A stretch of 64,000 nt of DNA, taken from the NCBI GenBank assembly GCA_031177685.1, contig JAPSGI010000001.1:186001-250000 (forward strand), in the 5' to 3' direction. Positions 1 to 64,000 of this stretch are shown piece by piece. The DNA is from Solirubrobacteraceae bacterium. GTDB lineage: Bacteria; Actinomycetota; Thermoleophilia; Solirubrobacterales; Solirubrobacteraceae. The notes under the pieces are model-generated. The model was not told the origin of the DNA, ran no database searches, and worked only from the letters and a program-made list of their open reading frames with translations. Every line of letters begins with the position of its first letter. Position 1 is the first letter of the stretch. The translations under genes and the position numbers were made by a program.

Positions 1-2065
1 GCACTGCCCCCTCGACGCGCAGGGAAGCGAGCGGGCCCACGGTCGCAAACGTGTTCCCCGCACGGATCGCGTCCATCCAGTTCTCGTACGTGAGCTCGCG
101 GTCGCCGAGATACGCGTAGGTGCGCAGGCCGCCGAGCAGCATCTCGGCGCTCATCTTGTCCGAGCCGCCGACGAGCGGCAGGTGGTAGCCCAGGTTGAGG
201 TATCGGTACCAGTCCGCGATGCCGTACGCGACCGTGTGAGGTCCGTCGGCGTGCAGCGGGTTGAAACGCATGAGCTCGAGGGCGTGCACCAGCCCGAGCA
301 CGATGTCGGCGGCGCGCTCGAGCTGCGGGGTGGGCGCGTGGGGCATCACTACGAGGCCGCGCTGATCGATGCAGCGCTGCGCCCAGTCAGCCATCGTCAC
401 CTCGACTGGGTCGCCGAACGCCGACTCGCTCGGGCCGCCGGTGCACAGCGGGTGGATGAGCTCGCCCGAGTAGCCGAGAAGCGAGATGTGGCCGAGCGTC
501 GACATCCGGTTCTCGGAGCCCACGCGCACGAGGAACTCTCCCCGCCCGCCGAGGTCCTCCGCGCCGAACGTCGTGCGACCGTCGAAATCGCCGACGTTCG
601 TGAACAGCTCGCCCCACTGCGTCGCGAGCACGTTGACGACGTTCACGCCCTCCGCGCGTCCCTCCAGCAGGGCGGTCTGCGGGCTGAGGAAGTGCACGTG
701 CGTGTCGGCGGTGACCCAGCCTCGCTCGCGCCACCGCAGGACCCGCTCGAGCGCGAAGGTCACCTCGTCGGTTTCCGGCGTCACCTCGATCGACGTCCGC
801 ACGGGTGCGATCTCGCAGCCGCGGGTGATCTCGACGTACACGGTCCCGAGCGGCAGGTCGGCGACGCACACGCCGTCCACGTATGCGTATTGGCTGTCGC
901 CGTTGACGAACTCGCCGGCCCGGTCGTCGGACCACCCGGTCGGTACCTTGCGGTGATGGCCACGCGGCGGCAGGTACTCGCCGGCCTCCCCGTGCAGGTG
1001 CAGACGGACGGCCACGGGCTCGCCCGAACCGCCCTCCGAAAAGCACAGGCGGACAGGACGATGCGCGGGCGCCACCGTCGCGACTGCGTCGTCGCGCACC
1101 TCGTCGGCCAGTTCGATGACCCGGTCGCCGACGTACAGCCGGGCCTGCGAATGAGCCGCGTACTCGACGATCGCCTCCCGCTCGGAGCGCGACGGCTCGG
1201 TGACCAGGGCGTCGGTGCTCCATCGTGCGTGGTCGTAGTCGAGCGCGGCGCGCGCCGAGATCACGGTGCCGAGGTCGATGTCGACCCCGTCGAGCTCGCC
1301 GATCGCGTTGAGCACCATGCCGTCGGGGATGCGCAGCTTCAGCTTGCGCCGGAGGCCCGGCCGCAGCGGATGCTCGGCGACCGTCGTCGTCGTCACCGCG
1401 TAGATCGCCGAACGCGACTCGCGCGGACGGCACGTCACGCGGCGCAGCGGGCGATCGGGGACGGGATTCGCGAGCGCGTAGATCCAGAGCAGCTCGGAGA
1501 GCGCGCTTCGCGGGTCGCGCACGGCGTCCGTGGCGGCCTGCGCGCGCATCTCCCGGCCCGCGGCGGCACCGGCCGCAACCCGCCCAACCAGGATGTCCTC
1601 GTCGACGGGCAACAGCACGCGATCCTCCGACGCCGGGACGCAAGCGAAGGGCGCGGATCCCCAGCCGCCGCTCCGCTGCTGGATTGCGAAGCGGCGGTGA
1701 ATCGGCCTGCGCTCTGTCGTGCCGTCTTCGTACTCCAGCTCGTACTCCGATACCAGTTCGCCGAGCTCGTACCCGTGGAAAGAGCGGCCGAGGTGCTCGA
1801 CGGACGCGTCCTCGGCGACGTGGACGAACAGGACGTAGGTGGCGCGCGCGCCGTTCAGGTCGATCCGGACGGTCTCGGTGTCGAGCAGCACGACGTCGTC
1901 CTCGCCCGGCGTGCCGAACGCGAACGGGATCCCGCGGATCGTCTCGTCCTTCCAGCACTCGAAAGTCGCCGGTGTCGCGAGCGGCTCGGGTAGGTCGCTG
2001 CGCCGGGTGTTGAAGACGCCAGTGAGCGGGACTGAGGCGAAGTGCGGTGACGTAGGAAGTCGCAT
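1..2065 (-). CDS. CehA/McbA-like PHP-domain metallohydrolase (partial, C-terminus beyond window)
   Basis: The minus frame is open from ATG at 2065 to the window edge, giving 688 residues without the C-terminus. Residues 454-459 read DTHVHF, the metal-binding opening of a PHP domain, preceded by GWVTA as in CehA/McbA carbaryl-hydrolase-type proteins. Further on GSENRMSTLGHISLLGY and VVMPHAP give the expected downstream metal ligands. The first 440 residues look like beta-rich domains and are not recognised. A TACGTT -10-like hexamer (2077-2072) lies six bases before the ATG, so the mRNA may be leaderless. The gene is divergent from the MCE operon. The substrate is unknown; CehA-type family members cleave esters or phosphoesters. 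The family call is fairly sure, the function is not. Confidence 0.75.
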   Translation of the reverse strand, partial: MRLPTSPHFASVPLTGVFNTRRSDLPEPLATPATFECWKDETIRGIPFAFGTPGEDDVVLLDTETVRIDLNGARATYVLFVHVAEDASVEHLGRSFHGYELGELVSEYELEYEDGTTERRPIHRRFAIQQRSGGWGSAPFACVPASEDRVLLPVDEDILVGRVAAGAAAGREMRAQAATDAVRDPRSALSELLWIYALANPVPDRPLRRVTCRPRESRSAIYAVTTTTVAEHPLRPGLRRKLKLRIPDGMVLNAIGELDGVDIDLGTVISARAALDYDHARWSTDALVTEPSRSEREAIVEYAAHSQARLYVGDRVIELADEVRDDAVATVAPAHRPVRLCFSEGGSGEPVAVRLHLHGEAGEYLPPRGHHRKVPTGWSDDRAGEFVNGDSQYAYVDGVCVADLPLGTVYVEITRGCEIAPVRTSIEVTPETDEVTFALERVLRWRERGWVTADTHVHFLSPQTALLEGRAEGVNVVNVLATQWGELFTNVGDFDGRTTFGAEDLGGRGEFLVRVGSENRMSTLGHISLLGYSGELIHPLCTGGPSESAFGDPVEVTMADWAQRCIDQRGLVVMPHAPTPQLERAADIVLGLVHALELMRFNPLHADGPHTVAYGIADWYRYLNLGYHLPLVGGSDKMSAEMLLGGLRTYAYLGDRELTYENWMDAIRAGNTFATVGPLASLRVEGAV

Positions 2066-2193
2066 CCCCCGAACGTACCTCCGGAGGTCCTCGGACCATC
2101 AGCGTGACCGATGGCCGAATCCCCCCGAGTGGTGGGGGTGAGCCGCAACGCAGCGCCATCCGAAATCTCGCCCTGCAAGGCGCCGGTTCTCCT

Positions 2194-2223
2194 TTGACAC
2201 CCCGAAGAGGCCACTGCTAGCTT
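2194..2223 (+). promoter_or_regulatory. Promoter of the MCE operon
   Basis: TTGACA (2194-2199) and TAGCTT (2218-2223) are separated by 18 bases, a good housekeeping-sigma match in a GC-rich region. The predicted start near 2230 leaves a leader of about 40 bases with a GGGGAG ribosome site before the TTG start at 2272. Confidence 0.6.
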
Positions 2224-2271
2224 CGGCCGCAGTCCTGGTGGCAAAGGGGGGCCCTCAGGCGGGGAGAATCG

Positions 2272-3651
2272 TTGCGAACGACTAGCGCAATCGGCCGGAT
2301 CGCGGCCGTAGGAGCAGTGGTGCTGGCGGCGGTGGCCGTCGCGGTCATCCTGCTCAGCCGCGGTGGCGAGGAGCGCAAGTACACGCTGCACTTCCAGAAC
2401 GCCGCCCAGCTGGTCAAGGGCAACCTCGTGCAGGTCTCGGGCCGGCCGGTCGGCGACGTGCGCGAGATCACGCTGACCGACGACGGTCAGGCCAAGGTCG
2501 AGATCCGCATAAACGACGAGGACTACGCCCTGCGCCAGGGCACGCGCGCGGTCATCCGCGCGGCGTCGCTGTCAGGGATCGCGAACCGCTACATCGACCT
2601 GCACCTGCCGTCTGGCACGGCGCCGGAGATCGAGGACGGCGGCACGATCCCCCAGCGCTACACGACCACGGCGGTCGACCTCGACGAGATCTTCAACGTC
2701 TTCGACCCGCGCACGCGCGAGGGTCTCCAGGAGGTCATCCGCGGGTTCGCCAGCTCCTACGCCGGCAAGGCGAAGGAGACGCGCGCCGGCATCGTCTACC
2801 TCAACCCCTCGCTCGCGGCCAGCTCGCGCCTGTTCCGCGAGCTCGTGCGCGACAAGCCCGAGCTGCGCAAGTTCGTCAACCAGTCCGCCGACCTGGTCAG
2901 CGACATCTCGCAGCGCCGCGAAGACCTCGCCGCGCTGGTCACCAACCTCAACGCCACCAACGCGGCGATCGGCGCCCAGCGCGACGCGCTGGCCGAGTCG
3001 ATCCAGCGGCTGCCGGACTTCATGCGCCGCTCCAACACGACGTTCGTGAACCTGCGCGCCACGCTGGCCGACCTCGAGCCGCTGGTCGACGAGTCCAAGC
3101 CCGTCGCGAAGAAGCTGCGGCCCTTCCTGGCCGAGCTGCGGCCGCTGGCCCGCAACGCGCGCCCGACGATCCGCGACCTCTCCAACCTGATCCGCCGCAG
3201 CGGCGTCAACAACGACCTGGTCGAGCTGACGCGCACCAACGTGCCGGTGCGCGACATCGCGCTGGGGCCGGTCAACCGCAACGGAGCCCAGCGCGAGGGC
3301 GCCTTCCCGGCCTCGGTGAAGGCGCTGTCGGGCGCGACGCCCCAGCTCGGGTTCGCCCGGCCCTACGTGCCCGACCTGATCGGCTGGTTCAACGACTTCT
3401 CCCAGACGGGCTACTACGACGCCAACGGCGCGGTCGGCCGCGTCGCGCTGCACGTGAGCGCGTTCACGATGGACCCGAGCGGCAACCCGCAGGCGCCCAT
3501 CGCGCCCCACGAGGTCGCCAGCTCCATCACGGACGCCGCGCAGCTCGACCAGAACCGGCGCTGCCCGGGCTCCATGGAGCGCCCGCGCGACGGCTCGAGC
3601 CCGATCAAGACCGAGATCTGCGACCCCTCCCAGCTTCCCCCCGGGCCATGA
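2272..3651 (+). CDS. MCE family lipid-transfer protein 1 (first of six)
   Basis: 459 residues from a TTG start preceded by GGGGAG. One N-terminal membrane anchor (about residues 10-28) is followed by an MCE/MlaD domain (about 38-115, VQVSGRPVGDVREI...), then a long helical region with repeated LRPFLAELRPLARNARP-type heptads typical of actinobacterial Mce proteins, and a proline-rich tail. Family knowledge: six different MCE subunits assemble into a tunnel that moves lipids or sterols across the envelope, driven by YrbE permeases and the MceG ATPase. It is the first gene of an operon in which the genes overlap by ATGA or nearly touch. The position corresponds to MceA. Cargo cannot be read from the sequence. 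Confidence 0.9.
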   Translation: MRTTSAIGRIAAVGAVVLAAVAVAVILLSRGGEERKYTLHFQNAAQLVKGNLVQVSGRPVGDVREITLTDDGQAKVEIRINDEDYALRQGTRAVIRAASLSGIANRYIDLHLPSGTAPEIEDGGTIPQRYTTTAVDLDEIFNVFDPRTREGLQEVIRGFASSYAGKAKETRAGIVYLNPSLAASSRLFRELVRDKPELRKFVNQSADLVSDISQRREDLAALVTNLNATNAAIGAQRDALAESIQRLPDFMRRSNTTFVNLRATLADLEPLVDESKPVAKKLRPFLAELRPLARNARPTIRDLSNLIRRSGVNNDLVELTRTNVPVRDIALGPVNRNGAQREGAFPASVKALSGATPQLGFARPYVPDLIGWFNDFSQTGYYDANGAVGRVALHVSAFTMDPSGNPQAPIAPHEVASSITDAAQLDQNRRCPGSMERPRDGSSPIKTEICDPSQLPPGP

Positions 3652-5264
3652 GGCGCATCCTGCTCACCGCCCTGGTCCTCGCCACCGCCGGCGCCTTCGC
3701 GCTGCTCGCCGGCGGCGCCAAGGAGGGCGAGGGCAACCCCCGCTACTGGGTCCAGCTCGACAACGCGTTCGGACTGATCGAGGGCGCCGACTTCAAGATC
3801 GCGGGCGTCCGGGCCGGCCAGCTCACGCAGATGAAGCTCGACCGGCGCAACAAGATGGCCCTGGTCGAGTTCGAGGTCGACAAGGCGTCGGGCAACTTCA
3901 GCGAGCTGCGCGCCGACGTGTTCTGCGAGACGCGCCCGCAGTCGCTCATCGGCGAGTACTTCATCGACTGCCAGCCGGGACGCAGCGAGCGCCGCCTGAA
4001 GGAGGGCGCCACGATCCCGGTCAGCCGGACGGCGACCACGATCCCGGCCGACCTGGTCAACAACATCCTGCGCCTCCCGCAGCGCGACCGCCTGCGCATC
4101 CTGCTCAACGAGTTCGGCACGGGCCTGGCCGCGCGCGGCGAGGACCTCAACGAGGCGATCCGCCGCGGTGTCCCGGCGCTGCGCGAGACCGACCGGCTGC
4201 TGGCGATCCTGGCGCGCGAGAACCGCGTGCTGGCCGACCTCGTCCGCGACGGCGACGCGGTGATCACCGCGCTGGCGAACAACCGCGAAAACGTCGGGCG
4301 CTTCGTCGTGGAGGCGCGCGACACCGCCGTCGCGTCGGCCAACCGCGACAGCGAGCTGGCCGCGACCTTCAACCGCCTGCCGCGCTTCTTGGCCGAGCTG
4401 GAGCCCACGATGCGCGAGCTGGGCCGCGTGGCGGACAACCAGACGCCCGCCCTGCGCGACCTCAACGCCAGCGCCGGGCAGCTGGAGCGCTTCTTCGACA
4501 ACCTCGGGCCGTTCGCCGACGCGTCGCGGCCGTCCTTCCGCTCGCTGGCCGACGCGTCCAAGGTGGGTCGCCAGGCCGTCAGGGCGGCCCGGCCCACCGT
4601 GTCCGAGCTGCGGCGGTTCGCCGCCCACACCCCCGAGCTGGGCAAGAACCTGGCGATCGTGCTGGAGGACCTGGCCGACCGCGACCGCGCGGTGGAGAAG
4701 GACCCGCGCGCGCCCGGCGAGAACACCGGCTTCAACGGCCTGGAGAACATCCTCGGCTACGTCTTCTGGCAGTCGCAGGCGATCAACATCTTCGATCGCA
4801 ACGGCTACATCCTCAAGGTCGCCGTCTACGACAACCACTGCGCGCGCTACACCGGCATCGAGTCGGTCCGCGAGCACCCGGAGGACCACGAGCACTGCGC
4901 CTCGGCCCTCGGCCCCACCCAGCCCGGCATCAACGCCCCGGACACCAGCAACCCGCCCGGCTCTACGGCGCGGGCGCGCGCGGAGCGCGTGGACCGCGAC
5001 GCCGACATCGTGGACCGCGCCCGCAACGCCGCCGGCCCGCCGCCCACGTCCGGCGCCGCGCCGGCGCCTGGACCGGTGCGCGCGCAGGACCAGGGCCGTG
5101 AGCGCCCCAAGCCGCCGATCGACCTCGGCCGCACGATCGACGAGGTCCTGGGCAACCTGCCGATCCCGGTGCCCCGGCCCGACGCGCTGGAGGGCACGCT
5201 GCCCCGCGGCGGCAACGACCCGCAGGCCTCCGGCCAGCTCCTCGACTACCTCCTGGGCTCATGA
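3648..5264 (+). CDS. MCE family lipid-transfer protein 2
   Basis: 538 residues, start ATG overlapping the previous stop (ATGA). A signal anchor (ILLTALVLATAGAFALLAGG) is followed by an MCE domain (about 28-110: LIEGADFKIAGVRAGQL...), an extended alpha-helical segment and a C-terminal Pro/Ala/Arg-rich low-complexity tail (about 440-500). A cysteine-containing patch (DNHCARYTG...HEHCASA, about 395-425) is shared in style with other Thermoleophilia Mce proteins and may form a disulfide outside the membrane. It acts as one subunit of the hetero-hexameric tunnel. Specific subunit role is inferred only from gene order. Confidence 0.88.
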   Translation: MRRILLTALVLATAGAFALLAGGAKEGEGNPRYWVQLDNAFGLIEGADFKIAGVRAGQLTQMKLDRRNKMALVEFEVDKASGNFSELRADVFCETRPQSLIGEYFIDCQPGRSERRLKEGATIPVSRTATTIPADLVNNILRLPQRDRLRILLNEFGTGLAARGEDLNEAIRRGVPALRETDRLLAILARENRVLADLVRDGDAVITALANNRENVGRFVVEARDTAVASANRDSELAATFNRLPRFLAELEPTMRELGRVADNQTPALRDLNASAGQLERFFDNLGPFADASRPSFRSLADASKVGRQAVRAARPTVSELRRFAAHTPELGKNLAIVLEDLADRDRAVEKDPRAPGENTGFNGLENILGYVFWQSQAINIFDRNGYILKVAVYDNHCARYTGIESVREHPEDHEHCASALGPTQPGINAPDTSNPPGSTARARAERVDRDADIVDRARNAAGPPPTSGAAPAPGPVRAQDQGRERPKPPIDLGRTIDEVLGNLPIPVPRPDALEGTLPRGGNDPQASGQLLDYLLGS

Positions 5265-6865
5265 GGCGCGGTCAGGGGTCCATCGTCGCCAACCCGGTTC
5301 TCGTCGGCGCGGTCACCGTGCTGGTGACCGTGGTCGCGGTCTTCCTCGCCTACAACGCGAACAACGGCCTGCCCTTCGTCCCCACGCGCCAGATCAACGT
5401 CGACGTCTCCAGCGGGTCGAACCTGGTGCGCGGAAACGAGGTCCGCGAGGGCGGCTTCCGCATGGGCGTCGTCGAGCGCATCGAGGCGGTCACGCTGCCG
5501 GACGGCCAGACGGTCTCGCGCCTGCGGCTGAAGCTCGACAAGAAGGTCGGCGACATCCCCGCGGACACGCGGATCGAGGTCAGGCCCCGCTCCGCGCTGG
5601 GACTGAAGTACATCGCGTTCACCCGCGGCGACTCCAAGCGCAACCTGCAGGACGGCGACACGATCCCGCTGAGCCAGACCAACGTCCCGGTCCAGTTCGA
5701 CGACGTCTTCAAGATCTTCGACGACCCCACGCGCAAGGCCTCCCAGGACAACCTCAACATCTTCGGCAACGCCTTCACGGGCCGCGGCGTGGACCTCAAC
5801 CGGACGATCCAGGAGCTGCCGGCCACGTTCCGCTACCTGGCCCCGGTCGCCCGCAACCTGGCCGACCCCCGGACCGACATCGGGCGCTTCTTCCGCGAGC
5901 TGGGCGACGCCGCGCGCGTCGTGGCGCCGATCGCGGACGTCAACGCGCAGCTGTTCACCGATCTGGCGGTGACCTTCGAGGCGTTCTCCCGCGACCCCGC
6001 CGCGCTGGAGGACACGATCGCGAAGTCGCCGCCCACGCTGGACGAGAGCATCCGCTCGTTCGCCGTGCAGCGGCCGTTCCTGCACGACGTCGCGGAGTTC
6101 TCGCAGGACCTGCGCGGGGCCACGCGGGAGCTGCGCGGCGCGCTGCCCATCGTCAACCCGGCGCTGGAGACCGGCACGCCGGTCCTGCGGCGCAGCGTCG
6201 CGCTCAACCAGCGCACGGGCGAGGTCTTCGCGGCGCTCAACGAGCTGGTGCGCGCGCCGGAGACCAACCAGGCGCTGCGCGGGCTCACGCGCACGGTGTC
6301 CGTCCTCAATCCGCTCGTGCGCTTCCTGGGTCCGTACCAGACGGTCTGCAACAACTGGAACTACTTCTGGTACATGCTCGGCGAGCACATCTCCGAGACC
6401 GACCCGACGGGGACGGCGCAGCGCGCGCTGCTCAACACGGCCGCGGGCCAGCGCAACGCCTACGGCTCCATGGGCGCGGTCGAGCCGGTCATGGGCGAGG
6501 GCTACCAGGGCGCGCCGGGCGACACGAAGGGCACGTCGAACCCGCGCGGCGACAACGCCTTCTTCCACGGCCAGGCGCACGGCGCCGCGATCAACGACGA
6601 CGGCACCGCCGACTGCGAGATCGGCCAGCGCGGCTACATGAGCGGCAACCTCGCGACGTTCGGTCCGGCGAAGAACTCGCAGGGCACGCCGACGCAGGTC
6701 ATCTTCGACCCGCACACGCCGGGCAGCCAGGGCCCCACGTACACCGGCCGCCAGCGCGTCCCGGCCGGCCAGACGTTCTCGCGCGAGAACGAGACGGGCG
6801 CGAAGCTGCCGCCGGAGTACACGACCGGCATCTACTCGGGCTCCAACAAGACGGGGCGGCGATGA
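5261..6865 (+). CDS. MCE family lipid-transfer protein 3
   Basis: 534 residues, ATGA overlap with gene 2. Transmembrane anchor at about residues 10-30 (VLVGAVTVLVTVVAVFLAYNA), MCE domain at about 40-130 (LVRGNEVREGGFRMGVVERI...), helical needle-forming region to about 360, then a Gly/Asn-rich C-terminal part (NAFFHGQAHGAAIN...) without recognisable domain. Sequence and length fit actinobacterial MceC-type subunits, but order is the only guide to the letter. Expected to be anchored in the cytoplasmic membrane with its bulk outside. Confidence 0.88.
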   Translation: MRRGQGSIVANPVLVGAVTVLVTVVAVFLAYNANNGLPFVPTRQINVDVSSGSNLVRGNEVREGGFRMGVVERIEAVTLPDGQTVSRLRLKLDKKVGDIPADTRIEVRPRSALGLKYIAFTRGDSKRNLQDGDTIPLSQTNVPVQFDDVFKIFDDPTRKASQDNLNIFGNAFTGRGVDLNRTIQELPATFRYLAPVARNLADPRTDIGRFFRELGDAARVVAPIADVNAQLFTDLAVTFEAFSRDPAALEDTIAKSPPTLDESIRSFAVQRPFLHDVAEFSQDLRGATRELRGALPIVNPALETGTPVLRRSVALNQRTGEVFAALNELVRAPETNQALRGLTRTVSVLNPLVRFLGPYQTVCNNWNYFWYMLGEHISETDPTGTAQRALLNTAAGQRNAYGSMGAVEPVMGEGYQGAPGDTKGTSNPRGDNAFFHGQAHGAAINDDGTADCEIGQRGYMSGNLATFGPAKNSQGTPTQVIFDPHTPGSQGPTYTGRQRVPAGQTFSRENETGAKLPPEYTTGIYSGSNKTGRR

Positions 6866-8598
6866 GGCGCAACCAGCCCAAGGGGATCTCGCGCGTGCAG
6901 GCCGGAGCCATCCTGGTCGTGCTGGTCGTGCTCGGTACGTACTTCGGGTTCTCCAAGGCGATCCCGTTCAAGCAGCACTGGGAGATCCAGGCCCAGTTCG
7001 ACAACGCCACGAACCTGCGCCAGGGGTCGTTCGTGCGGATCGGCGGCGTGAACGTCGGCAAGGTCGTGAAGATCGAGCACCTGCGCGCGGGCGACCGCGG
7101 CGCCGTCGCGACGCTGCGCATCGACGAGGTGGGGCGCCCGATCCACAAGGACGCCACGCTGAAGATCCGGCCAAACATCTTCCTCGAGGGCAACACGTTC
7201 GTCGACCTGCGGCCCGGCTCGCCGTCTGCCCCCACGCTTGACGACGGCGACACGATCCCGGCGAGCCAGACGTCCCTGGCCGTCCAGATCGACCAGATCT
7301 TCACCGCGCTGCAGGCCGACACCCGGCGCGACCTGCAGCTGCTGCTCCAGGAGCTCGGCGACGGCCTGCAGGGCGCCGGGGCGCAGGGCTTCAACCGCTC
7401 GATCGACTACTGGGAGGACGCGTTCCGCGGCAGCGCCGTGGTCAGCGACGCCCAGCGCGGTTTGCGCCCGCACGACCTGTCCGAGTACATCAGCCGTGCC
7501 GGCACCGTCGCGGGCGCGCTGGACCGCGACCCCGAGGCGCTGAAGAACTTCATCACCGACTTCAACACCACGGCCGCGGCGTTCGCCGCCGAGCAGGCCA
7601 ACCTCGAGCGCACGATCGCCGAGCTCCCGCGCACGCTGCGCGCCGCGCAGCCCGCGCTGCGCGCGCTCAACGACTCCTTCCCGCCGCTGCGCCGCCTGGT
7701 CGTGGACTTCCGCCCGGCCGTGCGCTCCTCGGGCCCGGCGCTCGACGCCTCGACGCCCTTCATCCGGCAGGCGCGCGGCCTCGTGTCCCAGCGCGAGCTC
7801 AAGGGCCTGGTCGCCGACCTGCGCCCGCTGGTGCCGGACCTGGCGCGCCTGAACGCCAACCTGCCGCCGCTGTACGAGAAGGTCCGCTCGGCCTCCAGCT
7901 GCCAGAACGAAGTCGTGCTGCCGTGGTCGAACTCGACCCTGCCGGACCCGACGTTCCCCGCGACGGGGAAGGTGTACCAGGAGAGCGTGGCGGGACTCCC
8001 GGGCCTCGCGGGCGAGAGCCGCTCCGGCGACGCCAACGGGCAGTGGGCGCGCGTGCTGGCCGCCAACGGCACCCAGGTCTACGCGCTCAGCGGCACCGAC
8101 ACGCAGTTCGGCAAGCGCTTCGGGGTCACCAACTTCCCGATCCTGGGAGTCAACCCGCCGCCGGCCAAGGAGCGTCCGCCGTCGCGCTACGACGTTCCGT
8201 GCGAGACGCAGGAGCCCCCCGACCTGCGGACGATCCCGGACCCGGCGCCGCAGCAGGTGTCCTCCGGCAAGTTCTCGCCGCTGCAGTCGGCGCTGAACCA
8301 GGCCAACCAGTTCGAGGGGCTGGCCGACGCGCTCAAGCGTGAGGGCAAGCCCGGCCAGGCCAAGCGCTGGTACGCGCGCGCCCGCTCGCTCCGGACCCGC
8401 AACGGGCTGCTGGGCAAGCAGTGGGACATCCGCCGCGGCAAGCTCACGATCGTGCCGGTCGCCGGCCGGCGCACCGCCGGTGGCGCCCCCGCGATCGCGC
8501 CGTACATGAAGCGCGGCGGCAACGACCGGCTGGGCCGCCAGGCCTTCCGCGCGGACGCCAAGCTGCCGAGCGTCAAGGGGACGGTGAGCGCGGGATGA
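6862..8598 (+). CDS. MCE family lipid-transfer protein 4
   Basis: 578 residues from ATG 6862, which overlaps the previous stop as ATGA; the frame is open far upstream but this start is fixed by the overlap and by the anchor that follows (AGAILVVLVVLGTYFGFSKA, about 13-32). The MCE domain (about 45-125, LRQGSFVRIGGVNVGKVVKI...) precedes a long helical region. The C-terminus is basic and includes GRRTAGGAPAIAPYMKRGG. It is one subunit of the same complex. Confidence 0.87.
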   Translation: MRRNQPKGISRVQAGAILVVLVVLGTYFGFSKAIPFKQHWEIQAQFDNATNLRQGSFVRIGGVNVGKVVKIEHLRAGDRGAVATLRIDEVGRPIHKDATLKIRPNIFLEGNTFVDLRPGSPSAPTLDDGDTIPASQTSLAVQIDQIFTALQADTRRDLQLLLQELGDGLQGAGAQGFNRSIDYWEDAFRGSAVVSDAQRGLRPHDLSEYISRAGTVAGALDRDPEALKNFITDFNTTAAAFAAEQANLERTIAELPRTLRAAQPALRALNDSFPPLRRLVVDFRPAVRSSGPALDASTPFIRQARGLVSQRELKGLVADLRPLVPDLARLNANLPPLYEKVRSASSCQNEVVLPWSNSTLPDPTFPATGKVYQESVAGLPGLAGESRSGDANGQWARVLAANGTQVYALSGTDTQFGKRFGVTNFPILGVNPPPAKERPPSRYDVPCETQEPPDLRTIPDPAPQQVSSGKFSPLQSALNQANQFEGLADALKREGKPGQAKRWYARARSLRTRNGLLGKQWDIRRGKLTIVPVAGRRTAGGAPAIAPYMKRGGNDRLGRQAFRADAKLPSVKGTVSAG

Positions 8599-9917
8599 TG
8601 ACCGCGATCCGCAAGCGCGCCGGCGACTTCGCCGCGATCGTCGCCCTGGTGATCATCGCCACCGTGGTGGGCGCCTACATCCTCAACGAGCAGCGGCTGC
8701 GCTTCCCGCTCGTCGAGGACAAGCCGTTCCAGCTCAACGCGGCCTTCTCCACCGCGCAGGCCGTCACGCCCGGGCAGGGGCAGACCGTCCGTGTGGCCGG
8801 CGTGCGCGTGGGCGACATCTCCAAGGTCAAGCTGCGCAACGGCCAGGCCATCATCACGATGGACCTCGACCGCGAGTTCGACGACCTCGTCCACACCGAC
8901 GCGTCGGCGCTGCTGCGGCCCAAGACCGGGCTGAAGGACATGTTCATCGAGCTCGACCCCGGCTCGCCCTCGGCGCCGCTGGCCAAGGAGGGCTGGACGC
9001 TCCCGGTGAGCAACACGCTCCCGGACATCAACCCGGACGAGATCTACGGGGCGCTGGACGCCGACACGCGCGACTACCTCAAGCTGCTGGTCAACGGGGG
9101 CGGGCAGGGCCTGAAGGGCCGCGGCAGCGACCTGCGCGAGGTCCTGCGCCGCTTCGAGCCCACCAACCGCGACCTGGCCCGCGTGACCTCGGAGGTCGAG
9201 AAGCGCCAGCGCAACCTGCGGCGCCTGGTCAACTCGCTGCAGCGCCTGAACACCGAGCTGGCCTCGCGCGACGACGACCTGGCCCAGCTCGTGAGCTCGT
9301 CCGCGCAGGTGTTCCGCGCGTTCGCGTCGGAGAACCGCAACATCTCGCTGGCCGTGCGGCGCTTCCCGAGTGCCCTGCGCCAGACCACCGACACGCTCGG
9401 CCGCGTCCAGACGTTCGCGGAGGTGCTGGGCCCGACCGCCGACAAGCTGCGGCCCGCCGTGCGCGCGCTCAACCGGGCCAACCGGGCGATCATCCCGTTC
9501 GCGCGCGAGGCCGAGCCGCTGCTGCGCCAGCAGATCCGTCCGTTCGTGCGCGACGCGCGGCCGCTGGTGCGCGACCTCAAGACGCCCGGCGACCAGCTCG
9601 CCGACGCGGTGCCCGACCTCACGCGCTCGTTCACCGTCCTGGACAACTTCTTCAACCTCTTCGCCTTCAACCCCGGCGGCCGTGAGGGCCCGGAGAAGGC
9701 CAACCGCGAGGAGGGCTACCTCTTCTGGATCGCCTGGGTGACGCACCAGACGAACTACGTGTTCTCCACCGCGGACGCCCACGGCTCCTACCGCCCGGTC
9801 TACCTCGGCGGCCCCTGCGGCATCCTCGAGGGCATCCTCGCCGAGGACCCGACGGGCATCTTCGCCAACCTGAACCTCGGCGCCATCCTGGGCGCCGGAG
9901 GAGCGTGCGGACCATGA
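8595..9917 (+). CDS. MCE family lipid-transfer protein 5
   Basis: 440 residues from ATG 8595 (ATGATGA junction with gene 4); a second ATG follows immediately and either could be used. Membrane anchor at about residues 11-29 (FAAIVALVIIATVVGAYIL), MCE domain at about 40-125 (VTPGQGQTVRVAGVRVGDI...), helical region with the DARPLVRDLKTP repeat style, and a short Gly-rich end. Shortest of the six. Confidence 0.87.
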   Translation: MMTAIRKRAGDFAAIVALVIIATVVGAYILNEQRLRFPLVEDKPFQLNAAFSTAQAVTPGQGQTVRVAGVRVGDISKVKLRNGQAIITMDLDREFDDLVHTDASALLRPKTGLKDMFIELDPGSPSAPLAKEGWTLPVSNTLPDINPDEIYGALDADTRDYLKLLVNGGGQGLKGRGSDLREVLRRFEPTNRDLARVTSEVEKRQRNLRRLVNSLQRLNTELASRDDDLAQLVSSSAQVFRAFASENRNISLAVRRFPSALRQTTDTLGRVQTFAEVLGPTADKLRPAVRALNRANRAIIPFAREAEPLLRQQIRPFVRDARPLVRDLKTPGDQLADAVPDLTRSFTVLDNFFNLFAFNPGGREGPEKANREEGYLFWIAWVTHQTNYVFSTADAHGSYRPVYLGGPCGILEGILAEDPTGIFANLNLGAILGAGGACGP

Positions 9918-9933
9918 GCGAGGTGGCGATCTA

Positions 9934-11385
9934 GTGCAGAAGCAGGCTCCCTCCTTCACCCGGATCCTCACGATGGTGCTGTTCGCGCTGTCGTGCTTCG
10001 GCCTGCTGCTCTTCCTGTGGCTGTCCTTCGGAGGGCCGATCCCGCTCAAGCCGGAGGGCTACCGGTTCAAGGTCGCGTTCCCCGAGGCGACGCAGCTGGG
10101 CCTGGAGGCCGACGTGCGCGTGGCCGGGGTGACGGTGGGCAAGGTGCGCGGCAAGGACCTGGCGCCGGGCGGGAACCGCACGCTGGCCACGATCGAGCTG
10201 GACCGCAAGTTCGCGCCCGTGCGGACGACCTCGCGCGCCATCCTGCGCCAGAAGACGCTGCTGGGGGAGACCTACGTGGAGCTGACGCCCGGGCAGCCGG
10301 GCACCCCGACGGTGCCGGAGGGCGGGACGCTGCCCCGCTCCCAGGTCGCCCCCACGGTGGAGCTGGACGAGATCTTCACCGCCTTCGACCCGACCACGCG
10401 CGAGGCCTTCCGCGTGTGGCAGCAGACGCTGGCCGAGGGCTACGAGGGCCGCGGGCAGGACCTCTCCGACGCCTTCGGCAACCTCCCCGACTTCGCCACG
10501 GACGCCGGAGTGCTGCTGAAGATCCTGCACGAGGAGCGCGAGCCGCTGCGCCGCGTCGTCCGCGACACCGGCAACGTCTTCGCGGCGCTGACGCAGGACG
10601 AGGCGGCGCTCTCGGGCCTGATCACCAACTCGCAGTCGGTGTTCAGCGCCACGGCGTCGCAGAACGAGGCGCTGGCCGAGACGTTCCGGATCTTCCCCAC
10701 CTTCCTCGACGAGTCCCGTCTCACGCTGGCCGACCTGCGGCGCTTCGCGGTCAACACGCGGCCGCTGATCCGCGACCTGCGCCCGGTCATGCAGGACCTG
10801 CGCCCGACGCTGCGCGACGTCCGCCTGCTGGCGCCCGACCTGCGCGACCTGTTCCGCGACCTCGGCCCACTCATCGACGCCTCCAAGAAGGGGCTGCCGG
10901 CGCTGCGCGACACGCTGCGGGGCACCAAGCCGCTGCTGGCGGCCACCGCCCCGTTCCTGGGCAACCTCAACCCGATCCTCGACTTCTTCGGCCTGTACTC
11001 GCACCAGGTCAGCGACTTCATCGGCAACGCCGCCACGGGCCTGGCCTCGCACGTGCCAACCGCGGTGGAGGGCTCGCCCGGCCACATCCTGCGCCAGCTG
11101 AGCCCGTTCGGCAGCGAGTCGCTGGGCATCCACCGCACCCGCGTCGCCACCAACCGCGGCAACGCGTACCTGGAGCCGCTGGCCCTGTCGTCGCCGGCCA
11201 CCGCGCAGAACGACATGTTCCCCAACTGGGACTGCGTCAACAACGGCGGCGAGAAGCCCAAGCAGATCCCGCCGGCGCCGCAGTCGCCGACGCCCGCGTG
11301 CTTCGAGCAGAAGCCGATCCCGTTCCAGAACCAGCCGCCGCGCAAGTACCCGCACGTCGAAGCCGAGACGTACGCCGGGCCGTGA
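9934..11385 (+). CDS. MCE family lipid-transfer protein 6
   Basis: 483 residues from GTG 9934, 16 bases after gene 5, with GAGGTGG as ribosome site. Hydrophobic anchor at about residues 10-30 (LTMVLFALSCFGLLLFLWL), MCE domain at about 45-125 (LGLEADVRVAGVTVGKV...), helical region, then a tail with several prolines and two cysteines. It closes the operon; a hairpin follows. Confidence 0.87.
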   Translation: MQKQAPSFTRILTMVLFALSCFGLLLFLWLSFGGPIPLKPEGYRFKVAFPEATQLGLEADVRVAGVTVGKVRGKDLAPGGNRTLATIELDRKFAPVRTTSRAILRQKTLLGETYVELTPGQPGTPTVPEGGTLPRSQVAPTVELDEIFTAFDPTTREAFRVWQQTLAEGYEGRGQDLSDAFGNLPDFATDAGVLLKILHEEREPLRRVVRDTGNVFAALTQDEAALSGLITNSQSVFSATASQNEALAETFRIFPTFLDESRLTLADLRRFAVNTRPLIRDLRPVMQDLRPTLRDVRLLAPDLRDLFRDLGPLIDASKKGLPALRDTLRGTKPLLAATAPFLGNLNPILDFFGLYSHQVSDFIGNAATGLASHVPTAVEGSPGHILRQLSPFGSESLGIHRTRVATNRGNAYLEPLALSSPATAQNDMFPNWDCVNNGGEKPKQIPPAPQSPTPACFEQKPIPFQNQPPRKYPHVEAETYAGP

Positions 11386-11387
11386 GC

Positions 11388-11411
11388 GCCCGCCGCCCGC
11401 AGGCGGCGGGC
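11388..11411. terminator. Hairpin between convergent operons
   Basis: GCCCGCCGCC (11388-11397), loop CGCA, then the exact complement (11402-11411) make a perfect 10-bp GC stem between the converging MCE operon and the HxlR gene. There is no T-run on either side, so it is either a rho-assisted or structural transcription barrier. Confidence 0.55.
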
Positions 11412-11422
11412 TGCCCGCCCGG

Positions 11423-12166
11423 TTAGGCCGCCTGCGACTTGCTGCGCTTGCCGGGGGAGATGCCGTCCAGCAGCGTCTCGGCGAGCGTCCGGTTGCCCTC
11501 GAAGGACAGGCCGGAGCGGTCGCCGTCGGGGCCCAGCGCGGCGACCCAGGCCGCGTGCGAGCCGCTGACGCGGGCGTCGGGCTCGGCCGCGGGCTGCGCG
11601 TCGTCTCGGGGCTCCTCGATGCGCACGCTGCCGTTGCGCGCGTGCAGCAGGTACTCGCGCGGCTGGGCGGCTTTGGCGGTGGCGGCGATGGCGACGGTGC
11701 CGCGCGCGGAACGCGGAGGGTTCAGTAACCCGGGCGCCAGGCGCAGGATGGCGCCGACGTCGACGTCCTCGCCGGCGCGGGGCTCGCTCCAAGTCCAGTC
11801 GTACCCCCACCGGGCCAGCGCGCCGAGGATCGGCATGAGCTCGGCGGCGCGCTCGGTGAGCTCGTAGTCAACGCGCGGAGGCACCTCGCGGTAGCGCTGG
11901 CGCGTGAGAAGTCCGTCGGCGACCATGCGGTTCAGACGCGACCGCAGCTGTTCGGTGGAGATGCCGGGCAGCACGCGCTGCAGCTCCACGAACCGGCGGG
12001 GCCCGGCGGCGAGGTCACGGACGATCAGCAGCGTCCACTTGTCGCCGACCAGGTCCAGCGCGCGGGCGTCTGGAGACCACTGGTCGTACGGATGTCGCTT
12101 GGGTGGCGGGAACTCAGGTATGGCCTTGCCTCCGTTCGACGTTCGAGTTTGGCACAGGAAAAGCAC
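11423..12166 (-). CDS. HxlR-family transcriptional regulator with SCP2-like C-terminal domain
   Basis: 247 residues from GTG 12166. Residues about 28-120 form the HxlR winged helix (ALDLVGDKWTLLIVRDLAAG..., ISTEQLRSRLNRMVADGLL). The C-terminal ~100 residues (YLLHARNGSVRIEE ... GLSFEGNRTLAETLL) resemble the SCP2/sterol-carrier fold that some actinobacterial HxlR proteins carry as a hydrophobic-ligand sensor. Its position beside a lipid-transfer operon (convergent) makes a lipid signal plausible, but this is inference. TAAGCT (12182-12177) ten bases before the GTG suggests leaderless transcription. Divergent from the DsbA-family gene, a common layout for a regulator and its target. Confidence 0.75.
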   Translation of the reverse strand: MLFLCQTRTSNGGKAIPEFPPPKRHPYDQWSPDARALDLVGDKWTLLIVRDLAAGPRRFVELQRVLPGISTEQLRSRLNRMVADGLLTRQRYREVPPRVDYELTERAAELMPILGALARWGYDWTWSEPRAGEDVDVGAILRLAPGLLNPPRSARGTVAIAATAKAAQPREYLLHARNGSVRIEEPRDDAQPAAEPDARVSGSHAAWVAALGPDGDRSGLSFEGNRTLAETLLDGISPGKRSKSQAA

Positions 12167-12223
12167 CTTTTCGCAGAGCTTATGGCACGCCAGATTTGAA
12201 CACTTCGCACGTTCTCACTTCTG

Positions 12224-12871
12224 ATGGGCGAGATCGTCAGATTCAGCGACCGAGCGGCGCGGCCACCGGACCGCCGCCGTCCCCCGGGTGCGCTAACCGC
12301 ATCCTTCCACTTCGACCTGGCGTGTCCCTTCACTTATCTCGCATTGGAGCGCGTCGAGCGCCAGTTGCCCGACGTGCGCTGGCGTCCGACCTGCGCGGAG
12401 GCGCTGTACCGCGCGAACCCGTGGGGGGACGACCTCGACGGGTCCGCCAAACGCGCCGCGGCCGAGCGCCGGGCGCGTGCGCTGCGCCTGCCGCTGTCCT
12501 GGCCTTCCCAGCACCCCCGAAGCGCTCGGGGCGCCATGCGCGCGGCGCTCTACGCCGCCGAGCAGGGGCGCGGCGGCGCGTTCGCGCTGGCGGCGGCGCG
12601 GCTGGCCTTCTGCGGCGGGTTCGACCTGGGCGATCCCGAGGTGCTGGCGGAGGCCGCCGCCGCCTCCGGACTGCCGCTGGACGGCTGCCTGGAGGCGGCC
12701 GGCGACGTCGCGCGGGACGGGCCCCTCGAAGAGGCCGGCCGCTGGCTGCTGGCCGCCGGGGCCGACCGGCTGCCCGCGCTGCGGGTCGGGCGCGTGCTGC
12801 ACTGCGGCGAGCAGCGCGTGGCCGAGGCGGCCGCCGCGCTGCGCGGGCCGGGCCGCTTCTCGGTGGCGTGA
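12224..12871 (+). CDS. DsbA-family protein, 2-hydroxychromene-2-carboxylate isomerase-like
   Basis: 215 residues from ATG 12224. Residues about 28-42 (FHFDLACPFTYLALE) match the first strand and helix of the DSBA/HCCA-isomerase thioredoxin fold; the CxxC of true disulfide oxidases is absent (a single Cys in ACPF). Helical insertion follows (SARGAMRAALYAAEQG), and the C-terminus has a cis-Pro-like LPALRVGRVL. Family members are glutathione- or thiol-linked isomerases and oxidoreductases. No substrate is indicated. It is divergent from the HxlR regulator 58 bases away. Confidence 0.65.
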   Translation: MGEIVRFSDRAARPPDRRRPPGALTASFHFDLACPFTYLALERVERQLPDVRWRPTCAEALYRANPWGDDLDGSAKRAAAERRARALRLPLSWPSQHPRSARGAMRAALYAAEQGRGGAFALAAARLAFCGGFDLGDPEVLAEAAAASGLPLDGCLEAAGDVARDGPLEEAGRWLLAAGADRLPALRVGRVLHCGEQRVAEAAAALRGPGRFSVA

Positions 12872-12898
12872 GCCGGCCGCCAGTAGTCTGAAGCCGCC

Positions 12899-14437
12899 GT
12901 GCCGCGGATCCTCCGGTTTCTGGCCCGAAAGCTCGGACGGCGCTACCCGCGCTTCATCCTGGCGGCGCAGTTCCCCGTCTCGCACCTCGTGGCGCTGTTC
13001 GGGCTGGGCGTGCTCGTCCTCTACCAGGACATGTCCACGACGGACTTCCTCAAGCTCGTCGCGGTCAGCCAGTTCACCGTGGGGCTGGAGAACGCCATCG
13101 GCCTGCGCCGCGCCTTCCGCCTCGTGCGCCCCGCCGACCGCTGGCTGCGCGGGGAGCGCGACCCGACCACCGCCGTGGCCGCGTGGCGGGCGCTCGCCCT
13201 GCTGCCCGTCCACTACCTGCGCGGAAACAACGTCGCGCTGCTCGCCGCCCCGGGCGGGGCGCCCTTCGCCGCCTACGCGACGTGGGAGTTGGGCCTGGAG
13301 TGGTACGCCGCCCTGATCATCCTGGCGGGCGCCGTGGTGGTCGAGCTCTACAGCACGGCCGTGCGCTACTTCACCATGGAGCTGACGATGCGCCCGGTGC
13401 TGGAGCGCATCGCGCCCGACCTCCCGCGCGCCTTCGAGATCGGGCGCGACACCGTCTCGCTGGGCGCCAAGCTGCTGGTGGCGCTGCCCGCGATCAACAT
13501 CGTCACCGGAGTGGTGGTCTCCGCGCTCTCCACGGACGGCCAGGCCACGCTGCGCGACCTCGGGATCGACGTCCTGGTCGCGGTGGCGGTGGCGTTCACT
13601 ACTTCGTTCTACCTGTCCGTCCTACTGGCGCGCTCCATCCTGGGGCCGATCCGCGAGCTGCGCGCGGCGACGCAGGCGATCGGGCAGGGCGACCTCTCGG
13701 TGCGCGTGCCGGTCATCTCCGCCGACGAGACCGGCGACCTCGTGCAGTCGTTCAACGCCGCGGTGTCGGGCCTGGAGGAGCGCGAGCGCCTGCGCGACGC
13801 CTTCGCCTCCTACGTCGACCCGGGCGTGGCCGAGCAGGTGCTGCGCGGCGGCGTGGTGCTGGAGGGCGACGAGGTCGAGGTCAGCGTGCTGTTCCTGGAC
13901 ATCCGCGACTTCACCGCGTTCGCCGAGCGCACGCGGGCGCGCGAGGTCGTCGCGACGCTCAACGAGCTGTTCGGCGAGGTCGTGCCCATCGTCACGCGCC
14001 ACGGCGGTCACGCCAACAAGTTCGTGGGTGACGGGCTACTGGCCGTCTTCGGCGCGCCCGAGCCTCAGGACGACCACGCCGACCGCGCGGTCGCCGCCGC
14101 GCTGGACGTCGCCGACCACGTGCGCGAGGCATGGGCGGGGCGCCTGCGCGTCGGCATGGGCGTCAACACGGGCGCCGTGGTCGCCGGGACGATAGGCGGT
14201 GGCGGCAAGCTGGAGTTCACCGTGATCGGCGACGCGGTCAACACCGCCGCGCGCGTGGAGGCGCTGACGCGTGAGACCGGGGACGACGTGCTGGTCACCC
14301 ACGACACCCGAGACCGGATGCGGCACCTCCCGGTGGAGTGGGAGGAGCGCCCCGCGGAGCTCGTGCGCGGCAAGGCGGCTCCGATCCGGGTGTGCCGGCC
14401 GGTGCGAAGCGCGGCCGCGACGCGTCCGGGCGGGTAG
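12899..14437 (+). CDS. Membrane class III adenylate/guanylate cyclase with HAMP domain
   Basis: 512 residues from GTG 12899, nine bases after TAGTCT (likely leaderless). About four to six membrane segments (20-45, 138-160, 197-245) lead into a HAMP domain (about 245-300, LGPIRELRAATQAIGQGDLSVRV) and a class III cyclase domain (about 322-500). The metal-binding aspartates are present in LFLDIRDFT and FVGDGLL, and the VIGDAVNTAARVE motif supplies the transition-state Asn and Arg, so the enzyme should be active. It probably makes cAMP in response to a membrane or intramembrane signal. No neighbouring cAMP effector is seen. Confidence 0.85.
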   Translation: MPRILRFLARKLGRRYPRFILAAQFPVSHLVALFGLGVLVLYQDMSTTDFLKLVAVSQFTVGLENAIGLRRAFRLVRPADRWLRGERDPTTAVAAWRALALLPVHYLRGNNVALLAAPGGAPFAAYATWELGLEWYAALIILAGAVVVELYSTAVRYFTMELTMRPVLERIAPDLPRAFEIGRDTVSLGAKLLVALPAINIVTGVVVSALSTDGQATLRDLGIDVLVAVAVAFTTSFYLSVLLARSILGPIRELRAATQAIGQGDLSVRVPVISADETGDLVQSFNAAVSGLEERERLRDAFASYVDPGVAEQVLRGGVVLEGDEVEVSVLFLDIRDFTAFAERTRAREVVATLNELFGEVVPIVTRHGGHANKFVGDGLLAVFGAPEPQDDHADRAVAAALDVADHVREAWAGRLRVGMGVNTGAVVAGTIGGGGKLEFTVIGDAVNTAARVEALTRETGDDVLVTHDTRDRMRHLPVEWEERPAELVRGKAAPIRVCRPVRSAAATRPGG

Positions 14438-14446
14438 GTTGTGACC

Positions 14447-16081
14447 ATGTCGACGCAGACGGAGGCCGCGACGCAGCTGCACGGCGGGCGCCTGGTCGCC
14501 CGGCGCCTGAAGGCCCACGGCGTGTCGAAGCTGTTCACGCTGTCGGGCGGGCATTTGTTCTCGATCTACGACGGCTGCCGCGCGGAGGGCATCGACCTCG
14601 TCGACACCCGCCACGAGGCCACGGCGGCGTTCGCCGCGGAGGGGTGGGCCAAGGTCACGCGCGCGCCGGGGGTGTGCGCGCTCACCGCGGGCCCCGGCGT
14701 CACCAACGGCATGAGCCCGATGGCGTCGGCGCTGCAGAACAACTCGCCGATGCTGGTGCTGGGCGGCCGCGCGCCGCAGATGCGCTGGGGCCAGGGCTCG
14801 CTGCAGGAGATCGACCACGTCCCGTTCGTACGCCCGGTGACCAAGCTCGCCGCCACCGCCCGCTCCACGGCCGAGATTCCCGGCCTGGTCGACGAGGCGC
14901 TCGCGGCGGCCGTGACGCCCCACTCCGGCCCTACCTTCCTCGATTTCCCCCTCGACCACGTGTTCATGGAGGCGCAGGAGCCCGAGGCGCAGGCGCCGCC
15001 GCGCCCACCGGAGACCCCGTCCGGCGACGCGATCGAGCGGATCTGCGCGCTGCTGCGCGACGCGCAGCGCCCGGTGATCATGGCCGGCACCAACCTGTAC
15101 TGGGGGCGCGGGGAGGAGGAGCTGCTCGCGCTGGTGGACGCGCTGCGGATCCCGGTCTTCCTCAACGGTCTCGCGCGCGGCTGCGTGCCGGCCGACCACG
15201 AGACGTTCTTCTCGCGCACGCGCAGCACCGCGCTGAAGGGGGCGGACCTCGCTCTCGTGGTCGGCGTTCCCATGGACTTCCGGCTGGGGTTCGGCGCCTC
15301 CTTCGGCGAGGACACCGAGATCGCCGTGCTCGACGTGGCCGAGCCGCAGCGCGAGCATCCGCGGCCGGTGGCCGCGGAGAGCTACGGCGCGCTGGCGCCG
15401 GCGCTGCGCGCACTGCGCGAGGGTGGCGCCGGCGACACGTCGGCGTGGGTGGCGCAACTGCGCGAGGAGGAGACCGAGAAGCGCGCGGGGGAGGAGGCCG
15501 AGCTGCGCGACGACCGTGCGCCGCTGCATCCGCTGCGGGTGTACGGCGAGCTGCGCGAGCTGCTGGACCGCGACGCGATCGTGGTCGGCGACGGCGGGGA
15601 CTTCGTGTCCTACGCCGGCCGCGTGATCGACTCCTACCAGCCGGGCTGCTGGCTGGACCCCGGCCCGTTCGGCTGCCTGGGCGCGGGCCCCGGCTACGCG
15701 CTGGCGGCCAAGCTCGCCCATCCCGAGCGCCAGGTGATCCTGCTGCTGGGCGACGGGGCGTTCGGATTCAGCGGGATGGAGTTCGACACGCTGGCCCGCC
15801 ACGGGGTCGACGTGGTGGGCGTGATGGGCAACAACGGCATCTGGGCGCTGGAGCACCACCCGATGAAGTTCCTCTACGGCTACTCCGTCGTCGCCGAGCT
15901 GCGGCCCGAGACCCGCTACGACGAGGTGGTCGCCGCGCTGGGCGGGCACGGCGAGCTCGTGCGCGAGCCGGCGCAGCTGCGCGGCGCGCTGGAGCGCGCC
16001 CTGGGCGCGGGGCGCCCCGCGCTGGTCAACGTGCTCACCGATCCCGAGGTCGCCTACCCGCGCCGCTCCAACCTGGCGTAG
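14447..16081 (+). CDS. ilvG: Thiamine-diphosphate enzyme, acetolactate-synthase-like (IlvG/Rv1820 type)
   Basis: 544 residues from ATG 14447; an in-frame GTG at 14441 is possible but would fall inside the promoter spacing after TAGGTT (14435-14440). Three-domain TPP enzyme: pyrimidine domain with the catalytic Glu in [14 protein letters not shown], central domain, and pyrophosphate domain with GDGAFGFSG...GNNG. The opening [19 protein letters not shown] and the closing [12 protein letters not shown] are very like mycobacterial IlvG (Rv1820), recalled from family knowledge. It could catalyse acetolactate formation, but no ilvN/ilvC lies nearby and in vivo role of this subgroup is uncertain. 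Confidence 0.8.
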
Positions 16082-16090
16082 GGCAAAGAG

Positions 16091-16118
16091 AAAGCCGCCC
16101 GGCGAACCGGGCGGCTTT
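16091..16118 (+). terminator. Intrinsic terminator of ilvG
   Basis: AAAGCCGCCCGG (16091-16102), loop CGAA, and the exact complement CCGGGCGGCTTT (16107-16118) form a 12-bp stem ten bases after the ilvG stop. The A/T ends give a short U-tract for rho-independent termination in either direction. Confidence 0.85.
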
Positions 16119-16281
16119 CAAGATGGCCCCGTCAGGACGGGCAGGGGTACGTGCCATGAAGGGGCCGTTAGACGGTTCGGGCGGCGGGAGGCGCCGATTC
16201 GATGCGGCTTCGCCCGAACCTATGGGCCCAAGTCGAGGGAGCCGTTTTGCACGTCACCCTCTCACCCGGACGCAGCCAGTA

Positions 16282-17646
16282 TCAGCGCGCCGCCGACTGC
16301 CGTCCATCGAACATCCGTCCACGTGCCGTCTCGAGCAGCCGGTCGAGGGCCAGCAGCGCGAGCATCAGCAGCGCCAGGCGCGTGGTGATCGCCACGAGCA
16401 TGGCGTGGCGCGGGATCTCCAGCGTGTCGCCGTGGTAGACGACCAGCGCGTGCGGAACCTGCACGGCCAGCGCCACCGCGGGCACCAGCCAGGTTCGCCG
16501 CGCGCCGGCCGCCAGGGCGACGGCGCCCGCGCCGAGCGCGATCGCCACGAGCCAGAAGTACACGTCCTGGGAGTCGCGCGGGTACACGAGCTCGTCCAGC
16601 GGCTCGGGCACGACCGCGCGCGCGCCGGGCGACAGGTAGCCGACGGTGACCCCGGACAGCAGCCGCTGGCGCTTGCCGAACGCCTCCTTGACCGTCTCGG
16701 CGGGATGCGTCAGCAGGTAGCGCGCGAGCGTGCCGCGGCCGTCCTCGCGGGCCCACTCCAGGAACGCCTCGGTCCGGGGATCGCTGGGCAGGCTGCCCTC
16801 GGCCACCCCGGCCAGGCTGACGCGGTGGCGCAGCACGTTGGCGGGCGGCCGCGGCATGCCGTGCTCGCGCCACCAGCGGGTCTTGTCCGCGTCCGCGAGC
16901 ACGCGCCGGCCGATCACGTGCAGGATCGGGCGCTCGTTGCGCCGCAGCTGGGCCTGGTCGGTGGTCGTGGCCAGCAGGCCGAGCGCGAAGATCGCCAGCG
17001 TCCCGCCCGCCAGCGCGGCCGCCCAGCCGCGGCCCAGCGGGCCCGGGCGAAAGACCCAGATCAGCGCGAAGGGAACCGTCATCAGCGCGATGACGCCGTT
17101 GGAGTCGCGCGCGAAGACCCACAGCAGCGTGACGGCCAGCAGGCCCACCACGAGCGCGGGGCGCGGCGCCCGGACCAGCTCCAACCAGCCCGCCAGCATC
17201 AGCACGGTCAGCGAGATCGAGACCGACTCGCTGAGCATCACCACGTCCCAGCGGATGACCGCCAGGCTGAGCGAGAACAGCAGCACGGCGGCGAAGGCGA
17301 CGTAGCGCAGGGCGCTCGACCGCAGGCAGCGCGCCACGGCGGCGGCCAGCAGCGGCCAGCACGCCACCGAGACCAGGAACTGTCCGGCCGCGCGCTCGGC
17401 GTCGGAGTCGGGCAGGACCTTCCATAGCAGCGGCACCGTCCACGAGCGTCCGCCCGCCAGGAAGTCGAGGCTGAAGACCGAGTGCGAGGCCACCTCGAGG
17501 TAGCCCTCGGTGTCGCGCTGCGCCAGCGTCTCGACCCCGAAGAACCCGCTGGCGCGCAGCAGCAGGTAGCCGAGCAGGATCGGGGCGTAGGGCGAGCGTC
17601 CGAAGTCGAGCAGGCGCGCGCGCGCCGCGGGCAGGCGGTCCCTCAC
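16282..17646 (-). CDS. Polytopic membrane protein, possible GT-C glycosyltransferase
   Basis: 454 residues from GTG 17646, overlapping the upstream stop as GTGA; the frame is open further upstream but that part is antisense-like. About ten hydrophobic segments. The first extracytoplasmic loop contains an acidic QRDTEGYLEVA stretch, which is the place and style of the catalytic loop of GT-C enzymes that use polyprenyl-phosphate sugars. A second external segment is charged (WWREHGMPRPPANVL). No family is firmly recognised. It is the last gene of a three-gene operon (GH172, flippase-like, this) divergent from the decaprenyl-phosphate-arabinose genes; use of that donor is inference. Confidence 0.6.
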   Translation of the reverse strand: MRDRLPAARARLLDFGRSPYAPILLGYLLLRASGFFGVETLAQRDTEGYLEVASHSVFSLDFLAGGRSWTVPLLWKVLPDSDAERAAGQFLVSVACWPLLAAAVARCLRSSALRYVAFAAVLLFSLSLAVIRWDVVMLSESVSISLTVLMLAGWLELVRAPRPALVVGLLAVTLLWVFARDSNGVIALMTVPFALIWVFRPGPLGRGWAAALAGGTLAIFALGLLATTTDQAQLRRNERPILHVIGRRVLADADKTRWWREHGMPRPPANVLRHRVSLAGVAEGSLPSDPRTEAFLEWAREDGRGTLARYLLTHPAETVKEAFGKRQRLLSGVTVGYLSPGARAVVPEPLDELVYPRDSQDVYFWLVAIALGAGAVALAAGARRTWLVPAVALAVQVPHALVVYHGDTLEIPRHAMLVAITTRLALLMLALLALDRLLETARGRMFDGRQSAAR

Positions 17647-18629
17647 TCGACCGGCACCCCGGCGCGGCGCGCCAGCAGCGGCGTCCCGACCGCGTAGAGG
17701 ACCTCCACCGCCATCTGCGCGAGGCGGACGGCCACCGCCACCGCCAGCGCCACGGTCACCGGCAGGATGGGGGAGAGCGCCGCGGTCATCGCCGCCTCGC
17801 GCGCGCCCAGGCCGCCCGGCAGCAGGAAGGCGATCACCGACGCGGCGAAGCCCACGGAGTACGCGCCGACGGCCGTGCCCGCGTCCCCGGTGGGGACGCC
17901 GTGCAACGCCTCGGCGAAGGCGTAGACCGCGAAGCCCGCGACGAGGAACGAGCCGGAGAACAGCAGCGTGAACCAGCCCACCTGCGCGCGGCTGAGCGAG
18001 ATCGGCAGCGTCGCGCGGCCCAGGCGGCGCAGCGTGGCGTCGGCCAGCCGGTGGAACACCGCCGGGTCCAGCAGGACGAGGGTGACCGCAGGGATCGCCA
18101 GGACGGCCCACCGGGCGGGGACGCCCTCCAGGTCGGGCAGGGTCACGACGAAGTAGGCGCCCACGATGGCCGCGCCGGCAAAGGTGAACGAGAGCTCGTA
18201 GACCAGGCTGGCCGCGCACACGCGCTTGGGGACGCCCTCGCGCTCGGCCAGCGCCATGCGGCCGGCCGCCAGCGCCACGTTGGTGGGGACGTAGCGGCCC
18301 AGCAGCGTGATGCTCCAGACGGCGATCCCGCGCAGGCTGGGGATCGGCGTGCCCAGCGCGTGGATCATCGACACCCACAGCTGCGCGTGCACCCACTGGA
18401 AGGCGATCAGCGCGAGGACCGCGGCGGCCAGCCAGGCCGGCTCGAAGCGCCACTGGACGTCGGGCAGCTTGGACCACTGGCTGGCGATCGCCAGCGCGAG
18501 CCCGACGGCGACCGCCACCACCATCCCCGCCATGGCCACGCGCTGCCAGCGCGGCATGTCGCCGCGCAGCGACGTGGCGGCCGAGCCCGCGGCGCCAAGG
18601 CGCTCCAGCAGGGTGGGGGCCTCTCTCAC
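17643..18629 (-). CDS. Flippase-like membrane protein (lysylphosphatidylglycerol synthase TM / UPF0104 family)
   Basis: 328 residues from GTG 18629 (GTGA overlap with the GH172 stop). About eight membrane helices; WSITLLGRYVPTNVALAAGRMALAEREGV, ASLVYELSFTFAGA and FLLPGGLGAREAAM match the conserved motifs of the LPG-synthase transmembrane/AglD-like family. Such proteins are often found with polyprenyl-linked sugar pathways, where a flippase role has been proposed. Coupling to a possible glycosyltransferase on one side and a glycosidase on the other supports a role in cell-envelope glycan assembly. Confidence 0.75.
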   Translation of the reverse strand: MREAPTLLERLGAAGSAATSLRGDMPRWQRVAMAGMVVAVAVGLALAIASQWSKLPDVQWRFEPAWLAAAVLALIAFQWVHAQLWVSMIHALGTPIPSLRGIAVWSITLLGRYVPTNVALAAGRMALAEREGVPKRVCAASLVYELSFTFAGAAIVGAYFVVTLPDLEGVPARWAVLAIPAVTLVLLDPAVFHRLADATLRRLGRATLPISLSRAQVGWFTLLFSGSFLVAGFAVYAFAEALHGVPTGDAGTAVGAYSVGFAASVIAFLLPGGLGAREAAMTAALSPILPVTVALAVAVAVRLAQMAVEVLYAVGTPLLARRAGVPVE

Positions 18630-20038
18630 CGGCCGTACCACAGCGCGGTCGTCGAGTAGCGGCCGGCGACGCGGTTGCGGTCGCCGTGCTCCAGGGTGAA
18701 GCGCAGGCTGCGCCCGAAGGGCACGGCGTCGGCGATCAGCCAGCGGTACATGGAGCGGCAGTCGCGGGGGCACCCGCGGCGGCCGGCGTGATGGGCGGGG
18801 CTCCCCACCAGGGGCAGCGACCGCGTCCCGTAGAACCAGTAGAAGCCGCCCTCGAAGAAGTCCTCGGTCCCGGTGCCGTGCAGCGCGCGGCCGTCGGCCA
18901 CGATCGTCTCGTCGCCCTCGAGGTGGCGCTGGGAGCGCGGGCCCTGCAGCGTGGCGGACAGGCCGACGAGGAGGCCGCGCCCGCGGGCCTCCATGACGCG
19001 CCAGGGGCGGCGGCGCGCGGTCCGCCCGGCGCGCGACGTGGCGCGGAAGTAGCCGGCTTCGCCGCGGGCCAGCGCGGCGGGCAGGGCGGGGTCGCGCGAG
19101 ACCGTCGCCTCGAGGATCGCGTTGGCGGCGCCCGTCACCTCGATTCGCGCGCTCGCGGTGAAGGGCATGGGCCAGCGCAGGTTGAGCAGGCCGCCGTCCT
19201 GTGACGCCAAAGTCGACTCGACGCGCGCCGGCAGTCCCGACCCGAACAGCTCGCCCAGGGGAGCGTTGACGGTGCCGCGACCGTCGAACGTCATCCGCAT
19301 GCGGGCCCCCCTTGGCGGCCGGCCGGGCAGGGTCACGCGCAGCCGCGTGATGGTCCCCTGGCCGGCCGCCGTCAAGACTCCGCGGCCGCTCACGTCCTCG
19401 AGCGGCGGCTCGCCGGGGGGCGGGCCCTCGCGCAGGATCGCGCGCGCGTCGGGCGCCGGATCGTACGGGTCGAACGTGCTCATCCCGTCCGCCGAGTCGA
19501 ACGTGCGGTAGTTGACGTGGAAGTAGCCGGGGTTGTGCGCGGTGGTGATCCGCATGCTCTGGCGGAAGGCCATCGGCGCCTTGATCCACACCGCGCCCGA
19601 CGCCTGGCGCGCGTTCGCGACGGCGGGGAACACGAACGGCGCGCCCAGCCGTCCGGCGACGACCGCGGTGAGCGGGCCGTCGAGCACGCGGCGGCCGTCG
19701 AGCTCGACGCGGATCGTCCCCGTGCGGCGTACGTCTCCCGCGCGCGGGCGCGTGGTCCAGATCGAATCGACCTCGCCGGGTCCCGTGTGCTGCGCGAGCA
19801 GGCAGCGGCCGCCCTCCACGCGGCGCCGGCACGACCACGGCCCGCCGTCCTCGTTGCCGCCCCGGCGGTCGTAGGAGGAGGCCAGCCGCGCCTGCTCGCC
19901 GGTCCGGAAGACCGGCAGCTGGTCGATCTGGCGGTAGGCGTCCCAGCCGGTGGGACCGGCCGCCGCCGCCGTGCAAGGACTCGCGCAGGCCGCGGCGCCC
20001 AGGAGGGCGGGGACTAGAATCCGGCGGTCGGTGGCCAT
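18626..20038 (-). CDS. Exported GH172 (DUF2961) family glycosidase
   Basis: 470 residues from ATG 20038. A signal peptide (ILVPALLGAAACASPCTAAAA) is followed by the DUF2961 core: MRITTAHNPGYFHVNYRTF and GTGTEDFFEGGFYWFYG are signature segments, the latter holding the catalytic-region acids. Family knowledge: DUF2961 is now GH172, with difructose-anhydride and alpha-arabinofuranosidase activities including action on D-arabinan. Because the divergent genes make decaprenyl-phosphate arabinose, trimming or turnover of an arabinan is the attractive reading. The ATG overlaps the divergent GTG of ubiA by position (20031-20038), so the two 5' ends are interlocked. Confidence 0.8.
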   Translation of the reverse strand: MATDRRILVPALLGAAACASPCTAAAAGPTGWDAYRQIDQLPVFRTGEQARLASSYDRRGGNEDGGPWSCRRRVEGGRCLLAQHTGPGEVDSIWTTRPRAGDVRRTGTIRVELDGRRVLDGPLTAVVAGRLGAPFVFPAVANARQASGAVWIKAPMAFRQSMRITTAHNPGYFHVNYRTFDSADGMSTFDPYDPAPDARAILREGPPPGEPPLEDVSGRGVLTAAGQGTITRLRVTLPGRPPRGARMRMTFDGRGTVNAPLGELFGSGLPARVESTLASQDGGLLNLRWPMPFTASARIEVTGAANAILEATVSRDPALPAALARGEAGYFRATSRAGRTARRRPWRVMEARGRGLLVGLSATLQGPRSQRHLEGDETIVADGRALHGTGTEDFFEGGFYWFYGTRSLPLVGSPAHHAGRRGCPRDCRSMYRWLIADAVPFGRSLRFTLEHGDRNRVAGRYSTTALWYGR

Positions 20039-20948
20039 CCGGGCGGAACAGTCCCAGATTGACGCACCGGCTGCACCGGAACTCGCGGGCCTGCTGCGCG
20101 CGCTTCGGCCCAAGCAGTGGGTCAAGAACGTGTTGGTCGCGGCGGCTCCCGGTGCGGCCGGCGTGCTCACCCAGGCCGACTCGCTGTGGCGGGTCGGCCT
20201 CGCCTTCGTGGCGTTCTGCATGGTGTCCAGCGCGACGTACCTGGTCAACGACGTCGGCGACGCCGAGGAGGACCGCCGCCACCCCACCAAGCGCCACCGT
20301 CCGATCGCGGCGGGCGTCGTGCGCCCTCGCACCGCGCTGCTGGCGGCGGCCGGACTCGGGCTCGGCGGGTTCGCGGTCGCGCTGGCGGTGCGGCCCGCCT
20401 TCCTGGCCATCGTCGCCGGTTACGTCGTCACCACGGTCGCCTACACGCTGTGGCTCAAGCACATGGCGGTGTTCGACATCGCCGTGGTCGCGTCGGGCTT
20501 CATCTTCCGGGCCGTCGCAGGCGGCGTGGCGGTGGACGTGCCGATCTCGCGCTGGTTTCTCATCGTGACCTCGTTCGGCTCGCTGTTCGTGGTAGCGGGC
20601 AAGCGCTACTCCGAGCACGTGACGATGGGCGTGGAGCGCGAGACCACCCGCTCCACCCTGGCCACGTACTCGCGCGACTACCTGCGCTACGTGTGGACGA
20701 CCGCCTCGGCGGTGACGCTGACCGGCTACTGCCTGTGGGCCTTCGAGCAGTCCGAGCTGGAGACGACGATCCCCTGGTTCGAGCTGTCGATCGGGCCCGT
20801 CGTGCTGGGCATCCTGCGCTACGCGCTGCTGCTCGACGAGGGCTACGGCGGCGCGCCGGAGGACATCGCGCTCAACGACCGCCCCCTCCAGGTCCTGGGA
20901 GTGGTCTGGCTCGTGCTGTTCGGCGCGGGGGTGAGCGTTGCCCACTGA
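20031..20948 (+). CDS. ubiA: Decaprenyl-phosphate phosphoribosyltransferase (UbiA family, DPPR synthase)
   Basis: 305 residues from GTG 20031, ten bases after TAGAAT (20015-20020), suggesting a leaderless mRNA. LLRALRPKQWVKNVL at the N-terminus and the first Asp-rich motif NDVGDAEEDRRHP are diagnostic of the Rv3806c type of UbiA prenyltransferase; about eight to nine membrane helices. It transfers phosphoribose from PRPP to decaprenyl phosphate, the first committed step to decaprenyl-phosphoryl-arabinose. It overlaps dprE1 by 11 bases. Confidence is high because the three pathway genes are together. Confidence 0.85.
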   Translation: MAIRAEQSQIDAPAAPELAGLLRALRPKQWVKNVLVAAAPGAAGVLTQADSLWRVGLAFVAFCMVSSATYLVNDVGDAEEDRRHPTKRHRPIAAGVVRPRTALLAAAGLGLGGFAVALAVRPAFLAIVAGYVVTTVAYTLWLKHMAVFDIAVVASGFIFRAVAGGVAVDVPISRWFLIVTSFGSLFVVAGKRYSEHVTMGVERETTRSTLATYSRDYLRYVWTTASAVTLTGYCLWAFEQSELETTIPWFELSIGPVVLGILRYALLLDEGYGGAPEDIALNDRPLQVLGVVWLVLFGAGVSVAH

Positions 20949-22353
20949 GGCGCTCCTATGTGGCTGGGGCCGGACGGCCCCCAGCCGGGCGACCGTCGTG
21001 CGGCCGGAGGGCGTGGAGGCGGTCGAGCGAGCCGTTTCGGGCGCCGGCCCGCGCGGCGTGCTGCCGCGCGGCCTGGGCCGCGCCTACGGCGACGCGGCGC
21101 AGAACGCGGGCGGCGCGGTGCTCGACATGACCGCGCTGCGCGGCTTCCACGACGTGGACGTCCACCACGGCCGCGTCACCGTGGACGCCGGCGTCTCGCT
21201 GGACGAGCTCATCGCCGTGCTGCTGCCGCTCGGCTGGTTTCCGCGCGTGGTGCCCGGGACGCGCTACGTCACGGTCGGCGGCGCCATCGCCTCGGACATC
21301 CACGGCAAGAACCACCACGGCGAGGGGACCTTCTGCGAGCACGTCGAATCCTTCGAGCTGCTCACGCCCGCGGGCGAGCGGATGCTGGTCGCGCCCGGCG
21401 ACGACGCGTTCCGTGCCACCGCCGGGGGGATGGGACTCACCGGCGTGGTGCTGCGCGCGACGCTGCGGCTGATGCGCGTGGAGACCTCGTGGGTGCGCGA
21501 GGACGTCGACCGCGCGCGCGACCTCGACGACGTGATGGCGCGCATGGCGGCGGGGGACGCCGGCTATCGCTATTCGGTGGCCTGGATCGACTGCCTGGCC
21601 CGCGGCGCGTCGCTGGGGCGCTCCGTGCTGATGCGCGGCGACCACGCCACGCTGGACGAGCTGCCGCCGGGACGCCGCGAGCGCCCGCTGGCACCGCCGC
21701 CGCAGCCGCGCCTGAGCGCGCCGCCGTGGGCGCCCAACGGCCTGCTGCGACGCTCCACTGTGCGCGCCTTCAACGAGCTGTACTTCCGCCACGCGCCGGC
21801 TTCCGCGCGCGATCGGCTGGTGGCGCTGCAGCCGTTCTTCTTCCCGCTCGACGCGGTGCGGGGGTGGAACCGGATGTACGGGTCGCGGGGCTTTCTGCAG
21901 TACCAGCTCGTGGTGCCGTTCGGGGCCGAGGATGCGCTGCGGGACGCGGTGGAGCGGCTGGCGGGGAGTGGGGCGGCTTCGTTTCTGGCGGTGCTCAAGC
22001 GCTTCGGGGGTGGGCGGGGGCTTCTGTCGTTCCCGGTCGAAGGCTGGACGCTGGCTTTGGACGTTCCCGCCTCGGGTTCGGGACTGGTCGGTCTGCTCGA
22101 CGGCCTGGATGAGGTGGTCGCGGGCGCCGGCGGGCGCGTGTACCTGTCGAAGGATTCGCGGCTGCGCCCGGACGTCGTCGGCGCTATGTATCCCGAGCTG
22201 CCGGCGTGGAACGAGATTCGGGGGCGGCTTGATCCCGACGGGCGCTTCAACTCCGACCTCTCGCGGCGTCTCGGCCTAACGGCGCCGGTCAGGGGGAGGG
22301 GTGGTCACGATCAACCCCGCATAGCGGGGCTAAGAGGGCCCACCCCTCGGTGA
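20938..22353 (+). CDS. dprE1: Decaprenylphosphoryl-beta-D-ribose 2'-oxidase
   Basis: 471 residues from TTG 20938. N-terminal FAD-binding PCMH domain (about 10-175) with LPRGLGRAYGDAAQN and GGAIASDIHGKNHHGEGTF, both hallmark DprE1 motifs. The active-site cysteine region (TFCEHVESFELL) is present, corresponding to the Cys hit by benzothiazinones in mycobacteria. C-terminal ALO-type domain with SRLRPDVVGAMYPEL. About 20 extra residues follow the usual RRLGL end. It oxidises DPR to the 2'-keto intermediate. Coupled to dprE2 by GTGA. Confidence 0.9.
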   Translation: MPTEALLCGWGRTAPSRATVVRPEGVEAVERAVSGAGPRGVLPRGLGRAYGDAAQNAGGAVLDMTALRGFHDVDVHHGRVTVDAGVSLDELIAVLLPLGWFPRVVPGTRYVTVGGAIASDIHGKNHHGEGTFCEHVESFELLTPAGERMLVAPGDDAFRATAGGMGLTGVVLRATLRLMRVETSWVREDVDRARDLDDVMARMAAGDAGYRYSVAWIDCLARGASLGRSVLMRGDHATLDELPPGRRERPLAPPPQPRLSAPPWAPNGLLRRSTVRAFNELYFRHAPASARDRLVALQPFFFPLDAVRGWNRMYGSRGFLQYQLVVPFGAEDALRDAVERLAGSGAASFLAVLKRFGGGRGLLSFPVEGWTLALDVPASGSGLVGLLDGLDEVVAGAGGRVYLSKDSRLRPDVVGAMYPELPAWNEIRGRLDPDGRFNSDLSRRLGLTAPVRGRGGHDQPRIAGLRGPTPR

Positions 22354-23111
22354 GAGACGCTTTGGGATCGGTGCAGAGCGTGCTCGTTTTGGGTGGCGGG
22401 TCGGACATCGCGCGCGCTGTGGTCCGGGCGCTGGTGGCCGAGCGGACGCGGACGGTGCTGCTGGGTGCGCGCGATCCCGGCAAGCTCGACGAGGAGATCG
22501 AGGCGCTGCGGGCGTTGGGGGCCGAGACGGTGGAGGCGTTCGCCTTCGACGCCGACGATCCGGGCTCGCACGAGCGCGCACTTGGCGAGGCGTTCGCGCG
22601 CCATGGCGACGTCGACGTGGTGCTCGTGGCGTTCGGGGTCCTGGGCGACCAAGAAATGCTCAAGCGCGATCCGGCCGCCGCGGTGGCGCACGTGCAGACC
22701 AACTTCACCGGCGCGGTCTCGGCCCTGCTGGTGGCGGCGGAGCGTTTGAAGGCGCAGGGGCACGGGTCGCTGGTCGTCCTCTCCTCGGTGTCGGCCGAGC
22801 GCCCGCGGCGCTCGAACTTCGTCTACGGCGCCTCCAAGGCGGGGCTGGACGCCTTCGCGCAGGGGCTGGGCGACGAGCTCGCCGGCTCGGGCGTGCACGT
22901 CATGGTGGTCCGGCCCGGGATGGTCCGCACGAAGATGACCGCGGGGCTGGAGGACGTGCCGTTCACCACGACGCCCGAGAAGGTCGCGTCGGAGGTCGTC
23001 AAGGGGCTGCGGCGCGGTGCCCACACCGTGTGGGTGCCGCCGGTCCTGCGCCTCGTGTTCACGGGCCTGCGCCACCTGCCGCGGCCCGTGTTCCGGCGGC
23101 TGGACCTCTAG
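22350..23111 (+). CDS. dprE2: Decaprenylphosphoryl-2-keto-erythro-pentose reductase
   Basis: 253 residues from GTG 22350 (GTGA overlap). Short-chain dehydrogenase with an N-terminal GGGSDIA nucleotide motif, LSSVSAERPR (Ser) and YGASKAG (Tyr, Lys) catalytic residues, and a C-terminal hydrophobic tail (PPVLRLVFTGLRHLPRPVFRRL) typical of DprE2. It completes epimerisation of DPR to decaprenyl-phosphate arabinose. It ends four bases into the convergent saccharopine-dehydrogenase-like gene. Confidence 0.88.
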   Translation: MRDALGSVQSVLVLGGGSDIARAVVRALVAERTRTVLLGARDPGKLDEEIEALRALGAETVEAFAFDADDPGSHERALGEAFARHGDVDVVLVAFGVLGDQEMLKRDPAAAVAHVQTNFTGAVSALLVAAERLKAQGHGSLVVLSSVSAERPRRSNFVYGASKAGLDAFAQGLGDELAGSGVHVMVVRPGMVRTKMTAGLEDVPFTTTPEKVASEVVKGLRRGAHTVWVPPVLRLVFTGLRHLPRPVFRRLDL

Positions 23112-24205
23112 CCGGCGACGCGCGCCATGCCGGCCGCGGCGCAGCCCGCAACGAGCTCGTCGACCGCGAACGCCTCGACCGGTCCGAGCGCCCCCGCGCC
23201 CGGGAGCCCGCCGGCGGCCCGCTCGGCGCCCCAGGCCAGCAGTTCCGCGGTCAGGTCGTAGCCGTCGCCGCCGGCGAGGTGGACCTCCGACAGCCGGCGC
23301 CCGCCGGCGTCGTACGCCAGGCCGACGACGTGGGTTTCGCCGCGCGCCCGCGCGCCGGCGTCCGGTCCACCGGTCGAGCCCCTGACGAGCCGCCGGACAG
23401 CCGCGCCGTACGCCCCGCGCACCCCTCGGAGGCGAAACGCCAGATCGCCGGCGCGGGCGAGCGCATGCGCGGGGCGGGAGAGCCGGCCGAGGTCGGCCAG
23501 GTACACGTTGACCTCCTCCAGCCGGGGAAAGCTGCGCGGCAGCGCGTAGTGCTCGGCGGCGCCGAGCGACACGGCCGGGCGCGCCCGACCGGCCAGCGGC
23601 AGCTTGCGGAAGCGCTCGGCCGTGCGCACGGTGCGCACGCTTCCGTCGCGGAAGGCGAAGCTCGGCGAGGCGATCGCCTCCAGGAAGGAAGCCCGCGACC
23701 CGCCGCTGAACCCGGCGGGGGCGCGATAGAAGTAGCCGGTGTCGACCCGCACGGCGGCCTCGCCCGCCTCCCGCAGCGCGAGCGCCCCGGCCAGGTTGCC
23801 CGGCACGCTCTCCCACCCGAACGCCGGAACGAGGCCGACGCCGGCCGCGGCCGCCGCGGGCGCGTGGTGCTCGAACACGCGCCGGACGAACGCGGGCTCG
23901 GCGGCGACGTCGAGATAGTGCGCGCCGCTCGCCACGGACGCCCGCACGGCCGCATCCCCCCAGCGCGCGAACGGTCCGACCGTCGAGACCAGGACGTCGC
24001 CCGCGCGCACCAGGTCGCGCACCGACTCGGGTTGCGCGACGTCGGCCACCGCGACGTCGAGCTCGCCGCCCAGCTGCGCAGTCAGCCGCGCGAGGCGGTC
24101 CGCGGAGCGCCCCGCCAGCACGGGACGCTGACCGCGCCGCACCAGCGCCGCGACGGTGAGGCGTCCCGTATAGCCCGTGGCGCCGAAGACGACGATCCGG
24201 CCCAT
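23108..24205 (-). CDS. Saccharopine-dehydrogenase-like NAD(P)-binding protein
   Basis: 365 residues from ATG 24205, which shares one base with the ppx-like stop (TGATG). N-terminal Rossmann fold IVVFGATGYTGRLTV, then STVGPFARWGDAAV and GAHYLDVAAEPAFVRRV, all typical of the saccharopine dehydrogenase-like/trans-acting enoyl reductase family. In mycobacteria a relative acts in phenolic-lipid synthesis, but substrates vary widely. Last gene of a four-gene operon. Confidence 0.75.
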   Translation of the reverse strand: MGRIVVFGATGYTGRLTVAALVRRGQRPVLAGRSADRLARLTAQLGGELDVAVADVAQPESVRDLVRAGDVLVSTVGPFARWGDAAVRASVASGAHYLDVAAEPAFVRRVFEHHAPAAAAAGVGLVPAFGWESVPGNLAGALALREAGEAAVRVDTGYFYRAPAGFSGGSRASFLEAIASPSFAFRDGSVRTVRTAERFRKLPLAGRARPAVSLGAAEHYALPRSFPRLEEVNVYLADLGRLSRPAHALARAGDLAFRLRGVRGAYGAAVRRLVRGSTGGPDAGARARGETHVVGLAYDAGGRRLSEVHLAGGDGYDLTAELLAWGAERAAGGLPGAGALGPVEAFAVDELVAGCAAAGMARVAG

Positions 24206-25131
24206 CAGACCGCGCCGGCGTCCGCGGCCAGGGTGAGGGCCGCGCCCCACAGGATGTCGTGCTCGGAGGCCTCGAACTCCGTCAGCTCGAACGCGCGCAG
24301 GGCCTCGAGCAGGATCACGATCCCCGCGACGATCGTCGGCGCGCGGTCCGGGTGCAGGCCCGGCACCGCCCGGCGCTGGGCCAGCGGCATCTCGGCCAGG
24401 CGCGCCAGCATCCACTCCAGCTCGCCGGACTGCACCACGTGCCCCTGGACCCGCGCGGGGTCGTAGGGCTCCAGCGCGAGCTCGATCGCCGCGCACGACG
24501 TGGCCGTCCCCGCCACGCCGATCGCGTGCGCGACCCCGGCTCGCACGGCCTCCGGCACCGCTGCGCGCACGACCTCGCGCACGTCGACCGCCAGCGCCTC
24601 CATCTCCGCGTGGCGCGGCGGGTCGGAGTGCAGGTGGCGCTCGGTCTGCCGCACCACGCCCGCCTGCGTGGAGACGTGGAACGTCATCGCGCCGCCCTCG
24701 CCCACCACGTACTCGGTGGAGCCGCCGCCCACGTCGATCACCACGGTGGGCGGGCCGTCGCCGACCGCGCGCTCGGCCGTGGCGCCCAGGAAGGTCAGCC
24801 GCGCCTCCGTGTCGCCGTCCAGCGTGCGGGCCTCCAGGCCGTAGCGGCGGCGCACCTCCTCCGCGAAGTCGGCGCCGTTGGAGGCGTCCCGGACGGCGCT
24901 GGTCAGCACCGCCGTCGTCGCGTCGCAGCCCTCCAGCGCGGCGCGGTAGCCGTCGAGGACGGCGAACACGCGCGCGCGCGCCTCGTCCGCCAGCGCGCCC
25001 GTGCGGTCCACGTCCTGACCGAGCCGCGTCACCTCGCTGCGCCGGTCCAGCTCGCGGATCCGCCCCTGCGCCACGTCGGCCACCAGGAGCCGCGTCGAGT
25101 TGCTGCCGACGTCCACGACGCCGACTCGCAT
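24205..25131 (-). CDS. Ppx/GppA family exopolyphosphatase
   Basis: 308 residues from ATG 25131 (TGATG junction with the channel gene). Actin-like ATPase fold: VVDVGSNSTRLLVAD (phosphate 1), VLTSAVRDASNG, and VIDVGGGSTEYV (phosphate 2), with the catalytic Glu in the LTSAVRDASNG...DTEARL stretch. About the length of actinobacterial Ppx1, which lacks the C-terminal HD domain of E. coli Ppx. It would cleave polyphosphate or (p)ppGpp; which cannot be decided here. Confidence 0.85.
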   Translation of the reverse strand: MRVGVVDVGSNSTRLLVADVAQGRIRELDRRSEVTRLGQDVDRTGALADEARARVFAVLDGYRAALEGCDATTAVLTSAVRDASNGADFAEEVRRRYGLEARTLDGDTEARLTFLGATAERAVGDGPPTVVIDVGGGSTEYVVGEGGAMTFHVSTQAGVVRQTERHLHSDPPRHAEMEALAVDVREVVRAAVPEAVRAGVAHAIGVAGTATSCAAIELALEPYDPARVQGHVVQSGELEWMLARLAEMPLAQRRAVPGLHPDRAPTIVAGIVILLEALRAFELTEFEASEHDILWGAALTLAADAGAV

Positions 25132-25991
25132 CAGCGCAGCCCACCCGTGCGCTCGGCGGCGAGCTCGTCCTCCAGCTCCTCCAGCGCCTCGCGCAGCGCA
25201 CGCAGCCGCAGGACGATCTGCTCGTCGCGTTCCTCGGGACCCAGCTGCGCGTCCTCCAGCGCGCGGCGGGCGCGGCGCTCGGTGCGCTCGCGCGCGTGCT
25301 CGATGGCCCGCGCCTGCTCCATCGAGTTGATCACGATTCCGATCAGGACGTTCAGCAGCAGGAACGAGGCGGCCATGGCGAAGGTCACGAAGTAGATCCA
25401 GGACCACGGATGCACCGCCTGCGCCTCCTCCAGGTAGGTGGGGAGGTTCTCCAGCGTCATCAGCACGAACAGCGTGAGCATCGCCTCGCCGATGTTGCCC
25501 CAGTCCTCGGGCAGCTCGTCGCCGAACAGCACCCAGCCGACCATCCCGTACACGTAGACCACGAGTACGGCAAACACGCTGATGCTGAGGATCGGCGGAA
25601 TGCTGCGCCACACCGCCAGCAGCAGCACGCGCAGGTCCGGCAGCAGGGAGACGAGCCGGACCACCCGCAGCAGCCGCACCAGGCGCAGCAGCGTGGCGTT
25701 CGTGCCCAGCCCGGGGACGAACGAGGCGGCGATGATGACGAAGTCGAACGTGTTCCAGCCCGAGCGGAAGAAGTCGCGCGGGTGGCGCCCATAGGACGTC
25801 ATGCGGATCGCCAGCTCGACGACGAAGATCCCCAGGAACACGTCGTTGAGCGTGGACAGCAGGTCACCGGCGTCGCGCTCGAGACCGTCGTAGGTCTCCA
25901 GGCCCAGGACGACCGCGTTGGCCACGATCACCGCGAAGATCGCCACCGTGAACGGCGTGGAGTCGACGATGCGCTTGGCGGTAGCGCTCAC
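25131..25991 (-). CDS. One-domain voltage-gated cation channel (BacNav-like) with atypical filter
   Basis: 286 residues from GTG 25991 (GTGA overlap). Six-helix channel: S1 about 13-32, an S4 with arginines every third residue (LLRLVRLLRVVRLVSLL), a pore helix and filter MTLENLPTYLEE, S6 ending FLLLNVLIGIVINSME, then an arginine/glutamate-rich coiled coil to the C-terminus, the tetramerisation domain of bacterial Nav channels. The filter keeps TLE but has NLP where bacterial Nav channels usually have SW, so selectivity may differ. Operon partner of a polyphosphatase and two dehydrogenases; no functional link is evident. Confidence 0.8.
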   Translation of the reverse strand: MSATAKRIVDSTPFTVAIFAVIVANAVVLGLETYDGLERDAGDLLSTLNDVFLGIFVVELAIRMTSYGRHPRDFFRSGWNTFDFVIIAASFVPGLGTNATLLRLVRLLRVVRLVSLLPDLRVLLLAVWRSIPPILSISVFAVLVVYVYGMVGWVLFGDELPEDWGNIGEAMLTLFVLMTLENLPTYLEEAQAVHPWSWIYFVTFAMAASFLLLNVLIGIVINSMEQARAIEHARERTERRARRALEDAQLGPEERDEQIVLRLRALREALEELEDELAAERTGGLR

Positions 25992-26923
25992 GGCGAGGGG
26001 ATGCTCCCAAAGGCGTGGGGAAGGGGCTTGTCCACCAGGCCGGCGAGGAGGTTGTCCACCGCGAGGTCGGCCATGCGCTCGCGCGTGGCGTGGGTCGCCG
26101 AGCCGAGGTGGGGGAGCACGATGAGGTTGGGAGCGGCCAGGAGGGGGTGGTCGGGCGGCAGCGGCTCGGGGTCCGTGACGTCGAGCGCCGCCCCGGCGAT
26201 GCGGCCCTCGCGCAGGGCGCGGGCGAGCGCGTCCTGGTCCACGATCGCGCCGCGCGCGGTGTTGACGAGATAGGCGGTCGGCGGCATCGCGGCGAGGAAC
26301 GCGTCGTCCACCAGCCCGCGCGTCTGCGGGGAGAGGGGGACGTGAAGCGAGACGAAGTCGGCTCGCGCGAGCGCCGGTCGGGGGTCGTCGCCCCGTCCCA
26401 CGCGCAGGACGGTCATGCCGAAGCCGGCCTCGGCGCGGCGCGCCACGGCCCCGCCGATGCGGCCTGCCCCGATCACCGCCAGCGTCGCGCCGTGGACGTC
26501 GCGCCCCAGCAGCCAGCCGGGCTCCCAGGTGAGCCACTCCCCGGCGCGCACCGCGCGCTCGCCCTCGGGCAGCCGTCGCGCGACGGCGAGCATGAGCGCG
26601 AAGGCGAGGTCGGCGGTCGTCTCGGTCAGCACCTCGGGCGTGTAGCCGACGGGGATGCCGCGCTCGGCCGCGGCGGCGACGTCGACGTTGTCGGCTCCCA
26701 CCGCGAGGTTGGAGACGACGCGCAGTCGCGGCGCCCCGTCGAGGAGGCCCCGGTCCACGCGGTCGGTGAGCAGGCACAACAGCCCCTCGGCTTCCGCGAC
26801 GCGTTCGCGCAGCACGTCCGGGGGAGGAGGCGTGCGCCGAGGCCACACGTCGACCTCGTGCTCGGCGGCCAGCCGGGCGAGGGCCCCGCCGGGAAGCTCG
26901 CGCGTCACGAAGCAGCGTGCCAT
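25988..26923 (-). CDS. D-isomer-specific 2-hydroxyacid dehydrogenase
   Basis: 311 residues from ATG 26923, eight bases after TAGAGT (26937-26932), so probably leaderless. NAD-binding GAGRIGGAVARR, then the catalytic triad Arg in NTARGAIVD, Glu in DPEPLPPDHPL and His in LPHLGSATHATR. Most like glyoxylate/hydroxypyruvate reductases. First gene of the minus operon; divergent from the LLM oxidoreductase with two facing -10 elements in the 41-base gap. Confidence 0.85.
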   Translation of the reverse strand: MARCFVTRELPGGALARLAAEHEVDVWPRRTPPPPDVLRERVAEAEGLLCLLTDRVDRGLLDGAPRLRVVSNLAVGADNVDVAAAAERGIPVGYTPEVLTETTADLAFALMLAVARRLPEGERAVRAGEWLTWEPGWLLGRDVHGATLAVIGAGRIGGAVARRAEAGFGMTVLRVGRGDDPRPALARADFVSLHVPLSPQTRGLVDDAFLAAMPPTAYLVNTARGAIVDQDALARALREGRIAGAALDVTDPEPLPPDHPLLAAPNLIVLPHLGSATHATRERMADLAVDNLLAGLVDKPLPHAFGSIPSP

Positions 26924-26964
26924 GGGCGGCGACTCTAGTGCCGCCGGCGCTAGGCTCGCGCGCC

Positions 26965-27954
26965 ATGGAGGTGTGGCTGCACGCGTTCTCGTTCGCCGGC
27001 CGGGTGGCGCCGCTGGCGCGCCAGGCCGAGGAGTGGGGCTTCGACGGGCTGCTCGTGGCCGACAGCCAGAACCTCAACGCCGACGTGTGGATCGAGCTGG
27101 CGCTGGCCGCCGCGGCGACCGAGCGGATCGGCTTGGGGCCCGGGGTTACCAATCCCGTCACGCGCCACCCGGCGGTGACGGCGTCCGCGGCGGCCACGCT
27201 GCAGGCGGAGACCGGCGGGCGGGCCGTCCTGGGGCTGGGCCGCGGCGACTCGGCGCTGGCGCAGATCGGCCGGCGCCCGGTGCATCTGGCGGAGCTGGAG
27301 CGCGCGCTGGTCGAGGTCCAGGGCTACCTGTCGGGCGACGAGGTCGAGCTGGAAGACGGAACGCGCAGCCGGATCGCCTGGCTGCCGGACCCGAGCCTGC
27401 CCAAGGTGCCGGTCGCGGTGGCGGCAACCGGACCGCACGTGATCGAGATCGCCGCGCGTCACGCGGAGCACGTGGACTTCACCGTGGGGGCCGAACCCGA
27501 GCGGGTGCGCTGGGCGGTCGAGACGGCGCGGGCGGCCGGCGCGCCGTCGCTCGGCGCGTACGTCAACGTGGCCGTGCACGACGATCGCGCGGTCGCCCGC
27601 GACCTCGTGCGGGGGAGCGTGGCGATCTTCGCCCGCTTCGCCGCCGAGGGCGCGCCGCCCGACGGGCTCTCCGAGGTGACGCGCGCGGGGATCGAGCGGC
27701 TGTCCTCGTCCTACGACGAGTCGCGCCACGGCCACGCCGGCGCGGCGCACGCGCGCGAGCTGGAGGGCGAGTTCATCGACCGGTTCGCGCTGGCCGGTCC
27801 GGCCGACGAGGTGGCGGCGCGTGTGCGCGAGCTGGCGGCGCTGGGCATCGAGCGGATCGTCGTCGTCCCCGGCTCGCTCGACGTCGACCCGAAGCGCGTG
27901 CAGGAGACCACCGCCGCCTTCGCCCGCGACGTGATCCCCGCCCTGGCGGACTGA
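26965..27954 (+). CDS. LLM-class (F420-type) oxidoreductase
   Basis: 329 residues from ATG 26965, eight bases after TAGGCT (26951-26956). TIM-barrel luciferase-like protein: AEEWGFDGLLVADSQN, IGLGPGVTNPVTRHPAVTAS and GRAVLGLGRGDSAL fit the F420-dependent LLM group (similar to methylenetetrahydromethanopterin reductase-like proteins). FMN use cannot be excluded. Substrate unknown. Monocistronic in appearance. Confidence 0.82.
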   Translation: MEVWLHAFSFAGRVAPLARQAEEWGFDGLLVADSQNLNADVWIELALAAAATERIGLGPGVTNPVTRHPAVTASAAATLQAETGGRAVLGLGRGDSALAQIGRRPVHLAELERALVEVQGYLSGDEVELEDGTRSRIAWLPDPSLPKVPVAVAATGPHVIEIAARHAEHVDFTVGAEPERVRWAVETARAAGAPSLGAYVNVAVHDDRAVARDLVRGSVAIFARFAAEGAPPDGLSEVTRAGIERLSSSYDESRHGHAGAAHARELEGEFIDRFALAGPADEVAARVRELAALGIERIVVVPGSLDVDPKRVQETTAAFARDVIPALAD

Positions 27955-28017
27955 ACTGCAGCCGCGACCCCGCTTCAAGGCTGGATCCGCGGCGCAGCGG
28001 GTAGGTTGCCGCGCATC

Positions 28018-29829
28018 TTGCGCACCGCCGCCGCCCTGATCGCCGCCGCCGCCACGCTTGTGATCGCCGCCGTTCCCTCGGTCGCGGCGCCGCGAGCGCT
28101 GCGTGTGGGCGCCGCGCCGGCCGACCGTCCCCTCACGCTGCTGCTCGGGCTGCGCCGCGACGAGGCGGGGCTGGCGCGCTTCGCCGCGGCGGTGTCGAAC
28201 CCGGAGTCGCCGCTGTACCGCCGCCACCTCGACGTGCCGCGATCCGCGGCACGGTTCGGCGCGCGGCCGGCCACGCGCGCGGCCGTGCTGCGCGCGCTGC
28301 GCCGCCAGGGCATACGCGGCCGCGTGGGCGCCACCGGCGCCTGGGTCGAGGCGACCGTGAGCGCGGCGCGGGCGCAACGGCTGTTCTCCACTCGGCTGGC
28401 CGCCTTCCGCGCGGCCGGCGGGCGGCGCTTCGTGGCGCCGGTGCGGCGGATCGTGCTCCCGCGCGCGCTGCGCGGCCACGTGACGGAAGTCGTGGGCCTC
28501 GACGACCGGGTGAGCGTACGGACCGCGGCCACCGCGAACACGCGCCGCGACGCGACGCTGATCGACCGCTTCGCGCGCCGGCGCGGCAGCTCGATGCGCG
28601 CCAACGGCGGGACCCAGAGCGGCTGCGCGGCCGCCCGGACCGCGGGCGTGAACTTCACGCGCGAGATCCGCATCCCCGGCTACACCCCCAACCAGTACCT
28701 GCGCGCCTACCGCTACGACGCGCTGCACCGGCGCGGGCTGCGCGGGCAGGGCCAGCGGATCGCGGTGATCGAGATCGACGGCTTCCGCCGGGCGGACATC
28801 ACCACGTTCGGCCGCTGCTTCGGCAAGCGGGTGCCGCCCACGCCGATCACCAAGGTGGGCATCCGCCGCCCGCTGGCGCCCGGGGACGAGACGACGCTGG
28901 ACCTGGAGGTGCTGACCGCGGCCGCGCCGGGGCTGGAGGAGATCCAGGTGATGGAGACCAACGGCTCCAACGCCTCCCTGATCCGCGGCTACGAGCGCGT
29001 CCTGGCCCGTCCGCGAGCGCGACGCGCGTCGGTGATCTCGGCCTCCCTGGGCCAGTGCGAGCCGGAGTTCTACGGACAGGTCGAGGACCTCCGGCTGTTC
29101 GAGAACGTCTTCCGCGCCGCCGCGGCCGCCGGGGTCAGCAACGTGGCGTCCACGGGCGACACCGGCTCCGCCGGCTGCGCGCTGGGAGACAACTCCGGCG
29201 CGCTGGCGCTGCTTGCGGTCTCCCATCCGGCGACCTCCCCGCACGTCACCGCGGTGGGCGGCACGAACCTCGTGCTGAACGCTCGCAACCGCATCGTGGA
29301 CGAGATCGTGTGGCGCGACGTGCCGCTCGGGTTCGGCGGGGGGACCGGCGGCTACAGCCTGTTCTTCAAGCGTCCATCGTGGCAGCGCGGCCCCGGCGTG
29401 TTCGGCTACGAGCGCATCGTCCCCGACGTGGCGATGCTGGCCGACGAGGTCCCCGGCTACACGATCTACTGCACGGCGTGCGGGCCGCCCGCCTGGACGA
29501 CGGTGGGCGGGACCAGCGCCGCGGCGCCGCTGTTCGCCGCGGGCGTGGCGATCGCCAACCAGCAGGCGCGCCGGGCCGGCCAACCGCAGCTGGGGTTCCT
29601 CAACCCGCTGCTCTACGGGATCGCGCGCGGGCGCGCGCGCACGCGCGTGTTCCGCGACGTGGTGCGCACGAACAACGACCTCGGGACGGCCATCCCGCGT
29701 GAGGCGGGAGGCGGAAGCCCCGCCGGCTGCTGCGCCGCGCGGCGCTTCCACGACGCCGCCTCGGGGTGGGGCTCGATCGACCTCGTCGCCTTCTCCGTGG
29801 CGGCGCGCGCCGCGGCCGCCCGGCGCTAG
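28018..29829 (+). CDS. Exported S53 (sedolisin) serine-carboxyl peptidase
   Basis: 603 residues from TTG 28018; an in-frame TTG at 28006 overlaps the TAGGTT -10 (28002-28007), so the downstream start is preferred and leaves a clean signal peptide (RTAAALIAAAATLVIAA). Pro-kumamolisin activation domain at about 35-165, then the peptidase domain. Catalytic Glu291 and Asp295 lie in GDETTLDLE, the oxyanion Asp381 in STGDTGSAG, and Ser500 in VGGTSAAAP, so the SED site is complete. Expected to be secreted, self-activating and acid-active. Confidence 0.88.
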   Translation: MRTAAALIAAAATLVIAAVPSVAAPRALRVGAAPADRPLTLLLGLRRDEAGLARFAAAVSNPESPLYRRHLDVPRSAARFGARPATRAAVLRALRRQGIRGRVGATGAWVEATVSAARAQRLFSTRLAAFRAAGGRRFVAPVRRIVLPRALRGHVTEVVGLDDRVSVRTAATANTRRDATLIDRFARRRGSSMRANGGTQSGCAAARTAGVNFTREIRIPGYTPNQYLRAYRYDALHRRGLRGQGQRIAVIEIDGFRRADITTFGRCFGKRVPPTPITKVGIRRPLAPGDETTLDLEVLTAAAPGLEEIQVMETNGSNASLIRGYERVLARPRARRASVISASLGQCEPEFYGQVEDLRLFENVFRAAAAAGVSNVASTGDTGSAGCALGDNSGALALLAVSHPATSPHVTAVGGTNLVLNARNRIVDEIVWRDVPLGFGGGTGGYSLFFKRPSWQRGPGVFGYERIVPDVAMLADEVPGYTIYCTACGPPAWTTVGGTSAAAPLFAAGVAIANQQARRAGQPQLGFLNPLLYGIARGRARTRVFRDVVRTNNDLGTAIPREAGGGSPAGCCAARRFHDAASGWGSIDLVAFSVAARAAAARR

Positions 29830-29839
29830 CGTTTGCGAC

Positions 29840-31303
29840 ATGCGGTGCCTGGGGGCCACCGTGGCCGCGGTGCTCGCCGCGTTCACGCTCACCGCGAGCG
29901 CGCAGGCGGCGCGGATCGTCACCTGGGAGACGACCAGCCGCCACGTCGACGCGGCGCGCGCGACTTCCGGCTACAGCAACCCGAGCGGGACGCCGCGGCC
30001 CAACGCGCTGCGGGTGAACGTGTTCCTGCCCGACGGCTACGACGCGCGCTCGACTCGCCGGTACCCGGTGCTCTACCTGCTGCACGGCGTGGGCGACGCC
30101 TACGACTCCTGGTCCCTGCCCCGGCAGGGCGACCTCCTCGAGGTCGCGCGCGGCTTCCCCGGCTTCATCGTGATGCCCGAGGCCGACCGCGGCTTCTACA
30201 CGAACTGGTGGAACGGCGGGCGCTACGGCGATCCAGCCTGGGAGCGCTACCACCTCGACGAGCTGATCCCGCTGGTGGAGGCGCGCCTGCCGATCCTGCG
30301 CGCGCGGCGCTGGCACGCGATCTACGGGTTCTCGATGGGCGGGATGGGCGCGCTGTTCTACGCGTCCCAGCGCCCGGGCTACTTCGGCGCGGCGGGTTCC
30401 TCACAGGGCCTGATCCAGCTCCAGCGCCCGACGTTCCAGTCCGAGCCGGTCTTCCGGGCGTTCATCGAGCAGGACCCGCGGGCGATCTTCGGCGACCCGG
30501 CGGCGCAGGAGTTCTACTGGGCCGGCCACAACCCGAGCCGGCTGGTGGAGAATTTGCGCCACACGCGGCTGTACGTGGCCGTGGGCGACGGCGTGCCCGC
30601 GCCCGGCGAGCCGAGCGGGACCGGCCAGGCCGCGGAGGTGGAGCTCCGCATGCAGACCGACGAGTTCGTCGCCGCGGCGCGCGGCGCGGGCCTGACCGTC
30701 GACTACCGCCCGCAGCAGGGCTCCCACGAGTGGATCTCGCGCCGCAAGCACCTGCGCGACGCCTGGCGGGAGTGGGGACTGTTCGAGCCCGTGTCCCAGG
30801 CGCCGACCTCCTGGAGCTACCGGACCGTGGCGCAGGAGGGCGAGATGTGGGGCCTGCGCTTCGCGTTCGACCGCCCGCCGGACGTCGTCCAGGTCTTCAC
30901 GCGAACGGGGGACGTCCTGCGCGCCGCCGGGTCCGGGACCGTCTCGGTGCGCACGCCCGACGGCTGCCGCTTCACGGCGACGCTGCCCTTCGAACTGCGC
31001 GTCCCGTCGGGGTGCGCGCCCCCGGCGCGCGCACTGCGCCTGCGCGTGAAACCGCGTCGCGTCATCGCCGGCCGCCGGACCGTCATCCGCTTCCGCGTCC
31101 TCGGCGTCACGGGCGGGCGCAGGCACCCCATCCGCGGCGCACTCGTCCGCTTCGCCGGGCGCAGGGTCCGCACGGACGGCCGTGGGCGAGCGTCCATGTC
31201 CCGCGCCCTCCCGCGCCGCGGCGTGTTCCGCGCCCGCGCCACCAAGCCGGGGTGGCGCCCCGCGGCCGCACGAATCGCCGTCGCCACCCCACGCCGGGGT
31301 TGA
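29840..31303 (+). CDS. Secreted alpha/beta-hydrolase esterase (PF00756, antigen-85-like fold)
   Basis: 487 residues from ATG 29840, seven bases after TAGCGT. Signal peptide CLGATVAAVLAAFTLTASAQA; esterase domain about 45-315 with YPVLYLLHGVGD (oxyanion side), nucleophile Ser165 in YGFSMGGMG and His in QQGSHEWI. A C-terminal region (about 400-480) is an Arg-rich Ig-like/beta domain. Family members include feruloyl esterases, S-formylglutathione hydrolases and mycolyltransferases. Secretion argues against the formylglutathione role. Confidence 0.8.
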   Translation: MRCLGATVAAVLAAFTLTASAQAARIVTWETTSRHVDAARATSGYSNPSGTPRPNALRVNVFLPDGYDARSTRRYPVLYLLHGVGDAYDSWSLPRQGDLLEVARGFPGFIVMPEADRGFYTNWWNGGRYGDPAWERYHLDELIPLVEARLPILRARRWHAIYGFSMGGMGALFYASQRPGYFGAAGSSQGLIQLQRPTFQSEPVFRAFIEQDPRAIFGDPAAQEFYWAGHNPSRLVENLRHTRLYVAVGDGVPAPGEPSGTGQAAEVELRMQTDEFVAAARGAGLTVDYRPQQGSHEWISRRKHLRDAWREWGLFEPVSQAPTSWSYRTVAQEGEMWGLRFAFDRPPDVVQVFTRTGDVLRAAGSGTVSVRTPDGCRFTATLPFELRVPSGCAPPARALRLRVKPRRVIAGRRTVIRFRVLGVTGGRRHPIRGALVRFAGRRVRTDGRGRASMSRALPRRGVFRARATKPGWRPAAARIAVATPRRG

Positions 31304-31329
31304 GCAGCACCACCCCCAAGCGCTAAAAT
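31300..31329 (+). promoter_or_regulatory. Promoter of the tRNA-fMet gene
   Basis: TTGAGC (31300-31305) and TAAAAT (31324-31329), 18-base spacing, with the mature tRNA beginning 13 bases later. The -35 overlaps the esterase stop codon. Confidence 0.55.
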
Positions 31330-31342
31330 GGTTCGTCTACGC

Positions 31343-31418
<76 letters not shown>

Positions 31419-31446
31419 CGAAAGCCCCGCTCCGGCGTGGCTTTCG
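31419..31446 (+). terminator. Terminator after tRNA-fMet
   Basis: CGAAAGCC (31419-31426) pairs with GGCTTTCG (31439-31446) around a 12-base GC-rich loop. Similar but diverged hairpins follow the other two repeat copies. Confidence 0.7.
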
Positions 31447-31514
31447 TCGTTTCCGGGGATGAGGCGGCGGGCGCGGCCGCACGGGTTTGCACGGCGGCGC
31501 CCGCTCGGATTTAG

Positions 31515-31904
31515 CTACGGCGTGGCGGAGTAGCGCCGCTCGGCCGCCGGAGCCCGCTCGCCGCGGAGTCGGCCGCGACCGGACGCCTGGACCTGAAAGG
31601 AACCGACGTAGGTGATGCGCTGCCAGCGGGACTGCGCCGTTCGGGTGACGGTCTCCTCCCACTTCCCGTCGTTGCACTTGAAGGTGTGGGTCTTGCCCGT
31701 GTCCTTGTTCTTGACAGCAAAGCTGTGGCCGTGGTCGTAGACGACGGTCGGGCCGGGGCTCCCGTTGGGCCCCTGCAGGTTGACTGAGCAGCCCTTCTTC
31801 GCCGGCGTCCCGCTGCCGGCTGGCTGGGCGTGCGCGGCAGCCGCCAGCGCGAGGGTGAGCGAGAGCATGGCCGCGACCGCAACGAGTGTCTTCGAGATCT
31901 TCAT
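31515..31904 (-). CDS. Small exported protein of unknown function
   Basis: 129 residues from ATG 31904 with GGGAGG just upstream. A clear signal peptide (KISKTLVAVAAMLSLTLALA, cleavage after AHA) is followed by a beta-rich domain with two cysteines (KGCSVNL..., TFKCNDGKWEE) that could form a disulfide, and motifs YDHGHSFAVKNKDTGKTH. No family is recognised. First gene inside island A, reading toward the tRNA. Confidence 0.65.
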   Translation of the reverse strand: MKISKTLVAVAAMLSLTLALAAAAHAQPAGSGTPAKKGCSVNLQGPNGSPGPTVVYDHGHSFAVKNKDTGKTHTFKCNDGKWEETVTRTAQSRWQRITYVGSFQVQASGRGRLRGERAPAAERRYSATP

Positions 31905-32247
31905 GTCTGGCCTCCCGTCGTGGGTGTCGATTAGGTCGTCCTCGTTGGACACCAGGAGCCTTTCCGAACACGGCCGCCGCGTCTGTCGCCCGCACGACAC
32001 AGTGCACGGGGCGCGACAGGAAAGCCCCGCTCAGGACGGGAGGTCTTCCTGAGTGGAGGCGGCGCTAGCCGGCGTCGCCCTCAGACCGCCTCGCCGGCGA
32101 GGCTCCGCGCGCGCATGCGTGCCGTGAGCTCGGGGCGGCTCGACCCCGGAGCCGTCCAGGTGATGATCCGGGGTTCCTCGTGATCACGTTCCATCACGGG
32201 GCTGGAAAGCGACCCGGCGCGGTCCGCTCCGAACTTGCGACCGGAAC
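31905..32247. other. 343-base gap inside island A
   Basis: No convincing gene. A minus-strand reading frame from ATG 32193 to 32081 (37 residues, starting MERDHEEPRIITW) is the only candidate and has no clear ribosome site. Nothing else recognised. Confidence 0.4.
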
Positions 32248-33399
32248 CTAGGCGACCGACCCGACCAGCTCCCCAACAACGTCGAGGATCGCCTCGGCAC
32301 ACGTGTCAGGGTTGTGCCACTGGACGAAGTGAAACGCGTCGGGAAGCACGTGGAGGTTTTCCTCAATCTGGGGCACCTCGTCGCGCCATTGGGCGACGAC
32401 GCTCGGCTTGCCGAGCGGGTCCTGGGACCCGAACACGCCTCCGACGGGAATCGCCTGTCCCCGCGGGCCCCAGACGGCGCCGATCTTCTCCTGGATGTTG
32501 CGATAGAAGGCGACGTTGTTCTGTGGGCCGAGCGTCGGCTCCTCGAACGAGTATCCGTTGCACATGGTCGGGCTTTCGAGGCATGCTCGCTTCGAGCTGC
32601 GAGCGTTGGCCTTCGTGGAGAGGGCGTCTCGCCACACGGCGAACTCCGGGCCGCAACCCTTTGGTATCCGGCCCGTGGCGCCAGCTGCCAGGAGCCGCAT
32701 CCACTTGAGGTTGTCCTTGACGTCGCCCGAGAGCGTCTCGAACTCCATGACGGCGGCGGCATGAACTCCCCATAGGCGATCGGGCACCACGAACGGAGTC
32801 TGAGACCACGAGATCGGTCTCGTCAGGTTCGCGTACGTGGGCCTGTCCCCGGGCTGGGGAAACACCGAGGTCGCGTTGACGACGAGTCCGCGGACCCGCT
32901 CGGGGCTGTCGATCGTGGCCCCGATGCCGATCGGCCCACCCCAGTCGTGGACGATCAACGTCATGTCCCGCAGGTCGAGCGCCTCGATCAGCTGCCGCAG
33001 ATTGTCAGCGTGGCGCATCTGGAGCATCTCGTAGGTGGCTTGATCGGACCTGCCGAAGCCGATGTTGTCGGCCGCCACGATGCGGGTGCCCTCGGGGAGC
33101 CCCTGACGCTTCAGCTCGTCGATCGTGGTCCGCCAGGCGTAGGAGCACTCGGGGTTGCCGTGGACGAAGAGCAGGAGGGGGCCATCCCCTTCGCCAAAGC
33201 GCCGGTCGAAGAAGAACATCCTCTTGCCCGCATCGGGACCCTCGGGAATTACGAACCACTGCGCATCGGCGCCGTGGCTGTAGTCGGCCGGGACGTCGGT
33301 CAGGGGCGAGTTGCCTGGGCTCGATGCGAGGATGCTCGCGATCCTAGCCGCGCCCAGGGCTGCGGGGTATCGTCGGTCCGTGAAGGCGACGCTTTTCAC
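32248..33399 (-). CDS. Alpha/beta-hydrolase, haloalkane-dehalogenase-like
   Basis: 383 residues if GTG 33399 is used; the conserved part begins only around residue 40 (SHGADAQWFVIPEG) and no better start is seen, so the N-terminus is uncertain and overlaps the divergent GST gene. Core motifs: oxyanion HGNPECSYAWR, nucleophile Asp152 in VHDWGGPIG with the halide-binding-type Trp next to it, acid in FGSQDPLG and His in DAFHFVQW. An Asp nucleophile with adjacent Trp is the haloalkane dehalogenase pattern, although epoxide-hydrolase-like relatives share it. Several HLD relatives have other roles. Confidence 0.72.
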   Translation of the reverse strand: MKSVAFTDRRYPAALGAARIASILASSPGNSPLTDVPADYSHGADAQWFVIPEGPDAGKRMFFFDRRFGEGDGPLLLFVHGNPECSYAWRTTIDELKRQGLPEGTRIVAADNIGFGRSDQATYEMLQMRHADNLRQLIEALDLRDMTLIVHDWGGPIGIGATIDSPERVRGLVVNATSVFPQPGDRPTYANLTRPISWSQTPFVVPDRLWGVHAAAVMEFETLSGDVKDNLKWMRLLAAGATGRIPKGCGPEFAVWRDALSTKANARSSKRACLESPTMCNGYSFEEPTLGPQNNVAFYRNIQEKIGAVWGPRGQAIPVGGVFGSQDPLGKPSVVAQWRDEVPQIEENLHVLPDAFHFVQWHNPDTCAEAILDVVGELVGSVA

Positions 33400-34117
33400 G
33401 ATCGCCGGTACCCCGAACGGCGCGATCGCCGAGCGGATGCTCGAGCACAAGCGCGTCGAGTACCGCCGGGTCGAGCTTCTGCAGACTCTCCACAAGCCGA
33501 TCGTCCGTCTGTTGGGATTCGGCGGCAACACGGTCCCGGCGCTGACACTCGACCGTCGCAAGGTTCTCGGCACACGCGCGATCGCGCGAGCGCTCGAGGA
33601 AGCGCGCCCCGACCCGCCGTTGTTCCCGCGCGACGAAGCGCGGCGCGCCGAGGTCGAGGATGTGGAGCGGTGGGGTGAGGAGGTGCTGCAGACGTTCCCG
33701 CGCCGCATCGTCCTGTGGGCGGCGCTGCGCGACCTGCGGGCGGCGGCGTCATTCGTCGAGCGCGGGCCGTTCGCGAGGCTTCCGGATTGGCTCGTGTCGG
33801 CGCTCGCACGCCCGCTGGTATCGGCCGGCGTGCGCGTGAACAGGACAGGCGATGGTCCCGCGCGCGCCGCCCTCGCCGAGCTTCCCGAAGCACTCGATCA
33901 CGTCGAGGAGCTGATCCGGCGCGGCGTCCTCGGTGGTGACCAGCTGACCGCGGCCGACTACCAGGTCGGTTGCCAGCTGCGGGTCCTCATGTGTCTCGAC
34001 GACCTTCGGCCCCTGATCGAAGCGCGCCCCGCCGGCCGCCTCGCCGTGCGCGCCTGTCCGCACCACCCAGGGCACGTCGGCCACGTGCTCCGGCCGGACG
34101 AGCTCCCGTCTGGCTAG
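33380..34117 (+). CDS. Glutathione-S-transferase-like protein
   Basis: 245 residues from GTG 33380, six bases after TATCGT (33368-33373). N-terminal thioredoxin-like domain (VKATLFTIAGTPNGAIAERMLEHKRVEYRRVEL) with NTVPALTLDRRKVLGTRAI as the cis-Pro/GSH-site strand, then an all-helical C-terminal domain. No active-site Cys or Tyr is obvious. Actinobacteria usually lack glutathione, so another thiol or a non-catalytic role is possible. Its 3' end overlaps the convergent cupin gene by four bases. Confidence 0.65.
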   Translation: MKATLFTIAGTPNGAIAERMLEHKRVEYRRVELLQTLHKPIVRLLGFGGNTVPALTLDRRKVLGTRAIARALEEARPDPPLFPRDEARRAEVEDVERWGEEVLQTFPRRIVLWAALRDLRAAASFVERGPFARLPDWLVSALARPLVSAGVRVNRTGDGPARAALAELPEALDHVEELIRRGVLGGDQLTAADYQVGCQLRVLMCLDDLRPLIEARPAGRLAVRACPHHPGHVGHVLRPDELPSG

Positions 34118-34635
34118 GTGCGGTAGCCGAGCACCCTGCCGACGCGAGCCAGGCCGCGCATCAGCGAACGCAGGACGCGGCTGCTGGGCACCAGCAGGTC
34201 GGCATGCTCTCGCCAGACCATCGACATGAAGATCGCGGTCGACGGTCGCTTCAGACCCTTGAACCGGTCCGAGACGGCGAACCGATACTGCTTCTCGACG
34301 AACTCGTCGAAGTGGCTCCCGGGCCGGTGGAAGTTGCGCACGCGCACCGGCTGCCCGGACGGGACGCGAAACGTGTGGCTGCTGTTGACCGGGACGGACG
34401 CCGAGTCGCCGGCGGCCAGCGAGCGCCAATGGCCGTCGACCATGACGTCGAGGCGCCCCTCGAGGACCTCGTACTCCTCCACCTGAGTCGGATGGCGGTG
34501 CGGGGGCGGCGCGAAGGCGCCGGGAGGGAGCGTCCACTCCATCTCCACGTACTGCCCGCCGGCGTCCTCGTGCGAGGTGACGATTGCGTATTCGCCCACG
34601 TCCGGGATCACGTAGCGATCGCCCGAGCGTGGCAT
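34114..34635 (-). CDS. Cupin-domain protein
   Basis: 173 residues from ATG 34635; a GTG at 34644 is in frame but lies in the TAGGGT -10 (34648-34643) that sits seven bases before the ATG. A single cupin barrel (about 20-105): PPPHRHPTQVEEYEVLEGRLDVMVDG supplies metal-binding His and Glu, and VPVNSSHTFRV the second motif. The C-terminal 70 residues are helical and basic. Divergent from the TetR operon and likely sharing its control region. Substrate unknown. Confidence 0.72.
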   Translation of the reverse strand: MPRSGDRYVIPDVGEYAIVTSHEDAGGQYVEMEWTLPPGAFAPPPHRHPTQVEEYEVLEGRLDVMVDGHWRSLAAGDSASVPVNSSHTFRVPSGQPVRVRNFHRPGSHFDEFVEKQYRFAVSDRFKGLKRPSTAIFMSMVWREHADLLVPSSRVLRSLMRGLARVGRVLGYRT

Positions 34636-34649
34636 GCGCCGCACCCTAC

Positions 34650-34698
34650 TTGACGCACCGCCACGATCTTTGTACGGTCGCCTTAGTCACTCGACTAA
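34650..34698 (+). promoter_or_regulatory. TetR promoter and palindromic operator
   Basis: TTGACG (34650-34655), 17 bases, TACGGT (34673-34678), then the perfect inverted repeat TTAGTC-ACTC-GACTAA (34683-34698) right over the expected transcription start. A palindrome at this place just ahead of a tetR gene is the usual autoregulatory operator; repression of the downstream hydrolase-glycosyltransferase gene would follow. Confidence 0.65.
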
Positions 34699-34707
34699 AC
34701 ACCCGCG

Positions 34708-35337
34708 ATGGAACGGAACGCTCAACTGCAGACAGCCCCCGCACGGACCCGGCAGGAGACGATCGACGTCTTCCTCGACGCGGCGGAGCGGCTGCTCATC
34801 GGCTCGGGCGCCGCGACCGTCACGACGCGCCGGCTGGCCGCGGAGGCGGGTCTGAACCACGGCCTGGTCCACTACTACTTCGGCTCGATCGACGAGGTCG
34901 AGCTGCAGGTCCTCGAGCGCTTCACCGCGCGGCTCGTCGAGCGCCAGCGCGCCATGTACGCGGCCGACGTCCCGTTCCTGGAGAAGTGGCGCACGGCCAT
35001 GCGCTACCTCGAAGAGGACCTCGAGGCGGGCTATCCCAAGGTTCTGGCCGAGTTGTGGTCGCTGGCCTGGAACCGCCCCGAGATGCGCGCGCGGATCGCG
35101 GTGACGTGGGAGGCGTGGCGCGCCGTGCTGACCGACGCGTTCGACGCTGCGATCGAGGAGTACGGCCTGGACCGCGAGCGCTATCCCGTGAAGGCGCTCG
35201 TGACGCTCGTGCTGACGTTCAACAACGGGCTGCTGATCGAGCGCCTCGGGGGGATCGACGAGGGTCACCGCGAGCTGCTGGATTGGATCGACGACTGGCT
35301 CCAGGAGCTGGAGCGCGCGAAGGGGGACTCGAGATGA
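34708..35337 (+). CDS. TetR-family transcriptional regulator
   Basis: 209 residues from ATG 34708. Helix-turn-helix at about 33-60 (TVTTRRLAAEAGLNHGLVHYYFGS), followed by an all-helical ligand domain. The gene overlaps the following enzyme by ATGA, so both are co-expressed. A perfect 16-base palindrome lies ten bases upstream. The ligand is unknown; the fused hydrolase/glycosyltransferase is the probable target. Confidence 0.85.
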   Translation: MERNAQLQTAPARTRQETIDVFLDAAERLLIGSGAATVTTRRLAAEAGLNHGLVHYYFGSIDEVELQVLERFTARLVERQRAMYAADVPFLEKWRTAMRYLEEDLEAGYPKVLAELWSLAWNRPEMRARIAVTWEAWRAVLTDAFDAAIEEYGLDRERYPVKALVTLVLTFNNGLLIERLGGIDEGHRELLDWIDDWLQELERAKGDSR

Positions 35338-37529
35338 GCACGACCGTCACGCCGCAGACGCGAACCGCGCAGCCGGCCGCCACGCCGGGCCGCGTAACCG
35401 AGCAGACCCGCGCGCGCTATCCCGACGCCGAGGGCTACGCCGAGCGCGACGGCCAGCGCCTGTTCTACGAGGTCTACGGCGAGGGCGAGGAGACCGTCTT
35501 CTTCCTGCCCACCTGGTCGCTCGTGCACTCGCGCGTCTGGAAGATGCAGGTCCCCTACTTCGCCCGCCACTTCCGGGTGCTCACGATGGACGGGCTGGGC
35601 AACGGCCTGTCCGACCGCTGCGGCGACCCGGAGCGCTACGCCGCCGCAGAGTTCGCCGAGGACTGCCTGGCCGTGATGGACGCGACCGAGACCCGTCGCG
35701 CCGTGCTCGTGGGCGTCTCCCGCGGCGCCCAGTGGCTGCTGGAGATGGCCCGGCGCCACCCCGACCGGGTGGCAGGCGCCGCCTTCCTGGGGCCGATGTT
35801 TCCCTACACGCCCTCGCAGTGGTCGCTGCTGCTGCACCCGGCGACGCAGCGCGGCTTCTTCGCGCGCATGCCCGCCTACCGCGGATGGGGCCGCATTAAC
35901 GCGAACCACTGGCGACAGGACTTCCCGCAGTTCGTGGAGTGGTTCCAGCGCCGCTGCCTGCCCGAGCCCCACTCGACCAAGGCCATCGAGGACGCCGTCG
36001 GCTGGGGCCTGGAGACCGACCCCGAGACGCTGATCGCCACGGCGCAGGGAGCTATGCACCGCGACCGCGCCACGCTGCGCGAGCTCGCGCAGGGCCTGTC
36101 CTGCCCGAGCCTCGTGATCCACGGCGACCGGGACAGGATCACCCCCCTGCGCGACGGTCGGGCCCTGGCGCGGCTGGCCGGCGCCGGCCTGGAGGTGGTG
36201 GAGGGCGGCGGGCACGTCATCGGCGCCCGCAAGCCCGTGGCGGTCAACCTGGCGCTGCGCGACCTGGCCGAGGAGGTCTTCGAGCGCCCGCGCACGCCCC
36301 GCGACCCCACCGTCCACCGCGGCGACGGCCGGCCGCGCGCGCTGTTCGTCTCCTCCCCGATCGGGCTCGGCCACGCCCAGCGCGACGTCGCCATCGCGCG
36401 CGAGCTGCGCCGGCGCGTGCCCGGCCTGGAGGTCGACTGGCTCGCCCAGAACCCCGTCACCCGCGTGCTCGAGCAGGAGGGCGAGCGCATCCACCCCGCC
36501 AGCGCGCACCTGGCCAATGAGTCCAAGCACATCGAGTCCGAGTCGGCCGAGCACGATCTGCACTGCTTCCACGCCTTCCGGCGCATGGACGAGATCCTTG
36601 CCGCCAACTTCATGGTCTTCCACGACCTCGTGCGCGACGAGCGCTACGACCTGTGGGTCGGCGACGAGGCGTGGGAGCTGGACTACTACCTGCACGAGAA
36701 CCCGCGCGAGAAGCGCGTCCCGTTCGCCTGGCTGACCGACTTCGTGGGCTGGCTGCCGATGTCCGACGGGGGAGAGCACGAGCACTACCTGACCGCCGAC
36801 TACAACGCGGACATGATCGATCACATCGATCATCACCCGGAGGTGCGCGACCTCGCGCTGTTCGTCGGCAACCCCGAGGACATCGTCCCGCACCGGCTCG
36901 GCCCGGACCTGCCGCTCGTGCGCGACTGGACCGAGCGCCACTTCGACTTCACGGGCTACGTCACCGGCTTCGACCCCGAGGCGCTCGGGGACCGTTCGCG
37001 GCTGCGCGCCGAGCTGGGCTACGGGGACGACGAGCGCGTGTGCATCGTCACGGTGGGCGGCTCGGGCGTCGGCGCGCACCTGCTGCGGCGGGTGATCGAC
37101 GCCTTCCCGGCGGCCAGGGAGCGGGTCCCCGACCTGCGGATGATCGTCGTGGCGGGCCCGCGCATCGACCCCGCCGGGCTACCCGACCACGACGGGCTGG
37201 AGGTCGTGGCCTACGTCCACAACCTCTACCGCCACCTGGCGGCCTGCGACCTCGCCGTCGTGCAGGGCGGCTTGACGACGTCGATGGAGCTGACCGCGAA
37301 CAAGCGGCCGTTCCTGTACTTCCCGCTGCGCCACCACTTCGAGCAGAACCTCCACGTCCGCCACCGCCTCGAGCGCTACGGCGCGGGCCGGCACATGGAC
37401 TTCGACCACTCGACCCCGGAGGACGTCGCCGACGCGATCGCCGCTGAGGTAGGACGCGAGGTGAGCTACCGCGACGTCGAGACCGACGGGGCCGAACGCG
37501 CCGCGGACCGGCTGGCGCAGCTGCTCTGA
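35334..37529 (+). CDS. Fusion of alpha/beta-hydrolase and GT28/MurG-like glycosyltransferase
   Basis: 731 residues from ATG 35334. Residues about 40-310 are an alpha/beta-hydrolase: LPTWSLVHSRVW, nucleophile Ser129 in VGVSRGAQW, acid in IHGDRDRITP and His in EGGGHVIG. A short linker leads at about 335 to a glycosyltransferase of the GT-B type: LFVSSPIGLGHAQRDVAIARELRRR at the start and VVQGGLTTSMELTANKRPFLYFPLRHHFEQ near the end, the nucleotide-sugar binding region of MurG/UGT-like enzymes. The order suggests hydrolysis or transacylation and glycosylation of one small molecule. Co-transcribed with TetR. Substrate unknown. Confidence 0.8.
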   Translation: MSTTVTPQTRTAQPAATPGRVTEQTRARYPDAEGYAERDGQRLFYEVYGEGEETVFFLPTWSLVHSRVWKMQVPYFARHFRVLTMDGLGNGLSDRCGDPERYAAAEFAEDCLAVMDATETRRAVLVGVSRGAQWLLEMARRHPDRVAGAAFLGPMFPYTPSQWSLLLHPATQRGFFARMPAYRGWGRINANHWRQDFPQFVEWFQRRCLPEPHSTKAIEDAVGWGLETDPETLIATAQGAMHRDRATLRELAQGLSCPSLVIHGDRDRITPLRDGRALARLAGAGLEVVEGGGHVIGARKPVAVNLALRDLAEEVFERPRTPRDPTVHRGDGRPRALFVSSPIGLGHAQRDVAIARELRRRVPGLEVDWLAQNPVTRVLEQEGERIHPASAHLANESKHIESESAEHDLHCFHAFRRMDEILAANFMVFHDLVRDERYDLWVGDEAWELDYYLHENPREKRVPFAWLTDFVGWLPMSDGGEHEHYLTADYNADMIDHIDHHPEVRDLALFVGNPEDIVPHRLGPDLPLVRDWTERHFDFTGYVTGFDPEALGDRSRLRAELGYGDDERVCIVTVGGSGVGAHLLRRVIDAFPAARERVPDLRMIVVAGPRIDPAGLPDHDGLEVVAYVHNLYRHLAACDLAVVQGGLTTSMELTANKRPFLYFPLRHHFEQNLHVRHRLERYGAGRHMDFDHSTPEDVADAIAAEVGREVSYRDVETDGAERAADRLAQLL

Positions 37530-37730
37530 CGGCGAAGATCACGAGCGGCGGTCGAGGACTACGCCCTCGCGACCGTCCCGGGAACCCTCCGGACATGACC
37601 CGGCAACGGCCCGTGCATGCGGGAGCGGGTACCAATCGGGGTACCAATCTGAGCGCGAGCGAAGCCAACTGAGATCGCCGAATCCCGCGGACACTGGTCA
37701 CGTGACACGAAGCCCTATGCCAAGGCCAGC
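37530..37730 (+). other. Right end of island A; integrase 3'-end relic
   Basis: No intact gene. Bases 37627-37654 match 48493-48520 at about 25 of 28 positions and both stop exactly 77 bases before their att repeat. In the frame shared by both copies they read GTNRGTNLS and GTDPGTNLS, like the tail of a protein. Many tRNA-targeting integrases end close to the att site, so these may be the last traces of integrase genes; that is inference. Confidence 0.45.
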
Positions 37731-37773
37731 CTCATAACCCGAAGGTCGCGGGTTCGAATCTCGCCCCCGCTAT
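37731..37773 (+). repeat. att-like direct repeat, copy 2
   Basis: 43 bases matching the 3' half of tRNA-fMet with one change (C to T at 37761). It is not a full tRNA: the 5' half is missing. It ends island A and begins island B. Confidence 0.85.
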
Positions 37774-37777
37774 AGGC

Positions 37778-37803
37778 GAAGCCCCGGCTCCGGCTGGGGT
37801 TTC
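37778..37803 (+). terminator. Hairpin after att copy 2
   Basis: GAAGCCCC (37778-37785) pairs with GGGGTTTC (37796-37803), one G-T pair, loop of ten. It resembles the tRNA terminator at 31419 in place and shape. Confidence 0.55.
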
Positions 37804-37862
37804 GTCGTTGTTGGGGTGGGGTCGCGATGAGGGGCGGGTACCAATCGGCGATCCCCTCGAGC

Positions 37863-38021
37863 ATGACTGAGGCACGGGAGTGGCTGGCCGTCATGCGCAT
37901 CGCTGGCGACGAGAAGCTGATGGAAACGATCACGGTACTCGTGGCGCACGACTGCGAGTGCCGGCGCGTGGGTTCGCGCGTCCGCAGGCGCGGAGCGCCT
38001 ACGCGGGACCGCGAGCTTTGA
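37863..38021 (+). CDS. Small hypothetical protein
   Basis: 52 residues from ATG 37863 (MTEAREWLAVMRIAGDEKLM...), ending with a basic, Arg-rich stretch. It overlaps the next small frame as TTGA. No homology recognised. Upstream GGGTACCAATCGG (37837-37849) repeats part of the island-end sequence. It may be a real small gene of island B or a chance frame. Confidence 0.3.
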   Translation: MTEAREWLAVMRIAGDEKLMETITVLVAHDCECRRVGSRVRRRGAPTRDREL

Positions 38022-38290
38022 GCGCCTTCACGCCCGAGCTTGCACGGCGCGCCATCGAGATCGCCGCGGACCTGCGCGGGCGAGTCGCGCGCCTGCGGGA
38101 GCTCGATGATTCGCTTGCGATGCAGGTAGAGAGGGTCAAGCGATTGCAGGGGGCCGAGGAAGCCCACGCCGCTTTGAGCGACGTCCGTGCGAACGCCGGA
38201 AAGGTGAGGTCGGAGATCGAAGCGTGCAGAGGCTCCTTGCCTTCCGTCACGCCACGCCTCGCTCGCGCGTTGTTGCGGTGGACGGGTTGA
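38018..38290 (+). CDS. Small hypothetical coiled-coil protein
   Basis: 90 residues from TTG 38018 (TTGA overlap). Almost wholly helical with heptad-like leucines (IAADLRGRVARLRELDDSLAMQVERVKRL). No family recognised. Base composition resembles the island B genes that follow. Start codon choice rests only on the overlap. Confidence 0.35.
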   Translation: MSAFTPELARRAIEIAADLRGRVARLRELDDSLAMQVERVKRLQGAEEAHAALSDVRANAGKVRSEIEACRGSLPSVTPRLARALLRWTG

Positions 38291-38362
38291 GCGGTTCAGG
38301 TCTATCGAGCATAAGCCGAGAGATCGCGTCGCTCTGAACTGACCTAGGGCGGGAGAACGGTA

Positions 38363-41300
38363 GTGCGGGACGGGCAAGACGATGGGCGCTGCACGCATAG
38401 GCAGCACATGGTGGGCCGGGATCGGCACGCCGGCTTGTCGCGCTCGGGTGCGGGCGCGGCCCTGATCGCGGTCCTGGCCGTCCTGGTGAGCGCGGCCCTA
38501 TTTGGCGTGGTGGCCGATTTGGGTGCCGCCGCTGGCTCTGCCGGGTCCGCTGCGTCCGATCCGGCGGCCGCCGACTCGCCTCCGCCGCCGGAGCCGGTTC
38601 CGGTGAGCGCGGCTACCGACCGGAGCGATGCTGGCATCCGCGCGCGGTCGCGCAGCGAGTACTCCAACCAGACCGCGGAGCGGGCGTTGCAGACGCTTCG
38701 TCAGAAGCATCCGGGTCTGCTCCCGCCGCCGTGGCGCTCCCTGGCGGATAGCCCTCATCCGGTCAAGGCGTACATCGGCGACCACGCAGCCCAACTGGAT
38801 CTGGGCAATGGGAGGCACGGGCTGGTCGAGTCGGTGCTGCCACTGCGAGCGCGAGATGCCTCGGGGACGAAGGTGCCGTTGGACTTCGGGCTAGACGAGC
38901 GGGGCGCGTTCTTCGCGCCGCACGTGCCGCTGGTCGCGGTGCGCTTGCCCAAGCGCCTGTCGGACGGCATAGAGCTGCCGGACATCGGCGTGGCCGTCAC
39001 CCCGATGAACGCGGGCGCGGGCGCCCCGGCACAGCGCGCCGAGGGATCGGTGTTCTGGGCGAATGCCGGGGGTCGTGACACCGACGTGATCGCGATGCCG
39101 GTTCCCTCGGGCTTTCAGGTTCTGGGCTACCTGCGCTCGGCGGAAAGCCCGGAGGGAGTCTCGCTGCACCTGACGCTGCCCGCCGGCGCGCACGCCAAGC
39201 GCAGCGGATCGGAAGGGGGCATCGTGATCGAACGCGGCGACGACGTGCTGGCGCGGATCTCACCGCCGGTCGCCTATGACGCCGATGGGACGCGCTTCGA
39301 GTCTTCCTACACGCTGGAGGGCGACACATTGACGGCGCGGGTTGCTCATCGCGACGCGCATCCCCACTATCCGATCGTCTTGGACCCTGTGGTGGCCGAA
39401 GACCAGCGTCACTGGCACACGAATGGGGGCATCGACTTCAACGGCTGGGCGTCAGGAAGTGTCGGGGGCTCGCCGTTTGTCTTCTGGCCGGGCGATTGGT
39501 GGCTGGGCCGGGGCCTGTACATCTACGACGCCGATGCCTTCTACACCAATGGCCACTATGGGTATTGGAGCTTCAACGCGCCGGGCTCGGAGTCATTCGT
39601 GTACGCAGCGGAGTTCCACTACGTCCGCACCGTCGATCAAGACACCTGTCTCAGGGAGGGCATCACGAACAGCGCGGGCGGGTGGCTGACCAACACGCTG
39701 TGGTGCAACGCGAATCTGAACTACGAGGGCCACGGCCACTGCGCGGCGCCCGGGTGTCCGTCGACCGCCGGCGCGGCAAACAACAGCGCCCGCTTCCACT
39801 TCCTCGCGGCCTACTACAACAAGTACCGCGACTGGTTTTGGGGCTACTTCGGCGGCGCGCTCGTCTGGCTGAATGACCTCACGCCACCGACGCTCAGCTG
39901 GTACGGGCCCAACTCCAGCTCATGGGTGCACAGCACGCCTCGCAGCCTGGCGCCGCTGGGCCGCGACAACGGCTTGGGGATCAAGCAGTGGAAGCTCAGC
40001 CTACCCGGCCAGCCGGATCGCTACCGCACGCACGATTGCGCCGGGCATCGCAACGACCGCTGCCCGTACGCCAGCGGCGTCACCGGTGTCTCGCCCAATG
40101 CCCCGCGGACATCCGGAGATGACTTCACGTACAGCACCGGCATCCTTCCCGATGGCATCAACGAGGTGCGCGGCTACGCGGCCGACTTCGCGGGCAACTG
40201 GTCGCCTCCACTCATCGACTACGTAAAGGTCGACCACTCGCCGCCCCAGATCGCGCTGTCGGGCACCCTCGCGGCTGCCGACGGACGAACGCTTGACCAC
40301 TCATCGATCTATCGCTTGCAGGTCGATGCCACCGACGGCACCGCCAGCGACCCTCGCGTCGGTGTCAAGAGCATCGAGATCCTGGTTGACGACGCGCGCC
40401 AGGACTACGCCGAGCAGGCGTGCACGCCCGATAGCTGCGCGATGAAGCACGAATGGAACCTTGTTCCGGCCGCGTTCGCGCCTGGACGACATACGATCGA
40501 GGTCACGGCAACCGATCAGCTCGGCCACTCCTCGACGCGCGAGCTAACGGTTGACGTGCCGGAGAGCACGGGGTGTGGCGGGGGCAGCGTCGATCTGCGC
40601 TCGCCCGTCTTCGCTGTCTCGACTCTGCGGCTCGTGGGCTGCCCGGGCGCCAGAGACAAGGAGGTGGCGGTCGACACTCGTGTGCGCGCTGATGGCGTGG
40701 CGGCCAACAACTACGCGGGCAGCGAGATCGCCAATGTCGGCGACGTCAACGGCGACGGCCGACCCGACCTCGCGGTCGTGGCGCCCTACGCCTCGACGAA
40801 CGGAAAGACACAGAACGGCGCCGTCTACATCGTGTACGGACGCTCAACGGCACCCGACCTCAGCTCCACCGGACCCAATGCGACGACCGTCCCGCTCGGG
40901 AGTCTTGGGACCGGTGGCTTTCGCATCGATGGCAACTGGCCGGGCGAGAAACTCGCGAACGTCGTCGGACTGGGAGACATCAACGGCGATGGACGCGACG
41001 ACCTTGCGGTCAGCAACTCCAATGCAGCCCACCTGGGCCGGGTCGGAGGCGGCTGGGTGTTCGTCGTCTTCGGCAAGTCGGGCAGTACAAACGTCGACCT
41101 GGCAGCTCTGGGCTCAGGCGGGTATCGCATCTTTGGCGCGGCTGCCGGCGATAGTACGGGTGCATCGCTCGCTCGCCTAGACGATCTGAACGGTGATGGA
41201 CGCGCCGAGCTGGCCATCGGAGCGCCCAACGCCGACAACAACTCACGCGCCGAGTCGGGGTCGGTCTACGTCGTCTACAGCAAGGCGACCACTAGCGACA

Positions 41301-42079
41301 TCGACCTCGCGGCCCTAGGTACCGACGGGTTCCGCGTCGACGGCCCGCCCGCGTCGAGCCCGTCGTTCGGCATCAACCTCCTCGCGGCGGGCGCCGACTT
41401 CAACGGCGACGCAAAGCCCGACATCGTCGTAGGCAACTCCTGGGCCTCCCCGAACGGACGGACCCGGGCTGGCTCGGCGTGGGTGGTCTTCGGACAAGCC
41501 GGGTCGGGCAACATCGACTTGAATTCGCCCGGGACGTCGTCCTACCGCGTCGACGGCGCGGTGGGCGGAGACCAGCTCGGCTCGGCTGCGGCCGGCGTCG
41601 GCGACTTGGACAGCGACGGCATCAGCGAGGTCGCGATCGGGGCGCCGCGCGCCTCGAACAACCATGGCGGAGGATCGGTGTACGTCATCACCGGCAAGCC
41701 GCGTGTGGGAACTCTCGACGCGCGGGAGCCGCTCGGCACCGAGGGCTATCGAATCGACGGTGACAACACGTCTCGCGGCGTCGGCAGTCGTTTGGCCAGG
41801 ATGAGTGATGTCAATGGCGACAATATCCCCGACCTGGGGATCGGCGCCGACAGCGGAGGGGTGTACGTCGTCTATGGCCAGGCCACGCACGGGTCGGTTG
41901 ACCTCAGCCTGCGTACGTTTAACGGGTATCGAATTGACGGCGCTGGCTCGTGGCCCAGCCTGGCTGACGCTGGCGACTTCCTCGCGACCGGCACGCCAAC
42001 CATCGCCATCGGAGACGACAACCTGCGGATGTCCGCCGGTTCGGTGTACCTCCTCGACGCCAAGCCTCGCCTGCAATGA
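38363..42079 (+). CDS. Large exported protein with C-terminal seven-bladed FG-GAP (integrin-like) propeller
   Basis: 1238 residues from GTG 38363 with GGGAG ahead. A signal anchor (about 33-55: ALIAVLAVLVSAALFGVVADL) precedes a Pro/Ala linker, a beta-rich N-terminal domain of the kind found ahead of RHS/YD-repeat proteins (HGLVESVLPLRARDASGTKVPLD), a middle region with four paired cysteines and an Ig-like segment. From about 785 seven repeats with Ca-binding DxNxDGxxD loops begin near residues 793, 872, 940, 1012, 1081, 1149 and 1209 (the last degenerate), i.e. one complete integrin-type propeller. Acts outside the cell, probably in adhesion or carbohydrate binding. First of four coupled genes. 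Confidence 0.82.
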   Translation: MRDGQDDGRCTHRQHMVGRDRHAGLSRSGAGAALIAVLAVLVSAALFGVVADLGAAAGSAGSAASDPAAADSPPPPEPVPVSAATDRSDAGIRARSRSEYSNQTAERALQTLRQKHPGLLPPPWRSLADSPHPVKAYIGDHAAQLDLGNGRHGLVESVLPLRARDASGTKVPLDFGLDERGAFFAPHVPLVAVRLPKRLSDGIELPDIGVAVTPMNAGAGAPAQRAEGSVFWANAGGRDTDVIAMPVPSGFQVLGYLRSAESPEGVSLHLTLPAGAHAKRSGSEGGIVIERGDDVLARISPPVAYDADGTRFESSYTLEGDTLTARVAHRDAHPHYPIVLDPVVAEDQRHWHTNGGIDFNGWASGSVGGSPFVFWPGDWWLGRGLYIYDADAFYTNGHYGYWSFNAPGSESFVYAAEFHYVRTVDQDTCLREGITNSAGGWLTNTLWCNANLNYEGHGHCAAPGCPSTAGAANNSARFHFLAAYYNKYRDWFWGYFGGALVWLNDLTPPTLSWYGPNSSSWVHSTPRSLAPLGRDNGLGIKQWKLSLPGQPDRYRTHDCAGHRNDRCPYASGVTGVSPNAPRTSGDDFTYSTGILPDGINEVRGYAADFAGNWSPPLIDYVKVDHSPPQIALSGTLAAADGRTLDHSSIYRLQVDATDGTASDPRVGVKSIEILVDDARQDYAEQACTPDSCAMKHEWNLVPAAFAPGRHTIEVTATDQLGHSSTRELTVDVPESTGCGGGSVDLRSPVFAVSTLRLVGCPGARDKEVAVDTRVRADGVAANNYAGSEIANVGDVNGDGRPDLAVVAPYASTNGKTQNGAVYIVYGRSTAPDLSSTGPNATTVPLGSLGTGGFRIDGNWPGEKLANVVGLGDINGDGRDDLAVSNSNAAHLGRVGGGWVFVVFGKSGSTNVDLAALGSGGYRIFGAAAGDSTGASLARLDDLNGDGRAELAIGAPNADNNSRAESGSVYVVYSKATTSDIDLAALGTDGFRVDGPPASSPSFGINLLAAGADFNGDAKPDIVVGNSWASPNGRTRAGSAWVVFGQAGSGNIDLNSPGTSSYRVDGAVGGDQLGSAAAGVGDLDSDGISEVAIGAPRASNNHGGGSVYVITGKPRVGTLDAREPLGTEGYRIDGDNTSRGVGSRLARMSDVNGDNIPDLGIGADSGGVYVVYGQATHGSVDLSLRTFNGYRIDGAGSWPSLADAGDFLATGTPTIAIGDDNLRMSAGSVYLLDAKPRLQ

Positions 42080-45000
42080 ACTCCGATCCCGCAATGTCAC
42101 ATTTTCACAGCACGGGGCGTTCGTCGGACATGGGCGGGGAAACGATCGGAAGTCGGCGATGCGGGCTGGCGGCCTGGTCCCTCGTCGCCATCGCGATGCT
42201 CGGCGCGATGGTGCTGTCGCCGACTACTGCGCCCAGCGCTGGCGCCGCCACGGGACCCCGCGTGGCGGCGCTCGACACGTGGCCTGGCGCGTTCAGCGCT
42301 CGGACGGCCACGAAGTCGCGCCAGTCCGCCCGCCGAGCTAGCCGGATACGCAGGCGAACTGCCCGAGCATCGCGCCGCCCAAGGTCGGCACCGGCGGCCG
42401 TCCCGCCTTCGGCCGCGACACTCTCTCCGCGGTCAGGCGGTGACTCTGGCGCCGGTTACCAAGTCGCCGACGAACTGAACAGAGTCGTTTCGTCCGCTTC
42501 GCAGCAGGAGTCCTCGGCGCCGATCGAGGATCCCGGGCCGATTGCGCTTCCCGTCGGAGGAGTGATCGTCGATCCGCTGGCCGCGGGGGTGGAGGAGAAC
42601 CCGCCCAGCGTCGAGCAGCCGAACGTCTCCGTGGACCCGTACTTCCCGACCAACAACCTCGCGCTGGGACTTTTCGGTTCGGGATTCGGACGAGGCGACA
42701 ATTTTAGCCAGCGGGTGGCCGTGGCGGTTGGCGGCGGGCAGGTGTGGGTGATGGCCGGCGGCAGCTCCAGCAAGCTCGTCTACAACTTCGACACCGTCGA
42801 GCTCACGCCCGGACACGATGAGGACGGGACCGCCAACGACATACCCGCATCGTGGCCCACCGGGCTTTCGAGCCTGCGAGATCTCGCCTACTACGGGGGC
42901 GAGATCTATGTCCTGGGTACCGAGGGCAGCGCCACCACGGTCAAGGTGTTCACCCCCCAGGGCGCGGTCGTTCGCACGCTGCGCCCCAACGTGCCGACGA
43001 GCGACAGCGCCTTCACCGGCCTCGACGTCGCATGGAACGAGCTGTGGCTCTCGCGGCCCGCCAACACGACGTTGAACGCCGAGGACATCCTCGGCCAGGA
43101 GATCGCCATCTTCGACGCTCACAGCGGCGGGCTGAAGGGCATCTCGCGCAACCCGCTCAGCGAGCGTCGCGACATCTCGCCGCGCGGCTGGTGGGACCTT
43201 GCCATCGTCCCCGAGTTCGGCGGCGCCATCGTGGACCGGCGCATGTTCGCGCGCGGCACGATCCTCCCCGGTCTCGCCACCAACGACTCCGAAGGGTGCA
43301 CGGCCGTGCTGGTGTACGCGTGTGCGTCCGCAGACCAACGCGGAGTCGACGCGCCCTGGGGAATGCGCTGGTTCCTGGAGATCGTCTCGAGCGCCGCCAA
43401 CGGCACCTACCGACCCGTCAAGGAATTCGCCGTCGTCAAGCGCTCCCTGGCCCCTCAAACGGCCGCGCTGGATCCGCTCACCGACTTCCTCGGCCCGCTC
43501 GGGACCTCCGGCTACTACCTCACCCAAAAGCGCGAGTGGGAGCCCTACATGGCGCAGAACCTCGGCGACCCCTTCACACTTTCCGACATCGCCTACAACA
43601 ACCGCGAAGTGCGCATCGACTGGTTCGGCCCGCTGTCCAAGCGCGACTGGCAGCGCGGCGACAACCAATGCGTCAGTTACATCGTCTCCGACGCCGACGT
43701 CTTCATCGTCGGCGCCAAGGGCGAGCGCCGCTACGAACTCGCCCGCGGTTTCGAGCAGATCGGCTACCGCATCGACGGCGGACCGCTTCAGCAGATCCGA
43801 ACCGGCATCACCAACGCCGTCGGCGACTACTGCATCGACACGACGACGTATAGCAACGGTGTTCACAAGATCCAGCTCGAAGCCAGGGTCGGCGGCCGGA
43901 CGATCACCGTCGAGAACACCCAGCTGCACATCGACAACGAGAAGCCGACGGGTGCGTTGGACCCGCTCCCCACCTGGGCGCGCGAGCAGATCACAGTCAC
44001 CGGCACTCTGACCGACGAATGGTCAAAGCCCCGCGACTGGACGCTGCGCGTGAAGAGGCTGTCGGACGAGAACGACAACTCGATTGCCGGCGCTTCGTGG
44101 CAGACCGTGTGCCCTAACGTGACGACTCCCGATCCCATCGGCAAGTACAGCTGCGCGTGGGACACGAGGCAGTACGGGGACGGCGATTACGAGGTACAGG
44201 CGGCGCTCCGCGACAACTCCTTGGGAATCCTGCACCGGGAGGCCGAGACGACGCCTCGCAACAACGAGCAGACGGTCACGGGTTACACGAGCGTGGACAA
44301 CCACGGGCCGGTGCTCGGCAACTTCGCGCCGGCTCTCGGCGAATACGGGAACGAGACGGTCGAGGAGGTTGACTCGGCCGTCGAGTGGACGCAGACCGAC
44401 GCACTCTCCGGCATGGACTCCGGACTGATCCAGCACAACACGGCCGCGGGCAGGTGCGATGGCGACTGGCGTGACATCGGTACCTCTCAGGCGTCTGGCG
44501 AGGCGGAAGTGCCGTGGAACACGGCGGCCCTGCCAAACGGCCTGCTCTGCCTTCGCGCGCTTGCCCGCGATCGCGCCGGTAACGCGACGGAGGTCCGTTG
44601 GCAGGCCATCGTCAGCGCCAAGCGCTTCTACGCCCCTCCGGTGCCTGGGTCGTCGGGTACCGTCGAGACGGAGGACCCCCAGCGCAACTACGCCGGGCAG
44701 GACGTCGGTGCTCGGCCCCCCGCGCGCCGCGGCGCCGGGTTTCGCTTCAACTGGGGGACCAGCGTCGCGATCAAGACGCCGACGGCTCCACAGCCCTTTC
44801 AGCTTTCGCAGACGTCGAATCCGCGACCGGACCCGCCCTTCCGCTGCTGCGCTGAGGCCGCCTTCACCGCCCATCGGGTGGGGAACGGCAACAGCGACAA
44901 CAGCCTCGGCTTCATAGAGGTCGGGCTCATAACCGAGGGCTGGTGCAACTCGCGCCGTTTCGATCCGGCGACCGATGCGGAGCACTACGGCTGGAACGAG

Positions 45001-45528
45001 GGCTGGCGCATCTACGGCGCGCACACGAACCCCGGCGGCGTGGACGGGAAATCGTGTCCGACCGGGAACCTGCCCGCGGGCCGTCAGTGGAGGGCGACGA
45101 CGTACGTCAATGGCTACCTGAGCGCGGGCAAGCCCCGGATCTTCGGAGCCATGTTCTGGCGCGACGCCGCAGTGGGGAGCAACCAGCTGATCTACGCGGA
45201 CGATGGAACGGCGCGCAGCCGCTACCGGCTGGCCTACCGCGCCGGCCTCCAGGGGCAGGCGAAGAGCGAGGCGTACACTTTCAACGCCAAGGATCGTAAT
45301 CATCACCGGCCGATGGACGGCGCCTATCTCGGTCTGCGCCTGCGCAAGTTCCCGCAGGGCGGCTATGGGTCCCCGACTTCGTCGGAGGTGACCCAGAGCA
45401 ACGATCTGCACGGCTTTTACTTCATGGACAGGCGCGACTTCGGCGTCTCGCCCTGGCTGGACTTCTGCACCGCCGGGCCCTTCTACAGGGTCCCGGACGA
45501 CCCTCCTGACAATCCATGCGACCCGTAG
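42076..45528 (+). CDS. Large exported protein of unknown function
   Basis: 1150 residues from ATG 42076 (ATGA overlap). Signal peptide at about 30-55 (GLAAWSLVAIAMLGAMVLS), a basic Arg/Ser/Ala linker, then a beta-propeller-like part (about 190-330: VAVAVGGGQVWVMAGG, LAYYGGEIYVLGTEG), two Ig-like/Bacterial-Ig segments (about 600-850 with HIDNEKPTGALDPL and NHGPVLGNF) and a C-terminal domain rich in Trp, Tyr and Cys (EGWCNSRRF..., WNEGWRIYG). No catalytic signature is visible. It presumably works with the two propeller proteins encoded on either side. Confidence 0.72.
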   Translation: MNSDPAMSHFHSTGRSSDMGGETIGSRRCGLAAWSLVAIAMLGAMVLSPTTAPSAGAATGPRVAALDTWPGAFSARTATKSRQSARRASRIRRRTARASRRPRSAPAAVPPSAATLSPRSGGDSGAGYQVADELNRVVSSASQQESSAPIEDPGPIALPVGGVIVDPLAAGVEENPPSVEQPNVSVDPYFPTNNLALGLFGSGFGRGDNFSQRVAVAVGGGQVWVMAGGSSSKLVYNFDTVELTPGHDEDGTANDIPASWPTGLSSLRDLAYYGGEIYVLGTEGSATTVKVFTPQGAVVRTLRPNVPTSDSAFTGLDVAWNELWLSRPANTTLNAEDILGQEIAIFDAHSGGLKGISRNPLSERRDISPRGWWDLAIVPEFGGAIVDRRMFARGTILPGLATNDSEGCTAVLVYACASADQRGVDAPWGMRWFLEIVSSAANGTYRPVKEFAVVKRSLAPQTAALDPLTDFLGPLGTSGYYLTQKREWEPYMAQNLGDPFTLSDIAYNNREVRIDWFGPLSKRDWQRGDNQCVSYIVSDADVFIVGAKGERRYELARGFEQIGYRIDGGPLQQIRTGITNAVGDYCIDTTTYSNGVHKIQLEARVGGRTITVENTQLHIDNEKPTGALDPLPTWAREQITVTGTLTDEWSKPRDWTLRVKRLSDENDNSIAGASWQTVCPNVTTPDPIGKYSCAWDTRQYGDGDYEVQAALRDNSLGILHREAETTPRNNEQTVTGYTSVDNHGPVLGNFAPALGEYGNETVEEVDSAVEWTQTDALSGMDSGLIQHNTAAGRCDGDWRDIGTSQASGEAEVPWNTAALPNGLLCLRALARDRAGNATEVRWQAIVSAKRFYAPPVPGSSGTVETEDPQRNYAGQDVGARPPARRGAGFRFNWGTSVAIKTPTAPQPFQLSQTSNPRPDPPFRCCAEAAFTAHRVGNGNSDNSLGFIEVGLITEGWCNSRRFDPATDAEHYGWNEGWRIYGAHTNPGGVDGKSCPTGNLPAGRQWRATTYVNGYLSAGKPRIFGAMFWRDAAVGSNQLIYADDGTARSRYRLAYRAGLQGQAKSEAYTFNAKDRNHHRPMDGAYLGLRLRKFPQGGYGSPTSSEVTQSNDLHGFYFMDRRDFGVSPWLDFCTAGPFYRVPDDPPDNPCDP

Positions 45529-47417
45529 CTGGCACGCATACGTTGTTTCCAGCCATCGGCGTCGGCGGAGTGTTGGGGCTGGTCGCCCTCTGCCAGGCGG
45601 TGGCCTGGGCGGAGCCCGGCGTGATCCGGTTTCCTGCAGGCACGCACATGCAGGTGGTCGGAGTGCATCCCGGTGACCGGGCGGGTGCGGCGGTGGCCGG
45701 AATCGGGGACTTCAACGGCGATCGCATACCGGATGTCGCGGTTGGCGCCCCGGGCACGAGGGCGAAGGGCCGCGGCGCGCCCGGTGCCGCCTACGTGGTG
45801 TTCGGCCGGCGCCGGGGGCCATCGACTGTGCGCCTTGCCGCGCTCGGTCATGCCGGTATGCGCATCGCCGGCGCGCGGTCTGGAGACCGTCTCGGAACGT
45901 CGGTGGCCGCGATCGGGGATGTAAACCGCGATGGTCTGTCGGACGTGGCGCTCGGGGCACCTGGCGTCGACCGCGGAACGCATCGCGACGCCGGCGCAGT
46001 CTACGTGCTGTTCGGGTCTCGGCGCGCCGGGGGCGTTCGCATCGATCGGCTGGGCGCCGGCGGCCTGGAGATCTTCGGCACGCAGACCTATGCGGGAGTA
46101 GGGGATTCGATCTCAGGCTCCGGCGACGTCAACGGGGACGGGATTCCGGACATGGCTCTGGGGTTGTTGGAGCAGCGCGCGAGCAGGACGCCTACCGCGC
46201 GCGTCGTCCTCGGCCCCTTGGCGGCGGGGACCGCACCGGTGGACTCCGCTCGCCTGCGGGGCTTTCAGGCCAGCGCCCCGGGTCCTCGCCCGCCGAGCGG
46301 GCGGCGTTTGCGACCACCATCACGCGTTCCGGTCGCCGGGGTGGGTGACGTGAACGGCGATCGCCTGGACGACGTGGCATTCGGCGACCCGGGAGGCGGA
46401 CCGTTCCAGCCCAGTTCGCTGTCGGCGTATGTTGCGTTCGGCCGCCGGAAGGAGGGCTCGGTCACGACGAGCGGCGGCAACGGGTTTGTCGTGTTCTCCC
46501 CCTCGGCCGGTTTCGGGCCGCTCGGCTTCGGGTTCGCCGTCACCGGCCGGGTAGACGCGACCGGGGACTCCGTTTCCGACATTTGGACGTCTGACGTGCG
46601 CTCAGGCGGCCCAGGCGGGGGGGAGACCGGGTCGGTGTACGCCTTCTCGGGCCGCGGCCGGGCCGAGGGCACCAATGTGACCGCGATCGACGGCTTGCTC
46701 CGGCTGCGCGAGGCGGAGCCGGGCGACGCGCTCGGCTGGTCGCTGACGGTCGCCCCCGATACCGCGGGAAGGCCGGGCTGGCTGGTCGCAGGGGCCCCGG
46801 GCCGCCGCGCCAAGAGCTGCCGGCGCACCGGCGCTCTGTACATGGTCCCGCTGCCGCTGCGGCGGGCCACCACCGAGCTCGCGGACTCGCGCGAGGTCCA
46901 CGAGGTGGTCGGCCGCCGCCCCGAGGGTGCGCTCGGCCAGGCAGTGGCCGACGCGGGGGACATGACCGGTGACCGGGTGCGGGAGGTGGTAGTCGGCGCC
47001 CCGGGCTGGGAAAGCGAGCGGGGACGCGCGCTTGCGGGGTCCGCCTATGTCCTGACGTTGCCGCGCACGAGAGCGCGCCTCGCGGACACGGTCGGGCCAC
47101 GCCTGTGCGTCCGCCGTCCGGCGCTGAGCGCGACGCGGCTCGCCCGCCGCTCGCGCCTGGCGGTTTCGGCAAGCGTCGACGAGGCGGCCACGGTCGACGC
47201 CAGGGCAACGCTGCGCACTCCGGACTCAAGGCTGATCGTCATGGACGGTCGCGCAGTCTCGCTCGCGGGCTCCGGCCGCGCCCTGGTCGAGTTGCGCGTC
47301 CCCTCCGAGGCCACGCGCGCAGCGCGACCCGGCGCGCGCCTCAAGCTGGAGGTCTGGGCGCGAGACCGCAGCGGCAACGTCTCGCGCCGCGAGTGGAAGG
47401 AGCGACTGGAGAGATGA
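45516..47417 (+). CDS. Exported seven-bladed FG-GAP (integrin-like) propeller protein
   Basis: 633 residues from ATG 45516, inside the last 13 bases of the preceding gene. Signal peptide (about 10-32: LFPAIGVGGVLGLVALCQAVAWA). FG-GAP repeats start near residues 64, 134, 204, 277, 346, 412 and 481, the first four with good DxNxDxxxD Ca loops (GDFNGDRIPD, GDVNRDGLSD, GDVNGDGIPD, GDVNGDRLDD). A C-terminal beta-sandwich (about 530-630) ends in GNVSRREWKERLER. It is essentially a free propeller plus an Ig-like domain. Confidence 0.82.
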   Translation: MRPVAGTHTLFPAIGVGGVLGLVALCQAVAWAEPGVIRFPAGTHMQVVGVHPGDRAGAAVAGIGDFNGDRIPDVAVGAPGTRAKGRGAPGAAYVVFGRRRGPSTVRLAALGHAGMRIAGARSGDRLGTSVAAIGDVNRDGLSDVALGAPGVDRGTHRDAGAVYVLFGSRRAGGVRIDRLGAGGLEIFGTQTYAGVGDSISGSGDVNGDGIPDMALGLLEQRASRTPTARVVLGPLAAGTAPVDSARLRGFQASAPGPRPPSGRRLRPPSRVPVAGVGDVNGDRLDDVAFGDPGGGPFQPSSLSAYVAFGRRKEGSVTTSGGNGFVVFSPSAGFGPLGFGFAVTGRVDATGDSVSDIWTSDVRSGGPGGGETGSVYAFSGRGRAEGTNVTAIDGLLRLREAEPGDALGWSLTVAPDTAGRPGWLVAGAPGRRAKSCRRTGALYMVPLPLRRATTELADSREVHEVVGRRPEGALGQAVADAGDMTGDRVREVVVGAPGWESERGRALAGSAYVLTLPRTRARLADTVGPRLCVRRPALSATRLARRSRLAVSASVDEAATVDARATLRTPDSRLIVMDGRAVSLAGSGRALVELRVPSEATRAARPGARLKLEVWARDRSGNVSRREWKERLER

Positions 47418-48349
47418 GAATCAGACACGTAATGATCGCGTCGCTGACCGTTGCCCTGTGGGCCTGTCCCGGACAGCCGGCGCTCGCGACGGTGGCGTCG
47501 GACATGGAGGCCGACCTGCGTGCCTCCGGGATATCGGACGTCACGGTCCAGGTACAGACGCCACCCGCCGCGCCCTCTGCCCTCAACGAGGACGCGGACT
47601 GGTCGGGCGTGACCCTAGACAGCCTCACCCCCTTCATGTCATCCGATCCGTTCCAGCCGTCGCCCGTAGCCCGGATCACCGTGGACCGAGACCCCGGCTC
47701 CCCACTGAAGGGAATCGTCGAGCCGCCTGGTGAGGCCACCTACACGATGGCGGTCGCCGAGCTTCCCAAGCTGAAGCTAGCGGTATGGGAGGCCCTGAAG
47801 CACGCCCTCGCTCAGGGCGCGAACCTCGCTGGTACCAGGCTCGACTTGCGCGAGGACGGTGCCGTCGTCTCCAGCGAGCTGACCAGCGCGCCGCAGCCCG
47901 GTGCCTACTCGCCGACACAGGACTCGCCCTCGGTGATGTCCAAGGATGCGGTTCGCCAACAGGTGGAGGGAGACTTTCCCGCCTGGGCGAAGGCGGCGCA
48001 GGTAACCGTCAGCGACGACTACGTCGGCGAGCGGATCGTGATGGCCCAGCTCGACTTGCCGCACGCTAGCTTCGCCTCGATCGACGTCGGCGAGCTGCTC
48101 CGCACCCTCATCAGCATGCAGATTCGCCTCCAGGACCAGGGAGCTCGTATCGGTCGGGTTCTGGCCCGGGTGGACGATCCCATCACCGGCGACCCCCTCT
48201 ACACCGCAGCAGCGGATGCCCTGTTCGGGTCGATGGAGCTGACGTGGTACTCCCCTCACGTTCGCGGTATCGCTCGCGGGCTCGTCGGGCCGGATGTCCG
48301 AAGCCTCGTGCCGCCAGTGAATTCCGGTCAGCTTCCTGCGGCGCCGTGA
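47414..48349 (+). CDS. Exported protein of unknown function, last gene of the propeller operon
   Basis: 311 residues from ATG 47414 (ATGA overlap). Signal peptide RHVMIASLTVALWACPGQPALA with a possible lipobox-like LWAC. The body is alpha/beta with repeated VEGDFPAWAKAAQVTVSDDYVG-type strands; no family recognised. Tight coupling and export signals on all four genes imply one surface assembly. Confidence 0.7.
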   Translation: MRIRHVMIASLTVALWACPGQPALATVASDMEADLRASGISDVTVQVQTPPAAPSALNEDADWSGVTLDSLTPFMSSDPFQPSPVARITVDRDPGSPLKGIVEPPGEATYTMAVAELPKLKLAVWEALKHALAQGANLAGTRLDLREDGAVVSSELTSAPQPGAYSPTQDSPSVMSKDAVRQQVEGDFPAWAKAAQVTVSDDYVGERIVMAQLDLPHASFASIDVGELLRTLISMQIRLQDQGARIGRVLARVDDPITGDPLYTAAADALFGSMELTWYSPHVRGIARGLVGPDVRSLVPPVNSGQLPAAP

Positions 48350-48596
48350 CTCAGCGGATCATCCCGAGAAGCACCACGGTGTAGTCGTCCCAGTCCATAG
48401 CCGCGGTCTGCGCCCGGTCACCTTGCGCAACATCCTCGACGTCGCTGGCGTCAGCCGAACGACCTGCGCCGCCTCCTCTAGACGCCCCCCGCGGGTACCG
48501 ATCCGGGTACCAATTTGAGCCCAACCGACCCCAGCTCAGCCCCCCGAAACCCCGCAAATACCGGCCAAATCGGTCCACCCGCACGCCTACGGCAGC
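48350..48596. other. Right end of island B
   Basis: No intact gene. A minus-strand frame (48351-48584) ending DWDDYTVVLLGMIR is open but unconvincing. Bases 48493-48520 are the second copy of the island-end sequence described at 37627, again 77 bases before the att repeat. Confidence 0.45.
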
Positions 48597-48640
<44 letters not shown>

Positions 48641-48647
48641 GATGATT

Positions 48648-48678
48648 CCCCGACCGGCCCTATGGCCGTTGGGGTTTT
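48648..48678 (+). terminator. Hairpin after att copy 3
   Basis: CCCC (48648) pairs with GGGG (48671) and GGCC (48656) with GGCC (48664), loop CTAT, one bulge, followed by TTTT. Likely the ancestral terminator of the tRNA, displaced by the insertions. Confidence 0.6.
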
Positions 48679-49290
48679 CTCGTTTTCGGATACCAGCTCG
48701 CTGGTGAGCGTCGCGGCGAGCGTGAGCTTCCGGAGGGCCTTGTCGGAAGACCACCTTGACGTTGAACGCGGCAAAGATGTCGGCCAGCGCTCCCGGTGTG
48801 GCCGTGCGCAGCGCTGGGCTCAGGTCCGGCAGTACGGCGAGCATTGCCTCGAATCTCGTCAGGGCGCGTGCTGTCGGGGCGGCTGGATTCGAGCGACCGT
48901 AGCGCCTCCTCAAGCGCGGCTCGCCGGGCGCCCAGCTCCTCGATACGGTCCTTCCCGGCGGCGACGACGGGATGATCGGAATCAGCTCGCCCTTGAGAAG
49001 GACGACCTCGCCGTCGTGGTCTCGCCACTCGGTTGTTGCTGAGCGGGCGAGATCGTGACGCAGCAGCCGGAGGCGATCGGAGCCGGGAAGGCGCCGCTCC
49101 ATGAAGTCAAGCAGCTCATCGAGGATGACCCCTTCCTTGCTGCCAAGGGTCCGTGGGTGCCCGGGTTCATCGGCGGCGACTGCGCCCCGGTTCCACATGA
49201 TCGGCAGCGGAACCAGTTCTTGCCTTCTGGTGGGTGCCCTCCATGCGCCGCTCGCACAGGCGGCTATGCACGCGGCTCGGAGCGATTAGG
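48660..49290 (-). pseudogene. Frameshifted remnant of a large serine recombinase
   Basis: Pieces of one protein occur in order on the minus strand but in changing frames: CERRMEGTHQKARTG (about 49259-49215) and WFRCRSC (zinc-ribbon), HPRTLGSKEGVILDELLDFM (about 49165-49100) with RLRLLRHDLA, a coiled coil KDRIEELGARRAALEEALRS (about 48950-48885), then LTRFEAMLAVLPDLSPALRT and ALADIFAAFNVKVVF (about 48880-48745). This order (zinc ribbon, recombinase linker, coiled coil, C-terminal motif) is that of large serine recombinases. At least three frameshifts and no resolvase domain: inactive. Confidence 0.65.
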
Positions 49291-49476
49291 TCCGTCCCTG
49301 TCGGTGTCCGGTCGCTGCGGGTAGGCGTGCGCTCGGGCGGGCTCGAAGCGCGCAAGGTGAAACCCGAGCGTCGCGGTCGGCGCGATCCCGCTCATCGGCA
49401 ACCTCGGCACTGCCTCCGCAGCGGCCGGGCGAGCGCGCCCGTCGACCGCTGTCGCCGCGTGCTCGAGGAGGATGGA

Positions 49477-49560
49477 TCGTGATCCGCCGGCTGCGATCCG
49501 AGGAAGGCGCCGTGCTTGTCGCCGGGCTGCTCCTGACCATCGTGATGATGCTAGGGCTAC
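49477..49560 (+). pseudogene. 5' fragment of a prepilin-like gene
   Basis: After GAGGAGG, a GTG at 49479 opens IRRLRSEEGAVLVAGLLLTI and a few more hydrophobic residues: a short basic leader, Glu after the G-type cleavage point and a hydrophobic helix, as in TadE/Flp-like prepilins. The reading then loses protein-like character around 49560. Probably a truncated 5' end at a rearrangement point. Confidence 0.4.
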
Positions 49561-49748
49561 GCGGCTGCGACGGTCTCCTCCTGAGCCTCGACCGCTGGTC
49601 CCGGGTTCGCCGGGCGGCGCTTCGAGGCCGGCTTGCGGTGGGTCTTCGACGTGGACTTCGGTCCGGTGGTGGTCGACACCGACTTGGCCGTGACGCGCTT
49701 CTTGAGCTGGTGCTTGCCCTTCTCGGGCCGCTCGAAATAGACGCCCAC
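49557..49748 (-). CDS. Small Lys/Thr/Ala-rich basic protein (tentative)
   Basis: 63 residues from GTG 49748: GVYFERPEKGKHQLKKRVTA followed by a Lys/Ser/Thr-rich tail and an acidic end (VEAQEETVAAA). The composition recalls small nucleic-acid-binding or histone-H1-like tails. No ribosome site is evident and no family is recognised; it may be a remnant. Confidence 0.35.
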   Translation of the reverse strand: MGVYFERPEKGKHQLKKRVTAKSVSTTTGPKSTSKTHRKPASKRRPANPGPAVEAQEETVAAA

Positions 49749-49774
49749 ATGGACCGCCAGGCGCGCAGCGACGC

Positions 49775-49915
49775 CTCGAGCTTGCACGCACCCCGCATGC
49801 CCCGACCGGCCTCGGCCGGCTCCACGGCGTCGAGCTGCTGCGAGTCGTCGGTACCTCTGAAGCGCTCCAAGCCGCTGCCGAGCACGCGCTGGCGCTGATC
49901 GAACGGCGCTCGTAA
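49775..49915 (+). pseudogene. 3' fragment of an unidentified gene
   Basis: A plus-strand frame ending at TAA 49915 reads RLELARTPHAPTGLGRLHGV and on to ALALIERRS, protein-like and well conserved in style, but with no start or upstream continuation. Looks like the stranded 3' end of a gene cut by the island events. Family not recognised. Confidence 0.3.
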
Positions 49916-49983
49916 CGGGGCGCGGCTCGTGGCCGAAGGGTGCGGGATCGCGCGGGTGGTCGGACCGCCTACTTCGGGTAAGA

Positions 49984-50014
49984 GGTTGACCGGTCGACCA
50001 AGTTCGGCTACCGT
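49984..50014 (+). promoter_or_regulatory. Promoter with 16-bp operator (site 1 of 4)
   Basis: GGTTGACCGGTCGACC (49984-49999) is a near-perfect palindrome. It contains the -35 TTGACC (49986-49991); 17 bases later is TACCGT (50009-50014), seven bases before the GTG start of the M24 peptidase. A bound regulator would block the -35. The same sequence recurs at 56509, 56571 and 61476. Confidence 0.75.
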
Positions 50015-50021
50015 TCCTCGC

Positions 50022-51209
50022 GTGAACGATTCGTCGACTCGCGGCGCCACACTGTCTCTGTCGGTCCCGTTCGATCAGCCGCGGCTCGACGCGCTGTTGG
50101 ACGCCGCCAGTCTCGACGCCGTCGTCGCCACGTCCCCGCACAACGTGCGTCAAATGCTCGGTGGCCACTTCTTCTTCATGTACGCGCTGGCCGACTCCAT
50201 CGGCCTGAGCCGTTACCTGCCGGCTGTCGCCTACCGGCGCGGCGCGCCCGAAGAGGCGCTGTACGTCGGAGCCGGGAACGAGGACTGGGCGACGGACATC
50301 GCGCCGCCGTGGGTCGGGGACGTGCGCAACGTGTCGTGGGGCGCTGACCAGACGGCCGAGCAGGTCGCCGACTGGTGTCGGGCGCGGCTGCCCTCCTCGG
50401 CGCGCGTCGGCATGGAGCTGCCATACCTGCCGGCGCAGGCGTACCGCGTCCTGCGCGCGCGAGGCCTGGAGATCGTGGACGCGACGCAGCTGCTCGAGTC
50501 GCTGCGCGCCGTCAAGCGCCCGCACGAGCTCGACGTCGTGCGACGTGCCTCGGGCGCGGTTGTCGACGCGATGCTCGCGACGTTCGCGCTCGTGCGCGAG
50601 GGAGACACGAAGGCGGAGATCTTCGAGCGCCTGCGTCGCGAGGAGACTGCTCGCGGCTTGACGTTCTGCTACGCGCTCGTCGCCGCCGGGGCGGAGACGA
50701 ACCGCGGTCCGTCGCCGCAGTCCCTGCACGCGGGAGAGATCCTGTCGCTCGACTCCGGCGCGACGTGCGACGGCTGGGTCGCCGACCTCACGCGGATGGC
50801 GATTCTCGGCGAGCCGACGGCGCGCCACCACGAGCTGCTGGCGCAGGTCGACCACGTGCAGCAAGCGGCGCGCGCGCACGCGGTGGCGGGAACACGCGGA
50901 GGTGATCTGTGCGATGCCGCGCATGCCGCGATCGCCACGTGCGAGGACCGCGCGCACATGTCCTTCCTCGCCCATGGGACCGGGCTCGTCACGCACGAGG
51001 CGCCGCGCCTGACGGCGACCGGCTCGCCGCCCTATCCGGCGACGCATGCGGAGCAGCCGCTCGAGGCCGGGATGGTGCTCTCGATCGAGTCGCAGGTGGC
51101 CGATTCCGAGGTCGGATTCGTCAAGCTCGAGGACACGGTGATCGTCGGCGCGGACGGCCCGGAGCCTGTCGCCGACCACGGCCGGGGCTGGAACCGGATC
51201 GGCGGCTGA
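50022..51209 (+). CDS. M24-family metallopeptidase (Xaa-Pro/creatinase-like)
   Basis: 395 residues from GTG 50022, chosen because a promoter lies just upstream and the frame starts there as a leaderless transcript. N-terminal creatinase-like domain (about 15-150), C-terminal pita-bread domain with all five metal ligands: Asp in LDSGATCDG, Asp in VADLTRM, His in LAHGTGLVTHE, Glu in SIESQVA and Glu in VKLEDTVIV. Substrate could be a Xaa-Pro peptide or another amide, as in ectoine and creatine hydrolases of this fold. It opens the catabolic cluster. Confidence 0.85.
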   Translation: MNDSSTRGATLSLSVPFDQPRLDALLDAASLDAVVATSPHNVRQMLGGHFFFMYALADSIGLSRYLPAVAYRRGAPEEALYVGAGNEDWATDIAPPWVGDVRNVSWGADQTAEQVADWCRARLPSSARVGMELPYLPAQAYRVLRARGLEIVDATQLLESLRAVKRPHELDVVRRASGAVVDAMLATFALVREGDTKAEIFERLRREETARGLTFCYALVAAGAETNRGPSPQSLHAGEILSLDSGATCDGWVADLTRMAILGEPTARHHELLAQVDHVQQAARAHAVAGTRGGDLCDAAHAAIATCEDRAHMSFLAHGTGLVTHEAPRLTATGSPPYPATHAEQPLEAGMVLSIESQVADSEVGFVKLEDTVIVGADGPEPVADHGRGWNRIGG

Positions 51210-51210
51210 C

Positions 51211-51811
51211 GTGTCAGCCGTGCTGCATCCCGACTGCCTGGAGATCCTGCGCCGCGTCGAGACGTGGGGCGCCGGCGACCAGGTGAGCGTCGATGAGGCG
51301 CGGGCGCTCGACCGTCGCCGCGCGCGCGAGCTTGGCGGCACCGGCAGGACATCGCCCAGGTTCGCGAGCTGCCGATCCGACCGGCGAGGGCGACGTTCCC
51401 GCGCGTCTCTTTCGTCCGTGCGAGGACATCGTTGACGGGGTGCTCGTGTGGCTGCACGGCGGCGGTTGGATACTCGGTTCGCCTGACGGCAGCGACGACC
51501 AGGCGCGGGCGCTGTCCAACGCGTCTGACTGCGCCGTGTTGTCGGTCGACTATCGGCTGGCGCCAGCCGGCGCGGTGACGCTGGTGGCGCGCGACCGCGG
51601 TGAGTGCGACGTGCTGCATGACGAGGGTGAGCGCTACGCACGACGGCTCGAGCAGGCTGGCACGCCGACCCAGCTGCACTTCTACGAGCGGGCGTGGGCT
51701 GCCCTGCAGACCGCCGGCGAGGCGGTCGGGGACACGTTGCGCGGCGAGCCGCTCGACGACCTCGAACCGGCGTCGGCCGAGGCGGCTCTGTCTTATGGCC
51801 ACAGCGCTTGA
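51211..51811 (+). pseudogene. Broken alpha/beta-hydrolase (HSL/lipase family)
   Basis: Starts as VSAVLHPDCLEILRRVETWG in one frame, shifts near 51340, and continues as VPARLFRPC...VLVWLHGGGWILGSPDG...VLSVDYRLAP, the HGGGW oxyanion motif of the hormone-sensitive-lipase family. Directly after DYRLAP the sequence jumps to ECDVLHDEGERYARRLEQAG, which belongs near the C-terminus. The GDSAGG nucleophile region (roughly 100 residues) is deleted, so it cannot be an active hydrolase. It sits between intact genes of the cluster. Confidence 0.75.
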
Positions 51812-53252
51812 GGACAGGCTGACCGCGGCGCGGCGGCGCCGCGGCGGGATCATGGCGAAGATCCCTGCCGCGCCGCCCGCCGACCGCGTGCGGGCGGCGC
51901 TGGCCCGTCGTATCCGGGGAACGGGCGCGAAGATCGCGGTCGTCGACGACGATCCGACCGGCACGCAGACCGTGCGCGGCGTCCCGCTCGTGACCGGGTG
52001 GGAGGAGGCAGAGCTGGAATGGGCGATGGAGGCTGCGCAGCCGACCTTTGCCGTGCTGACCAACACACGGGCGCTGTCGCAGGAGCGCGCAGTCGCAATC
52101 AACCGCGAGGCCGGGGCACGGATCGCCGCCGTCGCGCGCCGCCTCGGCGTCGAGGTGCGCGCGATCAGCCGCAGCGACTCGACGCTGCGCGGCCACTTCC
52201 CGGCCGAGCCGGAGGCGCTCGCGGCGGGCCTCGGCGAGGCCGGCGAGCCGGTCGACCGCGTGCTCGTCTGTCCGGCCTTCCCGGAGGCGGGACGCGTGAC
52301 CGTGGACGACGTGCACTGGGTGATCTGCGACGGGTGTCCGGTGCCCGCGGCCGAGACCGAGTTCGCGCGCGACGCCGCTTTCGGATACCGCTCCTCGAAC
52401 CTGCTCGACTGGGTCCGCGAACGTGCCGGCAAAGACGAGGCCGTCGCTTCGATCAGCCTCGACGACGTTCGCCGCGGAGGCGCGGAGCGCGTCGCCGAGC
52501 GCTTGACGTCGCTGGGCCGCAACGGCCGCTACGTCGTCGCGAACGCTGTCGAGTCGGCCGACCTCGCCGTGCTCGCGCTCGGCGTCGAGCTCGCCGAGGA
52601 GCTGGGGCTGCGCGTCGTATGCCGCACCGGGCCGTCGTTTGTCTCCGCGCGCGCCGGCAGCCCGACCGCCGCGCCGCTCAGCCGGCGCGAGATCGCGATG
52701 CCGAGGGGGCGTGGGCTGCTCGTCGTCGGATCGCACACGCAGCTGACGACCGCGCAGCTGCAGGAGGCGTGCAGGCACCACGACCTGTCCGTGGTCATGC
52801 TCGACGTCGGCGCGCTGCTGGCCGCCGCCCCCGGCGTGGCAGCGGCCGCGGTCGCGCGTGCTATCGACTCGCTGCGCAGCGCGCTCGCGCACGGCGACGC
52901 CGCGTTGGTCACAAGCCGTATTGCCGCGTACGTCGAGCACGGCGAGCGCAGCCTCGCCACCGCCGCGATCGTCGCGGACACGCTTGTCGAGATCGTCGCC
53001 GCCCTCGCGCGCGAGACCCCACTCGATTGGCTTGTCGCGAAGGGCGGGATCACCTCCCACGACATGGCGGTGCGGGCGCTGGGCACACGGCGCGCGACCG
53101 TACTCGGCCAGCTGTTCCCGGGCATGGTGTCCGTGTGGGAGCTGGGGCAGGGTGCGCTGCGGCCCGGCTTGCGCTACGTCGTCTTCCCCGGCAACGTCGG
53201 CGACGAGCTGACACTCGCGCGCACGCTCGACCGGCTCAAGGGGCTCACGTGA
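51795..53252 (+). CDS. Four-carbon acid sugar kinase family protein (DUF1537)
   Basis: 485 residues from ATG 51795, inside the tail of the broken hydrolase. N-terminal domain begins KIAVVDDDPTGTQTVRGVPL, the sugar-binding signature of the DUF1537 family, with SRSDSTLRGHFPAEPEAL next. The C-terminal nucleotide-binding domain has VKGGITSHDMAVRALG-type motif (AKGGITSHDMAVRALG) and PGNVGDELTL. Family members phosphorylate threonate, erythronate or 2-oxo-tetronates ahead of an aldolase. GTGA overlap with the aldolase gene that follows fits this exactly. Confidence 0.85.
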   Translation: MATALEDRLTAARRRRGGIMAKIPAAPPADRVRAALARRIRGTGAKIAVVDDDPTGTQTVRGVPLVTGWEEAELEWAMEAAQPTFAVLTNTRALSQERAVAINREAGARIAAVARRLGVEVRAISRSDSTLRGHFPAEPEALAAGLGEAGEPVDRVLVCPAFPEAGRVTVDDVHWVICDGCPVPAAETEFARDAAFGYRSSNLLDWVRERAGKDEAVASISLDDVRRGGAERVAERLTSLGRNGRYVVANAVESADLAVLALGVELAEELGLRVVCRTGPSFVSARAGSPTAAPLSRREIAMPRGRGLLVVGSHTQLTTAQLQEACRHHDLSVVMLDVGALLAAAPGVAAAAVARAIDSLRSALAHGDAALVTSRIAAYVEHGERSLATAAIVADTLVEIVAALARETPLDWLVAKGGITSHDMAVRALGTRRATVLGQLFPGMVSVWELGQGALRPGLRYVVFPGNVGDELTLARTLDRLKGLT

Positions 53253-54115
53253 GCGGCGTCGACGCCGCGCTGCTGAGGCGGCTGCGCGCCGAGGGACGGG
53301 CTGTCGTCGGCTTCAGCATCTACGACCTCGAGCAGGGGATCGGGGTTGTGCGCGCGGCTGAAGCGGAGCAGTTGCCGGTGCTGTTGCAGGCCGGCTCGAG
53401 CGCGTTTCGCTATGCCGGCCGGGAGCCGCTTGCTCAGCTTGCCCTTGCGCTCGCGCGCGAAGCGGCTGTGCCCGTCGGGGTGCACCTCGACCACGCGACC
53501 GATCCCGCGGAGGTCGACGCCTGTTTGCGGCTCGGCTACACGTCGGTGATGTTCGACGGCTCGGCGCTGCCGTTCGGCGAGAACGTGCGGCTGACGCGCG
53601 CGGTTGTTGCCTCCGCGCATCGCGCCGGCGCGTGGGTCGAGGCCGAGCTGGCAGGCATCGCCGGGGACGAGGACGAGTCGAGCGAGGCGTCGGCCGGCGC
53701 GCTGACCGACCCGGCCGTGGCGGCGCGCTTCGTCGCCGAGACCGGAGTCGACGCGCTCGCGGTGGCTGTCGGCAACGTGCACGGCATCCCGGCGGCGCCC
53801 GTCGCGCTCGACCTCGAGCGCCTGGAGCGGATCGCACAGGCGGTTGGCGTCCCGCTCGTCCTGCACGGCGCCTCGGGGCTGCCCGACGCCGAGGTGCAGG
53901 CGGCGATCGCGCTCGGCGTCGCGAAGCTGAACGTGAACACTGAGCTGCGCCGCGCCCTGCGCGGCGCGCTGCTCGCGCTCGCCGCCGACCCACCGGCGGG
54001 CGACGGGATCGCGGCGCTGCTGGGCGGTGCGATCGAGGCGACGCGGCAGGCCGCGCGCGACAAGCTGCTTGCGTTCACGGCCGAGGGTCCGACGATCGCT
54101 GCGACGGCGGGCTGA
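53249..54115 (+). CDS. Class II fructose-bisphosphate-aldolase-family protein
   Basis: 288 residues from GTG 53249 (GTGA overlap). Zinc-aldolase barrel: VGVHLDHATDPAEVDACL supplies the catalytic Asp and a zinc His, VEAELAGIAGDEDE the Glu loop, AVGNVHGI and LHGASGLPD the remaining zinc His residues, and KLNVNTEL the phosphate-binding strand. Shorter than glycolytic FBA and closer to tagatose-bisphosphate/acid-sugar aldolases. It probably splits the phosphorylated product of the upstream kinase into a C3 phosphate and a second fragment. Confidence 0.85.
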   Translation: MSGVDAALLRRLRAEGRAVVGFSIYDLEQGIGVVRAAEAEQLPVLLQAGSSAFRYAGREPLAQLALALAREAAVPVGVHLDHATDPAEVDACLRLGYTSVMFDGSALPFGENVRLTRAVVASAHRAGAWVEAELAGIAGDEDESSEASAGALTDPAVAARFVAETGVDALAVAVGNVHGIPAAPVALDLERLERIAQAVGVPLVLHGASGLPDAEVQAAIALGVAKLNVNTELRRALRGALLALAADPPAGDGIAALLGGAIEATRQAARDKLLAFTAEGPTIAATAG

Positions 54116-54118
54116 AGG

Positions 54119-54916
54119 ATGGATGCGACGAACGAGCACGGGCGCCTTGGTGCCGCAGCAGAGCGCCCTCAGCTTGGCATCATCGTGAAGATGCCGGCCG
54201 CTGCGACGATCGAGCTGGCCGGGTGTTTCGGCTTCGACTTCGCGGTGATCGACGCAGAGCACGGGCCTGGTGACATGAGCGAGATCGAGCACCACGTCCG
54301 TGCTGCCGACAGCACCGGCATCCGCGCGCTCGTGCGCGTGCCCAATGCGCGCAGCCCAGACATCCTGCGCGCGTTGGACGCTGGCGCATGTGGCGTCGTC
54401 GTGCCACACGTGACGTCGCCCGAGGACGCGCGCGACGCGGTGACGCACGTCCGCTATCCGCCCGAGGGGCGTCGCAGCCTCGCGCTCTCGACGCGCGCCG
54501 GGCGTCACGGCACGCGGCCCGTCGAGGAGCATCTCGAAGCGGCCCAGCGAGAGCTGACGCTGATCGCCCAGATCGAGGACGCGGAAGCGCTCGAGCGCGT
54601 GCCCGAGATCCTCGGCGTCGAGGGCCTCGACGGGATCTTCGTCGGCCCCGCCGACCTGTCTGCGTCGATGGGCCGGCCTGGCGAGCTGGACGATCCGCTA
54701 GTCAGCGGCGCGATCGAGCGCGTCGTCGCTGAGACGCTCGCGCGCCCGCGCATCGCGTTGTGCGCGCTCGCGGGCGACGAGGGCGAGGGGCGGGCCTGGA
54801 TCGGCCGCGGCGCTCGCCTCGTGCTCTTCAACGCGCCAGCGCTGATGGCCGGCCGGTTCGCGGCGATCGCCGCGGCCCTGCAGCCGGTACACGACCTCGG
54901 ACCAAGGAGCGAATGA
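54119..54916 (+). CDS. HpcH/HpaI-family aldolase
   Basis: 265 residues from ATG 54119. LGIIVKMPAAATIELAGCFG, DAEHGPGDMSEI (catalytic His), IAQIEDAEALE (metal Glu) and FVGPADLSASMG (metal Asp) define the metal-dependent pyruvate aldolases that cleave 4-hydroxy-2-oxo acids to pyruvate (or oxaloacetate) and an aldehyde. A second aldolase right beside the class II enzyme suggests two successive or alternative cleavages, or two related substrates. Confidence 0.85.
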   Translation: MDATNEHGRLGAAAERPQLGIIVKMPAAATIELAGCFGFDFAVIDAEHGPGDMSEIEHHVRAADSTGIRALVRVPNARSPDILRALDAGACGVVVPHVTSPEDARDAVTHVRYPPEGRRSLALSTRAGRHGTRPVEEHLEAAQRELTLIAQIEDAEALERVPEILGVEGLDGIFVGPADLSASMGRPGELDDPLVSGAIERVVAETLARPRIALCALAGDEGEGRAWIGRGARLVLFNAPALMAGRFAAIAAALQPVHDLGPRSE

Positions 54917-54920
54917 GCGA

Positions 54921-55730
54921 ATGAGCGAAGCGGACGTCGTCGCCGGAGCCGGCGGCAGGTCAATCATGGAGCGGATGCGTCTCGACGGGCGAGCGGCGCT
55001 CGTGACCGGCGCGGGTCAGGGGATCGGGCGGGCGTTCGCGCACGCGCTCGGCGAGGCCGGCGCGAGCGTCGCCGTGGCTGACCTCGACGAGAAGCGTGCG
55101 CGCAGGGTCGCAGACGAGCTGGGCGATAAGAAGATCGAGGCGATCGCGCTCGCCGTCGACGTGACCGATCCCGTCGCCGTCGACGCGATGGTCGCGGACA
55201 CCGTCACACAGCTGGGCGGTCTTCAGATCGCCGTCAACAACGCAGGCCTGAATCGCAACTCGGCGGCTGAGGAGACGGCGCTCGAGGAGTGGGACGAGAT
55301 GTTCGCGATCAACACGCGTGCGGTGTTCCGCTGCTGCCAGGCGCAGGCGCGCGCGATGCTCCCGGCGGGCTACGGCAAGATCGTCAACACCGCATCGATG
55401 GCCTCGCTGATCGTGCCGCACCCTCAGAAGCAGGCGGCCTACAACGCGTCGAAGGCCGCGGTCGTGCAGCTCACGCGCACGCTCGCCGCCGAGTGGGCAG
55501 ACCGCGGCGTGCGCGTCAACTGCATGTCGCCGGGAATCATCCGCACGGCGATGATCGACCAGTCGGAGGCGCTCGCGCCGCTCGTTGAAGAGTGGCTCGG
55601 CCAGATCCCGATGGGCCGTCTCGGGGACGTCACGGACCTGCAGGCTGGGATCGTCTATCTCGCCGGCGAGGCGTCCGACTACATGACCGGCCACAACCTC
55701 ATCATCGAGGGCGGCCAGACACTCTGGTAG
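54921..55730 (+). CDS. Short-chain dehydrogenase/reductase
   Basis: 269 residues from ATG 54921; AAGGAG at 54904 precedes a tandem ATGAGCGA repeat whose first copy opens only a three-codon frame. A start at 54966 would give the more usual SDR length. Classical SDR: TGAGQGIGRAFA, NNAG, Ser in VNTASMAS, YNASKAA (Tyr, Lys) and a C-terminal GGQTLW. Likely oxidises a hydroxy-acid or sugar alcohol. Its 3' end overlaps the convergent regulator by 29 bases. Confidence 0.85.
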   Translation: MSEADVVAGAGGRSIMERMRLDGRAALVTGAGQGIGRAFAHALGEAGASVAVADLDEKRARRVADELGDKKIEAIALAVDVTDPVAVDAMVADTVTQLGGLQIAVNNAGLNRNSAAEETALEEWDEMFAINTRAVFRCCQAQARAMLPAGYGKIVNTASMASLIVPHPQKQAAYNASKAAVVQLTRTLAAEWADRGVRVNCMSPGIIRTAMIDQSEALAPLVEEWLGQIPMGRLGDVTDLQAGIVYLAGEASDYMTGHNLIIEGGQTLW

Positions 55731-56490
55731 CAACGCCGTCGCCGTCGGCCTGCGGGTGAGCGGCCTCGACCGTCTCGCCCAGCCGGCGGTTGGCACGCTC
55801 CATGTGCGCTGCCATGGCAGCCCGGGCGGCCTGCGCGTCGTGGGCGCGGATCGCCTCGTAGATCGGCTCGTGCATGGCGAGCGAGGTCGCCGTCTCGTGC
55901 GCGTGCTCGAGCACGCGCCGCGCCCACACGCCGAGCAGCGAGCGCAGGCTCGTGAGCAGGTTCTGCAGCACCTCGTTGCCGCTCGCCTGCGCGATCGCGA
56001 GGTGAAACGCGACATCGGCCTCGACGTAGGAGGGCACGTCGCTTCCGGCAGTGCGCATTGCCTCCAGCTGCCGGCCGACAGCCTCGACATGCTGCTCGTC
56101 GCCGCGCTCGGCCGCCAGCCCGGCGACGACGATTTCCAGCTCGCCGCGCGCCTCCAGCAGATCGCGCACGTGCGACTCGCCGAGCAGCAGGCCCCACTCA
56201 ATCACGCGCGGGAGCAGGTCCGAGCCCGAGCGGCTCAGGTAGGTCCCGTCGCCCTGCCGGACGTCGAGCAGCCCGAGCAGGTTGAGCGACTTGATCGCCT
56301 CGCGCACGGACGAGCGGCCGACCGCTAGCGCCTCGGCGAGCTGGCGCTCGGAGGGGATCTTCGTACCCGGCGTCACCTCGCCCGACAGCAGGAAGTCGAG
56401 CAGCTTGCGGGTGATCTCGGCGACCGGCGCCTCGCGGGGAGCAATTCGGAGGCTGGCGGGCAAGGAAGGAGGTGAAGGCGTGGTGCTCAC
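55702..56490 (-). CDS. GntR-family (FadR/FCD) transcriptional regulator
   Basis: 262 residues from GTG 56490. Winged helix at about 20-85 (SGEVTPGTKIPSERQLAEALAVGRSSVREAIKSLNLLGLLDVRQGDGTYL) and FCD all-helical ligand domain with the metal-binding His/Asp pattern (EADVAFHLAIAQASGN, HEPIYEAIRAHD). It is the only regulator in the cluster. The palindrome at 56509-56524 lies 19 bases upstream of its start, so it should be autoregulated; three similar sites lie at the other promoters. Confidence 0.85.
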   Translation of the reverse strand: MSTTPSPPSLPASLRIAPREAPVAEITRKLLDFLLSGEVTPGTKIPSERQLAEALAVGRSSVREAIKSLNLLGLLDVRQGDGTYLSRSGSDLLPRVIEWGLLLGESHVRDLLEARGELEIVVAGLAAERGDEQHVEAVGRQLEAMRTAGSDVPSYVEADVAFHLAIAQASGNEVLQNLLTSLRSLLGVWARRVLEHAHETATSLAMHEPIYEAIRAHDAQAARAAMAAHMERANRRLGETVEAAHPQADGDGVATRVSGRPR

Positions 56491-56508
56491 TGGGATCCCC
56501 TGTCGTTT

Positions 56509-56524
56509 GGACGACCGGTCAACC
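56509..56524 (-). promoter_or_regulatory. 16-bp operator upstream of the GntR gene (site 2 of 4)
   Basis: On the minus strand GGTTGACCGGTCGTCC, containing TTGACC as a -35. The matching -10 (near GGGATC) is weak. Its position explains autoregulation. Confidence 0.65.
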
Positions 56525-56570
56525 AGGATAGCGATCGGCCCGGCAGGTCTGATTGATGCTTCCCATCATA

Positions 56571-56600
56571 GGTCGACCGGTAGACCTTGCATGCTACAGT
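56571..56600 (+). promoter_or_regulatory. Promoter with 16-bp operator (site 3 of 4)
   Basis: GGTCGACCGGTAGACC (56571-56586) with the core ACCGGT; its TCGACC -35 (56573-56578) is 16 bases from TACAGT (56595-56600). Controls the 56633 operon; the site faces site 2 across a 46-base gap. Confidence 0.65.
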
Positions 56601-56632
56601 CAGGCTGAAACCGTCCATTTCGAGGAGAACGC

Positions 56633-57133
56633 ATGTCCGGGTCCGTCCCTACCGGTTCGCGGGGGACCACAGTCCACGCCGAGCTCGGTGTGCGCCGCGT
56701 GAACGGGCCGAGCGGCCCGTTCGAGCAGCGGCAAAGTGCGCGCGACGACCCGTGGGTCCTCGTGCTGCGACTCGACGGCGGCGGCTCCGACCCGTTCGCG
56801 TCCGGCGTGCTCGAGGGGTGCGGGGCGCTGCTCGAGGCGCTCCGCGACTTGCTGGCGGGCGCCGGCACGGACCGGCTGAACGTCGCCCTCGTCGTAGCGT
56901 GTCCGGAGCCGACCGACCGCTGGACACACGCGGCCGAGCACGGGACAGTCGCGGCGGTGCGAGGCGCGATGCAGTCGCTCACGCCTGAGCTCGGCGAACG
57001 GGCGCGGATCAACGTCTTCGTCTGCCGCGCCGAAGGCGACGACGCGGCGCTCGACGCGGCGCTGCGCTTCGTCGCGTCGCCTGGCGGTGGTTACGTCGCG
57101 GGCTCCACGTTCGACTTGCGGGCGCGCCCATGA
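56633..57133 (+). CDS. SDR-derived protein lacking the cofactor domain
   Basis: 166 residues from ATG 56633 with CGAGGAG ahead. The second half (AVRGAMQSLTPELGERARIN, then FVASPGGGYVAGSTFDL) is clearly like the C-terminal part of short-chain dehydrogenases, but the GxxxGxG fingerprint, NAG and the YxxxK pair are missing. It cannot be a normal dehydrogenase; a structural partner of the following SDR, with which it overlaps by ATGA, is possible. Function unknown. Confidence 0.6.
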   Translation: MSGSVPTGSRGTTVHAELGVRRVNGPSGPFEQRQSARDDPWVLVLRLDGGGSDPFASGVLEGCGALLEALRDLLAGAGTDRLNVALVVACPEPTDRWTHAAEHGTVAAVRGAMQSLTPELGERARINVFVCRAEGDDAALDAALRFVASPGGGYVAGSTFDLRARP

Positions 57134-57861
57134 CCGTGCTCGTGACGGGCGCAGGCGGGGCGATCGGCTCGGCGGTCGTGCGTCAGCTCGCCGAGGAGGG
57201 CCGCGAGGTTGTCGCGCATGACCTCACCGCAGAGGCGCTGGCTGCTGCGGCGGACTGGGCCGCCGAGTCGATCGTTGGCGACCTGACGTCCGCGTCCGAC
57301 CTCAAGGCCCTGCGGAGGTGCTTCGCCGGCGAGTCGCTCGACGCCGTGATCGCGGCGCACGGGATCCCCGGCGCTGGCGCGCTCGAGCACATGAGCCGCA
57401 AGCGGATCGACGCGATCCTCGCCGTCAACGCCGTCACGATCCCGGCGCTGCTGCGCGCCACGCTCGCCTCGCTTGCGGCGGACGGGGGCGGTACGTTCGT
57501 CGCGATCGCCTCGCAGGCGGCGCTGCGCGGCGAGCCCGACAACGCGGTCTACTGCGCCTCGAAGTGGGCAGTGACCGGCTGGGTCAGCGCGATCGCTCCG
57601 CACCTTGCAGCGGATGGCGTGCACGTACGGGCGCTGTGCCCGGGGCGGACCGAGGGCCCGCTGCTCGAGAGCGCGCTCGAGGGCTTCGCGGCCGAGACCG
57701 GACAGACGGTCGAGGAGTACGTGGCGGACATCCTGAAGGTGATTCCGCTCGGCCGCTACGCGCGCGTGGAGGAGACCGCGGCGGCGGCCGTGTACCTCGC
57801 CGAGACCTCGAGTGCGCGACCGACGATCCTGGCGACGAGCGGCGGAGAGGTGCCGTCTTGA
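57130..57861 (+). CDS. Short-chain dehydrogenase/reductase
   Basis: 243 residues from ATG 57130 (ATGA overlap). VLVTGAGGAIGSAVVRQLAE nucleotide motif, AAHGIPG in place of NNAG, Ser in VAIASQAAL, and YCASKWA (Tyr, Lys). The end TSGGEVPS lacks the usual hydrophobic tail. Coupled to the VOC gene by TTGA. Confidence 0.83.
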   Translation: MTVLVTGAGGAIGSAVVRQLAEEGREVVAHDLTAEALAAAADWAAESIVGDLTSASDLKALRRCFAGESLDAVIAAHGIPGAGALEHMSRKRIDAILAVNAVTIPALLRATLASLAADGGGTFVAIASQAALRGEPDNAVYCASKWAVTGWVSAIAPHLAADGVHVRALCPGRTEGPLLESALEGFAAETGQTVEEYVADILKVIPLGRYARVEETAAAAVYLAETSSARPTILATSGGEVPS

Positions 57862-58379
57862 GCGCCGCGCTTCCCCGCCCGCTCGTCCATGTCGGCATCA
57901 CGGTGCCCGACCTCGATGCCGCCGTGGCCTGGTATCGGGAGGCACTCGGGCTCGTCGTGCTCTCGCCGCCCGCCACGCTGCGCGCCGACGACGGCGAGGC
58001 CGGCGCCGCGGCCGCGGACGTCTTCAACGATGCCTTCGAGGAGGTGCGGATCGCGCACCTGGCGGCGGGCAACGGCGTTGGCGTCGAGCTGTTCGAGTTC
58101 GTTACGCCCGCCGTCGAGGCGAGCGCGGAGGACTACCGCCACAGCGGCATCACGCACGTCTGCTTCCTCGCGCCCGACATCGACGAGGCGACCGATCGCC
58201 TCGTCGCGGCCGGGGCGAGCCGCATCACGACACGCTGCTGGGAGGTCTTTCCGGGCCAGCGCTACCGCTTCAGCTTCAGCCGCGACCCGTGGGGCAACGT
58301 GATCGAGCTCCACTCCCACTCGTTCGAGCAGATTTTCTCGAACCAGCCCGCATCCCACGACTCCCAGGAGACCCATTGA
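57858..58379 (+). CDS. VOC-family (glyoxalase/dioxygenase-fold) protein
   Basis: 173 residues from TTG 57858. Two VOC modules: PLVHVGITVPDLDAAVAWYREALGL with the metal His, GVELFEFVTP (Glu), ITHVCFLAPDIDEATDRLVA (His) and FSRDPWGNVIELH (Glu/His), so all metal ligands appear present. Lyase, epimerase or dioxygenase cannot be told apart. One of the coupled genes of the cluster. Confidence 0.8.
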   Translation: MSAALPRPLVHVGITVPDLDAAVAWYREALGLVVLSPPATLRADDGEAGAAAADVFNDAFEEVRIAHLAAGNGVGVELFEFVTPAVEASAEDYRHSGITHVCFLAPDIDEATDRLVAAGASRITTRCWEVFPGQRYRFSFSRDPWGNVIELHSHSFEQIFSNQPASHDSQETH

Positions 58380-59377
58380 TGAGCGCCCGCGAGTTCAGCG
58401 CCGACTTCGCGATGTTCGGCAGCGACCCCGCCGGCTTCGGGCCGGCCGGCGTCGACACACTGCAGGCGATCGCCGCCGTCGGCGCTGTCGGCGACCTCGA
58501 CGCGATCGACCTCGCGTTCCCCTTCACCGGCGAGGAGGTGACGCTCGACGCCGCGCGCGACGCGCTCGCGGAGCAGCGGATCCGCGCCTCCGCGATCCAC
58601 TCCGTCCTCTACTTCTCGCGGTTCGCGTCCGGCAGCTTCACCAACCCGGACCATGCGCTTCGCGAGCAGGCACGCGAGATCGTGCGCGGCACCGTCGAGG
58701 CGGCGCGTGCGCTGAACGTCGACTACGTGAAGATCTGGCCCGGCCGCGACGGCTACGACTATCCCTTCCAGGTCGACCACGGGGCGCTGTGGGCCGACGC
58801 GGTTGCGTGGTTGGCGGAGATCGCCGACGCCGCGCCCGACGTGCGCTTCGCGATCGAGTACAAGGCGAAGGATCCGCGCACGCACATGGTGTTCCCGAAT
58901 GCGGCGCGCCTGTTGCTGGCGATGGAGGAGCTCAAGCGACCGAATCTCGGCATCGTCGTCGACTTCGGGCACTCGCTGTTCGCCCACGAGACGCCGGCCG
59001 ACGCGGTCCATCTCGCGCACCGGCACGGGCGGCTGTTCGGCGTCGAGTTCAACGACAACTTCCGCGCCTCCGACGACGACTTCACCGCCGGCGCGGTCCA
59101 CCTGATGGAGACGATCGAGTTCGTGCACGCGCTGCGCGAGGTCGGCTACCAGGGCGCCTGGGAGCTCGACCAGCTCGGCACGCGCGAGGATCCCGCTCAG
59201 GCCGCGCGCGACAGCATCAGCACCCTGCGCGCGATCGAGGCGCTGCTCGATCGCATTCCGGCCGACGCCCTGGCGGACGCGCAGCGGCGTCACGACGCGC
59301 TCGCGACGCAGCGGCTGATCCACGCGCAGCTGTTGGCGGCGGCGGGCGATCCGGTCGCCGCGGGGGAGACGCGATGA
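58379..59377 (+). CDS. Sugar phosphate isomerase/epimerase-like TIM barrel (AP-endonuclease-2 superfamily)
   Basis: 332 residues from ATG 58379 (TGATG junction). KIWPGRDGYDYPFQVDHGAL, FAIEYKAKDPRTHMVFPN (metal Glu), IVVDFGHSLFAHETP (Asp, His) and FGVEFNDNFRASDDDF with GAWELDQLGTREDP supply the metal sites of xylose-isomerase-like barrels. The EYKAKDPR motif recalls L-rhamnose/erythrulose-type and related isomerases. In acid-sugar pathways such barrels isomerise the oxo-acid ahead of the kinase and aldolase. Confidence 0.82.
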   Translation: MSAREFSADFAMFGSDPAGFGPAGVDTLQAIAAVGAVGDLDAIDLAFPFTGEEVTLDAARDALAEQRIRASAIHSVLYFSRFASGSFTNPDHALREQAREIVRGTVEAARALNVDYVKIWPGRDGYDYPFQVDHGALWADAVAWLAEIADAAPDVRFAIEYKAKDPRTHMVFPNAARLLLAMEELKRPNLGIVVDFGHSLFAHETPADAVHLAHRHGRLFGVEFNDNFRASDDDFTAGAVHLMETIEFVHALREVGYQGAWELDQLGTREDPAQAARDSISTLRAIEALLDRIPADALADAQRRHDALATQRLIHAQLLAAAGDPVAAGETR

Positions 59378-60405
59378 GCTCGATCGGCTGGGGACTGATC
59401 GGCGCGTCGCACATCGCTGCCTCGGAGATGATCCCGGCGCTCAACGCCGCGTCGGCCTGTCACGTCGCTGCGGTCATGAGCAGTTCGCCCGAGCGCGGCC
59501 GCGCGTTCGCCGCGACGCATTCGATCCCGCGTGCCCACACGTCCGTCGAGCAGCTGCTCAACGACGACGAGGTCGATGTCGTCTATGTCAGCACGACGAA
59601 CGACCTGCACCACGAGCAGGTGCTCGCAGCCGTGGCGGCCGGCAAGCACGTGCTGTGCGAGAAGCCGCTCGCGCTCACGCTCGAGCAGGCGGGCGCGATG
59701 GTGGAGGCGTGCGAGCGCGCGGGCGTCGTGATGGGGGTCAACCACCACTTGCGGGCGACGTCTTGGATGCGCGAGCTGCGGCGGCTGATCGGCGCTGGCG
59801 CGATCGGCCGGCCACTGAGCGCGCATGCGCGGCACGTCTTTCGCCATGAGCACGCGAATCCGTGGCGGACGCAGCGCCCCGAGGCTGGCGCCGGCGCGAT
59901 TTTTGACTTGACCGTGCACGACGCCGACACGCTGCGCTTCGTCTTCGGCGATGAGATCGCCGAGGTGACGGCATTCAGCGCCCAGCATGGCGTCGGGCAG
60001 GGGTCGGTTGAGGACACCGTCGCCGGCAGCATGCGCTTCGCCTCGGGCGCCGTCGCGACATTCCACGACAGTATGGCGTTCGACCACCCGGGGACGCGCT
60101 TCGAGGTCCACGGTAGCGAGGCGGCGATCGTCGCGACCGACGGGCTCGCCGAGGCGCCGAACACGCGGCTCGTGATGCTGCGAGGGCGTGCAGCGACCGA
60201 GTTGCCCTACGGGCGCGAGGCCGACCCGTACCTGGTGGGGGTGGAGGCGTTCAATGCCGCGGTGCGGGGCGACGGCAGTCCGCTCGCGCGTGGCGAGGAC
60301 GGCGTGCGCTCCCTCGCGGTGGCCCTGGCCGTGCGCGAGGCGGCCGCAACGGGACGTCGCGTCGCCGTCGCTCCGCTTGCCGCGGCGGCGGCGGCGGGAC
60401 GGTGA
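59374..60405 (+). CDS. Gfo/Idh/MocA-family oxidoreductase
   Basis: 343 residues from ATG 59374 (ATGA overlap). N-terminal Rossmann fold (WGLIGASHIAASEMIPALN), VDVVYVSTTNDLHHEQVLAA and the diagnostic HVLCEKPLALT (Glu-Lys-Pro). C-terminal alpha/beta domain with FDLTVHDADTLRFVFG carrying the usual catalytic His/Asp. These enzymes oxidise a sugar hydroxyl with NAD(P). Confidence 0.87.
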   Translation: MSSIGWGLIGASHIAASEMIPALNAASACHVAAVMSSSPERGRAFAATHSIPRAHTSVEQLLNDDEVDVVYVSTTNDLHHEQVLAAVAAGKHVLCEKPLALTLEQAGAMVEACERAGVVMGVNHHLRATSWMRELRRLIGAGAIGRPLSAHARHVFRHEHANPWRTQRPEAGAGAIFDLTVHDADTLRFVFGDEIAEVTAFSAQHGVGQGSVEDTVAGSMRFASGAVATFHDSMAFDHPGTRFEVHGSEAAIVATDGLAEAPNTRLVMLRGRAATELPYGREADPYLVGVEAFNAAVRGDGSPLARGEDGVRSLAVALAVREAAATGRRVAVAPLAAAAAAGR

Positions 60406-61166
60406 CGGCCACGCGATCCCTGTCGGGCAAGCGCGCGCTCGTGACTGGGGCCAGCCGCGGGATCGGCGAGGCGATCGCGCATGCACTCGCGCGCGACGGG
60501 GCGGCGGTGCTCGCGGTGGACCTCGCCTTCAACGCGGATGCCGACTCGGTCGCAGGCGTCGAGCACCACGTTGCCGACGTCTGCGACGCAAACTCCCTCG
60601 CGGACGCGGTCGCCGTCGCCGCCGACGAAGGTCGCCTCGACATCTGCGTCGCCAACGCGGGCGTTTTCACCGAGCGCGCAGGCTTCCTCGAGGATGACCT
60701 CGACGCCTGGCGGCGCGTGATCGACGTGAACTTGGTCGGCGCGCTCGCGACGCTGCAGGCCGCCGCGCGAGCGATGATCGCCGACGGCGGCGGCGGTCGT
60801 CTGCTCGCCACGTCGTCCGCGGCCGGCGTGCGCGGCGAGGCGGGCTGGCCCGCCTACTGCGCGAGCAAGGCGGGGGTGATCGCGGCGGTCCAGTCGCTCG
60901 CGATCGACCTCGGCCCGCACGGGATCACGGTGAACGCGATCGCGCCGGGCGAGACCGACACCGAGATGCACCGTGCCGTCGTCGCCGAGCGCGGGACGCC
61001 CGGACCCGGCGGCGACCTCGCGGTTCTGCTCAAGCAGGGCGTCCCGCTCGGTCGCCCCGGGAGCGTAGAGGAGGTCGCCGCGGTGTTCGCGTTCCTGTGC
61101 TCGGACGCCGCGGCGTACGTGACCGGGCAGACGATCGCCGTCGATGGGGGCGCGCTGCTGGTGTGA
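60402..61166 (+). CDS. Short-chain dehydrogenase/reductase
   Basis: 254 residues from GTG 60402 (GTGA overlap). LVTGASRGIGEAIA, CVANAG, Ser in LATSSAAGV, YCASKAG (Tyr, Lys), and the full C-terminal YVTGQTIAVDGGALLV. A standard active SDR; the third complete one in the cluster. Last gene of the operon that starts at 56633. Confidence 0.88.
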   Translation: MTATRSLSGKRALVTGASRGIGEAIAHALARDGAAVLAVDLAFNADADSVAGVEHHVADVCDANSLADAVAVAADEGRLDICVANAGVFTERAGFLEDDLDAWRRVIDVNLVGALATLQAAARAMIADGGGGRLLATSSAAGVRGEAGWPAYCASKAGVIAAVQSLAIDLGPHGITVNAIAPGETDTEMHRAVVAERGTPGPGGDLAVLLKQGVPLGRPGSVEEVAAVFAFLCSDAAAYVTGQTIAVDGGALLV

Positions 61167-61561
61167 GGCGTCGGAGCACTGCCCGATGACGTCGAATTCA
61201 GCCCGTTGCATCCTCAGGCACCCGCGGTGCTGGTGCCCGTGCTGCGCGTCTGGCAAGGCGCAGTGCATTTGTGCAGCACGGATGCGGAGAAGTCGTTCTT
61301 CTCTCCGGCGCCGAGCTCAAGGAGTCCGAGCCGGGCAGGTCGACGCCGCTGACGAGTGCATCGCTTTCTTGGGCGCCAAGGCTCGGCCGCGCTGTCGGCA
61401 GCGGCGACGAAGGCGACCTCGTAACGACAGCTCTTTGGCATGCAATGAGCGACGCCAAGTTAGCTTTGGTCGATTGGTTGACCGGTAGGCCACTTTCGTG
61501 TTACGGTGGGCTTGCGCGACCGGCTCGTCTTGGGCCGGCGCAGAGAAACGGAGGAGTGCGA
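61167..61561 (+). other. Intergenic region with the ABC-transporter promoter
   Basis: 395 bases without a convincing gene. The first 300 bases show no feature I can name. The promoter and operator are at 61476-61507 and a GGAGGAG ribosome site is at 61550-61556. Confidence 0.6.
61476..61507 (+). promoter_or_regulatory. Promoter with 16-bp operator (site 4 of 4)
   Basis: GGTTGACCGGTAGGCC (61476-61491) matches the other sites; TTGACC (61478-61483) is the -35 and TACGGT (61502-61507) the -10, 18 bases apart. It drives the transporter genes and places them under the same control as the enzymes. Confidence 0.72.
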
Positions 61562-63193
61562 ATGCCTACGGACAAGTCCGCTCCGGTGGAGCTCGGGACA
61601 CTGCCCCCAGTCGACCCCCACACCGGCCTCGTGCGTCGCGAGTTCATCGCCAAAGCTGCGGGCGGGATCGTCTCGGTCGGCTCCCTCGGCGGCCTGCTCG
61701 CCGCCTGCGGGGGCGACACCGCTACCACGTCGAACGTCGGGACCCCGCCGACGAAGCCGACGGGAAGCGTCACCGCGGCGATTGCCGCAACGGTCGAGAC
61801 ACTTGACCCCGCTCGCCGCAACAGCGCGGGCTTCTTCCCCACGAACAACATGTATGACGCGCTGATCGCCTGGAAGGACGACTTCTCCGGCGTCGAGGGT
61901 CAGCTCGTCGAGAGATGGACGGTCTCGAGCGACCTTCGCGAATGGACTGGGCATGTCCGCCCGGGTGTCACCTTCCACGACGGCGCGCCGCTCGACTCCA
62001 CGGCCATCCGCAAGAACTTCGAGTACTTCCTCAAGAATCCGTCGACCCTGTTCATCCCGCTGCCGATCAAGCGAATCGACGACTCCGAGCCGACCGTCGT
62101 CCGCTTCGTCTTCAACGAGCCCTACGTTGACTTCACCCGCAACCTGACGATGCAGGGGATCCAGAGCCCCAAGGCGATCGCCGCGGGTAACAAGGCGATC
62201 GAACGGAATCCAGCCGGCTCCGGACCCTTCGAGTTCGTCTCGCGCAGCGCGAGCCTCGTCAAGCTGAAGGCCTATGACGGTTATTGGGACAAGGGCAAGC
62301 CCCGCCTCGCAGAGCTCAACTACCAGGTGATCGAGGATCCCGGCGCGCGAATCGCCGCGTTGCAGGCCGGTCAGGTCGACGTGGTTCCGAATGTCCTTCC
62401 CTCGCAGGTTGCGACGATCAACGGGGACTCCCGGACGCAGGTCGTCTCGTCCCCGTCGTGGTTGGTGACATTTCTGAACTTCAAGCTGTCCGTCAAGCCC
62501 GCCGACGACGTTCGCGTTCGCAAGGCGATCGCCTACGCGATTGACCGAAGCGCGATCCTCGAGTCGGTCGGCAGCGGTCTCGGCAAGGAGCCGGACTCCT
62601 TCGAGGTGCCCGGCCTCGTCGGATACCAGCCGCTCGATCCTCCGATCACGTACGACCCCGAGCGGGCGCGGGCGCTCCTGAGCGAGGTCGGCGGGAAGGT
62701 CACGATCCGGATCGCGATTCAGGCCGGCGATGCGAACGCGAGCTTCCTGGCCGGTGAGGCCTCGGCCCAGGCGATCGCGAGCATGCTCAAGGACGTGGGC
62801 ATCGACGCCGCGGTCGACTCGCTGCAGGCGGGTCCGTGGAACGGGGCCCAGTGGGGTCCTGGGACCCGCCAGGCGGCGGTGCTCGCGAACTTCCCATGGT
62901 TCACGGGCGGTCCCATCATGTACGACATCATCCGGCGCGTCTGGGTCCTCGAGCAGGCCGATCCCGCCACGTGGCGCCGATACGACGAGCTCCGCACGCG
63001 CATGGGCAGCATGCCGGACGGGGCCGAGCGGGAAGCAGTCATCGGCGAGGTGCAGGGCCTGTTCGCCGATCGCATGTTCGGCATCCCGCTGTTCCGGATG
63101 CCGGTGCTGGATGCAGTGAGCTCGCGGCTGCAGGGCTATGCCCCCGACAAGCGCAACTTCGGGCCGCGCTTCGACAACGCCTATCTGACGTAG
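61562..63193 (+). CDS. ABC transporter substrate-binding lipoprotein (family 5, peptide/opine/sugar type)
   Basis: 543 residues from ATG 61562 with GGAGGAG ahead. A twin-arginine leader (RREFIAKAAGGIVSVGSLGG) with lipobox LLAAC indicates Tat export and lipid anchoring. SBP family 5 body: TVETLDPAR, VERWTVSSDLREWTGHVRPG, NPAGSGPFEF and KAIAYAIDRSAILE. Family members bind peptides, but also nickel chelates, plant opines and oligosaccharides. Adjacent permease is of the Dpp type. Confidence 0.88.
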   Translation: MPTDKSAPVELGTLPPVDPHTGLVRREFIAKAAGGIVSVGSLGGLLAACGGDTATTSNVGTPPTKPTGSVTAAIAATVETLDPARRNSAGFFPTNNMYDALIAWKDDFSGVEGQLVERWTVSSDLREWTGHVRPGVTFHDGAPLDSTAIRKNFEYFLKNPSTLFIPLPIKRIDDSEPTVVRFVFNEPYVDFTRNLTMQGIQSPKAIAAGNKAIERNPAGSGPFEFVSRSASLVKLKAYDGYWDKGKPRLAELNYQVIEDPGARIAALQAGQVDVVPNVLPSQVATINGDSRTQVVSSPSWLVTFLNFKLSVKPADDVRVRKAIAYAIDRSAILESVGSGLGKEPDSFEVPGLVGYQPLDPPITYDPERARALLSEVGGKVTIRIAIQAGDANASFLAGEASAQAIASMLKDVGIDAAVDSLQAGPWNGAQWGPGTRQAAVLANFPWFTGGPIMYDIIRRVWVLEQADPATWRRYDELRTRMGSMPDGAEREAVIGEVQGLFADRMFGIPLFRMPVLDAVSSRLQGYAPDKRNFGPRFDNAYLT

Positions 63194-63196
63194 GTC

Positions 63197-64000
63197 GTGG
63201 GCTTCGCGCGTTTCATCGGCTCGCGGCTCCTGCAGGGACTCTTTGTGGTCTTCGGCGCGATGGTGGTCAGCTTTCTGATTGCCAACCTGACCGGAAACCC
63301 GAGCGACGTGATCGGCGGCTCGCTGCTGTCGCCGGAGCAACGCGCGCAGATCGCCCATCAGCTCGGCTATGACCGTCCGCTGCCGGAGCGCCTCGGGGAC
63401 TACCTTGCCGGGGCGTTCCGCGGCGACTTCGGCATGTCGTACCAGACCTCCGAGACGGCGCTGAGCGTCGTGCTCAGAGCGCTGCCGAACACGGCCCTGC
63501 TGATTACGTGCGCGCTCGCCTGCGCGCTCGCGCTCGCCGTCCCGGTGGCGATCCTCAGCGTGCTGCGTCGCGGAACGGGGGTCGACCGTTCGATGCGCAG
63601 CACCATGATGCTGGTCGGAGCGCTGCCGGACTTCTGGATCGCGCTGCTACTCGTTCTCGTCTTCTCGGTGAACCTCGACCTCCTGCCGGCGATCGGCTTC
63701 CAGTCCGCCTCGTCGCTGATCATGCCGACGGTCGCGCTCGCGCTGCCATTGACGCCCGCCCTCGTGCGGCTGCTGCGCGGGGCGTTGTTGGACGTCGTCG
63801 GGCAAGACTTCGTGACGTCTCTGCGGGCCCGCGGCTTCAGCGACCGCTCCATCGTCACCCATCAAGCCTTCAAGAACGCCTCCGTCCCGTTCGTCACGCT
63901 GCTGGCGATGCAGGTCGGCTGGCTACTGGGCGGGACGATCATCGTCGAGGTGGTGTTCGCCTGGCCTGGCGTGGGTTCGGCGCTCAACAACGCTGTGCAG
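63197..64000 (+). CDS. DppB-type ABC transporter permease (partial)
   Basis: 268 residues from GTG 63197 to the window edge, four bases after the binding-protein gene. N-terminal TM1 (FIGSRLLQGLFVVFGAMVVS), the cytoplasm-facing EAA loop LRARGFSDRSIVTHQAFKNA and the last visible segment VVFAWPGVGSALNNAV are typical of the first permease of peptide/nickel-type importers. The second permease and ATPases should follow outside the window. Confidence 0.88.
   Translation, partial: MGFARFIGSRLLQGLFVVFGAMVVSFLIANLTGNPSDVIGGSLLSPEQRAQIAHQLGYDRPLPERLGDYLAGAFRGDFGMSYQTSETALSVVLRALPNTALLITCALACALALAVPVAILSVLRRGTGVDRSMRSTMMLVGALPDFWIALLLVLVFSVNLDLLPAIGFQSASSLIMPTVALALPLTPALVRLLRGALLDVVGQDFVTSLRARGFSDRSIVTHQAFKNASVPFVTLLAMQVGWLLGGTIIVEVVFAWPGVGSALNNAVQ

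What the first reader, a model, noticed from the sequence alone, without database searches (positions are those of the whole stretch)
38363..48349. Four-gene surface operon built around two seven-bladed integrin-like propellers
Seen: four genes coupled by ATGA or short overlaps, all with N-terminal export signals; genes 1 and 3 each have seven FG-GAP repeats with DxNxDGxxD Ca loops at about 70-residue spacing, genes 2 and 4 have no recognised domain, and gene 2 ends in a Cys/Trp-rich domain. The operon fills island B almost alone. Known: FG-GAP propellers mediate adhesion, including in bacterial surface proteins. Inference: a mobile, self-contained adhesion or recognition apparatus. I know of no described system with this composition.
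Basis: partly seen in the sequence, partly recalled or inferred. Interest (0 to 1): 0.75.

Follow-up and report, generated by a model that had tools for sequence, protein, structure and literature searches.

The report
Mobile propeller cassette from toxin-family parts
An integrated block of four exported-protein genes carries two integrin-type propellers, and its first two genes turn out to be the two halves of a larger secreted protein whose front end is shared with a big family of bacterial RHS toxin proteins, so it looks like a re-purposed, toxin-derived surface recognition device rather than a wholly new machine.

Summary
Four intact, overlapping ORFs (38363-48349) each start with a hydrophobic export-type segment. 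Genes 1 and 3 each carry seven FG-GAP repeats; six per protein keep a relaxed calcium loop, but only two match DxNxDGxxD strictly.

The interpretation needs revising. Gene 1 (residues 42-728) and gene 2 (147-868) align end to end with one continuous ~1,550-residue protein encoded at two other loci of the same genome. In the window the FG-GAP propeller, a stop and a new signal peptide lie at the junction. Gene 1's ~210-residue N-terminal 'header' has no Pfam/NCBIfam model and folds confidently (pLDDT 94.5). It recurs in large exported proteins of related genomes, mostly carrying RHS repeats, DUF6531, PT-HINT or an AHH nuclease. Genes 1-2 are therefore a split, RHS-less branch of that polymorphic-toxin-type family. 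Gene 4 and gene 2's C-terminal tail are orphans.

'Mobile' is supported: the operon nearly fills a 10.9-kb segment between tRNA-Met 3'-end repeats, next to a sister island with matching ends. No integrase was found.

Best reading: a surface recognition/adhesion cassette built on an RHS-toxin scaffold. An envelope-acting polymorphic toxin remains possible. Function is inferred; the gene 2 structure prediction failed.

The parts
31343..31416 (+). intact tRNA-Met (CAT), left boundary of two tandem islands
   Evidence: ARAGORN
37719..37786 (+). tRNA-Met 3'-end repeat (att-like), boundary between island A and island B
   Evidence: 68-nt direct repeat, 87% identical to 48585-48652; core found exactly at 31377, 37733 and 48599, none in 100 shuffles
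37624..37686 (.). element right-end sequence of island A (GGTACC-rich, 62 bp)
   Evidence: aligns with 48491-48552 with score 54 versus shuffle maximum 28; the GGTACCNATCNGGGTACC motif occurs only at these two places in the genome
48491..48552 (.). element right-end sequence of island B
48585..48652 (+). tRNA-Met 3'-end repeat (att-like), right boundary of island B
38363..42079 (+). gene 1 (P0001): export segment, header domain (residues ~137-344), Trp/Tyr-rich region, Ig-like domains, then FG-GAP seven-bladed propeller (residues ~785-1238)
38771..39394 (+). header domain shared with RHS/polymorphic-toxin-type proteins
   Evidence: alignment A4, 23 members; AF2 mean pLDDT 94.5
42076..45528 (+). 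gene 2 (P0002): own export segment; residues ~185-868 homologous to the second half of paralogues P0005/P0006; residues ~870-1150 Cys/Trp-rich orphan tail
45516..47417 (+). gene 3 (P0003): export segment plus FG-GAP seven-bladed propeller plus ~118-residue C-terminal domain
47414..48349 (+). gene 4 (P0004): exported 311-aa orphan

Best explanation
A horizontally acquired, non-autonomous island at tRNA-Met carries a four-gene exported assembly derived from the RHS polymorphic-toxin-type secreted proteins of this lineage. The ancestral body (header + Ig-like domains + second half) has been split into two polypeptides. An integrin-type FG-GAP propeller sits where relatives carry RHS/toxin modules, a second propeller protein (gene 3) and a small exported partner (gene 4) follow, and no RHS cage or recognised toxin is present. 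Shown: gene structure, homology, colinearity with the fused paralogues, header family, island boundaries. Inferred: Sec export, retention at the cell surface by gene 1's very hydrophobic N-terminus, pairing of genes 1 and 2 as subunits of one assembly, and use of the calcium-stabilised propellers to bind a ligand on other cells or on extracellular polymer, i.e. recognition/adhesion rather than killing.
For: Gene 1 42-728 and gene 2 147-868 match P0006 (E 4e-68, 2e-38) and P0005 (E 2e-67, 2e-33) in order, in continuous ORFs of 1537 and 1593 aa. Profile A2 of gene 1's N-terminal half hits 33 of 61 related genomes. Of the 20 header proteins in A4 from other genomes, 12 carry RHS repeats (one across a stop codon) and 3 more carry AHH, DUF6531 or DUF6973. 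A secreted seven-blade FG-GAP gene stands directly upstream of a header+RHS+YD-shell gene in another genus (L096). A third genome has a header followed, across an in-frame TGA, by Ig-like + FG-GAP + cellulase (L083). One relative has header + NHL propellers + RHS in one protein (L090). No RHS or toxin domain was recognised in genes 1-4. Islands.
Against: No functional data. The FG-GAP/header pairing in other genomes rests on two loci, close to what chance could give because FG-GAP genes are common (40 of 61 genomes). The gene 2 fold could not be modelled (pLDDT 33). The header has no significant structural match (best Foldseek E 2e-3, TM 0.33). Gene 2's orphan tail could be a toxin. No integrase was found in either island.
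Confidence: 0.5

Rival explanations
1. It is a working polymorphic toxin system without an RHS cage: gene 2's Cys/Trp-rich tail is an envelope-acting effector displayed on the header/propeller body, and gene 4 is its exported partner or immunity protein.
For: All three paralogous loci share a conserved body but have non-homologous C-terminal tails and a different small exported gene downstream: P0004 (with the propeller gene P0003), P0007, and the metzincin-like P0010 with HExxHxxGW. This is the constant-body/variable-tail pattern of polymorphic toxins (PMC3482391).
Against: No toxin domain recognised in gene 2. The downstream proteins are exported, and one looks like a protease rather than an immunity protein. 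Most described toxins of this class are nucleases acting in the cytosol.
Confidence: 0.22
2. A secreted polymer-binding or degrading apparatus (exopolysaccharide or plant/fungal polymer), not cell recognition.
For: A header relative carries a GH5 cellulase domain (L083). The weak header fold matches are beta-sandwich domains of GH92/GH63/GH121 glycosidases. Gene 1 has an aromatic-rich region after the header.
Against: No carbohydrate-active domain in genes 1-4. Fold matches are below significance.
Confidence: 0.15
3. Ordinary collection of unrelated secreted repeat proteins, or a decaying island cargo, with no shared function.
For: FG-GAP proteins are common in relatives. Gene 4 and gene 2's tail are unknown elsewhere. 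No integrase remains.
Against: Four intact ORFs with translational coupling and coding-type GC3. Genes 1 and 2 are colinear with a fused protein.
Confidence: 0.1

Closest known systems
Sec-exported RHS polymorphic toxins (RHS_repeat PF05593 / Rhs_assc_core TIGR03696 proteins, WapA-like)
   Same: same exported N-terminal header followed by Ig-like domains, as in L076, L082, L084, L086 (header alone in L096); constant body with variable tail and variable downstream gene
   Different: no RHS repeats, DUF6531, HINT or known toxin domain in genes 1-4; body split over two genes; propeller at the position of the cage
TcdB/TcaC-type proteins (SpvB + integrin-like beta-propeller + RHS; PMC3482391, PMC6425310)
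   Same: integrin-like propeller as part of an RHS-family secreted protein, with functional units divided over two polypeptides (TcB/TcC)
   Different: no SpvB domain and no RHS shell found; the header is unrelated by any profile used here
Bacterial seven-bladed integrin-type FG-GAP proteins (PMC3192720)
   Same: seven FG-GAP repeats with one calcium-loop motif per repeat
   Different: one or two loops degenerate; propeller fused to a toxin-family header in gene 1
Bacterial teneurin-like proteins (Ig-like + NHL propeller + YD shell; PMC6425310)
   Same: Ig-like domains and a propeller preceding an effector region; relative L090 has header + NHL + RHS
   Different: no NHL or YD match in genes 1-4

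Membership tests
RHS polymorphic toxin | N-terminal exported header shared with RHS proteins | tested here: met
RHS polymorphic toxin | RHS/YD repeats and Rhs-associated core | tested here: not met
   no PF05593, TIGR01643 or TIGR03696 hit in genes 1-4 up to E=1
RHS polymorphic toxin | C-terminal toxin domain with adjacent immunity gene | tested here: inconclusive
   gene 2 tail and gene 4 are orphans with no family
TcdB/TcaC-type | SpvB domain | tested here: not met
   no SpvB hit in Pfam scan up to E=1
TcdB/TcaC-type | integrin-like beta-propeller | tested here: met
   FG-GAP in genes 1 and 3; integrin alpha-V is the best PDB sequence match for gene 1, E 2.6e-6
Integrin-type seven-bladed FG-GAP propeller | seven repeats at ~60-75 residue spacing with DxDxDG-type calcium loops | tested here: met
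   six loops plus one degenerate blade each, spacing 68-78 in gene 1 and 69-74 in gene 3 (the loopless blade leaves a double step of 135); strict motif only twice per protein
Teneurin-like | NHL propeller plus YD shell | tested here: not met
   no NHL or TEN models hit genes 1-4; gene 2 model failed
tRNA-integrated genomic island | direct repeat of tRNA 3' end at both boundaries | tested here: met
tRNA-integrated genomic island | integrase gene | tested here: not met
   no integrase among ORFs of islands A and B or at their ends by Pfam/PHROGs

The most novel reading that the evidence does not exclude
A new class of cage-less polymorphic system in which integrin-type propellers replace the RHS shell: the split header/second-half assembly presents gene 2's orphan tail as an envelope-acting effector, with the exported gene 4 as its cognate partner, spread as a tRNA island cassette.
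Probability: 0.15. Interest if true: 0.7.

Novelty: new variant of a known kind. Interest (0 to 1): 0.45.

Why it matters
It ties an apparently unknown surface operon to a large family of exported RHS proteins through a header domain (~210 residues) for which none of the libraries used holds a model. It also shows that the RHS part of such proteins can be absent with a propeller in its place, and that one polypeptide can become two. If true, part of what is filed as polymorphic toxins may serve recognition or adhesion, and the header becomes a handle for finding such proteins.

Tried and rejected
P0002 tblastn in phages and plasmids and the gene 1 N-terminal half in plasmids found nothing. Viral contigs with P0004 and P0002 found nothing. 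Two whole-order searches with full P0002 failed on the machine side. Structure prediction of gene 2 with three sequences was unusable, so a propeller in gene 2 remains a guess from its sequence. An empty site in relatives could not be tested: the flanking M24 peptidase has no ortholog there (25-38% identity only). The reverse-strand ORF at 48587-49198 looked like a recombinase C-terminus by eye but had no profile hit, so it is not claimed. Simple anchoring by a sortase motif was not tested.

Full report
Observation. The four ORFs are real, intact and overlapping: 38363-42079, 42076-45528, 45516-47417 and 47414-48349, with third-position GC of 0.81-0.85 and a hydrophobic N-terminal segment in each, weakest in gene 4. 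Pfam FG-GAP scores 1.9e-42 in gene 1 and 2.4e-20 in gene 3. Each has six relaxed calcium-loop motifs: spacing is 78, 69, 71, 69, 68 in gene 1 and 70, 69, 74, 69, 135 in gene 3, where the double step holds a loopless blade. Composition shuffles never exceeded 2 and 1 motifs. With the degenerate blade this makes seven per protein, but only two loops in each meet the strict DxNxDGxxD. Gene 1's propeller finds integrin alpha-V as its best solved sequence match (E 2.6e-6). Genes 2 and 4 match no family above cut-off in Pfam, NCBIfam, PHROGs or PADLOC.

Island. An intact tRNA-Met lies at 31343-31416. Its 3' end is repeated at 37733 and 48599 with an exact 28-nt core; shuffles give none, and the longer repeat is 68 nt, 87% identical. 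About 62 bp just before the second and third copies are homologous (score 54 versus shuffle maximum 28), and their GGTACCNATCNGGGTACC signature occurs nowhere else in the genome. This is the picture of two sister elements inserted in tandem. Island A (31417-37732) carries hydrolases, a TetR-like regulator and a hydrolase-glycosyltransferase. Island B carries the operon. No integrase was found in either, so both are non-autonomous or worn.

What genes 1 and 2 are. Searching gene 2 (residues 193-1150) in the genome gave two further loci. There, single ORFs of 1593 aa (P0005) and 1537 aa (P0006) align first with gene 1 residues 42-728 (31-32% identity, E 2e-67 and 4e-68) and then, directly downstream, with gene 2 residues 147-868 (26%, E 2e-33 and 2e-38). 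In island B the propeller of gene 1, its stop codon and the signal peptide of gene 2 lie at the junction. The window genes are thus a split form of a protein that is one chain elsewhere. That fusion is the ancestral state is inference by parsimony. The three paralogues have unrelated tails, and each is followed by a different exported gene: P0003/P0004 here, the 224-aa P0007, and P0010 with a HEFGHATGW metzincin-type motif and a sub-threshold matrixin match.

The header. A profile of gene 1's N-terminal half hits 33 of 61 related genomes. Iterated on the fetched loci, residues ~137-344 define a header present in 23 aligned proteins. Of the 20 from other genomes, 12 carry RHS repeats (L076, L079, L082, L084, L086, L088, L089, L090, L091 across a stop codon, L092, L093, L096), three of these with PT-HINT. 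L085 carries an AHH nuclease, L087 DUF6531 and L075 DUF6973. L096 also matches Rhs_assc_core and DNRLRE. No Pfam or NCBIfam model covered the header in these scans. AlphaFold2 gives an all-beta fold at pLDDT 94.5; the best PDB fold match is non-significant (GH92, E 2e-3, TM 0.33). From memory, WapA-type Gram-positive RHS proteins have a similar N-terminal region; this was not tested.

Propellers and RHS proteins. In a second genus (G005, L096) a secreted seven-blade FG-GAP gene stands immediately upstream of a header+RHS+YD-shell gene. In G036 (L083) a header ORF continues, after an in-frame TGA, into Ig-like, FG-GAP and cellulase domains. In G078 (L090) one 3646-aa ORF has header, Ig-like, DUF6531, NHL propellers and RHS repeats. 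These show that propellers and RHS parts mix behind this header. FG-GAP genes are common (40 of 61 genomes), so two neighbourhood cases are suggestive, not proof. Integrin-like propellers with RHS are known from the TcdB/TcaC pathway, and NHL propellers from teneurin-like proteins (PMC3482391, PMC6425310). Genes 1-4 lack SpvB, RHS and NHL matches and are not members of those families.

Function. The most likely reading is an exported recognition/adhesion assembly made from an RHS-toxin-type body with the RHS part absent and integrin-type propellers present (0.5). A cage-less polymorphic toxin, with gene 2's tail as effector and gene 4 as partner, is the main rival (0.22): constant body, variable tail and variable downstream gene at all three loci fit it, but no toxin domain is recognisable. 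A polymer-binding role (0.15) and an ordinary or decaying cargo (0.1) follow. Gene 4 and gene 2's tail had no homologue in 150 genomes of the order, so the four-gene set as such is known only here. The gene 2 fold prediction failed.

Noticed in passing
31417-37732: Sister island A in the same tRNA-Met site carries two alpha/beta hydrolases, a TetR-like regulator and a fused hydrolase-glycosyltransferase 28-type protein; no integrase.
   Followed up: partly
L090:1890-12827 (-): 3646-aa ORF combining the header, DUF6531, several NHL/Vgb-type propellers and RHS repeats.
   Followed up: partly
L083:4257-9146: Header ORF followed, after an in-frame TGA, by Ig-like + FG-GAP + GH5 cellulase domains; may be an interrupted gene or a sequence error.
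   Followed up: no
L014:10877-11751: Exported metzincin-type protease (HEFGHATGW) directly downstream of the paralogue P0006.
   Followed up: no
L085:7214-8431: 405-aa ORF with no NCBIfam hit directly after a header-AHH nuclease gene; a candidate immunity protein.
   Followed up: no
48587-49198 (-): Reverse-strand ORF resembling a recombinase C-terminus by eye, just beyond the last tRNA repeat; no profile support.
   Followed up: partly
17001-18000: Isolated strong AT skew (0.435) in an otherwise balanced GC-rich region.
   Followed up: no
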